This document shows positions 1 to 44,977 of a DNA stretch of 44,977 nucleotides, piece after piece. The notes beneath the pieces were generated by a model. The model ran no database searches and had not been told where the DNA came from. It saw only the letters and a list, made by a program, of their open reading frames with translations. This DNA is from Lachnospiraceae bacterium (lineage in GTDB: Bacteria; Bacillota; Clostridia; Lachnospirales; Lachnospiraceae), in the NCBI GenBank assembly GCA_017626095.1, contig JAGAJL010000005.1, forward strand, positions 1 to 44,977, read 5' to 3'. The position numbers and the translations under genes are program-made. Position 1 is the first letter of the stretch, and every line of letters begins with the position of its first letter.

Positions 1-74
1 ACTGCGTAAGCGGTTGATTCTGCAATTCCCAGAAGTTCTGCAACTTCCTTAGCAGATAAATAGCGTTTCGTCAT
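1..74 (-). CDS. Excisionase-like HTH protein, truncated by window edge
   Basis: The reverse strand opens with ATG at 74 and reads MTKRYLSAKEVAELLGIAES before running off the window. The pattern YLSAKEVAELLGIAESTAY is that of small excisionase/MerR-like (HTH_17) DNA-binding proteins, which steer integrase toward excision. A strong ribosome site (GGAGGA, about 82-88) lies just upstream. The gene is transcribed leftward from the promoter at 177-206, and an integrase would be expected next, outside the window. It lies back to back with the XRE repressor. Only 24 residues are visible, so a generic HTH protein cannot be excluded. Confidence 0.6.
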   Translation of the reverse strand, partial: MTKRYLSAKEVAELLGIAESTAYA

Positions 75-98
75 ACTCCTTCCTCCTTTCCGCTAGTC

Positions 99-119
99 TT
101 ATGTACGCTCCTTGCTCAT
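99..119 (-). CDS. Possible six-residue leader peptide upstream of excisionase gene
   Basis: Between the minus-strand promoter and the excisionase start there is ATG AGC AAG GAG CGT ACA TAA (MSKERT), preceded at good spacing by AGGAGG (128-133). A well-placed ribosome site before such a short frame suggests a leader peptide that could couple translation to the next gene, but chance cannot be excluded. Confidence 0.3.
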   Translation of the reverse strand: MSKERT

Positions 120-145
120 TGCACTCACCTCCTCATTTTGTTATG

Positions 146-283
146 AGTAACCTTTTCGTTACTGTTTGTGTTTTTGATTATACAGTAACATATTCGTTTC
201 TGTCAATAGGTGGACGAAAAAAATTTCTGTTTGCCATACAGTAATATTTATGTTACTGTATTATCAGAAACGATATTGTTACT
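146..283. promoter_or_regulatory. Four palindromic operators for the divergent XRE repressor
   Basis: Four 18-bp sites share the plan AGTAAC-6 bp-GTTACT. They are 146-163 (perfect arms), 184-201 (AGTAAC/GTTTCT), 240-257 (AGTAAT/GTTACT) and 266-283 (AGAAAC/GTTACT). All lie in the intergenic region between the excisionase and the XRE gene. This is the expected layout for a lambda-like genetic switch. Site 2 sits in the excisionase promoter and sites 3 and 4 flank the region where the repressor's own promoter must lie (a TATTAT box is at 259-264). That the adjacent XRE protein binds them is inferred. Confidence 0.75.
177..206 (-). promoter_or_regulatory. Sigma-A promoter of the excisionase gene, overlapped by an operator
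   Basis: On the minus strand, TTGACA (206-201) and TATAAT (182-177) are separated by 18 bp; both boxes are perfect consensus. The second palindromic operator (184-201) fills the spacer and touches the -35 box. Repressor binding there should block RNA polymerase, keeping excision genes off while the XRE protein is present. Confidence 0.75.
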
Positions 284-306
284 ATTCAATTAGAAGGAGT
301 TACACG

Positions 307-753
307 ATGGCTATTGGTGAACGAATAAAACGAATTAGAAATTTCCGCAAATTAACGCAGGCTCAGCTTGGTGAAGCTGTGGGCTTATCTGACGTGCGAA
401 TCCGTCAGTACGAAATCGGCAACCGCACCCCTAAGGAAGAGATGATACAGGAGCTGGCGAAAGCCTTAGACTGTAATTACCGCTCCATCTACGAACCTTC
501 CCTCTACGCAGCAGAAGATGTGATGTACGCACTTTTTGAACTGGATGAGCACTACAACATGCCCCTCTACGAAGTAACGAACCCTGAGGACCCTACCGAA
601 AAACATATTGCGGTTGGTTTTGATTATTCTTTACTGGATGATTTCCTGAATACCTGGAAAAAGAAAAAAGAGGACTTAGCCTCCGGTAAAATTACCAAAG
701 AAGAGTATTTTGAATGGAAGATTAACTGGCCGCATACCGACAAGAAAGGATAA
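307..753 (+). CDS. XRE-family repressor of the integrated element
   Basis: This 148-residue protein has an N-terminal Cro/C1-type HTH (about residues 5-60, MAIGERIKRIRNFRKLTQAQ onward, with the QAQLGEAVGLSDVRIRQYE recognition region). An acidic/aromatic tail of unknown function follows. I chose the ATG at 307 because AGAAGGAG ends about 7 bases upstream; an in-frame upstream ATG at 250 lies inside operator 3 and has no ribosome site. The gene is divergent from the excisionase and faces four matching operators. It probably represses both itself and the excision genes. The next gene begins 4 bases after its stop, so the two are likely co-transcribed. Confidence 0.8.
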   Translation: MAIGERIKRIRNFRKLTQAQLGEAVGLSDVRIRQYEIGNRTPKEEMIQELAKALDCNYRSIYEPSLYAAEDVMYALFELDEHYNMPLYEVTNPEDPTEKHIAVGFDYSLLDDFLNTWKKKKEDLASGKITKEEYFEWKINWPHTDKKG

Positions 754-757
754 TTTT

Positions 758-1771
758 ATGCTTACCATAGAACAAAAGAAAGAAATAGCTCGCATATATA
801 AGAAAGTAAGAAAACTATCCAAACCCAGTTCTTGCCTTATTTGTGGCAAATCACAAACCAGTTTTTGCAATTCACATCTTATTCCTCAAATGGTTTTAAA
901 AAGCATTGCTTCAAATGGGAAATTACTACAACCCAATTTACTAATGGATATAGAAGATATTGATATTGAAAAAGGAATCAACAACTCCGGAACCTTTCAT
1001 TTTATCTGTAATGAATGTGATTCCACCCTTTTTCAAACTTACGAAAATCCATCAAATCTGCTCGATAAACCAAATGATAAGATGCTTGCCGAAATTGCCC
1101 TTAAGAATATGGTTATGATGCTTTCAAAACGTAACGAAGAAGTATGTTTATTCGATTATATGCAAAAGCACTATAATCTTTTTGAAAACAAGGAAGAACT
1201 TGATAAAGATCACACCCTTGATATTCGTGATTACACAAACGATCTAAATCTGTTCCAAGACATTCTACATAACAACAAAGAAAATTGTTTTAATATCATG
1301 TATTGGAAAATACTTCCCTACGTTACTCCGATAGCTGTTCAAACTCCAATAACTATATTCGAGGATTTGGATAATACCATCATAAATGAAACTTTTAATC
1401 CTGATTCACAAATAAGAATGCAGTGCGTTCATTTATGCGTATTTCCTTTGGAATCTCAAACTGTAATTCTCTTGTTCTATCATAAGCGTGATAAGAATTA
1501 TCGCTCACTGTGGAGACAATTTAATTGCTTAAGTGAAGAAAATAAGCTCAAATATATTAATTTTCTAGTTTTCAAATATACTGAGAACTATTTCTTTTCA
1601 CCCCTCATAAGAGAATTGCTTGAAACTGATAAGAAGTTACAACTACTTAGTCAAGAAAACAATGGTGCTCCTCATTTAGGCCATCTTTCTCCTATAGATG
1701 TATTAACTCCTTACAAAAGCGTTACATATGATGAAATTCCAAATTTCCTATCTCATGAACACGCACTCTAA
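758..1771 (+). CDS. HNH-like treble-clef zinc protein, element cargo
   Basis: This 337-residue protein starts at ATG 758, with AAGGA about 8 bases upstream. The longer reading from 710 would overlap the XRE gene. The N-terminal 90 residues hold a CxxC pair (CLICG), then SHLIP, then a second CxxC (CNEC). This spacing is typical of HNH/McrA-like treble-clef domains of the SH-(I/L)-IP type found in accessory genes. The rest is hydrophobic-aromatic and unrecognised. The gene is notably AT-rich compared with the ribosomal genes beside it, consistent with recent transfer. It is the last gene before the chromosomal tuf operon and so is probably cargo. Nuclease activity or a defence role is possible but not shown by the sequence. 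Confidence 0.55.
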   Translation: MLTIEQKKEIARIYKKVRKLSKPSSCLICGKSQTSFCNSHLIPQMVLKSIASNGKLLQPNLLMDIEDIDIEKGINNSGTFHFICNECDSTLFQTYENPSNLLDKPNDKMLAEIALKNMVMMLSKRNEEVCLFDYMQKHYNLFENKEELDKDHTLDIRDYTNDLNLFQDILHNNKENCFNIMYWKILPYVTPIAVQTPITIFEDLDNTIINETFNPDSQIRMQCVHLCVFPLESQTVILLFYHKRDKNYRSLWRQFNCLSEENKLKYINFLVFKYTENYFFSPLIRELLETDKKLQLLSQENNGAPHLGHLSPIDVLTPYKSVTYDEIPNFLSHEHAL

Positions 1772-1777
1772 ACCTTT

Positions 1778-1796
1778 GTATCACGCACGTATCACG
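1778..1796. repeat. 11-bp-period direct repeat at the element/chromosome edge
   Basis: GTATCACG occurs twice (1778-1785 and 1789-1796) between the last element gene and its terminator. Direct repeats of this kind can be integrase core or arm sites. The position near the junction with the tuf region makes this a candidate attachment end, but the partner end is outside the window. Confidence 0.3.
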
Positions 1797-1833
1797 AGCC
1801 CATTTTGAGAGAAATCTCGAAGTGGGCTTTTCT
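1797..1833 (+). terminator. Terminator after the HNH-like gene
   Basis: AGCCCA (1797-1802) pairs with TGGGCT (1823-1828), with an inner GAGA/TCTC pairing, and TTTCTT follows. It ends rightward transcription of the element before it meets tuf. Confidence 0.65.
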
Positions 1834-1860
1834 TCATGTTCGACCATCTTTTCATAGCAA

Positions 1861-1898
1861 AAATAAACCGCAACTCCTCATAAAATGAGGAATTGCGG
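1861..1898 (-). terminator. Terminator of the fusA-tuf operon
   Basis: A 14-bp stem (1885-1898 pairing with 1868-1881, one mismatch, 3-base loop) is followed on the minus strand by TTTATTTTTG. It lies 35 bases past the tuf stop codon. Confidence 0.85.
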
Positions 1899-1933
1899 CT
1901 TGTATTTAAGTTTCTATGATACGAAATCAAAGA

Positions 1934-3121
1934 TTACTCGATGATAGTAGCAACACGGCCTGAACCTACAGTACGTCCACCTTCACGGATAGCGAATGTA
2001 AGACCCTGCTCCATAGCGATAGGATGGATCAGTTCGATAGTCATTTCTACGTTATCACCAGGCATGCACATTTCTGTACCAGCAGGTAATTCACAAACAC
2101 CAGTAATATCAGTTGTTCTGAAGTAGAACTGAGGTCTGTAGTTGTTGAAGAAAGGAGTATGACGTCCACCTTCATCTTTTGTTAAAACGTAAACCTGAGC
2201 TGTGAATTTTTTGTGGCATGTAACTGAACCGGGTTTAGCTAATACCTGTCCACGCTCGATATCTGTTCTCTGGATACCACGAAGTAATGCACCGATGTTA
2301 TCACCAGCCTGAGCTTCGTCTAATAATTTACGGAACATTTCGATACCAGTAACAACAGTCTTCTGTGTTTCTTCTTTAACACCAACGATTTCAACTTCGT
2401 CAGACATATGAAGAACACCACGTTCTACTCTACCGGTAGCAACTGTACCACGACCTGTGATAGAGAATACGTCTTCGATAGGCATTAAGAAAGGCTTGTC
2501 TGTATCACGCTGAGGATCAGGAATATAAGAATCTACTGTATCCATTAATTCCATGATCTTGTCGCCCCATTCTCCGTTAGGATCTTCAAGAGCTTTTAAT
2601 GCAGAACCCTGGATGATAGGGCAATCTGTGAATTCATATTCCTCTAATTGCTCTGTGATTTCCATTTCTACTAACTCTAATAATTCAGGGTCGTCTACCA
2701 TATCACATTTGTTCATGAATACAACAATGTAAGGTACACCTACCTGACGAGATAATAAGATGTGCTCTTTTGTCTGAGCCATAACACCGTCAGTAGCAGC
2801 TACAACTAAGATAGCGCCGTCCATCTGAGCAGCACCGGTAATCATGTTTTTAACGTAGTCAGCATGGCCAGGGCAGTCAACGTGAGCATAATGTCTCTTT
2901 TCTGTCTGGTATTCAACGTGAGCTGTTGAAATTGTGATACCACGTTCTCTTTCTTCGGGAGCTTTATCGATATTCTCGAAGTCTACTTTTTCGTTACCAG
3001 CAACTCTTTCAGCTAATACTCTTGTGATAGCAGCTGTTAAAGTTGTTTTACCATGGTCAACGTGGCCGATGGTACCAATGTTACAATGGGGTTTTGTTCT
3101 GTCAAATTTAGCTTTAGCCAT
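1934..3121 (-). CDS. tuf: Elongation factor Tu
   Basis: This is a full-length 395-residue EF-Tu. It carries the P-loop GHVDHGKT (19-26), RGIT switch I, DCPGH switch II, NKCD and SALK guanine-specificity motifs, and the normal beta-barrel domains ending in VATIIE. It delivers aminoacyl-tRNA to the ribosome as a GTPase. The start at 3121 has AAAGGAG upstream. It is the last gene of rpsL-rpsG-fusA-tuf, but it also has its own promoter in the 130-base gap after fusA. That fits its need for higher expression than EF-G. Confidence 0.98.
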
Positions 3122-3175
3122 TTTGATAATCTCCTTTTAAAAAATAAAATTTCGTTTTATAGTTCAAATTTTCTC

Positions 3176-3204
3176 GGCTATCTCTGATTATATAAAAGAT
3201 AGCC
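3176..3204 (-). other. Hairpin in the fusA-tuf intergenic region
   Basis: GGCTATCT (3176-3183) and AGATAGCC (3197-3204) form a perfect 8-bp stem with a 13-base loop that overlaps the tuf promoter. No strong U-run follows. In read-through transcripts it could be a weak attenuator or a processing site. Confidence 0.4.
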
Positions 3205-3215
3205 AAGAATTTCAA
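3187..3215 (-). promoter_or_regulatory. Sigma-A promoter of tuf
   Basis: TTGAAA (3215-3210) and TATAAT (3192-3187) lie 17 bp apart on the minus strand, upstream of tuf. Confidence 0.7.
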
Positions 3216-3251
3216 GCAAAATTTAGTTCAAACCTTTATACTACGAGGTTA

Positions 3252-5369
3252 TTATTTCGCTTTTGCAGCTAATACTTTTTCCTGAACGTTCTTCGGACAT
3301 GCTTCGTATTTTTCAAAGAACATAGAGTAGTTACCACGACCCTGTGTTGAAGAACGAAGCTCTGTTGAATAACCGAACATTTCAGCAAGCGGAACGAATG
3401 CACGAACGATCTTACCGCCGCCTAAATCATCCATACTCTGGATCTGTCCACGTTTTGCATTTAAGCTACCGATTACATCACCCATGTATTCTTCGGGCAT
3501 GGTAACTTCAACCTTCATGATAGGCTCAAGCAATACAGGATTTGCTTTCTTCATAGCTTCTTTGAAAGCCATAGAACCTGCAATGTGGAATGCCATTTCT
3601 GATGAGTCGACTTCATGGTAAGAACCATCGTAAACGTTTGCGCTTACACCAAGTACAGGGAATCCACCAAGGATACCTGCCTGAGCTGCTTCTTCGATAC
3701 CTTCACCTACTGCAGGGATGTATTCCTTCGGAATAGCACCACCAACTACGGAAGATTCAAATTTGAATGTCTCTTCACCGTTCGGATCCATGGGCTCGAA
3801 TTTAACTTTACAGTGACCATACTGACCACGACCACCGGACTGTTTTGCATATTTGTATTCCTGATCAACAGGTTTTGTAAATGTCTCTTTGTAAGCAACC
3901 TGAGGAGCACCTACGTTTGCTTCTACCTTAAATTCACGAAGCAGACGGTCAACGATGATCTCTAAATGTAACTCACCCATACCTGCGATGATTGTCTGAC
4001 CTGTTTCCTGATCTGTATGAGCACGGAATGTAGGATCTTCTTCAGCAAGTTTTGCCAATGCTTCACCCATCTTGCCCTGTCCGTCTTTTGTCTTAGGCTC
4101 AATAGCAAGCTCAATAACGGGTTCCGGGAATTCCATAGACTCTAAGATTACGGGATGCTGTTCATCACAGATTGTATCACCGGTTGTTGTGAACTTAAAT
4201 CCAACTGCAGCTGCGATATCACCTGAGTAAACTTTGTCTAACTCAGCTCTCTTGTTAGCATGCATCTGAAGGATACGTCCAACACGTTCTTTTTTATCTT
4301 TGGTAGCATTTAATACGTATGAACCGGAATTCAATGTACCGGAATAAACACGGATAAATGCCAATTTACCTACGAAGGGGTCAGCCATGATCTTGAATGC
4401 CAAAGCTGAGAAAGGTTCTTCATCAGAAGAATGTCTTTCCACTTCATTGCCTTCTAAGTCAACACCCTTAATAGCAGGGATATCTGTAGGAGCAGGCATG
4501 AACTCTAAGATTGCATCCAAAAGTTTCTGAACACCTTTGTTTCTGTAAGCAGAACCACAGCATACCGGAACAGCTGTACATTCACATGTAGCTTTTCTTA
4601 ATACTGCTTTTAACTCATCGATAGAGGGTTCTTCACCTTCTAAGTAAGCCATCATTAAATCATCATCTAACTCACAGATTTTTTCTACTAATTCTGTATG
4701 ATATAATTCAGCATCATCTTTCATGTCGTCCGGGATATCAACGATAGAAATATCATCACCCTTATCATCATTGTAGATATATGCTTTCATTTCAAACAAG
4801 TCAACGATACCTTTGAATTCATCTTCTTTACCGATGGGTAACTGAAGGCAAATTGCGTTTTTACCAAGTCTTGTTTTAATCTGCTCAACTGCACCATAGA
4901 AGTTTGCACCTAAGATGTCCATTTTGTTAATGAACGCCATACGGGGTACATTATAAGTGTCAGCCTGACGCCATACGTTTTCTGACTGCGGTTCTACACC
5001 ACCCTTTGCACAGAAAACACCGACAGCGCCGTCCAATACACGAAGAGAACGCTCTACTTCAACAGTAAAGTCAACGTGACCGGGAGTATCGATGATGTTG
5101 ATACGATGCTCTAAAGCACCCGGTTTCGGCTTGCAATTCTCTTCCAGTGTCCAATGACATGTTGTTGCAGCTGATGTGATTGTGATACCTCTTTCCTGCT
5201 CCTGTTCCATCCAGTCCATGGTAGCAGTACCTTCATGAGTATCACCAATTTTATAATTGATACCGGTATAATATAAGATACGCTCTGTTAATGTTGTTTT
5301 ACCAGCATCAATATGCGCCATAATACCGATATTTCTGGTTCTCTCAAGCGGATATTCTCTTCCAGCCAA
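3252..5369 (-). CDS. fusA: Elongation factor G
   Basis: This 705-residue translocation GTPase shows AHIDAGKT (18-25), [14 protein letters not shown] and NKMD, followed by the complete domain II-V region. Length and content are normal for bacterial EF-G1. It catalyses ribosomal translocation and, with RRF, ribosome recycling. The gene starts 15 bases after the rpsG stop and is part of the str operon. No resistance-type alteration was looked for residue by residue. Confidence 0.98.
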
Positions 5370-5384
5370 GGTTTTGTCCTCCTA

Positions 5385-6078
<694 letters not shown>

Positions 6079-6498
6079 TTATTTGCCTGCTTTCGGTCTC
6101 TTAGCGCCGTATTTTGAACGAGCCTGTTTTCTGTTGGCAACGCCGGCTGTATCCAAAGTACCACGAATGATATGATAACGGGTACCGGGTAAGTCCTTAA
6201 CACGTCCACCACGGATCAAAACAACGCTATGCTCCTGTAAGTTGTGACCTTCACCCGGAATGTAAGAAGTAACTTCGATACCGTTTGAAAGACGAACTCT
6301 GGCGATCTTTCTAAGAGCTGAGTTAGGTTTTTTAGGTGTAGCAGTCTTAACAGCTGTACAAACACCTCTCTTCTGGGGAGAAGCTGTATCTGTAGCTTTC
6401 TTCTGTAAAGAGTTGTAACCCTTTAACAAAGCGGGAGCTGTAGATTTTTTTACAGATGTCTGACGACCCTTTCTAACTAACTGGTTAAATGTTGGCAT
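6079..6498 (-). CDS. rpsL: 30S ribosomal protein S12
   Basis: This 139-residue protein begins [12 protein letters not shown] and has the [11 protein letters not shown] and [12 protein letters not shown] loops that line the decoding centre. The streptomycin-determining lysine of TPKKPNS is present, so the gene appears wild type there. It is longer than the E. coli protein because of an insert (about residues 26-42), as usual in Firmicutes. It is the first gene of its operon, behind its own promoter. Confidence 0.97.
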
Positions 6499-6571
6499 TC
6501 TTTTTCACCTCATTTCATTTTTTATTTTGTTGCGCACAAAAAGAAATATGCATTTGCACGCACACTAGATT

Positions 6572-6600
6572 AGTATAATAATTGAATTTTTAAATGTCAA
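6572..6600 (-). promoter_or_regulatory. Sigma-A promoter of the rpsL-rpsG-fusA operon
   Basis: TTGACA (6600-6595) and TATACT (6577-6572), spacer 17 bp, lie between the rpoC terminator and rpsL. They leave a leader of roughly 70 bases. Confidence 0.8.
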
Positions 6601-6640
6601 TAGGAATTAATGTGATTTTTTAGAAAAATGGAACAAAATT

Positions 6641-6708
6641 TAAAAAAGAAAATAATTCCACCCGCAACATCTATATATCATATACATATATCTAGTCACG
6701 GATGGAAT
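6641..6708 (-). terminator. Terminator of rpoB-rpoC
   Basis: A 10-bp outer stem (6699-6708 with 6655-6664, one G-U pair) and an inner AT-rich stem are followed by TTATTTTCTTTTTT on the minus strand. It sits 13 bases after rpoC, so the rif and str units are separated here. Confidence 0.85.
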
Positions 6709-6720
6709 TATAATTAGATC

Positions 6721-9700
6721 TTATTCTTCCTCTGCAGGAGCATCGGAAACAACATTCATTTCCTCTACATCTGTATCATCTTCGATTTCAGAAAAAGAAA
6801 TATCTTCATTTTCGTCGATATCTTCATCAAAAGAAATCGTGCCACTTAACATTGCATCGGAATCAAGCTTTACATTTCTGTATCTCTTCATACCGGTTCC
6901 GGCAGGAATTAATTTACCGATAATAACGTTTTCTTTTAAGCCAACCAACGGATCGATCTTTCCTTTAATCGCAGCCTCGGTTAATACCTTGGTTGTTTCC
7001 TGGAAGGATGCGGCTGATAAGAAGGAATCGGTAGCAAGTGCAGCTTTTGTGATACCGAGAATAATCTGGGTACCTGTTGCAGCTTCTTTTCCTTCGGCTG
7101 CCATCTGTTCGTTAATTTCGTCATATTCCAAAACATTAACCAGTGTTCCCGGCAAGTATTCGGTATCACCCGCAGTGTCAATACGGATTTTCTTTAACAT
7201 CTGACGAACAATCACTTCAACGTGCTTATCAGCAATATCTACACCCTGGAGACGATATACTCTCTGTACCTCGCGTAAGATATAATCCTGAACGGCTCTG
7301 ACACCTTTAATTCTCAACAAATCGTGAGGGTTTACACTACCTTCGGTCAATTCATCACCGGCTTCAACCATTGTACCTTCAACCAGTTTATCCTGATTTT
7401 TGATACGTGAGCCGTAAGGAATTAAGTAGGTCTTGCTTTCGCCGGTCTCATCGTTTGTCACGACAATTTCACGTTTTTTCTTGGAATCCTTCATCTGGGC
7501 AAAACCGCCAAACTCAGCAATAATAGCAAGTCCTTTCGGTTTACGTGCCTCAAACAACTCTTCTACACGGGGAAGACCCTGTGTGATATCGTTACCGGCA
7601 ACACCACCGGTATGGAAGGTTCTCATGGTAAGCTGTGTACCGGGTTCACCGATAGACTGTGCAGCAATAATACCAACTGCTTCACCGACCTGAACCGCTT
7701 CACCGGTCGCCATATTGGCACCATAACATTTTGCACAGATACCGTTCTGGCAACGACAGCTCATAATGGTACGGATTTTTACAGCTTCAACCTTTTCTCC
7801 GTCAGCATTGACGCCGATAGATAAAATCTGGCTTGCACGCTTCGGTGTAATCATATGATTTCTCTTAACAATCATATTGCCGTTTTTGTCTTTGATATCT
7901 TCGCAGGAATATCTTCCTGTAATTCTGTCTTTCAGACTTTCAATGGTCTCTTTACCATCCATGAATGCTTTTACAACCATTCCGGGGATTTCTTCTCTTC
8001 CTTCGGAACAATCCACTTCACGGATAATCAATTCCTGTGAAACGTCAACCATACGTCTGGTCAGATAACCGGAGTCGGCTGTACGAAGCGCAGTATCGGA
8101 CAAACCTTTACGAGCACCATGCGCTGACATGAAGTACTCCAATACGTCAAGACCTTCACGGAAGTTTGACTTAATCGGCAGCTCAATCGTTCTACCGGTT
8201 GTATCAGCCATCAAACCACGCATACCTGCTAACTGTTTAATCTGCTGATTTGAACCACGGGCACCGGAGTCAGCCATCATAAAGATATTGTTGTATTTAT
8301 CAAGACCTTTAATCAACACATCTGTCAATTCTTTATCGGTATCGTTCCATGTCTCAACAACAGCTCTGTAACGCTCTTCTTCCGTAATCAGACCACGGTT
8401 GAAGTTTTTGGTAATCAAGTCAACTGTCTGCTGTGCTTTCTCTAACATTTCCGGTTTGCTTGCCGGCACTGTCATATCGGAAATAGATACTGTCATGGCA
8501 GCTTTGGTTGAATATTTGTAACCAATTGCTTTGATATCATCCAATACTTCAGCTGTCTTGGTAGCACCATGTGTATTAATAACTTTTTCAAGGATCTGTT
8601 TTAAGCCTTTTTTACCAACGTGGAAATCAACTTCCAAAAGCAGTTCGTTTCCTTCTACGCTACGATCGACAAATCCTAAATCCTGAGGAATGATTTCATT
8701 AAAGATAAATCTTCCCAGTGTAGATTCAACGATGCTGGTAATTTCATTTCCTTCTGCATCTGTCTTGGACATTCTAACTTTGATGCGTGAGTGTAATGTA
8801 ACGGCTTTATTTTCATATGCAAGAATCGCTTCGTTAACATTCTTGAAGAATTTACCTTCGCCCTCTGCGCCTTCTCTTTCCTGTGTCAGGTAGTAAATAC
8901 CTAAAACCATATCCTGTGAAGGAACCGCAACCGGACCACCGTCTGACGGTTTTAACAGGTTGTTGGGTGAAAGTAACAGGAAACGGCACTCTGCCTGAGC
9001 TTCCACGGTCAAGGGAAGGTGAACAGCCATCTGGTCACCATCGAAGTCCGCATTGAACGCGGTACATACCAACGGATGCAGTTTGATTGCTTTACCTTCT
9101 ACCAGGATAGGCTCAAAAGCCTGAATACCAAGTCTGTGCAGTGTAGGAGCACGGTTTAACATAACCGGATGCTCTTTAATAACTTCTTCAAGCACATCCC
9201 ATACCTGTGCATCTAATTTTTCAACTAATTTCTTAGCATTTTTAATATTTTGGGAAATTCCTTTTGCTACCAGTTCTTTCATAACGAAAGGCTTAAACAA
9301 TTCAATTGCCATTTCCTTCGGAAGACCACACTGGTAAATCTTTAATTCGGGACCAACTACGATAACCGAACGACCGGAATAGTCTACACGTTTTCCCAAC
9401 AGGTTCTGACGGAAACGTCCTGATTTACCTTTCAACATATCAGAAAGGGATTTTAACGCTCTGTTTCCGGGACCTGTAACCGGACGTCCACGACGACCGT
9501 TATCGATCAGGGCATCCACTGCTTCCTGAAGCATACGTTTTTCATTACGTACAATAATATCAGGAGCACCCAGCTCTAATAATTTTTTCAGACGGTTATT
9601 TCTGTTGATAATACGACGATATAAATCGTTTAAGTCAGAGGTAGCAAAACGACCACCGTCTAACTGTACCATAGGACGTAAATCCGGAGGAATAACCGGA

Positions 9701-10434
9701 ATGACATCCATGATCATCCATTCGGGTTTGTTGTCTGATTCGCGGAATGCTTCGATAACATCCAGTCTCTTGATGATTTTGGCTCTCTTCTGACCGGTTG
9801 CTGTCTCTAACTCTTCTTTTAACTGAGCTGATTCTTTTTCAAGATCAATTGCCTGCAGCAATTCTTTGATTGCCTCAGCACCCATTCCGACACGGAAAGA
9901 AGCTTCGGAATTTTCTCTGGCATCCTGATATTCTTTTTCTGTTAATACCTGTTTGTATTCCAGATTGGAATCGCCGGGATCCAATACGATGTAGTTAGCA
10001 AAGTATAACACTTTCTCCAGCATCTTGGGAGATAAATCAAGGATCAGACCCATACGGCTGGGGATTCCTTTGAAATACCAGATATGAGAAACGGGAGCTG
10101 CCAATTCAATACGGCCCATACGTTCTCTTCGAACACTGGCTTTTGTAATCTCAACGCCGCAGACATTACAGGTAATGCCTTTATAACGAATCTTTTTGTA
10201 TTTACCACAATGGCATTCCCAGTCTTTACTGGGTCCAAAGATTCTTTCACAGAACAAACCATCTGTTTCAGGTTTTAATGTTCTGTAGTTGATTGTTTCA
10301 GGTTTTGTAACCTCACCAGCCTTTTCGTCACTGCCTCTTCTTGACCATTCCCGGATTTTTTCCGGAGAAGCCAAACCAATTTTAATCGCGTCAAAGCTCA
10401 TAGGCTGATATACTTCATTGTTTAATTCTGGCAT
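6721..10434 (-). CDS. rpoC: RNA polymerase subunit beta'
   Basis: This is a 1237-residue beta' subunit. The N-terminal zinc ribbon (CHCG...CNVC, about residues 70-90), the catalytic NADFDGDQM magnesium loop (about 461), the second zinc cluster ([13 protein letters not shown], about 895) and the bridge and trigger helix regions are present. I chose ATG 10434 ([10 protein letters not shown]) because GGAAGGAG lies just upstream. A reading from 10452 would start within that ribosome site. The C-terminus is strongly acidic. It starts 35 bases after rpoB and ends at a strong terminator. Confidence 0.97.
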
Positions 10435-10469
10435 GAATAATTCTCCTTCCAATCACGTTTCCGTAATCA

Positions 10470-13400
10470 TTACTCATTATCATCAACGTCTGCATCGTCA
10501 TCAAATGCTTCTTCTTCGACATTTACTATCTCTTCGGATTCATCATCAAATTCCTGCTTCTGATATCCTAAAGCACCTAATTCACGATTATCATACTCAT
10601 ATCTCTTTGAGTCGCCTTCTAATTCGCGGCGGATTTCAGCATTGCCGTAATCCAAAGTCTCTCTCAATTCCACTTCTTCCCGGTCTTCATTCAACACTTT
10701 GACGTCCAGACCAAGTGACTGTAATTCTTTGAGCATAACCTTGAATGATTCCGGAATACCGGGTTCAGGGATATTATCACCTTTAATAATCGCTTCGTAA
10801 GTCTTAACACGACCGATTACATCATCGGATTTAACCGTTAAGATTTCCTGCAATGTGTATGCGGCACCGTATGCTTCCAATGCCCATACCTCCATCTCAC
10901 CGAAACGCTGACCACCGAACTGTGCTTTACCACCGAGGGGCTGCTGTGTAACCAATGAGTAAGGACCTGTAGAACGTGCATGAATTTTATCGTCTACCAG
11001 GTGATGAAGTTTTAAGTAATGCATGTGTCCGATTGTTACGGGCGAATCGAAATATTCACCGGTACGACCGTCACGAAGTCTTACTTTACCATCTCTTGAA
11101 ATCGGAACACCTTTCCATAATTCTCTGTGATCTCTGTTATCAGATAAATACTGTAATACTTCCGGTAATAATTCATCTTTGTGTTTTGCTTCGAATTCTT
11201 CCCATGACAGATTTACATAGTCATTGGCAAGATCCAAAGTATCCATGATGTCGCTTTCTTTAGCACCGTCAAATACCGGTGTTGCTACATTGAAGCCCAA
11301 TGCTTTTGCAGCTAAAGAAAGGTGAATTTCCAATACCTGTCCGATATTCATACGGGAAGGTACGCCCAAAGGATTTAATACGATATCCAACGGACGACCA
11401 TTGGGCAGATAAGGCATATCTTCTACCGGTAATACCCTTGAAACGACACCCTTGTTACCATGACGACCGGCCATCTTATCACCGACAGAAATCTTTCTCT
11501 TCTGTGCAATGTAAATTCGAACAGCCTGGTTGACACCGGGCGCTAATTCGTCTCCATTTTCTCTTGTAAATACTTTTGCATCTACAACGATACCATATTC
11601 ACCATGAGGTACTTTTAAGGAAGTATCTCTGACATCTTTTGCCTTCTCACCAAAGATTGCCCGAAGGAGTCTTTCTTCGGCAGTCAGTTCTGTTTCTCCC
11701 TTAGGAGTAACTTTACCAACTAAAATATCGTTTGCACGAACTTCTGCACCGATACGGATAATACCTCTTTCATCAAGGTCTTTTAACGCATCTTCACCGA
11801 CACCGGGAACATCGCGTGTAAGTTCTTCCGCACCAAGCTTGGTGTCACGTGCTTCTGTTTCGTATTCTTCAATATGAACGGATGTATAAACATCATCCTG
11901 TACTAATCTTTCACTTAATAATACCGCGTCTTCGTAGTTGTAGCCTTCCCAGGTCATGAAACCGATCAACGGGTTTTTACCAAGTGCTAACTCGCCCTGA
12001 CTTGTTGAAGGACCGTCTGCGATAACCTGACCTGCTGCTACGTGATTACCCTTGAATACAATCGGGATCTGATTGTAGCAGTTTGACTGGTTACTTCTTG
12101 CAAACTTTGTAAGATGATATGTTTCCTGTTCTCCATCATCATAAGTCATGCGAATTTCTTTAGAAGAAACATAATCAATCGTGCCGGCTTTTTTTGCAAC
12201 CACGCAAACACCGGAGTCAACCGCTGCTTTTGTCTCAATACCGGTTCCTACAACAGGTGCTTCCGTAAATAAAAGCGGAACAGCCTGACGCTGCATGTTG
12301 GAACCCATCAGGGCACGGTTTGCATCGTCGTTTTGTAAGAACGGAATCAGGGCTGTCGCAACAGAGAAAATCATCTTGGGAGATACATCCATGTAATCCA
12401 TCATGGCCTTGGGGTATTCCTGTGTCTCTTCTTTGTATCGGCCGGAAATCATATTTCTCTTGAAATGTCCCTGCTCATCTAATGGCTCTGAAGCCTGTGC
12501 TACATGATAGTTATCTTCTTCATCGGCTGTCATATAAACAACTTCATCCGTAACCACCGGATTTGCCGGATCGGATTTATCAATCTTGCGGTAAGGTGCT
12601 TCCACAAAACCATATTCATTAATTCTTGCATAAGAAGCAAGTGAGTTAATCAAACCGATGTTGGGACCTTCAGGTGTCTCAATCGGGCACATTCTGCCGT
12701 AATGAGAATAGTGAACGTCTCGAACCTCGAATCCGGCACGGTCTCTTGACAAACCACCGGGTCCTAATGCTGACAAACGTCTCTTATGTGTCAACTCACC
12801 GAGCGGATTGTTCTGATCCATAAACTGAGACAGCTGTGAAGAACCAAAGAATTCTTTTACTGCAGCCTGTACCGGTTTAATATTGATCAATGCCTGAGGT
12901 GAAACATCACCGGCATCGTGTGTCGTCATTCTTTCACGAACAACTCTTTCTAATCTGGTAAGACCTACACGATACTGATTCTGTAACAATTCACCTACTG
13001 CACGGATACGTCTGTTGCCCAAATGGTCAATGTCATCGTCATTTCCAATACCGTATTCCAGATGAATATTGTAGTTAATAGAAGCAATGATATCTTCTTT
13101 GGTAATATGCTTGGGAATCAGATCCGCTACATTTCTCTTGATAGCATCAGCTAACTCTTCAGGCTTGTCACTGCATTCTTCCATAATCTGCTGAAGAACA
13201 GGGAAATAAACAAGCTCTGTGATGCCAAGTTCCTTGGGATTGCAATCCACGAAACTTGTGATATCAACCATCATATTGGATAAAACTTTTACCTTTTTCT
13301 CTTCTGTCTGAATATAGACATAAGGAACAGCCGCATTCTGAATCTGGTCTGCCAATTCTGCAGAAACTACAGTATCTGCTGCAGCAATCAGCTCACCGGT

Positions 13401-14327
13401 ATAAGGATCTACAACATCCTCAGCAAGAGCATGATTCTTAATACGGTTTTTCAGCATCAATTTCTTGTTGAATTTGTAACGTCCAACTTTTGCAAGGTCA
13501 TATCTTCTGGGGTCAAAAAACATGGCTGTAATCAAGCTTTCCGCACTGTCAACGGACAAAGGCTCACCGGGACGGATTTTTTTGTATAACTCTAATAAAC
13601 CTTCTTCGTAACTACCTTCCGGATTTTTCTCCGTAATGGAAGGATCTTTTGCGAAGCTGGCTTCAATCTTGGGCTCATCGCCGAATAATTCACGGATTTC
13701 TGTATTGGTGCCAATACCTAAAGCACGGATAAATACAGTAATCGGAACTTTTCTGGTTCTATCGACACGAACACTGAAAACATCATTGGAATCGGTTTCG
13801 TACTCTAACCATGCACCACGATTCGGAATAACGGTACAAGAATATAACTCTTTACCGATTTTATCATGTGCAATACCATAATAAATACCGGGAGAACGTA
13901 CCAACTGGCTTACGATTACACGTTCTGCACCGTTAATTACAAATGTACCTGTGTCTGTCATCAAAGGAAGATCACCCATGAAAATCTCATGTTCACTGAT
14001 TTCCTTTTTCTCTTTGTTGTAGAAACGTACTTTTACTTTTAATGGTGCTGCGTAAGTTGCATCTCTCTCCTTGCATTTTTCAATAGAATACTTTACGTCG
14101 TCCTTGCATAACTCGTAATCCGTGAATTCCAAGCTCAGATGACCAGAATAATCTGTGATTGGAGAGATATCCTCAAAAACTTCCTTCAGTCCTTCTTTTA
14201 AGAACCAATCGTAGGAGTCCTTCTGAACCTCGATGAGATTCGGCATCTCTAATACTTCATTCTGTCTCTGATAAGTCATTCGTACGTCTTTACCGGATGC
14301 GATTGGACGTATTCTGTTCTTTTCCAT
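10470..14327 (-). CDS. rpoB: RNA polymerase subunit beta
   Basis: This is a beta subunit of about 1285 residues. The rifampicin region (about residues 490-525, [17 protein letters not shown] then [14 protein letters not shown]) matches the sensitive sequence at the classical D, H and S positions. The C-terminus has the beta clamp regions and an acidic tail. Two starts are possible. ATG 14333 has GGGGTG only 2 bases away, whereas ATG 14327 ([10 protein letters not shown]) has it at 8 bases, so I prefer 14327. The gene has its own promoter after the rplL terminator and is followed by rpoC. Confidence 0.97.
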
Positions 14328-14418
14328 TGACATTTCACCCCGTTCTTTCTATTTGTCAAATCATCTTCCTTGCAAAATTGCATAGAAAGACCTATTACAC
14401 CACAATAGTGCATTATCC

Positions 14419-14447
14419 ATAATACTACAAACCATTTAGGGAGTCAA
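14419..14447 (-). promoter_or_regulatory. Sigma-A promoter of rpoB-rpoC
   Basis: TTGACT (14447-14442) and TATTAT (14424-14419) with a 17-bp spacer lie about 90 bases upstream of rpoB, past the rplL terminator. Confidence 0.7.
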
Positions 14448-14483
14448 TCAGAATTTTGGTAAAATAAAGAAATTTTAATAATT

Positions 14484-14526
14484 ATAATATTGGGGGCAAA
14501 AGGTATTTTGACCCCCTGATACCAAG
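14484..14526. repeat. Dispersed palindromic repeat, copy 1
   Basis: The segment TATAATATTGGGGGCAAAAG continues to TTTTGACCCCCTGATACCAA. GGGG-CAAAA pairs with TTTTG-CCCC across a 4-base turn. Closely related copies occur at 23092-23166 and 29369-29412, always intergenic. This copy sits between rplL and rpoB, upstream of the rpoB promoter. Confidence 0.75.
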
Positions 14527-14539
14527 AAACATAAGAATT

Positions 14540-14596
14540 GAAAAAATGTGAAAGAGCTGCCCCCTGCTTCGCATTTGAAACACCGAACAGCTCTTT
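14540..14596 (-). terminator. Terminator of rplJ-rplL
   Basis: AAAGAGCTG (14588-14596 read in reverse) pairs perfectly with its complement at 14551-14559 and is followed by CACATTTTTT on the minus strand, 28 bases past rplL. The loop is long (28 bases). Confidence 0.75.
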
Positions 14597-14623
14597 GATT
14601 TACATCATGAAACGAGTTGCCAA

Positions 14624-15001
14624 TTACTTAAGAGTAACTTTAGCGCCTTCTGCTTCTAATTTAGCTTTGATATCTTCAGCTTCTTCTTTAGATGCACCCT
14701 CTTTTAATACTTTAGGAGCGCCATCAACTACGTCTTTAGCTTCTTTTAAGCCAAGGCCTGTAGCTTCACGAACAACTTTAATAACTTTAACTTTGTTAGG
14801 GCCAACTTCTGTTAACTCTACATCAAATTCTGTTTTTTCTTCAGCTGCGCCTGCCGCGTCTCCGCCAGCTGCTGCAACTACAACGCCTGCTGCTGCAGAT
14901 ACGCCGAATTCTTCTTCACAAGCTTTTACTAAATCATTTAATTCTAATACTGATAATTCTTTAATAGCATCAATAAATTCTGCTGTTGTTAATTTTGCCA
15001 T
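14624..15001 (-). CDS. rplL: 50S ribosomal protein L7/L12
   Basis: This 125-residue stalk protein begins [20 protein letters not shown], with an Ala/Gly hinge (about 38-58) and the C-terminal factor-binding domain ([23 protein letters not shown]). It recruits translation GTPases, including the EF-Tu and EF-G encoded downstream. I chose the start at 15001 because GGAGG lies 8 bases upstream; a longer reading would include that site. It lies 40 bases after rplJ. Confidence 0.97.
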
Positions 15002-15041
15002 TTTTGTTTCCTCCATTTAAAAATTTTAAAAATTGTTTCGA

Positions 15042-15608
15042 TTATTCAGCAGGTGTTTCTGCTGTTTCTTCTGCTGCAGGTACTTCCTCAGCAGGTGCTT
15101 CCTCTGCTGCAGGTGCTGCTACTGCGCCACCCTGTTCTGCGATCTGATTAAGAACGCGAGCCAGATTAGCGATAGGTGACTGTAAGCTTCCAAGTAATTT
15201 GGAGAGCAATACTTCTCTGCTGGGAATAGATGCGATTGCAGAAATTCCGTTTGCATCATAAGCTGTACCTTCTACGACACCGCCTTTGATTTCAAGAGCC
15301 TGAATTTCTTTTGCATACTTTCCAAGAATTCTTGCGGGAGCTGTTGCATCATCCTTGGAAACTGCGATAGCGCTGGGTCCTTCAAGATAAGGAGCAAGTG
15401 CCTCGAAATCAGTTCCTTTGAATGCGAAATTCATGTAAGTGTTTTTGTATACTTTGTAAGTAACACCAGCTTCACGCATTTCTTTACGAAGCTTTGTATC
15501 CTGTTCAACTGTTAATCCACGATAGTCAACTAAAACTGCTGACTGTGCATCTTTGATGAGTTCAGAAATCTCAGCTACGATAGGCTGTTTTAATTCGATC
15601 TTTGCCAT
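15042..15608 (-). CDS. rplJ: 50S ribosomal protein L10
   Basis: This 188-residue protein starts MAKIELKQPIVAEISELIKD and carries the VDYRGLTVEQ and VYKNTYMNFA segments of L10. The extended Ala/Glu/Pro C-terminus (about 160-188) is longer than in E. coli but common in Lachnospiraceae. L10 anchors L7/L12 dimers to 23S rRNA. It is preceded by an L10 leader with an attenuator, so excess L10 should switch off its own transcript. Confidence 0.97.
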   Translation of the reverse strand: MAKIELKQPIVAEISELIKDAQSAVLVDYRGLTVEQDTKLRKEMREAGVTYKVYKNTYMNFAFKGTDFEALAPYLEGPSAIAVSKDDATAPARILGKYAKEIQALEIKGGVVEGTAYDANGISAIASIPSREVLLSKLLGSLQSPIANLARVLNQIAEQGGAVAAPAAEEAPAEEVPAAEETAETPAE

Positions 15609-15639
15609 TTTTCTTTTACCTCCTTATAGATTTTGTTGC

Positions 15640-15785
15640 CGATAGGAGTATTAAAAAAGCCTCCCGGAAGACCGGAAGGCAAAAAGTCTTTGATACTTTC
15701 TCTTTCCTCGGTAGGCGCTACGCTTATGTCTCAAGGACACCTACTGTCTTCGGCAATGTCTTTTTCAGACTTTGATAGATTATCA
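15640..15785 (-). ncRNA. L10 leader (ribosomal protein leader, attenuator)
   Basis: The 5' UTR of rplJ has the family features: a GTAGGTG / CGCCTAC stem around 15710-15755, an AAAGTCT / AGACTTT closing pairing and a terminator just before the gene. This matches the known L10(L12)4-binding leader that mimics 23S rRNA. Binding should favour the terminator at 15652-15680. Confidence 0.85.
15652..15680 (-). terminator. Attenuator terminator of the L10 leader
   Basis: GCCTTCCGG (minus strand, 15680-15672) and CCGGGAGGC (15667-15659) form a stem with a short TCTT loop, followed by TTTTTT. It stands 44 bases before rplJ. Confidence 0.85.
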
Positions 15786-15805
15786 CAAGTTCCTCTGTGT
15801 GTCAA
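15779..15805 (-). promoter_or_regulatory. Promoter of rplJ-rplL
   Basis: TTGACA (15805-15800) is followed after 15 bp by GATAAT (15784-15779) with an extended TGT before it. An alternative reading uses TAATCT with a 17-bp spacer. Either fits transcription starting at the 5' edge of the L10 leader. Confidence 0.6.
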
Positions 15806-15978
15806 GTGGCATTTTGAAATTAATGTGATCTTTTATAAACCATTTTGAAATATATGCAATTTTCGCATTCGAATATCCTTCTCTTTGCGTTTTGATATAT
15901 CTTTTATTCTCTCAATCTTTATCTTTCATACGCGCTTTTCATCATCATTATTTCTTTTTATTATACTCAAAATCATTT

Positions 15979-17613
15979 TCAATTAATTGCAGCTCCGGTT
16001 GCCGAATCCACAAACTTTCCAGTCGGAAGACCTGTCACAGGATCTAAAACCTGTCCGGATTTTTTGTCAATCAGAAGCGAAGCTCCCGTAGCCGGATCTG
16101 TAATTGTGGTCGTAGTTGCCGGCGGGTCCGGCACTCTTTCCACCGCCGCATAATTAATCGCCGGTCCTGTATAAGGCGTATTGGTAATGTTTCCTTCTGC
16201 ATCCAATGTCACATTCGGCGATATGCACTGCATATAATCCAATATTCTCTGTTTTTCCGCCCCGGTCTCCAAATCAGTGCGACAGTCATGCTGCTTTGCA
16301 GGAATAAATTGGCACTTCAGGTTTCCGTCCGCATCATAAACCACCTTAAACAATCCCGTATCCAGCGTTTTGGAATTAAACCAGAAATTACCCAGGCTGT
16401 AAATAATGGGGACATCATCAATATATTCAATATTTTGCAGGCAATGCGGATGATCTCCGATAATCAGATCCGCACCGGCTTTTACAAGCTTGGGTGCCTG
16501 ATCCGTCTGTGCCCAGTGAAGTTCATCGGTATTCTCAGTCCCCCAATGAATATAGACAACCGTCAAATCAACTTCATTCTCTACTTTTTCAATGGCATCT
16601 GTTAAATTCCGAAATTCTTCCTCGGTATAACATCGAAACGTACCGGGGATCCCATCCGTTGCGCCTTTTGTATCAGGCATCGCATTCCGCTCTACCTGTG
16701 TTGCAGACAAAAACGCAATTTTTCTACCATTGATGTCTGCCGCATAAGCCGCAGATGCTTCCGAAAGATTTCGCCCTGCACCGACATATGCAATCCCCTC
16801 GCCTTTCAAAATATCCAAAGTATCTAATAACGCATCCTCTCCATAATCATAGACATGATTGTTTGCCAATGACACAAGATCCACGCCCATGTCAGACAAC
16901 AATCCAACATTGGAAGGATTACTTCGAAATGTGTATGTTTTTCCTGCAAGCGGAGTTCCCCTGTCGGAATATGCAAATTCATTGTTCACCATACAGATAT
17001 CTGCATTTCTCATCTCTGAAAGAAGTTTTTCATCCACGGAGCTTTCAATATTACCGCCCCGTGATTGCAATGCCGACATATTGGCAAAAGCATCATAAAA
17101 ACAGATATCTCCTGTAAATACCATCGTGACATCTTTGATTGTTTCCGCTTCCGCCAAACCGGATTCGGCTGACGTATCCGTCATTTCTCCATCTTTTGAC
17201 ATTCCATCCTGCGTCACAGCAGAATTCGCATCAGAAGCACCATTTGAGCCAGAAGCATCATTTGCATCTGAAGCATCACTTGCACTCGTATCATTCTCCG
17301 TCCCGTCTACCACCGTCACTTCCAAATTTTCTGTCTGTGTTGCAGAAGCGGCATCTTCAGTATTCCATTTAGCAGTTTCTAACCGGTTTATCCTTAAAAT
17401 GCCGTTATCCATCAACACGACAACCACAGTAAATACCAGAGCGCCCAGACAAGCAATCACCAGAAATAAAAGTGCAAATGCCTTTGTTTCCTTTTTTCGG
17501 CGGCGTTTCTTCCTATTAGATACCATTTCTGCCTTTGCAGTTGTGTTTATATCTTTTTTTATACTCGACTTATTATTTGGTTTCCCCTTTGAATTCCCAG
17601 TTTTTTCTTTCAT
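15979..17613 (-). CDS. CapA-family membrane-anchored protein (PGA_cap metallophosphatase fold)
   Basis: This 544-residue protein has a basic cytoplasmic N-terminus, one membrane segment (about 46-68, FALLFLVIACLGALVFTVVV) and a low-complexity Ser/Asp/Ala linker (about 105-145). A CapA/PGA_cap domain follows: FTGDICF about 168, SLANNHVYDYG about 250, HWGTE, GDHPHCLQN about 384, YSLGNFWF. The C-terminal tail repeats DPATGA / DPVTGLPTG / DSATGA. Such extracellular proteins act on poly-gamma-glutamate or related polymers, though the substrate here is unknown. I use ATG 17613 with GAGG six bases upstream rather than a TTG at 17646. The gene interrupts the usually continuous rplK-rplA-rplJ-rplL order. 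Confidence 0.85.
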   Translation of the reverse strand: MKEKTGNSKGKPNNKSSIKKDINTTAKAEMVSNRKKRRRKKETKAFALLFLVIACLGALVFTVVVVLMDNGILRINRLETAKWNTEDAASATQTENLEVTVVDGTENDTSASDASDANDASGSNGASDANSAVTQDGMSKDGEMTDTSAESGLAEAETIKDVTMVFTGDICFYDAFANMSALQSRGGNIESSVDEKLLSEMRNADICMVNNEFAYSDRGTPLAGKTYTFRSNPSNVGLLSDMGVDLVSLANNHVYDYGEDALLDTLDILKGEGIAYVGAGRNLSEASAAYAADINGRKIAFLSATQVERNAMPDTKGATDGIPGTFRCYTEEEFRNLTDAIEKVENEVDLTVVYIHWGTENTDELHWAQTDQAPKLVKAGADLIIGDHPHCLQNIEYIDDVPIIYSLGNFWFNSKTLDTGLFKVVYDADGNLKCQFIPAKQHDCRTDLETGAEKQRILDYMQCISPNVTLDAEGNITNTPYTGPAINYAAVERVPDPPATTTTITDPATGASLLIDKKSGQVLDPVTGLPTGKFVDSATGAAIN

Positions 17614-17777
17614 AACCAACCTCAACCGTCTTGAATTTCCACCCAATTAAAATACTCTCATTTATCACTCTTTACGCATGCAAAAATCATATTTTTGTCT
17701 TCATGCATTTTAAACCTCAACCAATCTATAGACACCTCATACCACTATCAAATGCTATATTGCATTATTTCATTTCG

Positions 17778-17833
17778 CATTGTGTATTTGGCATTGTGTA
17801 TTTGTCATTGCGCATTTGGCATTCAACATCCGG
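17778..17833. repeat. 14-bp tandem repeat, four units
   Basis: Four consecutive 14-bp units follow CATTGTGTATTTGG; the first two differ by one base and the third and fourth are increasingly diverged. They lie between capA and the rplA terminator, with no gene on either strand. Function unknown. The rest of the 17614-17923 gap is AT-rich with no clear signal. Confidence 0.7.
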
Positions 17834-17923
17834 CATACACCAAAACAAAATTTATTCATTCGTTCCAGCATATATGCAAATGATACTTTGTACTAACATC
17901 ATTATATCCCACATTGCCAAAAG

Positions 17924-17955
17924 AAAAAAGGACTTCCATAAAATGAAAGTCCTTT
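17924..17955 (-). terminator. Terminator of the rplK-rplA unit
   Basis: AAAGGACTT (minus strand, 17955-17947) pairs perfectly with AAGTCCTTT (17935-17927) and is followed by TTTCTTTT. It is 32 bases past the rplA stop. Confidence 0.85.
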
Positions 17956-17987
17956 GTATCTCATAAAATCACAATCGCAAGATGCAA

Positions 17988-18677
17988 TTAGAATTTAGCA
18001 ACGCTAACCTTTACACCGGGTCCCATTGTAGGAGCTAAAGAAATGCTCTTTAAATACTGACCTTTTAATGTGCTGGGTTTTGCTTTTACAATAGCATCCA
18101 TTAATGCATCGAAGTTCTGCTGTAACTGCTCTTCTGAGAAAGAAGCTTTTCCGATCGGGCAGTGAATGATATTAGCCTTGTCTAATCTGTATTCGATCTT
18201 ACCTGCTTTGATATCATTGATTGCTTTTGTAACGTCCATTGTTACAGTTCCGGCTTTCGGGTTGGGCATTAAACCTTTCGGTCCTAATACTTTACCGAGA
18301 CGACCTACAACACCCATCATATCAGGTGTAGCAACTACTACGTCGAAATCAAGCCATCCATCATTCTGAATCTTCGGAATTAATTCGTCGCCGCCTACGT
18401 AATCTGCGCCTGCAGCTTCTGCTTCGTTTAATTTCTCACCTTTTGCAAATACTAAAACTTTTACAGTTTTACCGGTACCGTTGGGTAATACAACAGCACC
18501 ACGGATCTGCTGATCTGCGTGACGACCATCACAACCTGTTCTGATGTGAACTTCGATTGTCTCGTCAAATTTTGCTGTAGCAACTTTCTTAGCTAATGCG
18601 ATAGCTTCGGGTGCTTCATATAATGTAGCACGGTCAATTGCTTTTGCAGCGTCTTGATATTTCTTACCATGTTTCAT
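17988..18677 (-). CDS. rplA: 50S ribosomal protein L1
   Basis: This 229-residue protein begins [20 protein letters not shown]. It has the [20 protein letters not shown] and GKIEYRLDK motifs of L1, which forms the mobile stalk at the tRNA exit site and represses its own operon by binding mRNA. Length is normal. It follows rplK by 64 bases, and that spacer contains a candidate L1-binding fold. Confidence 0.97.
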
Positions 18678-18692
18678 TTTGTTTTCCTCCTT

Positions 18693-18734
18693 GTGGTGGT
18701 GACGGGATCAACCGGAAACCGGGAACCCTCCCAC
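18693..18734 (-). promoter_or_regulatory. Candidate L1-binding leader, copy upstream of rplA
   Basis: The RNA reads TGTGGGAGGGTTCCC ... ATCCCGTCACCACCAC. GTGG/CCAC and GGG/CCC pairings flank an internal loop, and GGTTTCCGG caps it. The same frame is found upstream of rplK. It ends just before the AAGGAGG of rplA, so bound L1 could block translation. Assignment to L1 is inferred from gene identity and the duplication. Confidence 0.55.
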
Positions 18735-18741
18735 ATAATCA

Positions 18742-19167
18742 TTAATCTTCTACGGTGATACCCATACTTCTTGCAGTACCTGCAATCATGCTCATAGCAG
18801 CTTCTAAGCTACCTGCATTTAAATCGGGCATTTTGGTTTCAGCAATCTTCTGAAGATCTGCTTTAGAAATCTTTGCAACTTTTGTCTTATTCGGAACACC
18901 TGAACCTGATTTGATGTTGCAGGCTTTCTTTAATAAAACTGCTGCCGGGGGAGTTTTGGTAACAAAACTGAAACTTCTGTCAGCATAAACAGTAATAACT
19001 ACGGGAACAATTGTGTCACCCATATCTGCTGTTTTTGCGTTGAACTGTTTTGTAAACTCAACGATGTTTACGCCGTGCTGTCCAAGAGCAGGACCAACAG
19101 GCGGAGCCGGTGTAGCTTTGCCGGCTGCGATTTGTAACTTAATATAGCCTTCTACTTTCTTTGCCAT
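18742..19167 (-). CDS. rplK: 50S ribosomal protein L11
   Basis: This 141-residue protein begins [20 protein letters not shown]. The proline-rich [13 protein letters not shown] thiostrepton-region segment and the C-terminal RNA-binding domain ending in [10 protein letters not shown] are intact. It organises the GTPase-associated centre. I chose the start at 19167 because AGGAGGTG lies just upstream; an extended reading to 19254 would run through the leader. Confidence 0.97.
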
Positions 19168-19188
19168 TGTGGCACCTCCTAATAAAAT

Positions 19189-19220
19189 GTGGTAGTGGCG
19201 GGTCGTAGCACCCTCCCACA
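19189..19220 (-). promoter_or_regulatory. Candidate L1-binding leader, copy upstream of rplK
   Basis: The RNA reads TGTGGGAGGGTGCTACG then ACCCGCCACTACCAC. GTGG/CCAC and GGGT/ACCC stems enclose an internal loop. A small AGCTC/GAGCT hairpin sits directly 5' of it. The copy upstream of rplA shares TGTGGGAGGGT and CCCG-CAC-ACCAC. It would control both rplK and rplA if L1 binds. Confidence 0.55.
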
Positions 19221-19242
19221 GCTCGAAAAGAGCTACTTTGTA

Positions 19243-19271
19243 ACTATATTCCAAGTTGCAGTATTTTGCAA
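19243..19271 (-). promoter_or_regulatory. Promoter of rplK-rplA
   Basis: TTGCAA (19271-19266) and TATAGT (19248-19243) have a 17-bp spacer and lie just upstream of the candidate L1 leader, after nusG. Confidence 0.6.
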
Positions 19272-19292
19272 CCAGAAATCAAAATAAAAATA

Positions 19293-19808
19293 TTACATTT
19301 TGCGGACATCCGAATATGCAATTTCAACAGGTGTTTCTCTTCCGAACATTTCGAAAGCAACTCTGACAGACTGTTTGCTATCGTCCATTCTCTGAACAAT
19401 ACCAACCGAATCCTGCCATGCACCTGAAATAGCAACTACGGTATCGCCAACGCCAAAATCGACTTTCACTTTGCTTGTATGTCCTTCGAAAGGTCTCATT
19501 TCCTCTTCGGTAAGCGGAACCGGTTTACTTCCAGGACCAACAAAGCCGGTCACACCACGTGTATTTCTTACAACATACCAGGTGTCATCATTCATAACCA
19601 TCTTGATCAATACATAGCCCGGGAGCATTTTTTTGGTAACAGTTTTCTTGTCACCATTTCTTGTCTCCTGAACATCTTCCAACGGAACTCTGACTTCTAA
19701 AATCTCTTCCTGTAAGTGTCTGTTCTCAATGGTTTTTTCAATATTGGCTTTAACTTTGTTTTCATATCCTGAGTACGTATGAACTACATACCAATTTGCT
19801 TCTGCCAT
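19293..19808 (-). CDS. nusG: Transcription termination/antitermination factor NusG
   Basis: This 171-residue protein begins MAEANWYVVHTYSGYENKVK and has the NGN domain, including KKMLPGYVLIKM and GVTGFVGPG. A C-terminal KOW domain (VGDTVVAISGAWQDSVGIVQ) follows. It binds RNA polymerase (the rpoB and rpoC products) and modulates pausing and termination. It starts 15 bases after secE. Confidence 0.97.
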   Translation of the reverse strand: MAEANWYVVHTYSGYENKVKANIEKTIENRHLQEEILEVRVPLEDVQETRNGDKKTVTKKMLPGYVLIKMVMNDDTWYVVRNTRGVTGFVGPGSKPVPLTEEEMRPFEGHTSKVKVDFGVGDTVVAISGAWQDSVGIVQRMDDSKQSVRVAFEMFGRETPVEIAYSDVRKM

Positions 19809-19823
19809 TCTTTTTCCCTCACT

Positions 19824-20033
19824 CTACATTGTCAAGAAATTAACACCGTACTGAACGATTGTGTCAATTAAAGCGATCAATAAACCTAAAACAATCGAAA
19901 CAACCGATACAGTAATCGTCTGTTTTACAATTTCCATTTTATCGGGCCAGATTACTTTTTTGAACTCTGCTTTTACACCTTCAAAAAACGAAACCGGTTT
20001 AGATTGATTTTGGCTGTTATTTGTTTCTCCCAT
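19824..20033 (-). CDS. secE: Preprotein translocase subunit SecE
   Basis: This 69-residue single-span membrane protein has the amphipathic segment EFKKVIWPDKMEIVKQT and one transmembrane helix (about 42-63), the short Gram-positive form. It stabilises SecY. It lies between rpmG and nusG, the standard order. Confidence 0.95.
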   Translation of the reverse strand: MGETNNSQNQSKPVSFFEGVKAEFKKVIWPDKMEIVKQTITVSVVSIVLGLLIALIDTIVQYGVNFLTM

Positions 20034-20059
20034 AATATCACTTCCTCGTCAAAAACGGA

Positions 20060-20209
20060 TTATTTAGTTTCTTTGTGTAATGTATGAGTCTTGCAGAATT
20101 TACAATATTTCTTTGTTTCCATTCTGTCGGGATGTGTCTTCTTATCCTTTGTCATATTGTAATTACGGTTTTTGCACTCTGTACAAGCCAATGTAATTTT
20201 TGTACGCAT
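20060..20209 (-). CDS. rpmG: 50S ribosomal protein L33, zinc-binding form
   Basis: This 49-residue protein begins [17 protein letters not shown] and has CTEC and CKFC pairs that bind zinc, so it is the C+ form. The start at 20209 has GGAGGTGG upstream; the longer frame to 20371 is not needed. It is the first gene of the rpmG-secE-nusG unit. Confidence 0.95.
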
Positions 20210-20262
20210 TCTTTCCACCTCCGCGTGCCTTTTGCATATTATATATAGAAGAGAAATCTCAT

Positions 20263-20288
20263 TTTGAGCACAAAAAAAAGAGCTCAAA
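20263..20288 (-). other. Leader hairpin of the rpmG-secE-nusG transcript
   Basis: TTTGAGC (minus strand, 20288-20282) and GCTCAAA (20269-20263) form a perfect 7-bp stem around a U-rich loop in the 5' UTR, just downstream of the promoter. No U-tract follows, so it is not a terminator. A stability or regulatory role is possible. Confidence 0.35.
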
Positions 20289-20305
20289 CCTCTTCCCACT
20301 GTCCT

Positions 20306-20334
20306 ACTATAACATAGGAATATAGCTTCGTCAA
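20306..20334 (-). promoter_or_regulatory. Sigma-A promoter of rpmG-secE-nusG
   Basis: TTGACG (20334-20329) and TATAGT (20311-20306), spacer 17 bp, give a leader of about 90 bases. Confidence 0.75.
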
Positions 20335-20380
20335 TAATATTTTTCCCAATTTTGCTTGCAAATGTGCGCAAATAATGCTA

Positions 20381-20409
20381 TTGTGAGAATAAGATAATAG
20401 GTTTATTAT
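20381..20409 (+). promoter_or_regulatory. Possible sigma-A promoter of the FliD-like gene
   Basis: TTGTGA (20381-20386), 17 bp, TATTAT (20404-20409) on the plus strand, about 75 bases before the start codon. No sigma-28 motif is visible here. Confidence 0.4.
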
Positions 20410-20485
20410 ATTCATTACTATGCCCTGGCAGGACAACGGATTTGTCAAGACTGTCAATCATTCAAGGAAGAAAGGAGGGGGCGTT

Positions 20486-21793
20486 ATGGCTGATCTGGCT
20501 GCATTAACCGGTGTATACAATCACTATCTGACCACCTATGCACCAAAGAGCAATTCTGCTTTGGACACTCATAAAAAGAGTGAGCTTCGAGGCATTTATA
20601 ATTCCATCGTCAAAATAAATAAAGAATCCCCTCTGTACATTCTGGATGACAGTGCAGATTCCAAAGCCTATGCCATCGGGTTAAAAGAAGACGCCAGAGA
20701 ATTGCAGCATACGCTGACTTCTCTCGGAGGACTCAATGAAGAGGAACTGCTAAACAAAAAAATAGCCTATTCAACCAACGAGTCCATCGCATCTGTCAAA
20801 TATATCGGTGGCAGTGCTTCATCCAATATGGCTCCGGAGCTTTCCATTGAAGTCAAATCGTTGGCATCTCCTCAGATCAATTTAGGAAAATATCTGCCTT
20901 CCAATTCGCAGATTGAATTAGAGCCCGATACCTATTCCTTCGATTTGGGCATCAATGATTTTAATTATGAATTCCAGTTCCAAATCCGACCGGATGATAC
21001 CAACCGAGATGTACAGGAACGTCTTCAGAGACTGATTAATAATGCCGACATCGGTGTTTATGCTGAAATTTCCGAAGACGAAGAAGGCAACAGTTCTTTA
21101 AAACTAACTTCACAAAAAAACGGCATGCCGGAAAACAAAGAAGCCGTATTTCATGTTTCCGATAATCAGACCAGCAAAACATCCGGAGTGGTAGATCTTT
21201 TAGGCATCGGAACGATGACCAGGATGCCTTCCAATGCCGAGTTTGTTTTAAATGGTGTGGAACACACTTCCACAGCCAATGCCTTTACCATCGAAAAAAT
21301 GTATGAAATCAATCTAAACGGTATCAGCCCAACCGAGGGAGAAACCGCAACCATCGGCATCAAACCGGATACCGAAAGTCTGATAGAAAACATGCGCCAG
21401 TTGTTTGGCGGATACAATCAGTTTTTAAGATCCACTTTGGAATATACACAAAAGCACCCAAAGAGCAATCAGCTTTTGAGCGAAATGTGGCACATCGCCG
21501 GCGAATATGCCGCTCCGCTTTCCGATATCGGCGTCAACATCACCGAAGACGGCAGCGTCGATTTCAATGAGGAAGCAATGCAGAAGGCTATCGCAGACGG
21601 TTCCATGAATCAGGGATTTAAAGATATCCAGGATTTTGCCAAAGACTTGTATCGCAAATCCAACCAGATTGCTCTCAACCCTATGAATTATGTAGAAAAA
21701 ACCATTGTTGCTTACAAAAATCCGGGCAAAAATTTTGCCACACCATATATTACGAGTGCATATAGCGGAATGTTATTTAACAGTTATTGTTAA
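20486..21793 (+). CDS. FliD-like flagellar filament-cap paralogue
   Basis: This 435-residue protein starts at ATG 20486 behind AAAGGAGGGGG. It resembles FliD in its middle: VKSLASPQ is reminiscent of FliD_N. The stretch LLGIGTMTRMPSNAEFVLNG continuing to VEHTSTANAF and ends of the type INLNGISP resemble the flagellin_IN/FliD core. The C-terminus (about 350-435) is helical, as expected for a filament-cap or hook-associated protein. A canonical fliD exists at 37326-38846, so this is a divergent second copy. It lies outside the flagellar block and has no visible sigma-28 promoter. It could cap another filament, be an alternative cap or serve a non-flagellar role. Confidence 0.6.
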   Translation: MADLAALTGVYNHYLTTYAPKSNSALDTHKKSELRGIYNSIVKINKESPLYILDDSADSKAYAIGLKEDARELQHTLTSLGGLNEEELLNKKIAYSTNESIASVKYIGGSASSNMAPELSIEVKSLASPQINLGKYLPSNSQIELEPDTYSFDLGINDFNYEFQFQIRPDDTNRDVQERLQRLINNADIGVYAEISEDEEGNSSLKLTSQKNGMPENKEAVFHVSDNQTSKTSGVVDLLGIGTMTRMPSNAEFVLNGVEHTSTANAFTIEKMYEINLNGISPTEGETATIGIKPDTESLIENMRQLFGGYNQFLRSTLEYTQKHPKSNQLLSEMWHIAGEYAAPLSDIGVNITEDGSVDFNEEAMQKAIADGSMNQGFKDIQDFAKDLYRKSNQIALNPMNYVEKTIVAYKNPGKNFATPYITSAYSGMLFNSYC

Positions 21794-21824
21794 GATATTC
21801 TAATAGCCGCAAATGCAATATTGA

Positions 21825-21861
21825 GAAATCCGGTTAATACAATGCAGGAAATCCGGTTAAT
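21825..21861. repeat. Short direct repeat after the FliD-like gene
   Basis: GAAATCCGGTTAAT occurs at 21825-21838 and 21848-21861 (23-bp period) in the 3' intergenic region. No function is evident. Confidence 0.5.
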
Positions 21862-21900
21862 GAAAAAATAAAATATCTAAAAGATAAAACAGGTATGTTA

Positions 21901-21934
21901 AAAGGCCGTTGTCAAAAGCAACGACCTTTTTATA
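21901..21934 (+). terminator. Terminator between convergent genes
   Basis: AAAGG-CGTTG pairs with CAACG-CCTTT around TCAAAAG and is followed by TTTTTATAT. It serves the FliD-like gene. On the minus strand the following TTTTAAC is weaker, so it may also serve the CMP-sugar synthetase gene. Confidence 0.75.
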
Positions 21935-22036
21935 TCTCATTATATCTCATGAAAATTATCTTTTCCATATTATGCCACTATCAATTGTGGCAATAATCTT
22001 TCGCAATCAATTCTGCAATCAATCATTTTATTGGTG

Positions 22037-23047
22037 TTATGAAAATTCATCATACAAAAAATTCATATCCAAGAACTTATCATCAATATAATAATCTGCA
22101 TTGGGTTTGCCCATCTTTAACTCGTGATATTTAACGCCCCAGTCCTTCATCTGCTTTTCGGTAACCGGTCTCCAGTCAATTCCCGTTACATATCCTCTTG
22201 CCGTAAATAAGACAATCCGGTTCCCCATATCATACAGGTGATTCACAATCGCAATCATTCTTTCATTGGGCAAGGCCTGTCCATAATCAAGATCTTCCCT
22301 TTTTAGTGCAATCACACCGTCAATGTCAAACACAAACTGCTTTCCGCCTTCTTTGATGTCCATATAGGTGGATACACGTGCAAAGTCCTTTTCCGTGTCC
22401 ACATCGTACATGTCTTTCATGACATATCCTTTGATTTTGTGACCGGTCATGGAATTGTATTCAAAAATATTGCGTGGGCGGAGCAAATCGGTATTCCCAT
22501 TTTGATAATATGTCTTGGGCAGTTCCTGTCTGGGCATATTATACGCCTCCGGAATGTCCTTTAAAATCGGCTCAATCTCTCCATCGTCTTTTAAATACCA
22601 CATTTTATGCGGAACGACTTCGTTTTCTTTAATGCTCCGGACTGCATCTACCGTATCATCTTCAAGCATAATCTCAATCATCTTATCGATTTCTGCCGGA
22701 TCACGATAAGGATCCGTCGGTCGAAGCTGCACAATAATATCCGGTTCATATTCTTCATTTTCTTTTAACCATGTGAGTGCATGTCTGAAAACATCCAAAT
22801 CAAGAGCAGTATCCGTCGCAAACTCAGCCGGTCTTAAAAATGGCGTCTCCGCACCATACTCTCTGGCAATTGCGGCATACTCTTTGCTGTCTGTCGTAAC
22901 AATAATACGATTGATATATTTGCTCTTTTTTGCATGCTCAATAGAATATGCCAACATCGGCTTTCCATTAATCAAACGGATATTTTTGTTTTTCACGCTT
23001 TTCGACCCACTGCGAGCCGGAATCAGCGCTAAGATTTTTTCATTCAT
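22037..23047 (-). CDS. CMP-sugar synthetase (NeuA/PseF-like) fused to HAD phosphatase
   Basis: This 336-residue bifunctional protein has two parts. Residues 1-225 form an acylneuraminate-type cytidylyltransferase (LIPARSGSKSVKNKN about 7-21, VTTDS, LRPTDPYR). It would activate a nonulosonic acid or similar sugar as the CMP derivative. Residues 230-336 form a HAD domain of the EcbF/BcbF capsule-phosphatase type (FDIDGV about 239, FTARG about 282, GKPNADYYIDD about 318-328). Both catalytic aspartates of DxD are present. Such enzymes feed flagellar or surface glycosylation. The synthase and aminotransferase genes are not in the window. The ribosome site (AGGA) is modest. Confidence 0.8.
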   Translation of the reverse strand: MNEKILALIPARSGSKSVKNKNIRLINGKPMLAYSIEHAKKSKYINRIIVTTDSKEYAAIAREYGAETPFLRPAEFATDTALDLDVFRHALTWLKENEEYEPDIIVQLRPTDPYRDPAEIDKMIEIMLEDDTVDAVRSIKENEVVPHKMWYLKDDGEIEPILKDIPEAYNMPRQELPKTYYQNGNTDLLRPRNIFEYNSMTGHKIKGYVMKDMYDVDTEKDFARVSTYMDIKEGGKQFVFDIDGVIALKREDLDYGQALPNERMIAIVNHLYDMGNRIVLFTARGYVTGIDWRPVTEKQMKDWGVKYHELKMGKPNADYYIDDKFLDMNFLYDEFS

Positions 23048-23091
23048 AAAGTCTCAGTCCTGTTTGTTATATGTCAGAGCGTTAATCTCAT

Positions 23092-23166
23092 TTTATAATG
23101 TTGGGGGCAAATGGCATTTTGCCCCATGATACCAACGGATTGCTACGCACTTTTGCCCCTGATATC
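23092..23166. repeat. Dispersed palindromic repeat, copy 2 (extended)
   Basis: TTTATAATGTTGGGGGCAAA leads into ATTTTGCCCCATGATACCAA, nearly as in copy 1. A further 30 bases on, CTTTTGCCCCTGATATCA repeats the right half, separated by CGGATTGCTACGCA. So this copy is one and a half units. It separates the CMP-sugar synthetase gene from the small XRE gene. Confidence 0.75.
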
Positions 23167-23169
23167 ATT

Positions 23170-23511
23170 TTATTTTGCTCTGTACTTTTTAATCGAAGCA
23201 AAATCTTCCATTAAATCAAGTATCTTGTCTTTGCCTTCCTGATTCAATTTCACATAATATGACATGACACGATTTTCCATAAGCTGCTCTGAAAGAGATG
23301 ATTCAGCCAAAGGCTTTAACGTCACCGGATTCAGATTCAACCTATCACAGATACGGATGACGGTTCCATATGCCATACCTTCAATACCTCGATCCAGTGC
23401 AGTCACCAAAGTACTATAGGGAATCTTCATTTCTATAGCAAACTGTCTGACACTCTTATACTGACTTAATATTTCTTTTTTCAGCAATTTTGCTTTTGCT
23501 AAATTCGTCAT
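23170..23511 (-). CDS. Small XRE-type HTH regulator
   Basis: This 113-residue protein has an HTH at about 20-60 (VRQFAIEMKIPYSTLVTALD, then MAYGTVIRICDRLNLNP) and a helical C-terminus (about 75-110). I use ATG 23511 with GGAGG just upstream; the alternative TTG start at 23529 would precede that site. It looks like a Lachnospiraceae-type small transcription regulator, and its target is unknown. It is followed by the repeat and preceded by the LytTR gene on the same strand (115-base gap). Confidence 0.7.
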   Translation of the reverse strand: MTNLAKAKLLKKEILSQYKSVRQFAIEMKIPYSTLVTALDRGIEGMAYGTVIRICDRLNLNPVTLKPLAESSLSEQLMENRVMSYYVKLNQEGKDKILDLMEDFASIKKYRAK

Positions 23512-23626
23512 AGCTCTTCCTCCAATCAAAATTATACAATGAAATACATTTCATTCCCCTTGCTTTCTCATTATATATAATTCTGAAACAGAAGTATAGT
23601 CAAATTGGACGAAAAATATCATCATT

Positions 23627-24385
23627 TCACACTTTTTTAACAAATTTAGCCATGCATGAGCTCCAATAATCCCGAAAGGCATCTTCAAAGTTCTTTCCCT
23701 TTGAACGGGAGATACTCAAAATACTGCCGTCTTCCATTTCCACCTGTGTTCCGCTGTAATTCTCCACATATTCCAAATTAATAAAATAACTATTATGCGC
23801 ATAGGCAAAGCTGCAGCGTCCAACGGTGTCAAACAGTTCGGACAATTTCGCACTGTTACGCATTTCCGCAGCAATCCTGCCATGCTCCGTTTTGGGATTT
23901 AAATGTATGATACTGCCATGCTTAGCAATGGAAACATACATAATATCAGAAGGTGATATCTTATAGGAAACTTTTCCATTCCATCCCCAAATAAAGGTTT
24001 TATTTTTCACCAATTCGGCATAAGCAACCACATCCCGGATTGCCATGATGTTTTTCACCGAAATATCTCTCTCATACAAACAGCGAAAAGGTTTCAACTT
24101 TAACAATTCCGCATCAATCAACCCATCCTTTGAAACCAGAACCAATATACATGATGGAAGTCTTTTTTGAAACAGTTTCAGAATCTCCTGTTCATCCTGC
24201 ATTGCCAGTTCGGCATCAATAATCAGGACATCCACACTTTTATCTTTGGAAAAATCCTGCAGAATGCGCCCTTTATTATAATAGGTAAAAACTACTGAAC
24301 TTCCGTAGAGCGTTTCCTTATAAATCAAATCTTTAATCACTTTTGCATATTGCGTATTTCCATGATAAATTGCCACTCTCAACAT
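23627..24385 (-). CDS. LytTR-family response regulator with a degenerate receiver
   Basis: This 252-residue protein has an N-terminal receiver-like domain (1-115) and a C-terminal LytTR DNA-binding domain (about 140-245: ISPSDIMYVSIAKHGSIIHL, FAYAHNSYFINLEYVENYSG). A candidate phospho-acceptor lies in LIIDAEL (about 55). The usual acidic pair after the first strand is replaced by YHG, so phosphorylation may be impaired. No histidine kinase lies nearby. GGAGGG precedes ATG 24385. LytTR regulators of this type often control cell-surface genes. It is divergent from the XRE/S24-like gene, with 189 bases between. Confidence 0.75.
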   Translation of the reverse strand: MLRVAIYHGNTQYAKVIKDLIYKETLYGSSVVFTYYNKGRILQDFSKDKSVDVLIIDAELAMQDEQEILKLFQKRLPSCILVLVSKDGLIDAELLKLKPFRCLYERDISVKNIMAIRDVVAYAELVKNKTFIWGWNGKVSYKISPSDIMYVSIAKHGSIIHLNPKTEHGRIAAEMRNSAKLSELFDTVGRCSFAYAHNSYFINLEYVENYSGTQVEMEDGSILSISRSKGKNFEDAFRDYWSSCMAKFVKKV

Positions 24386-24574
24386 AAACTTCCCTCCAAT
24401 TTTAGACCAGATTACAGATTTGCTCATTATTGACTTATAATCTTCCGTGCAATATACTTGAAAAGAGTTACAAAACACGATTTTCTTTTCACAAATTTAC
24501 TTTGATTTTGTTAAAAAATCGTTTTTCATGTATTTTTCTTAAATTTATCATTCTTTTAGAAAGGGAAAAAGTCT

Positions 24575-25360
24575 ATGAAAAAAGAAACTTCAGATTATTT
24601 TGAACCAGAATTCTCTTTAGAAAAAGATTTGAATATTGAAACTCTTAAGCACAACATTGAGAAGTATATGAGATTCGCCAATATAACGATAAAAGAGCTC
24701 TCAGAGGCAGCAAATATTCCCTTTGCTACATTAAATAACCTGCTCTACAGCAAAACACATAAAGACTGTAAATTGTCGACTGTCATCAATTTAGCCAGAG
24801 CAATGGGTATTTCTGTTGATGAATTGCTCGGATGTGTTGCCATGTCTGAGGAGGAGCATCATCTCATCTCTTCCATGCGCAGACTTCCAACACGCACAAA
24901 ATACATGGTAAATTGGTTTTTAGATTATCAGATTCAGTTATCCACTGCTTATAATTTCGAAAAGCAAAAGATTATTAATGTGATGTATCCCCAGCTTGAA
25001 TACTCCAATAATCTTTTACCTTCCGATGATTTTCGTCCATTGGACATCTCCAACTATCCGATTGAAATCAAAACCAAAGTTTTCACAGGGATGTGCGTAT
25101 CATGCGATTATTATATGCCAAACTACTGTCCCTATGACATTCTGCTGATTGCCAACGACAGACCGGCAAAGCCAAATGAAATCTGTGTTGTCGTAAACTA
25201 TGGTCATATTCATCTGGCTAAGCGAATAGAAAGACATAATAAAGGAGAAATATCTGTCCAGTACGTCAGTCTGCGCGACGGTCTTGTCCGCGCAACAGAT
25301 AAGGAAATAGAAATGGTAATCGGTTATGTGGCAGAGGTGTATCATGATTTAAGGGGGTGA
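24575..25360 (+). CDS. XRE regulator with a degenerate S24/LexA-like tail
   Basis: This 261-residue protein has an HTH at about 24-85 (NIEKYMRFANITIKELSEAA then LSTVINLARAMGISVDELLG). Its C-terminal part (about 170-255) reads MPNYCPYDILLIANDRPAKP ... CVVVNYGHIHLAKRIE and resembles the S24 peptidase core. A lysine is in the expected place, but Tyr stands where the catalytic serine should be, so autocleavage is doubtful. It may instead sense a ligand or dimerise. The ribosome site is AGAAAGGG. It converges with the small partner gene, overlapping it by 12 bases. Confidence 0.65.
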   Translation: MKKETSDYFEPEFSLEKDLNIETLKHNIEKYMRFANITIKELSEAANIPFATLNNLLYSKTHKDCKLSTVINLARAMGISVDELLGCVAMSEEEHHLISSMRRLPTRTKYMVNWFLDYQIQLSTAYNFEKQKIINVMYPQLEYSNNLLPSDDFRPLDISNYPIEIKTKVFTGMCVSCDYYMPNYCPYDILLIANDRPAKPNEICVVVNYGHIHLAKRIERHNKGEISVQYVSLRDGLVRATDKEIEMVIGYVAEVYHDLRG

Positions 25361-25750
25361 CATTTCCGTTAAATCAATCGTCTTCACATGATTGCAAATA
25401 TCGGCAAAAGATCTTGCCCCAAAATCCTCAAAACGCACCCAGTAATTATCCAAATTGTTGTTGCCATTGTTATGCATGATGTAAAGATCAAAATCAAATC
25501 GTTTCATCCCGATTGCATTCAGATGCTCTCTGTAAAACATGCATCCTTCTTTCATGGTGCGTCTTTCAAAAAACTCATTGATATTCCCATAGGTTATGCC
25601 ATACAACGCCAGTTCCGGCGGGAACAGCCTTCCGCCGCTTAAATTTTCAGCTTTTATCAATTGCCTATCCTTTATTTCAAAGTCCAAAAGCGGTTCATCT
25701 AAATAATAAAGAATTCCCTTTAAATTATTAATCAATCGCACTTCTGCCAT
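25349..25750 (-). CDS. Small partner protein of the HipA-like kinase
   Basis: This 133-residue protein starts at ATG 25750, inside the last 19 bases of the kinase gene. The overlap implies translational coupling. The second half (NINEFFERRTMKEG, then FDFDLYIMHNN and NYWVRFEDFG) follows a pattern I associate with the N-terminal accessory module of clostridial HipA/CtkA-like kinases. A HipS-like accessory or neutralising role is therefore possible, as in HipBST systems. I do not recognise a named family with certainty. The 3' end overlaps the convergent XRE gene by 12 bases. Confidence 0.5.
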   Translation of the reverse strand: MAEVRLINNLKGILYYLDEPLLDFEIKDRQLIKAENLSGGRLFPPELALYGITYGNINEFFERRTMKEGCMFYREHLNAIGMKRFDFDLYIMHNNGNNNLDNYWVRFEDFGARSFADICNHVKTIDLTEMSPP

Positions 25751-27027
25751 AAAATAAAAACCCTTTCCAAATATTCCTTTGCAAATGGCGTCATCCACAA
25801 ACTGTTTATCTCCAATTTTCGAAGGTTGGGGAAACGCGCAAGAAGATCAAATTCTTTGTCTATCATACGCAACATATCAAACGGATCTTCTCCGTACGGA
25901 GCCACATACACATTCATCATTGCATCATCAAATGTGCCATAACTATCTTTATAACAATCGTGTTCAAAAAGTCCCATTCCATTATCAAAAATAGCCGGGA
26001 TTTCATATTTTCCGGTATAAGAGTTAAAAAACAAACCAAAATTTTTCGTATGCCTATCAACATTTGCCACCAGACAGTCAATCAGGGCGAGATTCAACAT
26101 ATATTGCAAAGTATCTTCATAAGATAAATCCCCTGCAGCCGCAAGCTTTTGCGCACACCATTTCATTTTACCAATGGCATTCAGGCAAATAAACTCTTCA
26201 TCATTGGAAGAAAGTCCCATTCTTTCCAGAAGTCTTTCAAAAGATATAAACGTATATCCATCCAACTCGAAATTTTTCGAGAATACTGCTTTATAAGACT
26301 GATTACCATAAATAAACTCACATTCTCTCTGCTCAATACAAGAAATCCCAAGCTGACAGCAAAAGTCTGACGCAATCAATTCAACCGCCCAGTCATCCAT
26401 ACGCTTCCCGCCGATAACAGCTTGAGATTTTACAAAAAATCGTCTATCATCAGACAATGCTTTTAACTGATAACCATCCGTATCCGTCCTTTGAAACAAA
26501 AGATTTCGACTTGAGAAGTGAAACTGCGGCATCCGTTGCGAATCAGAAAGAGAAATCAATTGTAAATGCCCCTTCGCCATTCCCAAAACATCATCCAAAG
26601 AAAACGTATCCTTAAATACATCCTGACAAATAAATTCTTTTACCGGTCTTTGTGTTCCGAGCTCCCTTGTATAAAAAAACTCATTTTGCAGCAATTCTCT
26701 TAATGAATTCCAATCCGGATTTGAATCTGCCCCAAAGGCTCTGTCGGACATTTTCAATGCATAATCAATGAAATAAAAACACTCATGAGCAACATCAATC
26801 ACAATTTTGGTTGCACATGAGCCATCAATAACATAATCAAGAACCAGACGCTCCTCCCCATCCGCCTTCAGCCTCTTATACAGTGCCTGTCTCGAAATGC
26901 CATACTCATGCGCAAGATCCGATATCTTTTCTCCTGTACTGATGCGATGCTTTATCACATCCATTGTCTCTTTATCTATTTTGGGTTTTCGACCGGCTCC
27001 TCGTATATTTTTCACAAAGTTCTCCAT
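25732..27027 (-). CDS. HipA-like kinase with an N-terminal HTH
   Basis: This 431-residue protein carries a resolvase-type HTH at about 10-55 (GRKPKIDKE, then ISDLAHEYGISRQALYKRL). A variable region (about 60-195) with RAFG and PDW motifs follows, then a HipA-type kinase domain. The likely beta-3 lysine is in FFVKSQ (about 202), the catalytic loop is NVDRHTKNF (about 325) and the metal-binding Asp is in IFDNGMG (about 347). All three key elements are present, so it should be active. HipA kinases are toxins of type II systems that phosphorylate translation factors. Here the DNA-binding function, normally in separate HipB, is fused in. The start has no strong ribosome site. Confidence 0.7.
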   Translation of the reverse strand: MENFVKNIRGAGRKPKIDKETMDVIKHRISTGEKISDLAHEYGISRQALYKRLKADGEERLVLDYVIDGSCATKIVIDVAHECFYFIDYALKMSDRAFGADSNPDWNSLRELLQNEFFYTRELGTQRPVKEFICQDVFKDTFSLDDVLGMAKGHLQLISLSDSQRMPQFHFSSRNLLFQRTDTDGYQLKALSDDRRFFVKSQAVIGGKRMDDWAVELIASDFCCQLGISCIEQRECEFIYGNQSYKAVFSKNFELDGYTFISFERLLERMGLSSNDEEFICLNAIGKMKWCAQKLAAAGDLSYEDTLQYMLNLALIDCLVANVDRHTKNFGLFFNSYTGKYEIPAIFDNGMGLFEHDCYKDSYGTFDDAMMNVYVAPYGEDPFDMLRMIDKEFDLLARFPNLRKLEINSLWMTPFAKEYLERVFILWQKCD

Positions 27028-27100
27028 TCTATCGCATTTCGCTGGTGGTACAAATAGTAATGAAAGTCCTGCTTTCTTTTACACTATGCCTATATATAGA

Positions 27101-27130
27101 AGTATACAAAAGAGAGGTTTGTTTTGTCAA
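27101..27130 (-). promoter_or_regulatory. Sigma-A promoter of the HipA-like operon
   Basis: TTGACA (27130-27125) and TATACT (27106-27101), spacer 18 bp, lie about 75 bases upstream of the kinase start. AT-rich palindromes (GTATAC, CCTATATATAG) overlap and follow the -10 box and could bind the HTH. Confidence 0.65.
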
Positions 27131-27134
27131 TAAA

Positions 27135-27312
27135 TTAATAAATTGACAGCAACTCCCTTACATCACAATGCAATGCCTGTGTATATCCGGCATAAGCCCT
27201 CAGCCTTTTTAATCTGGATATTTCTGCATTCTTTTTTGAAAGAACTATAGCATCAAACGCAGCAGCCACTTTTGTCTCATCAAATCAATCATATATGTTC
27301 CCTGACAGACAT
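27135..27312 (-). pseudogene. Decayed small ORF downstream of the glycosyltransferase gene
   Basis: ATG 27312 has a well-spaced AAAGGA and reads MSVREHI before a stop. After a one-base frame change and one TGA, the frame continues for 49 codons without interruption (FDETKVAAAFDAIVLSKKN ... AYAGYTQALHCDVRELLSIY) to 27135. The charged, helical text looks like a real protein, so I read this as a frameshifted remnant of a roughly 60-residue gene. No family recognised. It ends next to the promoter of the HipA-like operon. Confidence 0.4.
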
Positions 27313-27350
27313 CGGTCTTTTCCTTTCAAAAAAGCTGTTTTGCCCTCTGA

Positions 27351-29324
27351 TCACGATTGGCCTTTTTCATGTTTTTGAAGCATATAAACTCTTGCCAACT
27401 GCGGAAACGCCATCTGATTATATAGTTCTTCGCCAAACCAATTACTGTCTACAACTGTAGAAACAAATCCGTTTTTTTCGAAAAGGTGTTGCAACTGCTG
27501 CTCTGAGAATCCCCGAACAGAATTATATAGTCCAAATGCCTTCCAGCCTTTTTCACTGCCACTATCACAATTACCTTTCACTTCTGTATCTTCATCATAC
27601 AAAGCACCAATTGTAATGATTGCCACCCCATTATCCTTGATATGATTCCTTATATATCCCATAACCATGTCAGGTGCAGCGACATATTCCAATATATTTG
27701 GGCAAAGCAAAACATCTGCCCTATTCTCATTCATTGCATACGATTCTGATTCCATATCAGAAAGGTCCTCCTGCAAAACCACATATTCCGCATTCTCCCT
27801 GATTTCCAAATATCTTTGCAGAATTTCATCGATATTGCTATTTTTTTGAATGATAGCATCGGATAATTTCCATTTTGTCCCATTTTCAAGAGCAACCTGT
27901 AATATCTCCCCATTTTCAGATTGAATATCCTCCATAAAATTCAAGAGAAAGCGCGTTTCGGTATCCGAACCGCACACAGGACAACAATCACAATCTTCCT
28001 TTTCAAAAATAAAGTACACTTTTTCATTCTGAAACCCAAAGTATTCACGCATAACTTTTCTATACGGAGAAAGCGGCAGCATTTTTACTTTTGAACCACA
28101 CGCGCCACAAATATATTGATTTGAACCAATTTGTGCTAACAACTTCTTAAGATTCAAAAGAAGTTCATCCAACAACTGCTTTAGTACAATTGCATTTCCT
28201 TTTGAAGCAGAGAGCTTTTCATGCAAGGCTTCCATTTCATTTCTTTGTATAACCGGGTGATCACCAAATTCACAATATCCCGTCATATCTCTCGCTGTAT
28301 CGCACACAGCATCAAAAATTGCCAAACAGTTTTGAGATAACATTGCCGGATTCACGGAAATATTATTTTGCAGTCTAGACAAGCTGTCCACCACGTGTAG
28401 CAGATGATCCATTACCTCACGATAATAATTTCCTTTATCACTACAACTATTTTCTTTCTTTACTTCCGCCAGTTCCAGACAATCAAGCAGCTTAGCACTC
28501 TGATTCGAATCACCGGCTTTACACAATTCCAAAATTTTGTGATAAAAGTATTCTTCACAATCATAGTTTGTTGCCTGCAATCGAACAAGCTCCATTTTCT
28601 TTTGCAATAAATCATATTTTGTGAAATCAGAATAAAATTCTTCTATGACATAAATCTCTGTATCAATTTTATCCTTCCATCGTTTGTTCACACTATCGGC
28701 AGAATCATAAATTTTTATGAATGGCTGTGGAACAAATAAAATATTATGTTTTTTTGCCATCCGTAAAAAGAACTCATAGTCTTCCAAACTTCCCAGCTTT
28801 GAATTAAATCCACCAATTTCCTGAAAAATTTCTTTTTTCATCATAGTCGCCGGTATACCAATCAACGGATACAACAGCATAAAAGAAAAGATATCCCCCT
28901 GCTTAACATCTGCAGGTATACCTCTTGACGGAATGATTTCTTCTTTTCCGCCTATTTCCTGCATCTCGTGATAGATTGCTCCGGCACCCGACTCATCTTT
29001 TTTCAATATCTCATATAAAACCATTAACTTGTCCGGCAACCATTCATCATCCGAATCTTGAAATGCCAAATAATTGCCAGATGCTAACTCAGCTCCGACA
29101 TTACGTGATTCAGCGGCTCCCAAATTCTTTTCATTTCGAAAATAACGAATTCTTGTATCTTCCAGCGAATCGACATATTGCTTTGTTTCATCTGTCGAAC
29201 AATCATCAATAATAATCAGTTCGAAATTTTTATAAGTCTGCTGCAGTACACTCCCCACGGAACGCGGCAACGTATTCATACGATTATAGGTTGGCATTAT
29301 CACACTAATTAATTCCTGTTCCAT
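27351..29324 (-). CDS. GT2 glycosyltransferase with zinc-ribbon and methyltransferase-like C-terminal part
   Basis: This 657-residue protein has a GT-A family 2 domain (1-220) with VIMPTYNRMNTLPRS, DDCSTDE (about 41) and DSDDEW (about 88), plus SLEDYEFF. A helical middle (about 220-400) follows, then a CxxC...CxxC zinc site (CGAC about 405, CPVC about 450). The C-terminal region (about 500-645) reads like a SAM-methyltransferase tail (LLCPNILEYVAAPDM, IRNHIKDNGVAIITIG). No classical GxGxG is visible, so methyl transfer is uncertain. I use ATG 29324 with CGGAG six bases before it rather than a GTG at 29351. It is divergent from the GT2-TPR genes, which suggests a shared glycan pathway. Confidence 0.75.
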   Translation of the reverse strand: MEQELISVIMPTYNRMNTLPRSVGSVLQQTYKNFELIIIDDCSTDETKQYVDSLEDTRIRYFRNEKNLGAAESRNVGAELASGNYLAFQDSDDEWLPDKLMVLYEILKKDESGAGAIYHEMQEIGGKEEIIPSRGIPADVKQGDIFSFMLLYPLIGIPATMMKKEIFQEIGGFNSKLGSLEDYEFFLRMAKKHNILFVPQPFIKIYDSADSVNKRWKDKIDTEIYVIEEFYSDFTKYDLLQKKMELVRLQATNYDCEEYFYHKILELCKAGDSNQSAKLLDCLELAEVKKENSCSDKGNYYREVMDHLLHVVDSLSRLQNNISVNPAMLSQNCLAIFDAVCDTARDMTGYCEFGDHPVIQRNEMEALHEKLSASKGNAIVLKQLLDELLLNLKKLLAQIGSNQYICGACGSKVKMLPLSPYRKVMREYFGFQNEKVYFIFEKEDCDCCPVCGSDTETRFLLNFMEDIQSENGEILQVALENGTKWKLSDAIIQKNSNIDEILQRYLEIRENAEYVVLQEDLSDMESESYAMNENRADVLLCPNILEYVAAPDMVMGYIRNHIKDNGVAIITIGALYDEDTEVKGNCDSGSEKGWKAFGLYNSVRGFSEQQLQHLFEKNGFVSTVVDSNWFGEELYNQMAFPQLARVYMLQKHEKGQS

Positions 29325-29344
29325 CGTTATCTCCGTTTCTTTTC

Positions 29345-29373
29345 TCGACACAATATTTTATAACTGATATAAT
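29345..29373 (+). promoter_or_regulatory. Extended -10 promoter of the GT2-TPR genes
   Basis: TCGACA (29345-29350), 17 bp, TATAAT (29368-29373) with TGA immediately before it (extended -10). Palindromic repeat copy 3 begins within the -10 box. Confidence 0.6.
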
Positions 29374-29412
29374 AATGATGTTGGGAGGCAAAAAGGAATT
29401 TTGCCACATGAC
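29369..29412. repeat. Dispersed palindromic repeat, copy 3
   Basis: ATAATAATGATGTTGGGAGG then CAAAAAGGAATTTTGCCACA is a diverged copy of the repeats at 14484 and 23092. It sits in the 5' UTR of the first GT2-TPR gene, where its GGCAAAA/TTTTGCC stem would form at the transcript's 5' end. Confidence 0.65.
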
Positions 29413-29471
29413 AATTATACCATGATATGGATGTTAAAAGTACTATTTCATACAAACAGGGGATAAGAAAT

Positions 29472-30551
29472 ATGAATAAAAATACTCCAATTTCTATATG
29501 TATCATTACAAAAAATGAATGTGACATGTTAAAACAGTGTCTGGAACATATCAAGCCCTATGCCGACGCAGGCAATCATGAAATTGTCATTGTGGATACC
29601 GGTTCTACAGATAATACGGTCGAAATGTGCAAAGCATTCACAGATAAGATTTACTATTTTGAATGGATCAAAGATTTTTCTGCCGCCAGAAACTTTGCGG
29701 CTCAAAAAGCAAGCCATGACTGGATTTTGTGCATTGACAGTGATGAGTATGTTAAAACATGGGACGAAAACGGTTTGCAAAAACATATTTCCGGTAAATT
29801 CAATTTAATCGGAAATATTGTTCAAAGCAACACTTGTGGTTTCGGCGAAAACCAATACCTTTCCGATGATCGGGCATCCCGTTTGTATAATCGCACAGAA
29901 TACCATTTTTGCCGTCCAATTCACGAACAGCTGGAACCATATGACACAAACAAAGGTCATCACTATCAATCGGTTAACATCATCGTAGATCACATGTCAT
30001 ATGCCGGCACTCCGGAAGAACTTAAAGCAAAATCCGAACGAAACATTACCATGCTCAAAGCAGAACTTGCCAAAAACCCACACGATCCCTATATTTTATT
30101 TCAATTAGGTCAAAGCTACTACATGATTGAAGATTATAAAACGGCAAATTACTATTACAATCTCGGTTTATCCGAAGATGTCGATCCCAATCTCGGATAC
30201 GTCAGCACCATGGTAGTTTCTTACGGCTACACTCTGATTAATTTGAAGCAATATGATAAAGCACTTACATTAGAAGGGGTTTACGACACTTTTGGAAATC
30301 GTGCAGATTTTGTTTTCCTGATGGGACTTATTTATCTTAACAACGGATTTATTGAAGAAGCAATTGTTCAGTTCAACAAAGCAACCACATTTGATTTTGC
30401 CAAAGTAGAAGGTGCCAATTCATATCGTGCCTGGTACAACCTCGGTGTCATCTATGAATGCACAGGACATATTGATACAGCAATCCGGCACTATCAAAAA
30501 TGTGGCAATTATGCCCCGGCATTAAAGAGATTGGCTCTGTTAAAAAAATAG
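29472..30551 (+). CDS. SunS-like GT2 glycosyltransferase with TPR tail (copy A)
   Basis: This 359-residue protein has a GT2 domain (1-190): SICIITKNE, IVDTGSTDNT, FSAARNFA, and the metal-binding CIDSDEYV. TPR-like repeats (about 200-355) follow (YILFQLGQSYYMIEDYKTA, VFLMGLIYLNNGFIEEAI, WYNLGVIYECTGHIDTAI). This architecture is shared by peptide and protein glycosyltransferases of the SunS type and is common beside flagellin genes. ATG 29472 has GGGGAT upstream. A related copy follows 122 bases later. Substrate, probably flagellin or a glycan on it, is inferred. Confidence 0.8.
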   Translation: MNKNTPISICIITKNECDMLKQCLEHIKPYADAGNHEIVIVDTGSTDNTVEMCKAFTDKIYYFEWIKDFSAARNFAAQKASHDWILCIDSDEYVKTWDENGLQKHISGKFNLIGNIVQSNTCGFGENQYLSDDRASRLYNRTEYHFCRPIHEQLEPYDTNKGHHYQSVNIIVDHMSYAGTPEELKAKSERNITMLKAELAKNPHDPYILFQLGQSYYMIEDYKTANYYYNLGLSEDVDPNLGYVSTMVVSYGYTLINLKQYDKALTLEGVYDTFGNRADFVFLMGLIYLNNGFIEEAIVQFNKATTFDFAKVEGANSYRAWYNLGVIYECTGHIDTAIRHYQKCGNYAPALKRLALLKK

Positions 30552-30673
30552 CACGCAATAATCTGTCCAAAGTATATAAGAAGTATTATTAGAGTATCTC
30601 GAATCATCCGGAAATATTGCAGTATTCAAAACTACGAACGCATTAAAAATAAAGCCAAAACGGAGAACCATCT

Positions 30674-31729
30674 ATGAATCCAATTTCAATTTGTATTATT
30701 GCCAAAAACGAAGAACGTACTTTAGATAAATGCTTAAGCGCACTGAAACCCATGGATTGTGAAATCATCTTCGTTGATACAGGCTCTACCGACAGCACAA
30801 AACAGATTGCAAAAAAATATACAGATAAAATATATGATTTCACATGGACAGATGATTTTTCTGCGGCACGCAATTTTTCCATATCCAAAACAAGTCATGA
30901 TTGGATTTTAGTCATTGACTGCGATGAATATGTAGAAAACTTCGATATGCAGCAGTTACTTGCATTTACGCATTCCAACAAGGAATCCATCGGTGAAATC
31001 ACCCGTCATGATTTATATGGTTCCAGCACGGATAACTACACCTATACCAGCCTTATTGAACGATTTTTTAACAAAAATCATTTTCATTATTCCCTTCCAA
31101 TTCATGAGCAGATTGTTCCGGTTTCAAGATGCGAATACCAAACATTTCCTGTTCCTGTTTCTATTTTGCACGATGGATACTTTGACAACGAAGAAAAATT
31201 AAAAGCAAAAAACGAACGAAACATCCGCATTTTAGAACAGGCACTTAAAAACAATCCGGATGACGCTTATCTAAATTTTCAAACCGGTCAATCCTATTAT
31301 GGTCTGGAGAAATATGAAATCGCTCTTAGCTATTATCAAAAAGCCTTAGCCCAAGACATTAACTTTGCTTCCGCAGCCGGCAGATCTTTGGTCAATGGCT
31401 GGATAAACTGTCTTAATGAATTACATCGCAGTGAGGAAGCGTTACAAATCCTTGTGCATTACCACGAACTCTGTGACACTTCAGATTTTCTATTGTTAAT
31501 GGGACATGTATATACGAATCTGGGAAGATATGTGGAAGCAGTCGGTGAATATTTAAAAGCCATTCAGGCCCCCAAATGTAATAAGGAAGGTGCTAACAGC
31601 TACCTTCCCTACTATCGAATCGGAATCTTATATGAAGCATTAGGCGATATCAGAACCGCCGCAGTTATGTTTCAAAAATGCGGCGATTATGCTCCGGCAC
31701 AAAAAAAGTTAAAAGAGCTTCTAATTTAA
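30674..31729 (+). CDS. SunS-like GT2 glycosyltransferase with TPR tail (copy B)
   Basis: This 351-residue paralogue of the preceding gene shows the same order: SICIIAKNEE, VDTGSTDSTK, FSAARNFS, VIDCDEYV, then TPR-like repeats (YLNFQTGQSYYGLEKYEIA, LLLMGHVYTNLGRYVEAV, YYRIGILYEALGDIRTAA). Both copies end in CG-YAPA-K-L. They look like an old tandem duplication in which acceptors or sugars may have diverged. CGGAG precedes the start. The 3' end overlaps the convergent CgeB-like gene by 9 bases. Confidence 0.8.
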   Translation: MNPISICIIAKNEERTLDKCLSALKPMDCEIIFVDTGSTDSTKQIAKKYTDKIYDFTWTDDFSAARNFSISKTSHDWILVIDCDEYVENFDMQQLLAFTHSNKESIGEITRHDLYGSSTDNYTYTSLIERFFNKNHFHYSLPIHEQIVPVSRCEYQTFPVPVSILHDGYFDNEEKLKAKNERNIRILEQALKNNPDDAYLNFQTGQSYYGLEKYEIALSYYQKALAQDINFASAAGRSLVNGWINCLNELHRSEEALQILVHYHELCDTSDFLLLMGHVYTNLGRYVEAVGEYLKAIQAPKCNKEGANSYLPYYRIGILYEALGDIRTAAVMFQKCGDYAPAQKKLKELLI

Positions 31730-32893
31730 TTTCCTTAATATTTCCTGCACACGTATGTCATACGTGTGCTTTTCTTTTACCTTTGCATATCCGTTTACAG
31801 CAATCCTTTTTCTTTGATCTTCATGCTCCAGATAATAATCTACCTTCGCATACAAATCTTCCGGTGTTGTATAGAAAACATAATCTTCATCCGGAACAAA
31901 CAAGCCGTTGAAGTCTGCCTGAAAATCAGAAATCAGAAAACCACCGCATCCCATAATGTCAAAAGCTCTTAATGGAATTCCCGAATAGATACTTTTTAAT
32001 GAAATATTTAAATTAATCTTGGAATTTTTGAAAACATAAGGCATTTCATCACAATAATCCACCGGTCCCTTATTATCTGCTCCGGGAATATTCGGTGTTG
32101 CTTCCGGTGTATATAGCTTGAGCGGATATCTCTCAGATAAAGCACTTATAATCTGCGTCCGCTCTCTTGCCGTTGTTTCACGAGCCAGAAAATAATTTGC
32201 ATACATCCATGCTTCCGATTGCATTTCATCCGGATCTATTTCTATCGGACATACATTCTGCAATTCTACCAGTATACCGGGATTTAGAAATTTCTCCAAA
32301 ATCGGTACCGCATAGGATTGAAGCTGAAGCTGAATCAATGTCTCCAAAAACTGCTGTACCTGTGGTGCAACTCCACTGAGATTTTTCATCAAATCCTGAC
32401 GAGCCTCTGTATACATGGAGCCGACAAAAGATATATCCGATTCATATTCCGTCCTATTTGAAAAACCGCAGTACATCTTGTCATACAAATCCACCGGCGC
32501 TGCCATAGGAAGATAATGAATGGTTTCCACGCCTTTACTTTTTAGTTCGTCAACAACTGCATCGTCAAAGCAAAAAGCAACATTTGTCGGCAGCTTAATC
32601 GTCATAGAATACAAATACATAAACGGACTGTCATAGGTCCAGGAAACATATTTCAGATTTGCTTTATTGGAAGCTATCGCAACTGCCGGAAAGAAATTAA
32701 ATGAAAATACAAATTCATATTCTCCACCCAAAAGGCATTCCGTCAAGTTGTTTTCAAATATTTCATCGCGGCGCATGCTGACCTTTCCGTATGGTAATGG
32801 ATACATCTCCACCTGCAATCCAACTTTTTGAAAACTCGCACAAATATATTCCTCACCGAAACAATCCCACTGCAAATACAATACTTTTCCCAT
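31721..32893 (-). CDS. CgeB-like glycosyltransferase
   Basis: This 390-residue protein has the two-part CgeB layout. The N-terminal DUF3880-like half has NLKYVSWTYDSPFMYLY. A GT-B C-terminal half has YVFKNSKINLNISLKSIYSG, then IPLRAFDIMGCGGFLISD and the terminal PEDLYAKVDYYLEHED. CgeB-type enzymes modify spore coats or surface proteins; near flagellin genes they are often flagellar glycosyltransferases. ATG 32893 with GGGAGG upstream is preferred over a start at 32908. No terminator is visible and its end overlaps the convergent gene. Confidence 0.75.
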   Translation of the reverse strand: MGKVLYLQWDCFGEEYICASFQKVGLQVEMYPLPYGKVSMRRDEIFENNLTECLLGGEYEFVFSFNFFPAVAIASNKANLKYVSWTYDSPFMYLYSMTIKLPTNVAFCFDDAVVDELKSKGVETIHYLPMAAPVDLYDKMYCGFSNRTEYESDISFVGSMYTEARQDLMKNLSGVAPQVQQFLETLIQLQLQSYAVPILEKFLNPGILVELQNVCPIEIDPDEMQSEAWMYANYFLARETTARERTQIISALSERYPLKLYTPEATPNIPGADNKGPVDYCDEMPYVFKNSKINLNISLKSIYSGIPLRAFDIMGCGGFLISDFQADFNGLFVPDEDYVFYTTPEDLYAKVDYYLEHEDQRKRIAVNGYAKVKEKHTYDIRVQEILRKLN

Positions 32894-33024
32894 GACAGAA
32901 CCTCCCATCTAAACAATACTCTACCATAGTTTCTCCTATTTTTCTACAATTCGGAAAAGCACCGGTCAGATAGTGTTAACAAATGAATTTTCATGCCGAC
33001 ATGAATCCTTTGCTCCAATCGCAT

Positions 33025-33054
33025 AAAAAAGGGTCGGAATATAATTCCGACCCT
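33025..33054 (-). terminator. Terminator of the flagellin gene
   Basis: AGGGTCGGAAT (33054-33044) and ATTCCGACCCT (33040-33030) form a perfect 11-bp stem with a 3-base loop, followed by TTTTTA. It stands 24 bases past the stop codon. Confidence 0.9.
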
Positions 33055-33078
33055 AGGTAGTTAAGATCACGCCCTATC

Positions 33079-33891
33079 TTACTGAAGTAAAGCTAATACG
33101 CCCTGGTTAGCCTGATTAGACTGAGCAAGCATTGACTGACCTGCCTGAGCAAGGATGTTTGCGTTGCTGAATTTAACCATCTCTGTAGCCATATCTGTAT
33201 CACGGATACGAGATTCAGCTGCTGTAGTATTTTCAACTACGTTGTCCAGGTTGTTGATTGTGTGCTCTAAACGGTTCTGTTTAGCACCAAGCTCTGATCT
33301 CCAAGAAGAAATCTTCTCAAGACCTGCTTTAACATTAGCAATAGCTGTTTTTGCACCTGAGTTTGTAGAAATCTTAATTGCAGTACCACCAACAACACCT
33401 GAAGCTGTTAATGTATGTGCTGTAATCGAAATATTCTGATCTTTTGATTCTGCTCCAACGAATATAGCTCTTGCCTTGCTGTTGAAAATCTTCTGACCAT
33501 TGAATGTTGTATCACTACCGATACGATTGATTTCTGTGTTCAACTGTGAAATTTCGTCGTTGATATAGGTGATCTGTGTAGAGCTGTTTGTTCCATTTGC
33601 AGCCTGAACTAACAATTCGTTCATACGCTGTAACATATCCTGAACTTCAGATAATGCACCTTCAGCTGTCTGTGCAAATGAGATACCATCCTGTGCGTTT
33701 CTGGAAGCCTGTGTAAGACCTCTGATCTGGCGTCTCATTGATTCTGAAATAGATAAACCTGCTGCATCATCTGCTGCACGGTTAATTCTATAACCAGAAG
33801 ATAATTTTTCAGTTGACTTTGTCTGTGCGCTTGCTGTTAAACCTAACATTCTGTTTGAGTTGAGCGCTCTCATATTGTGTTGTACTACCAT
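33079..33891 (-). CDS. hag: Flagellin (short form)
   Basis: This 270-residue flagellin begins MVVQHNMRALNSNRMLG. It has conserved D0/D1 helices at both ends (SGYRINRAADDAAGLSISE, then AAESRIRDTDMATEMVKFSN). Only about 60 residues lie between them, so the exposed D2/D3 domains are absent. The TLR5-recognised region LQRMNELLVQAANGT (about 88-102) is close to the consensus. Several Ser/Thr residues in the central segment could take O-glycans from the neighbouring transferases. Expression is from a sigma-28 promoter with a structured leader. A sole small flagellin is usual for Lachnospiraceae; other copies may exist elsewhere. Confidence 0.97.
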   Translation of the reverse strand: MVVQHNMRALNSNRMLGLTASAQTKSTEKLSSGYRINRAADDAAGLSISESMRRQIRGLTQASRNAQDGISFAQTAEGALSEVQDMLQRMNELLVQAANGTNSSTQITYINDEISQLNTEINRIGSDTTFNGQKIFNSKARAIFVGAESKDQNISITAHTLTASGVVGGTAIKISTNSGAKTAIANVKAGLEKISSWRSELGAKQNRLEHTINNLDNVVENTTAAESRIRDTDMATEMVKFSNANILAQAGQSMLAQSNQANQGVLALLQ

Positions 33892-33894
33892 AAT

Positions 33895-33994
33895 ACATTC
33901 CTCCTTGAATTTAACGTCGCCTCCATGCGACTAATAGTTTGGTGTAATCATATAAAGCTTCTGACCGTACGCTTCTTCCACCCTTTATGATTAC
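33895..33994 (-). promoter_or_regulatory. Structured flagellin leader with candidate CsrA sites
   Basis: The 5' UTR holds two elements. One is a long hairpin, GTAATCAT/ATGATTAC with inner AAAG/CTTT (33944-33994). The other is a 5-bp GTCGC/GCGAC hairpin whose six-base loop is ATGGAG (33916-33931). The Shine-Dalgarno region reads CAAGGAGGAATGT. A GGA in a hairpin loop plus a second GGA at the ribosome site is the arrangement by which CsrA represses hag in Bacillus subtilis, relieved by FliW. CsrA control here is inferred; csrA and fliW are not in the window. Confidence 0.55.
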
Positions 33995-34025
33995 TGTTTA
34001 AAGTAATTTGTTTTACTTGTATTAT

Positions 34026-34051
34026 ATATCGGAGCAGATTTAAAATACTTA
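34026..34051 (-). promoter_or_regulatory. Sigma-28 promoter of flagellin
   Basis: TAAG (34051-34048), 15 bp, CCGATAT (34032-34026) match the sigma-28/SigD consensus TAAA-N15-GCCGATAT. It lies 34 bases after the LicD gene, giving a leader of about 125 bases. Confidence 0.8.
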
Positions 34052-34085
34052 ACCCCTTTTTTATCATTTTATCAAAAAAATTTTC

Positions 34086-36380
34086 TTAAATCGAAATATT
34101 TTGTATCATCACCGGCAATCCAAGCTTTTTAAACGCTTGCACCAGGTCGGAAGTATCCCCATAATACGCATCATACAGTGAAATCAGGGATGAAGCATCA
34201 GGTGTATCATCAAAAATTCCCCAGCCGCCGGAGCAATACTTTTCCTGAAGCGCCTGATATTTTTTCCACAATTTGGGATTTGTCTTTTCAATTGCCGACC
34301 GAATTCCGGGATGCGGACGCCATATTAAAGCAATATCCTTTTGTTCCTGAAACACCGCAAAGGTCTTTTCTATTTTTTCCAGCATCTTTTCTTCGTGTTC
34401 CAGCAGCGTACCCAGTCCGGTAGCATATAAAACAGCTTTCTTCTTTTTCCCCTCAGCATCATATAAAACACGCTGCCAGTCTTTGGGCAAATCGTTTTTA
34501 TCAATTTCTTTGCACATAGAATCCTGTATCGGCGAGCCCAAACCACAAATTTTATCTTCCCAGATTGATTTTGTATCTGCTCCGGCAAATTCGGTCAATG
34601 CATTTACATAGGTATTCTTCATCTGTTCTGACTGGACAATCACCCGGTCGGCATGTACAACCCCCGGAACCGTACAAAAATATTCCAGTGTCTTAACCGC
34701 CCTTTCATCGGAAGGCTTTATTTCGTCAATCAAAAAATAAGGAATATAAACCAGATTATCTGTGTAATTCTTTAAGTTCTTAGCATAAAAGAACGGAGGT
34801 ACTGTTATGGTTGCATTATATTCATCATAAGGATTTTGAAAGAAAATCACATCTGGTCTGTGCAATCCAAAATCAAACGTATTATAATCGGTTATTGTCA
34901 AATCTTTCGGATATGCGCTTAGGTCAAAATGCATGCCCCCCATTGAACCATCCAAATTTTTATCATAATAGGGAAGCGGAATGACATATACATCTGTATT
35001 TTCATCCTGTATCGCAGCATTCCATACACTTTCCATCGCATTCCATGTTTCCCCTTTAAAGGGCAGAAATACGACTTCTTTTTTCGATAACAACTGCTTA
35101 TCAATCCCTGACGTCATGCGTTTTAAAATATCATCCAATATATCCTTCAGAATGGTTCCGTCAACATCTCCTTCAGATAATACTGTTTCATGAATATTAT
35201 ACAAAATCTCACAATACTCTTCCAAAAGTTTTACCGCTTCAAAACCTTCACCTTTTACCTCTTCCATTTTAGTCCCCAGTGCAATGGCTCCGTCCTGACA
35301 ATCTTCACACAATGCTACGACATTCTGCCAATCTCCGGTTAATGCAGAATGACACATATCTATATGTGCCGCACCAAATATATGCACCATATTCTGTGCA
35401 ATGGACTTTAATGAGCCGGCTTCATCCGATTCTGTCCGGCACAAATCGTCTTTGGAAAAACAGTATTTTTTTAAAAGAGGTGCATGTGACTGCTCATAAA
35501 AATCTTCCTGCCGTTTATAAAAAGGGTATTCATGAGCTCCACCATCCCGTACTGACTTCATATAATCATGATATTTAATGCTAAGTATAGTATCATAACC
35601 AATCGGAATTGGTATGGTAGTAACCTCAAAAGGAACATACATAACATCCTGGTAGCATTTTTTCGGAATTTTATAATCATTTTGCGTGCGCAATGCCATA
35701 CTCGTCACATATTCAGCATCTTTTTCAGAAAACATGCCACACAATTTATCCGAGAGCATATAAATCTGCCTGCGCAAGGAACGATTCCGATCAAATTTGG
35801 TATCAAATACCGCTTCTAAATCTTCCAGAGTTTTCTCTTTCTCATCGCCCTCCATCAAATCAATACTCTGTGCAATGGTCGTTAATATGGTAATCTGCTC
35901 ACACAACATTTCATCATCTTTTTGCGTTGGTGCCATATAATCTATCGGAAATACATCCATCCCAGCCACGTATGGAAATCCATGAAATTTTTCCAGATAT
36001 GCTTTGTCCATACGAATCCGGTTTCCGGTATATACACGCGTCAGATAGTCATCACATCTGTATTCATCATCATCCGAATGTTCAAAATTGAGCAATTCAT
36101 AGATTTCCGGCAAATCATCCAAAGCAACCCTACAGAATTTTTCATAATCCTCACGAAGCATACCAATATCCATATCATCATCCCATGGCACAAATCCTCC
36201 ATGACGAACAGCACCGAGCATGGTCCCCCACTCTGCAAAGTATTTTATATTGTGTTTTTTGCAGACCTTGTCAATATCTTCCAACACTTCCAACTGTGCT
36301 GCCCAGGCTCGCTTCATCATACCGGAGACGTAAAATCCGTCTCTGACTTCATCTTCAAAATAACTATTCGGAAATTGCAT
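34086..36380 (-). CDS. LicD phosphotransferase fused to a TagF-like polyol-phosphate transferase
   Basis: This 764-residue two-domain protein starts with a LicD domain (about 25-320). It has YFAEWGTMLGAVRHGGFVPW, the DDD-D nucleotidyltransferase motif (WDDDMDIGM, about 67) and MDVFPIDY. A spacer helical region follows (about 330-440). The C-terminal GT-B-like domain (about 440-764) has YIPYFLIDE, WRPHP (about 687) and DAYYGDTSD, like CDP-glycerol/ribitol phosphotransferases. LicD enzymes move phosphocholine or pentitol-phosphate from a CDP donor; TagF/TarL enzymes use CDP-glycerol or CDP-ribitol. The C-terminal 440 residues match the stand-alone protein at 43248-44594. Ribosome site AGAGG. 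Its position between the flagellar operons suggests flagellar modification. Confidence 0.8.
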   Translation of the reverse strand: MQFPNSYFEDEVRDGFYVSGMMKRAWAAQLEVLEDIDKVCKKHNIKYFAEWGTMLGAVRHGGFVPWDDDMDIGMLREDYEKFCRVALDDLPEIYELLNFEHSDDDEYRCDDYLTRVYTGNRIRMDKAYLEKFHGFPYVAGMDVFPIDYMAPTQKDDEMLCEQITILTTIAQSIDLMEGDEKEKTLEDLEAVFDTKFDRNRSLRRQIYMLSDKLCGMFSEKDAEYVTSMALRTQNDYKIPKKCYQDVMYVPFEVTTIPIPIGYDTILSIKYHDYMKSVRDGGAHEYPFYKRQEDFYEQSHAPLLKKYCFSKDDLCRTESDEAGSLKSIAQNMVHIFGAAHIDMCHSALTGDWQNVVALCEDCQDGAIALGTKMEEVKGEGFEAVKLLEEYCEILYNIHETVLSEGDVDGTILKDILDDILKRMTSGIDKQLLSKKEVVFLPFKGETWNAMESVWNAAIQDENTDVYVIPLPYYDKNLDGSMGGMHFDLSAYPKDLTITDYNTFDFGLHRPDVIFFQNPYDEYNATITVPPFFYAKNLKNYTDNLVYIPYFLIDEIKPSDERAVKTLEYFCTVPGVVHADRVIVQSEQMKNTYVNALTEFAGADTKSIWEDKICGLGSPIQDSMCKEIDKNDLPKDWQRVLYDAEGKKKKAVLYATGLGTLLEHEEKMLEKIEKTFAVFQEQKDIALIWRPHPGIRSAIEKTNPKLWKKYQALQEKYCSGGWGIFDDTPDASSLISLYDAYYGDTSDLVQAFKKLGLPVMIQNISI

Positions 36381-36401
36381 GTTACATCCTCTTTACTAAT
36401 G

Positions 36402-36427
36402 AAAGGCACTCAATACAGAGTGCCTTT
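36402..36427 (-). terminator. Terminator after flgN
   Basis: AAAGGCACT (36427-36419) and AGTGCCTTT (36410-36402) pair perfectly. The U-run is short (TTTCATT), so read-through into the LicD-TagF gene, which starts 22 bases later, is likely. Confidence 0.65.
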
Positions 36428-36434
36428 TCAAATT

Positions 36435-36908
36435 TTACTTTTTTTGATCCATAAAAAACGGTTCTACATGATTTAACTGACTGGATGTTTTGTAATAATC
36501 CATAACCGTCTTTGACGATACTTTGCGCTTTGCAAGATCTTGTTTTTGTCTTTTCATAACATTGGTCAACGAATCTTTTGTCCGTGATTCCGTCGCTGCG
36601 ATTTCCGCCCCACGGTCAACCGTTGTACGAATCAGTTGTTGCAATTGCAGGATTTCATCTCTATATTTTTCTTTATTATCCAATAATTCATCCCGGATTC
36701 TGGAAAACGTTGCATCAAATCCCTGATCCAACTCACCCATTTCTTTTAAAAGAACATCTTTTTGATCAAACAACTCATCAAAATGCTCCGAATCAAATTC
36801 TGTCGAATTCGCAAGCTTCTCCTGTTCTTTACTTGCCAATAGAATATTATCCATGATTCCTATCTTTTTTTTCAAAGATTCAATCAATATCTGCAATTCA
36901 TTTGTCAC
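36435..36908 (-). CDS. flgN: FlgN-like flagellar export chaperone
   Basis: This 157-residue protein is almost entirely helical and charged (LIESLKKKIGIMDNILLASK, then DQKDVLLKEMGELDQGFDAT), as expected of FlgN-type chaperones for hook-associated proteins. The start codon is GTG at 36908; GGAG inside the end of fliS serves it, and only 2 bases separate the genes. It lies directly after fliS in a flaG-fliD-fliS order, where FliT or FlgN homologues usually sit. The family call rests on context and helical character; FliT is the alternative. Confidence 0.6.
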   Translation of the reverse strand: MTNELQILIESLKKKIGIMDNILLASKEQEKLANSTEFDSEHFDELFDQKDVLLKEMGELDQGFDATFSRIRDELLDNKEKYRDEILQLQQLIRTTVDRGAEIAATESRTKDSLTNVMKRQKQDLAKRKVSSKTVMDYYKTSSQLNHVEPFFMDQKK

Positions 36909-36910
36909 TT

Positions 36911-37294
36911 TTAAGACTCCTTCTCAGTCTGCTTCATAATCTCTTTCCATGTATCGCGAATCATACGACTATATTCCAACGCTCTCTCAAGCTCCGCTGA
37001 GTCTTTTTTTACATTTCCCTGAATCAATGCCTGCATAATGCACTTGTATATATTTTCAAAATCCTGCGCAACCGGATATTTGTGATTTAGAGTTCCATTC
37101 AGGTGATCGACAATACGCTCAGCCTTTATAATATTGGTATTTGCCTTTTGATAATCTTTTTCCTGTATCGCAACAATCGCAATATTTGTGAATTTAATAA
37201 TTCCTTCATACAACATCAAAGTAAGCTCTGCCGGCGAAGCTGTCAATACCTTACTGTTTTGATATTGCGCATAAGTATTCCCAATAATTGCCAT
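36911..37294 (-). CDS. fliS: Flagellin export chaperone FliS
   Basis: This 127-residue protein has the family signatures YQNSKVLTASPAELTLMLYE near the start and AERIVDHLNGTLNH in the middle. FliS binds the flagellin C-terminus and prevents early polymerisation. It is in the usual place between fliD and flgN, and its 31-base spacing from fliD indicates one transcript. Confidence 0.95.
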   Translation of the reverse strand: MAIIGNTYAQYQNSKVLTASPAELTLMLYEGIIKFTNIAIVAIQEKDYQKANTNIIKAERIVDHLNGTLNHKYPVAQDFENIYKCIMQALIQGNVKKDSAELERALEYSRMIRDTWKEIMKQTEKES

Positions 37295-37325
37295 AATTTA
37301 TACTCCTTGTACTATAGGATAAATA

Positions 37326-38846
37326 CTATTGTGAACCACCAAGCAATCCACTAAGCGCACTCTGCTTTGAAGACAATTTTGCCAATGCAGTTTCCATTGC
37401 AGAAAATTTCTTATACCACTTATCCTCATAGTCATTCAGTTTATCTTCCGCATCAGATATTTTGGTTGTATAACTGCTCAACTCTGAATCCATCTGCTTG
37501 TCATTGTAAACCTTGTACATACTCTTATAGCCTTCCACACGGCTCATAGAATTTGTCATGGCCTTATATAAATTATTGGATAACTGTGTAAAGAAACTCT
37601 TTACTGTATTCGGATCACTTGCAATCATGGATTTTAACGTATCTTCTTTCGTCGATGTATTGCTATCATCCGGATCTCCATTGATGTGATATGCATGTCT
37701 TTCATTTTCTTCAGCGTTAAAGTAGCCCAATGTATTAATTCCAAAGCTGGATAAGTACATGGTCTTTCCACCGACTGTGATTCCCTCTGCCATCGCTGAT
37801 GTCATGGAAGAAATCACAGAGCTCAAAGACGAATCCTTGCGCAATAACGAATCTTTAATCTTCTTTTCCCAGTCGGATATTTCTGTCTCGGTCAATGCTT
37901 CTTTTTCTTCTGACAGCAAAGGTTCATATCCTTTGGAAGATGACGCATTATACATCTTATCCATTTCATTGATTAACTTATTGTATTCTGACAAAAAGTT
38001 CTTAATAGTATCATAAATACCGTCATAATCATCTGTTGTGGTAATGGTACTTTCCTTAAATGATCCATCTGCATTCTTTTCAGAAACACTTTCCAATGTA
38101 TAAGTAGATCCATTTATTTGAAAAGTATTGGTTGATGATTCAAACTTGGCATTATTCAAATACATAACCGCATCTGCGCCATCAATTTTTACCGCACCGT
38201 ATGCATTGTCCGGGTCTTCAACCAGTCCTAATTTCTTTAACGCATTCTCATCACCGGAGAAAGAAAAATCATATGCGGCACCGGTTGATTTTGCACTGAC
38301 AAATAATCTCTGCTGACCTTCATCAAAACTTGCATTTACGCCTGCTTTTTGCAATTGTGAAACTAAACTGTTCACAGTTGTATTTTCATCGATTGTAATA
38401 TCCGTTTTGTTCCCCTGGGATGTAAAGCTGATGGTATCACCTGCCGTAATTCCCAAATCAACCAGCTTGGTTGAACCGGATACTTTACTGCCATCTGCCT
38501 GCTGCATTTTTCCGCCTGTCAAATATGCGGCTTTTGCAAGGCTCTCAACAGCTACCGTCTGAACCCCGTTTGCCGCATTGCTACCGGCTACGACAGACAA
38601 TAACCCATTGGCAGATACACTTGTTTTTTTCTTGTTGTATGCGGTATCCCACCGCATTTTATCAACAACACCGGTATATAAGCTGTATATTTTACTGTTT
38701 AATTCTTTCCAGGCATCAATCTTCCAGCTTAATTTTGTCTGTGCCTTTTTAATACTGTTAACAGAAGTCTTTTTGGCACTGACAAGCTGAGTAATGATGC
38801 TTTCCGTATCCAATCCGGAATTTAATCCTGTCATTCTGATTGCCAT
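37326..38846 (-). CDS. fliD: Flagellar filament cap protein FliD
   Basis: This 506-residue protein begins MAIRMTGLNSGLDTESIITQ, the standard FliD start. It has FliD_N (VAVESLAKAAYLTGG), a central domain and FliD_C (STITTTDDYDGIYDTIKNFL, then YNKLINEMDKMYNA and the coiled-coil end SDAEDKLNDYEDKWYKKFSA). Five or six copies cap the filament so flagellin can fold. I chose ATG 38846 because AGGAGG precedes it. It follows flaG closely (11 bases). Confidence 0.95.
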   Translation of the reverse strand: MAIRMTGLNSGLDTESIITQLVSAKKTSVNSIKKAQTKLSWKIDAWKELNSKIYSLYTGVVDKMRWDTAYNKKKTSVSANGLLSVVAGSNAANGVQTVAVESLAKAAYLTGGKMQQADGSKVSGSTKLVDLGITAGDTISFTSQGNKTDITIDENTTVNSLVSQLQKAGVNASFDEGQQRLFVSAKSTGAAYDFSFSGDENALKKLGLVEDPDNAYGAVKIDGADAVMYLNNAKFESSTNTFQINGSTYTLESVSEKNADGSFKESTITTTDDYDGIYDTIKNFLSEYNKLINEMDKMYNASSSKGYEPLLSEEKEALTETEISDWEKKIKDSLLRKDSSLSSVISSMTSAMAEGITVGGKTMYLSSFGINTLGYFNAEENERHAYHINGDPDDSNTSTKEDTLKSMIASDPNTVKSFFTQLSNNLYKAMTNSMSRVEGYKSMYKVYNDKQMDSELSSYTTKISDAEDKLNDYEDKWYKKFSAMETALAKLSSKQSALSGLLGGSQ

Positions 38847-38857
38847 AGTAAAACCTC

Positions 38858-39271
38858 CTATCTCTTTTCGTCCACTAAAATACCAGCCATTTCCCAAACC
38901 TTGGCAATCATATCCAACGTTTTTTCAGGCGGTAATTCTTTAATGACCTTTTTACTCTCTTTATCAATAATTTTAATTGTGACGCGGTTTGTCTTATCAT
39001 GAATGCCAAATACAGCCTCTGAATTTGGCATACTTTTATTCAGCTTTTCTACCGCCTGTTTAATCTGCTCGTTACTCGGCTGATTCTGTCTGCTGTCATT
39101 GGCAGCGCCTTCTTCTTTTTTATTGACTTCATTTACAATCGAAGTCTTTAAGTCAGGGGCCTTTTCTGCCTGTACGCTTGCTTCCGTGCTCGCTACCGGC
39201 TGAACAGGTTCAACTTTTTGTGCAGTCTGGGCCTGCACACTCATAATACTTCCTAATGGTTCAATTGCCAT
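38858..39271 (-). CDS. flaG: FlaG-family flagellar protein
   Basis: This 137-residue protein has a variable N-terminus (about 1-75, Ala/Glu/Gln-rich). The conserved FlaG core is VFGIHDKTNRVTIKIIDKES, then KVIKELPPEKTLDMIAKVWE ending GILVDEKR. FlaG influences filament length. The start at 39271 has GGAGGTGG upstream. It is the first gene of flaG-fliD-fliS-flgN and follows a perfect sigma-28 -10 box. Confidence 0.9.
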   Translation of the reverse strand: MAIEPLGSIMSVQAQTAQKVEPVQPVASTEASVQAEKAPDLKTSIVNEVNKKEEGAANDSRQNQPSNEQIKQAVEKLNKSMPNSEAVFGIHDKTNRVTIKIIDKESKKVIKELPPEKTLDMIAKVWEMAGILVDEKR

Positions 39272-39352
39272 ATCTTCCACCTCCATGTGAAATAATTAAT
39301 AATCGTTTCTGCGCCTACTCATATATCTGCTCTAATGCACTTCCTAACATTT

Positions 39353-39360
39353 TTATCGGC
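39353..39360 (-). promoter_or_regulatory. Sigma-28 -10 element of flaG-fliD-fliS-flgN
   Basis: On the minus strand, GCCGATAA (39360-39353) is an exact sigma-28 -10 box. The -35 is weak; TTAT stands at the right distance. The leader would be about 75 bases. Confidence 0.65.
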
Positions 39361-39418
39361 TAGAATTTTTAAAAAATAATAGCTTGTAAAAAAAAATCCA
39401 AAAATTACATAATAAATA

Positions 39419-39586
39419 TTACAAGGTTATCTCACCTTTCAATTGGTTATATAAACAATAATTATAAATATTTTCACCGACAACCATAGAAACATCCTGT
39501 CCTTCAACAGCCATCTTTTCTTTTTCACTTTCTACAATCTTATTTGTCTTACAAACATTATCATAACTTTGATTTTCAATTTTCAT
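39419..39586 (-). CDS. Small hypothetical ORF, possibly part of a decayed gene
   Basis: A 55-codon frame reads MKIENQSYDNVCKTNKIVE ... VVGENIYNYCLYNQLKGEITL. It has no convincing ribosome site and follows the DUF4422 relic, so it may be a remnant from the same decay. No family recognised. Confidence 0.25.
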   Translation of the reverse strand: MKIENQSYDNVCKTNKIVESEKEKMAVEGQDVSMVVGENIYNYCLYNQLKGEITL

Positions 39587-39599
39587 TTTAATACTTATA

Positions 39600-39623
39600 T
39601 GATAATTAGGAAGTTAATTATCA
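39600..39623. repeat. Perfect inverted repeat in the flaG-dehydrogenase gap
   Basis: TGATAATTA (39600-39608) and TAATTATCA (39615-39623) are separated by 6 bases. No U-run follows on either strand. Role unknown. Confidence 0.5.
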
Positions 39624-39655
39624 CACGTTCCTTTCTTTTTAATACAATTCAGATA

Positions 39656-39952
39656 CTATGGACTTTTGATTTTCACCTCATGGTGAACTTCAATATTAGG
39701 TTCATATGGCATGGGATAGGGAAGAATCGCGTCAATATCGTCATCACATAATCTCAGTATATCATCATCTGATAGATGAAGAAGTCTTCTATAATGAGCC
39801 AACCTATAATAATTCTGAGGATTCGAATCCTTAATAATTCTATTTTTCCAAATCCAATATAACCCTGTTAATTCTGAAAAATTCTTATTTTTTCCAGAAA
39901 TACTATCCCCTTCGTCATCATAGAAATCTGCTTTTTTCCTAATCGAAATATT
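39656..39952 (-). pseudogene. Fragment of a DUF4422-type glycosyltransferase
   Basis: A 98-codon open frame without an ATG start reads DDEGDSISGKNKNFSELTGL, then YWIWKN, YYRLAHYRRLL, DDIDAILPYPMPYEPNIE and HHEV before a stop. DUF4422 proteins show the order DDTGDNIS-KN-F-ELT-YW-WKN, HYRR, ILP. The N-terminal strand and the C-terminal half are absent, so this is a truncated relic. It shows that the surface-glycan content of this region has turned over. The frame lies between flaG and the dehydrogenase gene and has no promoter of its own. Confidence 0.65.
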
Positions 39953-39977
39953 TTATATTGCTATTTCTCTATATAAC

Positions 39978-40015
39978 AAAAAATGCAAAACCTCTAGTTT
40001 TTCTCAGACTTTGCA
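39978..40015 (-). terminator. Terminator of the rpe-ispD-like-dehydrogenase operon
   Basis: TGCAAA (40015-40010) and TTTGCA (39989-39984), with an inner CT/AG pairing, are followed by TTTTTTG. The stem begins right after the stop codon of the dehydrogenase gene. Confidence 0.7.
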
Positions 40016-40016
40016 C

Positions 40017-41078
40017 TTAATCACATATTTTTCCAATCACTTTCATATAATCCTCTGACTTATCTCTCATGATACGCATGCCATTTTCTAAGTGCTCCAT
40101 ATCATACTTATGAGAAATAAACAGTTCTGGTTTAATCATCTTACTTTTCAACAATTCAACCACATATTCCCAATCTGTTTTCGAACCATCTTCGTTCCCA
40201 TAAAAAAAAGAAGAATTCCATGTACCTATAATTTTCAACTGATTTCGTAATATTTTCCAATAAACCTGCTTACTAAGTGTTATATCCAAATACGGATTGC
40301 CAACCATGCAAATCTTTCCACCTGGAGTTGTCAGGCACAAGGCTTGCTCAACCGTTTCATTTTTTCCTACACATTCAAAGAATACATCGGCACCGGCTTC
40401 AGTATATTTGGAAATCCATTCTACTACGTCTTCCTTGCGCATATCACAAAAATAATCTTCTGGCACACCTAGCAATAACGCACTTTCCTTTTGCAAATCC
40501 TTATTACCAATAACTAAAACTTTTTTAATTCCACGAGCTAACAAAAACATAGTCAACAAAAGTCCTATTGTTCCAAGACCACAAACTACAACAATATCAT
40601 CTTGTTTTACTTCTATCCTGCGTATTGCATGTACCGCTACAGCCATCGGTTCAAGCATTGCTGCTTGTTCCCAAGTCACTTCATTGGGTAAGTCAATCAG
40701 ATTTGCGGTAGGCACAGCCACATACTCAGCAAATGCGCCATTTCTTCTAGATCCAAGATAGCTATAGTTTCTACACATCTCATGTCTGTTCATTTTACAT
40801 GCAATGCATTGATTACAAGGGATTAATGGAAAAACACCAACTCTTTTTCCCAACCAAACGTTATTATTCTCATTCCCAAGTCCAACTACTTGTCCGGCGA
40901 ATTCATGTCCGAGAATTAAAGGCATCTTGTGTGCTCCATCACGATAGATTCTCGGAATATCCGAACCACAGATACCCACAGCCTTCACTTTTACCAATAC
41001 TTCATTTTTAGCTGGCACAGGTTGTGTCACATCTTCAAATCTTATGTCATTTATATCATGCAAAACCCATGCTTTCAT
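40017..41078 (-). CDS. Zinc-dependent polyol(-phosphate) dehydrogenase, TarJ-like
   Basis: This 353-residue medium-chain dehydrogenase has the catalytic-zinc residues in VGICGSD and GHEFAG. Structural-zinc cysteines lie in CNQCIACKMNRHEMC and the Rossmann motif is GLGTIG (about 167). The neighbour is an IspD/TarI-like cytidylyltransferase, so the likely reaction is reduction of a ketopentose-5-phosphate to a pentitol-5-phosphate, as by TarJ. The rpe-like gene upstream leaves open xylulose-5-phosphate as substrate. It starts 3 bases after the preceding stop and ends at a terminator. A sorbitol- or threonine-dehydrogenase-like role is possible if the context misleads. Confidence 0.75.
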   Translation of the reverse strand: MKAWVLHDINDIRFEDVTQPVPAKNEVLVKVKAVGICGSDIPRIYRDGAHKMPLILGHEFAGQVVGLGNENNNVWLGKRVGVFPLIPCNQCIACKMNRHEMCRNYSYLGSRRNGAFAEYVAVPTANLIDLPNEVTWEQAAMLEPMAVAVHAIRRIEVKQDDIVVVCGLGTIGLLLTMFLLARGIKKVLVIGNKDLQKESALLLGVPEDYFCDMRKEDVVEWISKYTEAGADVFFECVGKNETVEQALCLTTPGGKICMVGNPYLDITLSKQVYWKILRNQLKIIGTWNSSFFYGNEDGSKTDWEYVVELLKSKMIKPELFISHKYDMEHLENGMRIMRDKSEDYMKVIGKICD

Positions 41079-41081
41079 TAA

Positions 41082-41783
41082 TCACTCTATCCTCTCTTCC
41101 ACAATATGACGAAATCTCTCAAGATCAGCTTTTGTTGTTATTTTAAAATTATTTTCATCCCCATGAATCATTGCAACATTCAGCCTTGCCATAATTGCCG
41201 GCTCTGTAGAACCACTAATCAGTCTAATTTGTTCCGGCATTAATCTCTCATTTGCTTTTAAATATTTTCCTAACAAAAAACATTCTGGTGCTTGTCCAGC
41301 AAATATTATGCTCCGATTCAACAAAGATGAGATTCTTTTTCCATCTTCACTCATATATACAGTATCTTTCATATGCAAAACCGGAAGCACCCCATCATAT
41401 CCGGTTAATGCAGAAAAACAATCCGAAATCAAACGTTTGGATAATAATGGCCGTGCTGCATCATGCACTACAACTACATCATCTTCTTGAGCATACCTTA
41501 TAACATCATTCAGACCATTGTAAATCGATAGTTGCCGACTATCTCCAGGTAAAGAAAACCCTCGAAACTTGTGTTTAACATCTGATGTTTGCAACCATTT
41601 TTCAAATTTAGATTGCCATTTTTCATCTGCCACAATCTGAATAGCATCAATCTTATCACATTCAGACATAGTCTTAATACAATACGAAACAATCGGTTTG
41701 CCTGCAACTTCTATATATTGTTTAGGAATATCAGTTCCCATCCGGCTCCCAATACCACCAGATAAAATAAGCCCAATGTTCAT
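41082..41783 (-). CDS. Pentitol-5-phosphate cytidylyltransferase, IspD/TarI-like
   Basis: This 233-residue protein has LSGGIGSRMGTDIPKQYIEV at the N-terminus (the nucleotide-binding loop of the IspD family), VVHDAARPL about residue 100, and a C-terminal NNFKITTKADLERF. Beside a TarJ-like dehydrogenase this is more likely a TarI/Bcs1-type enzyme making a CDP-pentitol than the isoprenoid enzyme IspD. I use ATG 41783 (MNIGLILSGG) rather than TTG 41798. The start lies 4 bases past the rpe stop and GAGG in the end of that gene serves it. Confidence 0.75.
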   Translation of the reverse strand: MNIGLILSGGIGSRMGTDIPKQYIEVAGKPIVSYCIKTMSECDKIDAIQIVADEKWQSKFEKWLQTSDVKHKFRGFSLPGDSRQLSIYNGLNDVIRYAQEDDVVVVHDAARPLLSKRLISDCFSALTGYDGVLPVLHMKDTVYMSEDGKRISSLLNRSIIFAGQAPECFLLGKYLKANERLMPEQIRLISGSTEPAIMARLNVAMIHGDENNFKITTKADLERFRHIVEERIE

Positions 41784-41787
41784 CCCT

Positions 41788-42456
41788 TTAATCCTCAAAT
41801 TTTAAAGTTCTAATATCTTTTAATGTTTCTGCATACGGCTTATCCTTGCCAAACAAAAGGGTAGTTCCAAGCACAAATCCTTTTACTCCTTTTGGTGCAA
41901 ACTCTTGTATACGCTTAGCACTGCATGCCCCATCCCAATAAAGATCAAATCCCATTTCTTCTTTTAGCTCCAAAAGTTTATCAATTTTTCTACCAACATA
42001 AGGCAAATACATTTGACCTGCATTACCCGGATTTACCGACATAACTAATATTTTTTTAACAATACGAAGCATCTCCATAACCGTCTCAACAGAAGTGCCC
42101 GGATTAATTGCAATACCCGGAATCATACCTTTATCTATAATTGCTTGCAATGTAGTAGATGGATGATACTCAGCTTCTGGGTGAATATAGACAGTGTCCC
42201 CTTCTCGCAGGTTATCCAAGAATAATCTGATATGAGTATTAGGATGTTCAATCATTAAATGTACATCCATCGGTTTCCTAGTTGCCTTAGCAATAAACTT
42301 AAGGTCATTTAATGACATCGCATAATTTGGTACATAACGACCATCCATGATATCAATATGAAATGAATCAATTCCACCTTTTTCTAAATCATGTACTTCT
42401 TTCTCTAAATTTCCATAGTTTGCGCACATCATAGATGCCATCAATTCAAAATCCAT
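41788..42456 (-). CDS. Ribulose-phosphate 3-epimerase-like protein
   Basis: This 222-residue TIM-barrel protein has the family landmarks FHIDIMDGRYVPN (about 31-43), DVHLMIEHP, VNPGNAGQMYLP and WDGACSAKRI in place of the usual VDGG. The catalytic aspartates and metal-binding histidines of RPE appear to be kept, though Trp precedes the second Asp. It interconverts ribulose- and xylulose-5-phosphate. As first gene of an operon with a pentitol dehydrogenase and cytidylyltransferase it probably supplies that pathway rather than central metabolism. Confidence 0.8.
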   Translation of the reverse strand: MDFELMASMMCANYGNLEKEVHDLEKGGIDSFHIDIMDGRYVPNYAMSLNDLKFIAKATRKPMDVHLMIEHPNTHIRLFLDNLREGDTVYIHPEAEYHPSTTLQAIIDKGMIPGIAINPGTSVETVMEMLRIVKKILVMSVNPGNAGQMYLPYVGRKIDKLLELKEEMGFDLYWDGACSAKRIQEFAPKGVKGFVLGTTLLFGKDKPYAETLKDIRTLKFED

Positions 42457-42494
42457 TTTATTCCCCTTTTATCTATAGAATGTATCTCATATAT

Positions 42495-42523
42495 ATTATA
42501 CCCCCATGCCTAAAAAACGGCAA
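42495..42523 (-). promoter_or_regulatory. Sigma-A promoter of the rpe-like operon
   Basis: TTGCCG (42523-42518) and TATAAT (42500-42495) with a 17-bp spacer lie about 35 bases before the start codon. So this operon is not under sigma-28. Confidence 0.7.
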
Positions 42524-42816
42524 TCTTATATTACATTCCATCATTTCCTCTGCATTATGCTACAAACAATTACTTCTCCTTATATACTATCTTTGATAAT
42601 ATGTATCACATATCTTTGCAATGCACAATTGTAATATAAAAGACATAACACTGTACAAAATTATCTTCGGACAATGAATTACCATCATAATCTTTTAGTT
42701 TATCCACAAAAGAAAAACACAACTTAATTATTTCTAATTCCTTGACTATATTGAATCGTTTCTCATCACAGAAAATAAGAGTTCAAATAATCACCAACTT
42801 ATTCACAGTTATTTCT

Positions 42817-42996
42817 TTACAAAAGAACTACATAGGATACTCCGTCAAATTCGAGCTTTTCACAATTCAAAACATCAGAGAATCCACTGTCACCACGAAG
42901 AACATGTGGTATACCAGAATAATCCTGATTCAACTCATAAATTATAAGCACGTCGAAATAGGAAGAAAGATTTTCACCATCGAAATTAATTCCAAT
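42817..42996 (-). pseudogene. Relic of an IS1380-type transposase
   Basis: A 59-codon frame on the minus strand contains HVLRGDSGFSDVLNCEKLE and GVSYVVLL. This matches the RGDSGFA-E-CE-YVIRL segment around the second catalytic Asp of IS1380-family transposases. Stops bound it on both sides, and related text seems to continue upstream in other frames. No inverted terminal repeats were found. The whole 42524-43247 stretch is AT-rich and otherwise empty of convincing genes. Confidence 0.5.
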
Positions 42997-43247
42997 CTAC
43001 CTATATATTCAGTGATAAGGTGTTTACAATACTCATATAGGGCTCCTTTTGGGTTATTATTAAAGATTGAGTACCTTAATTATATCACAAATGGATGCTC
43101 TTTTTTCATTCACTTGATAAGTGAAATGAAGTATTTAGCAAAAATACAGTAAGTATATAGCACTCAGACACTGGTACGACGAAGTCGTAAATAATTCAAG
43201 TTAATAAATATTATTATTTCAATCTCCAAAGAATTTCTAGGGCATTT

Positions 43248-44594
43248 TCACTCTAATACATCCACATTCTGCACCATAACCGGCACCCTTGCCTTTTTAC
43301 ACAATTGTATAACACTGCTGAGGTCTCCATAATATGCATCGCACAGTTTGATTGCCCGTTCCAAATCCGTTGTATCATCATAAATTCCCCAACCATCTTC
43401 CCTGTACGAAGTAATAATTTTTTTATATCTCTCCCAGAGCTCCGTTCGCATGGATTTAATCGTTGCTATCATCAATGGATGTGGTCTCCACAAAAGAGCA
43501 ATATCATCCTGTTTCTCTCGGAATGTCTGTAAAACATTCTCTATTTTATCAAGCATTGCTTCTTTATGCTCCAGCATACTTACCAGACCGGTGTTATAGA
43601 GTATGACTTTCTTTTTTGTTCCGTCCGCTTTATAGAGTATCTTTTTCCATTCTTCCGGCACCTGAACATCTATGGAATCATCCAATACCCTGTCAAATTT
43701 TGGAGAGCCAAGCCCCAGTATCTTCTTTTCCCATACAGCTCTGGATGCTTCTCCTGCCCACTCCGTTAACACATCAATATAAACCTGACGCATTTTTTCC
43801 GATTGCACAATGACCAAATGGGAATTTGCCACTCCGGGAAGGGTACAAAAATGCTTCATTCCCTGAACAGCTATTTTATTTTTCGGATCAATTTCATCAA
43901 GCACAAAATACGGAATGTACACCAACTGATCTGTCAAATTTTTCAGCTTTAAGGAATAAAAAAAAGGATGGACACTGGTTACCCGATTGCATTCGTCATA
44001 GGGATTATGTATAAAAATCATATCCGGGCGTCTTTTGGCAAAATCATAATTTTGATAATCTGTAATTGGTACGTAGTCCGGGAACTGCTCACCTTCATAA
44101 TGCATATCCGCAAAACTGCCGTCCGGATTCTTGTCATAATATGGAATCGGCATAACAATTGCATCACAATCAGGATCAGAATCTGCCGCTTTCCATACAC
44201 TCTCTAAACTATCCCACATAGATGCCTTATATGGGAGAAAGACAGCGATTTTTTTAACAGGAATGTCATTCCTAATACTTTGTTCTATTTTGTTTAAGCT
44301 CTTTGATATCTTTTTATGGGTTGAAATCGCATCAGCAAAACCATTTTCCATGATATCTTCATGGATTTGATAGATTTCCTCACAAAATTCTTCAATGTAT
44401 GAAACAGTAACAAATCCTTCTCCTTCGCATTCCTCAATCGAAGTTCCCAGCTGTATTGCTGCGTCCTGACATTGTTCCAAAATATCCAATGCAGATTCAA
44501 ACTGTCTTTTTTCAATTGCTTTTTTTATTTCATCATTTGCCCAAAGCAAGATGTGAAACATTTCGTCAATCTGCTTTTTGTTCTGTTTATACAT
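43248..44594 (-). CDS. Stand-alone TagF-like polyol-phosphate transferase domain protein
   Basis: This 448-residue protein has a helical N-terminus (1-110, MYKQNKKQIDEMFHILLWAN) and a GT-B-like domain. It is clearly homologous to the C-terminal part of the LicD fusion: YIPYFVLDEI, GLGSPKFDRVL, YNTGLVSMLEHKE, WRPHP about 368, GIYDDTTD, DAYYGDLSSV. The WRPHP and DAYYGD motifs correspond to the R-HP and D-SS signatures of TagF/TarL CDP-polyol phosphotransferases. No LicD domain is present. It is directly behind a sigma-28 promoter, so it should be made with flagellin. Ribosome site GGGAAAAG. Confidence 0.7.
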   Translation of the reverse strand: MYKQNKKQIDEMFHILLWANDEIKKAIEKRQFESALDILEQCQDAAIQLGTSIEECEGEGFVTVSYIEEFCEEIYQIHEDIMENGFADAISTHKKISKSLNKIEQSIRNDIPVKKIAVFLPYKASMWDSLESVWKAADSDPDCDAIVMPIPYYDKNPDGSFADMHYEGEQFPDYVPITDYQNYDFAKRRPDMIFIHNPYDECNRVTSVHPFFYSLKLKNLTDQLVYIPYFVLDEIDPKNKIAVQGMKHFCTLPGVANSHLVIVQSEKMRQVYIDVLTEWAGEASRAVWEKKILGLGSPKFDRVLDDSIDVQVPEEWKKILYKADGTKKKVILYNTGLVSMLEHKEAMLDKIENVLQTFREKQDDIALLWRPHPLMIATIKSMRTELWERYKKIITSYREDGWGIYDDTTDLERAIKLCDAYYGDLSSVIQLCKKARVPVMVQNVDVLE

Positions 44595-44646
44595 AAGCTT
44601 TTCCCTGTCGTTTTGTCTCTATAATAAAATCATCCTCTTCTTATAT

Positions 44647-44672
44647 ATATCGGATAGTTTTGGGAATTGTTA
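44647..44672 (-). promoter_or_regulatory. Sigma-28 promoter of the TagF-like gene
   Basis: TAAC (44672-44669), 15 bp, CCGATAT (44653-44647). Spacer and -10 box are the same as in the flagellin promoter. It is about 53 bases before the start codon. Confidence 0.75.
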
Positions 44673-44757
44673 ATAGCAAAATTCACCTAACCAAAAACAC
44701 TTTTTGTTCCCAATTCTATATTAACGAAAATTCGTTTATATTTTTCCAGAAATCATA

Positions 44758-44786
44758 TTGACATCTGCTATTTTTGAAACTATAAT
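44758..44786 (+). promoter_or_regulatory. Consensus sigma-A promoter of the gene at the right edge
   Basis: TTGACA (44758-44763), 17 bp, TATAAT (44781-44786): both boxes and the spacer are perfect. Upstream lies a palindrome, AACGAA-AA-TTCGTT (44723-44736), which could be an operator. Confidence 0.85.
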
Positions 44787-44792
44787 ACAAAC

Positions 44793-44949
44793 TATCTTAA
44801 GTGAAAACATCTGCTGTAAATCACATCTTCAGCAATATCTTGGCATTCGCCAACATTTTTCACAGAGAAATAATTTTATATGTTGGCGGAGTTTGGATTT
44901 GTTTTGAAAATCTATTTTTACTCATGGCTCCGCCGGTAAGGAGGATTAT
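44793..44949 (+). ncRNA. Structured leader with two competing hairpins
   Basis: The roughly 155-base 5' UTR can form CGCCAACAT (44848-44856) with ATGTTGGCG (44880-44888), or GGCGGAG (44885-44891) with CTCCGCC (44928-44934). The two pairings share GGCG, so they exclude each other, and the second ends 3 bases before the AAGGAGG ribosome site. This is the layout of a translational switch. I do not recognise a known riboswitch class. Confidence 0.45.
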
Positions 44950-44977
44950 ATGAGTAAAAAGAAATTTGAAGAACTGG
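44950..44977 (+). CDS. Start of an unidentified protein, truncated by window edge
   Basis: ATG 44950 with AAGGAGG seven bases upstream opens MSKKKFEEL and runs off the window. Only nine codons are visible, too few to name. The strong promoter and structured leader suggest a highly or specifically regulated gene. Confidence 0.6.

Follow-up and report, generated by a model that had tools for sequence, protein, structure and literature searches.

A flagellin locus of a Lachnospiraceae bacterium with a LicD-TagF-like fusion and a candidate CDP-pentitol donor cassette

The window, a 44,977-bp stretch of contig JAGAJL010000005.1 from a Lachnospiraceae bacterium (GCA_017626095.1), contains a flagellin locus that we suggest, with a probability of roughly 55% for the full route, decorates the flagellar glycan by means of a CDP-activated small phospho-group and a transferase, with an exchanged donor cassette. 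An Rpe paralogue would interconvert ribulose-5-phosphate and xylulose-5-phosphate, a dehydrogenase would convert pentulose-5-phosphate to pentitol-5-phosphate (ribitol, xylitol or D-arabinitol), and an IspD/TarI-like enzyme would yield CDP-pentitol. The LicD domain of a LicD-TagF-like fusion would then move pentitol-phosphate onto a sugar on flagellin, placed there by the neighbouring GT2-TPR and DUF3880 glycosyltransferases. A solo TagF-like protein would probably also transfer pentitol-phosphate to the flagellin sugar, and the TagF-like half of the fusion, probably catalytically dead, may act in docking or as a scaffold. Between species, the transferase would stay constant and the donor cassette would be exchanged. 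We observed the gene content, the homologies, the conservation and loss of motifs, the genome-level co-occurrence and the differing donor genes beside the same transferase in the genus, and from these we infer the chemistry throughout, the particular pentitol, the acceptor, the flagellin modification as such and the direction of cassette exchange between species.

The sequence contains all ORFs claimed by the sequence-only reading together with the intervening flagellar genes, and the TagF-like and LicD domains and the donor genes that it named all lie in the flagellin locus. By position, and all on the minus strand, the fusion (34086..36380; PF04991, FKRP match, motifs, structure model) is followed by genes for a FlgN-like chaperone (36435..36908; PF05130, under cut-off), fliS (36911..37294; PF02561), the cap protein fliD (37326..38897; PF02465/PF07195) and flaG (38858..39286; PF03646). 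The donor trio is also on this strand and comprises the Zn-dependent polyol-phosphate dehydrogenase-like gene (40017..41078; TarJ role), the IspD/TarI-type cytidylyltransferase gene (41082..41798) and the Rpe paralogue, or pentulose-phosphate 3-epimerase-like gene, which comes first in the trio (41788..42456). These genes overlap (41798/41788) or abut (41082/41078) and are plausibly a single transcript, judging from this spacing. The solo TagF-like gene (43248..44594, minus strand; 448 aa) lies about 0.8 kb from the trio, with at most a weak transposase-like remnant in the gap, and is 383 bp away from the contig end, in a genome that is 86.6% complete. The gap of about 0.7 kb between the trio and flaG contains a DUF4422 glycosyltransferase remnant (39659..39937, minus strand; PF14393, 5.9e-17 on the fragment); the gene is intact in a sister species (L037:5428-6558, 4.8e-44), in its island upstream of an IspD tandem. 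A strict sigma-28 consensus gave no match.

The flagellin fliC (33079..33891, minus strand; PF00669/PF00700; 270 aa) is presumed either to be the acceptor itself or to carry the accepting glycan. Three candidate flagellin glycosyltransferases adjoin it: a DUF3880/Glyco_trans_1_2 protein (31721..32908, minus strand; PF13524, PF12996) and two paralogous GT2-TPR proteins (30674..31729 and 29427..30551, plus strand; PF00535 with TPR). These neighbours argue against the addition of phospho-pentitol directly to flagellin Ser/Thr rather than to its glycan, as does the published account of the C. difficile precedent, where the phospho-group is on GlcNAc. Direct addition, which we regard as highly improbable, would agree with the adjoining LicD and flagellin genes and with the 50 Ser+Thr among the 270 aa of fliC.

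The predicted identities of the trio as rpe-like, IspD/TarI-like and polyol-phosphate-dehydrogenase-like were borne out by PF00834 (155 bits), PF01128 (114 bits) and PF08240/PF00107, respectively. The best solved relatives of the IspD-like enzyme are ribitol-5-phosphate cytidylyltransferases, with S. aureus TarI (4jis, 1.9e-28) ahead of IspD (1vpa, 1.7e-20). The main IspD of the genome is encoded elsewhere (G000:C53; PF01128 188.1 bits vs 113.6 for the trio protein), and the Rpe of the trio is also a second copy, the stronger Rpe match being at C42. The CDP-pentitol donor proposed earlier is thus supported by TarI-type relatives and by the extra Rpe and IspD copies, but the pentitol itself is unproven, since the IspD-like protein falls under the cut-offs for both IspD of the MEP pathway (TIGR00453; 149.1, cut-off 181.3) and D-ribitol-5-phosphate cytidylyltransferase TarI (NF001183; 139.6, cut-off 166) and forms its own clade of 31 rows (support 98/99) outside the solved TarI proteins. 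The epimerase is also under the NCBIfam Rpe cut-off (164.7 vs 212.6), and the dehydrogenase is under every listed NCBIfam cut-off.

Both latter enzymes also resemble hexitol/hexulose-phosphate enzymes. The product of the trio could instead be a different CDP-polyol, such as a CDP-hexitol, with the epimerase acting on a hexulose-6-phosphate, the dehydrogenase yielding a hexitol-phosphate and flagellar use unchanged. The best PDB match of the dehydrogenase, galactitol-1-phosphate 5-dehydrogenase (3.6e-52), the presence of D-allulose-6-phosphate 3-epimerase among the epimerase matches and the separation of the TarI-like clade from known TarI are consistent with it. We consider it unlikely, however, as the epimerase scores higher with the Rpe model (164.7 bits vs 143.1 for the allulose type) and with Rpe structures (2fli, 1.3e-29, its best PDB match, vs 3ct7, 5.2e-26), and solved TarI proteins are nearest to the cytidylyltransferase.

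The fusion is organized as a LicD domain with a PWDDDMD metal motif, a four-helix bundle and a TagF-like GT-B domain (structure model pTM 0.50). Its LicD domain (residues 40-270; PF04991 115.2 bits, cut-off 22.6) looks catalytically competent from its sequence, the PWDDDxD motif being found in the window protein and in 29 of 30 fusions. FKRP, a ribitol-phosphate transferase, is its sole solved sequence relative at E<=1 (1.2e-6, 41 residues). The TagF-like half has QNPYD, with Gln replacing the first conserved His, and retains RPHP and YYGDTSD. Because this His is lost, the claim of two transferases within the fusion is probably wrong, the TagF-like half being probably inactive. The same His is gone in 24 of 26 fused rows, and the RPHP His is kept in only 6 of 18 and GDxSS in 1 of 18, so that the domain drifts among relatives in the way expected of an inactive one. 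The retention of RPHP and YYGDTSD in the window could still be read as both halves being active and adding a first and a second phospho-group, but this is very unlikely given the losses just described, which refer to catalytic His residues assigned by analogy with TagF.

The TagF-like label for the window proteins holds only indirectly. The solo protein and the C-terminal domain of the fusion are homologous (45% identity). Neither matches PF04464 at E<=0.001, and the solo protein has no match at E<=1; NCBIfam did not support a TagF-like identity for either one, nor did PDB sequence searches with the solo protein or the family profile. The claim was instead sustained by profile-profile comparison, bridging relatives and predicted fold: hhalign aligned the family profile with PF04464 (prob 92.9, E 3.6e-7; narrower alignment, prob 80.2, E 1.4e-5), 11 of 26 relatives match PF04464 at E<=1 (best 1.6e-7), and 504-aa relatives passing PF04464 (52 and 40.4 bits, cut-off 22.1) match the window solo protein at 239 and 233 bits. 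The fold predicted for the TagF-like proteins is GT-B, like that of TagF/TarL. The solo protein, with a four-helix bundle and a GT-B domain, conserves HNPYD, GSPK, RPHP and YYGDxSS. Candidate active-site His residues, taken as catalytic by analogy with TagF, are present in 110/112 (first His) and 111/111 solo and long forms. Six PF04464 relatives have an HG motif, of which we read the HNPYD of the solo protein as the counterpart; the profile alignment spans the C-terminal half only. With these motifs, the solo protein is probably an active CDP-donor phosphotransferase.

Among 200 genomes of the host's family, a trio-type TarI was found in 26 and a TagF-like protein in 40. Both occur in 19, against 5.2 expected for the 26 trio-TarI genomes (Fisher p 2e-10), so the co-occurrence expected earlier is seen at the genome level. 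Physical linkage is rarer: TarI and a TagF-like or LicD-TagF gene share one examined stretch in 7/26 genomes, TarI is about 20 kb from a TagF-like gene on the same contig in two further ones (G119 and G146), and phmmer revealed no TagF-like gene in the other 19 trio stretches (0/19). The trio, a TagF-like gene and flagellin share an examined stretch in only 3/26 genomes (G000, the window's own, G041 and G116), G116 with the order flaG-fliD-fliS-flgN-(LicD-TagF)-rpe-tarI-tarJ-fliC-fliC. An IspD- or TagD-type cytidylyltransferase was found in 21 of 46 TagF-like stretches from an evenly drawn set. Among the 80 nearest named TagF-like loci, the examined stretch contains fliC or fliD in only 5 cases and such a cytidylyltransferase in 8, which indicates that other surface loci are where the solo family mainly acts.

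Alternatively, the trio and the TagF-like gene could belong to the pathway of a cell-wall or capsule polymer, their flagellar placement being incidental. Most trio and solo TagF-like loci in other genomes lack flagellin in the examined stretch, and the window's genome also encodes proteins passing the PF04464 cut-off outside this locus, on C18. We find it quite unlikely, since G041 and G116 show the same arrangement, the sister species has its solo gene directly after an 871-aa flagellin gene, and within the genus LicD-TagF is in the flagellar cluster with the donor cassette nearby.

Nine genus members were compared. In G000, G086, G205 and G201, LicD-TagF is inside the fliD/fliS/flgN/fliC cluster, and in G204 it adjoins flgN/fliS; the donor cassette is within the flagellar locus of these members, or on the flagellin contig in G201. 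Three kinds of donor set occur in the flagellar loci: the trio (2), an IspD-like tandem (2) and a PEP-mutase/phosphonopyruvate-decarboxylase set (2), two of these six loci being split over contigs. In G204 and G205, the last set, with PepM fused to PF01467, is between flgN and LicD-TagF, with fliC alongside in G205. In G202, fliC is adjoined by a LicD gene that matches TagF-like proteins weakly, and the examined stretches contain no cytidylyltransferase of these donor types; in G200 and G203, the examined stretches with the TagF-like genes lack flagellar genes. The sister species has a fusion 98.8% identical and a fliC 99.6% identical to those of the window beside a different donor cassette, so the trio is not a fixed partner of the fusion, contrary to the sequence-only reading. 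The locus is better read as a conserved LicD-TagF flagellar transferase combined with donor cassettes that can be interchanged. We further propose, tentatively and at a little under even odds, a modular phospho-/phosphono-decoration in which species would swap nothing but the donor cassette, so that the conserved LicD-(inactive TagF) protein and an active TagF-like partner would accept a range of CDP/CMP-activated groups, be it pentitol-phosphate, a phosphonate or some other product of the IspD type.

Flagellar chemistry affects motility, phage adsorption and the immune recognition of commensal flagellins. If our reading is right, a gut and rumen bacterial family varies its flagellar charge chemistry by exchanging small donor cassettes, and pentitol-phosphate and phosphonate, both unusual on flagella, gain a genetic route that can be tested. 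In the modular case, flagellar phosphonate, which has been detected chemically on C. difficile flagellin, would have a genetic source in the PEP-mutase pathway of G204 and G205. An enzyme architecture, LicD with an inactivated TagF-like domain, would also be described; we recognised no description of it in the literature searched.

Among known systems, the TarIJL/TagF wall teichoic acid enzymes (PF04464) share the CDP-ribitol/CDP-glycerol logic, the GT-B fold and C-terminal motifs, but the window proteins are under the Pfam cut-off, have a different N-terminal four-helix bundle and are in a flagellar setting. FKRP uses CDP-ribitol. It, fukutin and bacterial LicD proteins (PF04991) have a LicD domain with a DxDxD-type motif, whereas the window LicD is fused to a degenerate TagF-like domain in a flagellar cluster. 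Gram-negative capsule polymerases, described as pairing an active TagF-like domain with GT-A or GT-B domains (PMC8262930), are similar in fold, multidomain modular design and CDP-polyol donors; the window fusion pairs a probably inactive TagF-like domain with LicD. PntC phosphonate tailoring systems, with PepM-cytidylyltransferase fusions and LicD-like transferases nearby (PMC6697681), resemble G204 and G205 in both features but not in the placement between flgN and LicD-TagF; "flagell" does not occur in the main text of that paper.

The sequence-only reading, knowing of no flagellar modification of this kind, overlooked an enterobacterial ribitol prediction, C. difficile Type A and its 2-AEP variant. 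Type 12 enterobacterial flagellin glycosylation islands, although Gram-negative and prediction only, are similar by donor route, with ribitol synthesis predicted in a flagellin island (PMC4875605). The C. difficile Type A flagellin glycan is the closest known kind. According to the published accounts, its cluster CD0240-CD0244 adjoins fliC and has a core-sugar glycosyltransferase, a nucleotidyltransferase with a proposed role in producing a CDP-activated small molecule, and the TagF-like CD0244, proposed to put a phospho-group on the flagellin sugar, GlcNAc; the donor is CDP-threonine, made via a HAD protein, and is methylated (PMC10714395, PMC8861647). A 2-AEP phosphonate was also observed on this glycan, its origin being left open by the authors (PMC10714395, PMC8861647). 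C. difficile is reported as negative in a pepM survey (PMC8861647), unlike the two species of the window genus with PepM in the flagellar locus, and "LicD" is absent from the main texts of PMC10714395 and PMC8861647. The window donor set is of TarI-type cytidylyltransferase, dehydrogenase and epimerase rather than the CDP-threonine route, with no CD0241 HAD-type or CD0243 methyltransferase-type gene among the Pfam-scanned genes at 31.7-44.6 kb. Weak HAD-like and Methyltransf_23 matches occur further away, at 22.0-23.0 kb and 27.4-29.4 kb, respectively. Both systems have a TagF-like transferase (CD0244 being likened by its description) and a nucleotidyltransferase adjoining fliC together with flagellin glycosyltransferase candidates.

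The flagellar locus occupies the minus strand of the window between 31 and 45 kb, and its features lie where the sequence-only reading had placed them. It begins with a stand-alone TagF-like gene (solo), followed by an rpe paralogue, a TarI/IspD-like cytidylyltransferase gene and a dehydrogenase gene in the TarJ role (together the trio), flaG and fliD. The second half comprises fliS, an flgN-like gene, a LicD-TagF-like fusion, fliC and a DUF3880 glycosyltransferase gene, after which two GT2-TPR glycosyltransferase genes are found on the plus strand. Since the end of rpe shares 11 bases with tarI and 3 bases separate tarI from the dehydrogenase gene, the trio would plausibly form one transcript. 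A strict sigma-28 consensus scan returned no matches. The loose pattern GCCGATAW occurred 67 times where 55.9 would be expected, a count equalled in 8 of 100 shuffles and therefore uninformative. Rfam gave nothing at gathering scores in the 20-45 kb portion. Between the solo gene and rpe there is a possible transposase remnant (42820-42996; PF13701, E 0.0054, below cut-off). Elsewhere in the window, a second, divergent FliD_C-containing gene (20420-21793, plus strand) adjoins a PseF-like gene (22037-23047) whose product ends in a HAD-like region, and the stretch 25732-27027 shows a weak HipA_C-like match, below cut-off, together with a resolvase-type HTH.

The TagF-like label was suspected at first to be false, as direct searches gave no Pfam, NCBIfam or PDB sequence match. 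It was upheld by profile comparison, bridging relatives and the predicted fold. Non-fused TagF-like proteins keep the His of HNPYD in 110/112 rows, the His of RPHP in 111/111 and GDxSS in 100/111, whereas the corresponding values for LicD-fused rows are 2/26, 6/18 and 1/18 (rows gapped at a motif are excluded for that motif). By analogy with TagF, both histidines would be catalytic. The window fusion carries QNPYD, RPHP and YYGDTSD. In 29 of 30 fusions the LicD part retains its metal motif PWDDDxD, and FKRP is the sole solved protein matching the LicD domain at E<=1 (1.2e-6, 41 residues). With the TagF motifs mostly lost and the LicD motif intact, the most fitting view of the fusion is that of a LicD transferase carrying a degenerate TagF-like domain for docking; the two transferase activities previously attributed to it would reduce to one, the TagF-like half being probably dead. 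The fusion model is the weaker one (mean pLDDT 76.6, pTM 0.50), and its predicted secondary structure repeats the four helices and alternating pattern of the second domain of the solo protein. Other architectures were also observed. One genome contains seven LicD-TagF fusions in tandem (L070:3113-17595); their RPHP and GDxSS regions did not align, which indicates a shortened or very divergent C-terminus. TagF-like forms of about 800-900 aa occur in L150, L050 and other loci, and the two tested had no Pfam match at E<=0.01, second half included.

The best PDB matches of the IspD-like protein are ribitol-5-phosphate cytidylyltransferases (S. aureus TarI 4jis, 1.9e-28), followed by MEP cytidylyltransferases (1vpa, 1.7e-20). 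It falls below both NCBIfam cut-offs (149.1 against 181.3 for IspD; 139.6 against 166 for the ribitol model). The same genome encodes a stronger IspD on contig C53 (PF01128, 188.1 vs 113.6 bits for the trio protein) and a stronger Rpe on contig C42 (PF00834, 231.1 vs 155.1 bits). The two trio genes are accordingly additional copies, and a role of the IspD-like gene as the main MEP enzyme was rejected in view of the C53 copy. The trio Rpe is also below its NCBIfam cut-off (164.7 against 212.6), and the dehydrogenase is nearest to galactitol-1-phosphate 5-dehydrogenase, with 214.3 against a cut-off of 550 for that NCBIfam model. In a tree of 54 rows, limited to ORFs of at least 180 aa and below about 330-350 aa, trio-type TarI groups in a clade of 31 rows with support 98/99. 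Three solved TarI proteins fall outside it, as does a further Lachnospiraceae tandem clade. From these scores, the extra copies and the tree, a CDP-polyol product is well supported and the CDP-pentitol claimed earlier is likely, with ribitol as one candidate pentitol. A literature search for CDP-arabinitol or CDP-pentitol pathways gave mostly unrelated papers among the matches listed.

We surveyed 200 Lachnospiraceae genomes, an even draw from the family with one genome per species. Trio-type TarI was called at 170 bits, a line of our own placed where the scores drop from 174.6 to 127.3 bits. TagF-like genes were found in 40 genomes and trio-type TarI in 26, and the association proposed by the sequence-only reading was recovered: both are present in 19 of these 26, against 5.2 expected (Fisher p 2.1e-10; 7.7e-10 without the genome of the window). 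Neighbourhoods were followed on stretches of 4.6-20 kb, shortened where contigs end. Trio-type TarI shares a stretch (up to 20 kb) with a TagF-like gene in 7/26 genomes (G000, the window's own, G041, G092, G100, G112, G116, G153), with flagellin in 6/26 (G000, G041, G042, G060, G116, G166), and with both in 3/26. In G119 and G146, about 20 kb of a single contig separates the TarI gene from the TagF-like gene, and no TagF-like gene was found in 19 separately fetched trio stretches. The cleanest locus is that of G116, flaG-fliD-fliS-flgN-(LicD-TagF)-rpe-tarI-tarJ-fliC-fliC. G100 has rpe next to its TagF-like gene, with tarI-tarJ 5.4 kb further on. A flagellin-like ORF of 1824 aa was observed upstream of rpe in G060 (L214).

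From the TagF-like side, 46 stretches of the even draw were considered (50 regions, L036-L085, minus L081-L084, which have no TagF-like ORF above 60 bits). Cytidylyltransferases of IspD type occur in 13, of TagD type in 10 and of either type in 21, the chance expectation for an IspD-type gene being about 1% by our own estimate from 1-2 per 3-Mb genome, made without a control run. The same stretches contain fliC or fliD in 14 cases. Among the solo protein's 80 closest named relatives, fliC or fliD was found in the stretches of 5 and a cytidylyltransferase in those of 8; these counts speak against the flagellar reading. The solo TagF-like family is a general surface-locus enzyme, flagellar only in part.

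Of 130 fetched TagF-like stretches, 31 encode a TnpB-like protein of 434-504 aa 1-3 genes upstream of the TagF-like gene (L156:8383-9747 and 30 further loci, from L101-L180 and L043). All three RuvC catalytic positions, which we take to be those of TnpB, are replaced in 31/31 proteins. Between this gene and the TagF-like gene there is a guide-RNA-like stretch with conserved blocks; one tested example folds slightly better than shuffles and is not clearly more stable (z -1.51, 16/200 as good). Of 7 loci belonging to one type, 6 carry AAYCCTTATGAT in this stretch, a sequence which matches the TagF-like HNPYD codons. Our first idea, guides of a dead TnpB aimed at these codons, was set aside as just one possible targeting, since the motif is found in 0/24 loci of the other type, many of which have a conserved ACCAATATNCCTTATT-like element instead. 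With up to one mismatch and all genes pooled, whole-genome scans gave 7, 8, 2 and 3 matches of the AAYCCTTATGAT type in 4 genomes against 1 over all four for the reversed control, and 7 matches of the other element in 4 genomes against 2 for its control. These dead proteins are similar to the TldR regulators described for flagellin and csrA in the available text of PMC13418256, and could be a TldR clade tied to surface-decoration loci. One query, run without a positive control, found no TnpB-like protein in the 9 genomes of the window's genus.

Within this genus, the fusion query has matches in 9/9 genomes, nearly full length in 5 (G000, G086, G201, G204, G205), and trio-type TarI is present in just two (G000, G206). 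The trio as a fixed partner of the fusion, as the earlier pairing implied, is therefore refuted by the sister genome G086 and other members, where different donor genes are found. In G206, one contig carries fliC, rpe and two LicD-TagF fusions, and another, starting with a TagF-like end, carries tarI-tarJ; adjacency of the trio is assumed here. The sister has a two-gene IspD-like tandem directly before flaG, a multi-gene island between this tandem and the solo gene, and an 871-aa flagellin (L036:6497-9109) directly upstream of the latter. The same kind of tandem directly precedes fliC in G201 (L287), with LicD-TagF on another contig (L278). G204 and G205 contain a PEP mutase-cytidylyltransferase fusion (each matching PF13714 and PF01467; the G205 protein scores 399.6 on TIGR02320, whose cut-off is 319.55), a phosphonopyruvate decarboxylase (TIGR03297, 443.5 and 442.3 vs 312.5) and a TagF-like gene passing PF04464, as one gene run between flgN and LicD-TagF (L280:9435-18854, L279:8714-18188). 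The set is beside fliC in G205, and the G204 stretch ends at fliS, before any fliC comes into view. We regard it as a candidate flagellar phosphonate pathway. The remaining three genomes fit less well. In G202, a LicD gene beside fliC matches the TagF-like family weakly, and the fetched stretches of this genome contain no such cytidylyltransferase; G203 and G200 have TagF-like genes and no flagellar genes in their fetched stretches.

Window and sister share 98.8% identity in the fusion, 99.6% in FliC and 93% in the solo protein, and their donor genes differ. A DUF4422 remnant is retained in the window between the trio and flaG (39659-39937; PF14393, 5.9e-17), and in the island of the sister a complete DUF4422 gene lies upstream of the tandem. 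From this we infer that the lineage of the window once had an island like that of the sister, lost it and acquired the trio.

In the route we propose, the trio would convert a pentulose-phosphate to a pentitol-phosphate and then to CDP-pentitol, from which LicD would transfer to a sugar on flagellin placed there by the GT2-TPR and DUF3880 enzymes; the solo protein would probably also transfer to this sugar. Every chemical step is a predicted one. In the trio stretches of G112, G092 and G116, the one TagF-like protein found is fused and its TagF half is degraded, which points to LicD as the user of the trio product. The trios of G153 and G100, which sit with a solo gene and no LicD seen in the fetched stretch, suggest that the solo protein uses this product as well.

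The sequence-only reading knew of no flagellar modification of this kind, a view that overlooks Clostridioides difficile Type A. There, as given in the accessible part of PMC10714395, FliC GlcNAc is joined via a phosphodiester to N-methylthreonine, and the revised model has a CDP-threonine donor and a TagF-like transferase, CD0244. The accessible part of PMC8861647 reports 2-AEP on the same GlcNAc and cites a pepM survey in which C. difficile gave a negative result. PepM-cytidylyltransferase fusions with LicD-like neighbours have been described, the word flagella being absent from the available portion of PMC6697681, and a ribitol pathway was predicted for one enterobacterial flagellin island type (excerpts of PMC4875605). 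Among the matches listed for literature on flagellin with CDP-glycerol, LicD, ribitol, phosphonate or the family names, no pentitol-phosphate flagellin or LicD-TagF flagellar transferase was recognised from titles and abstracts. Hence, given the C. difficile precedent, CDP-activated phospho-decoration of flagellin is an already known type of modification, of which the window would hold a new variant.
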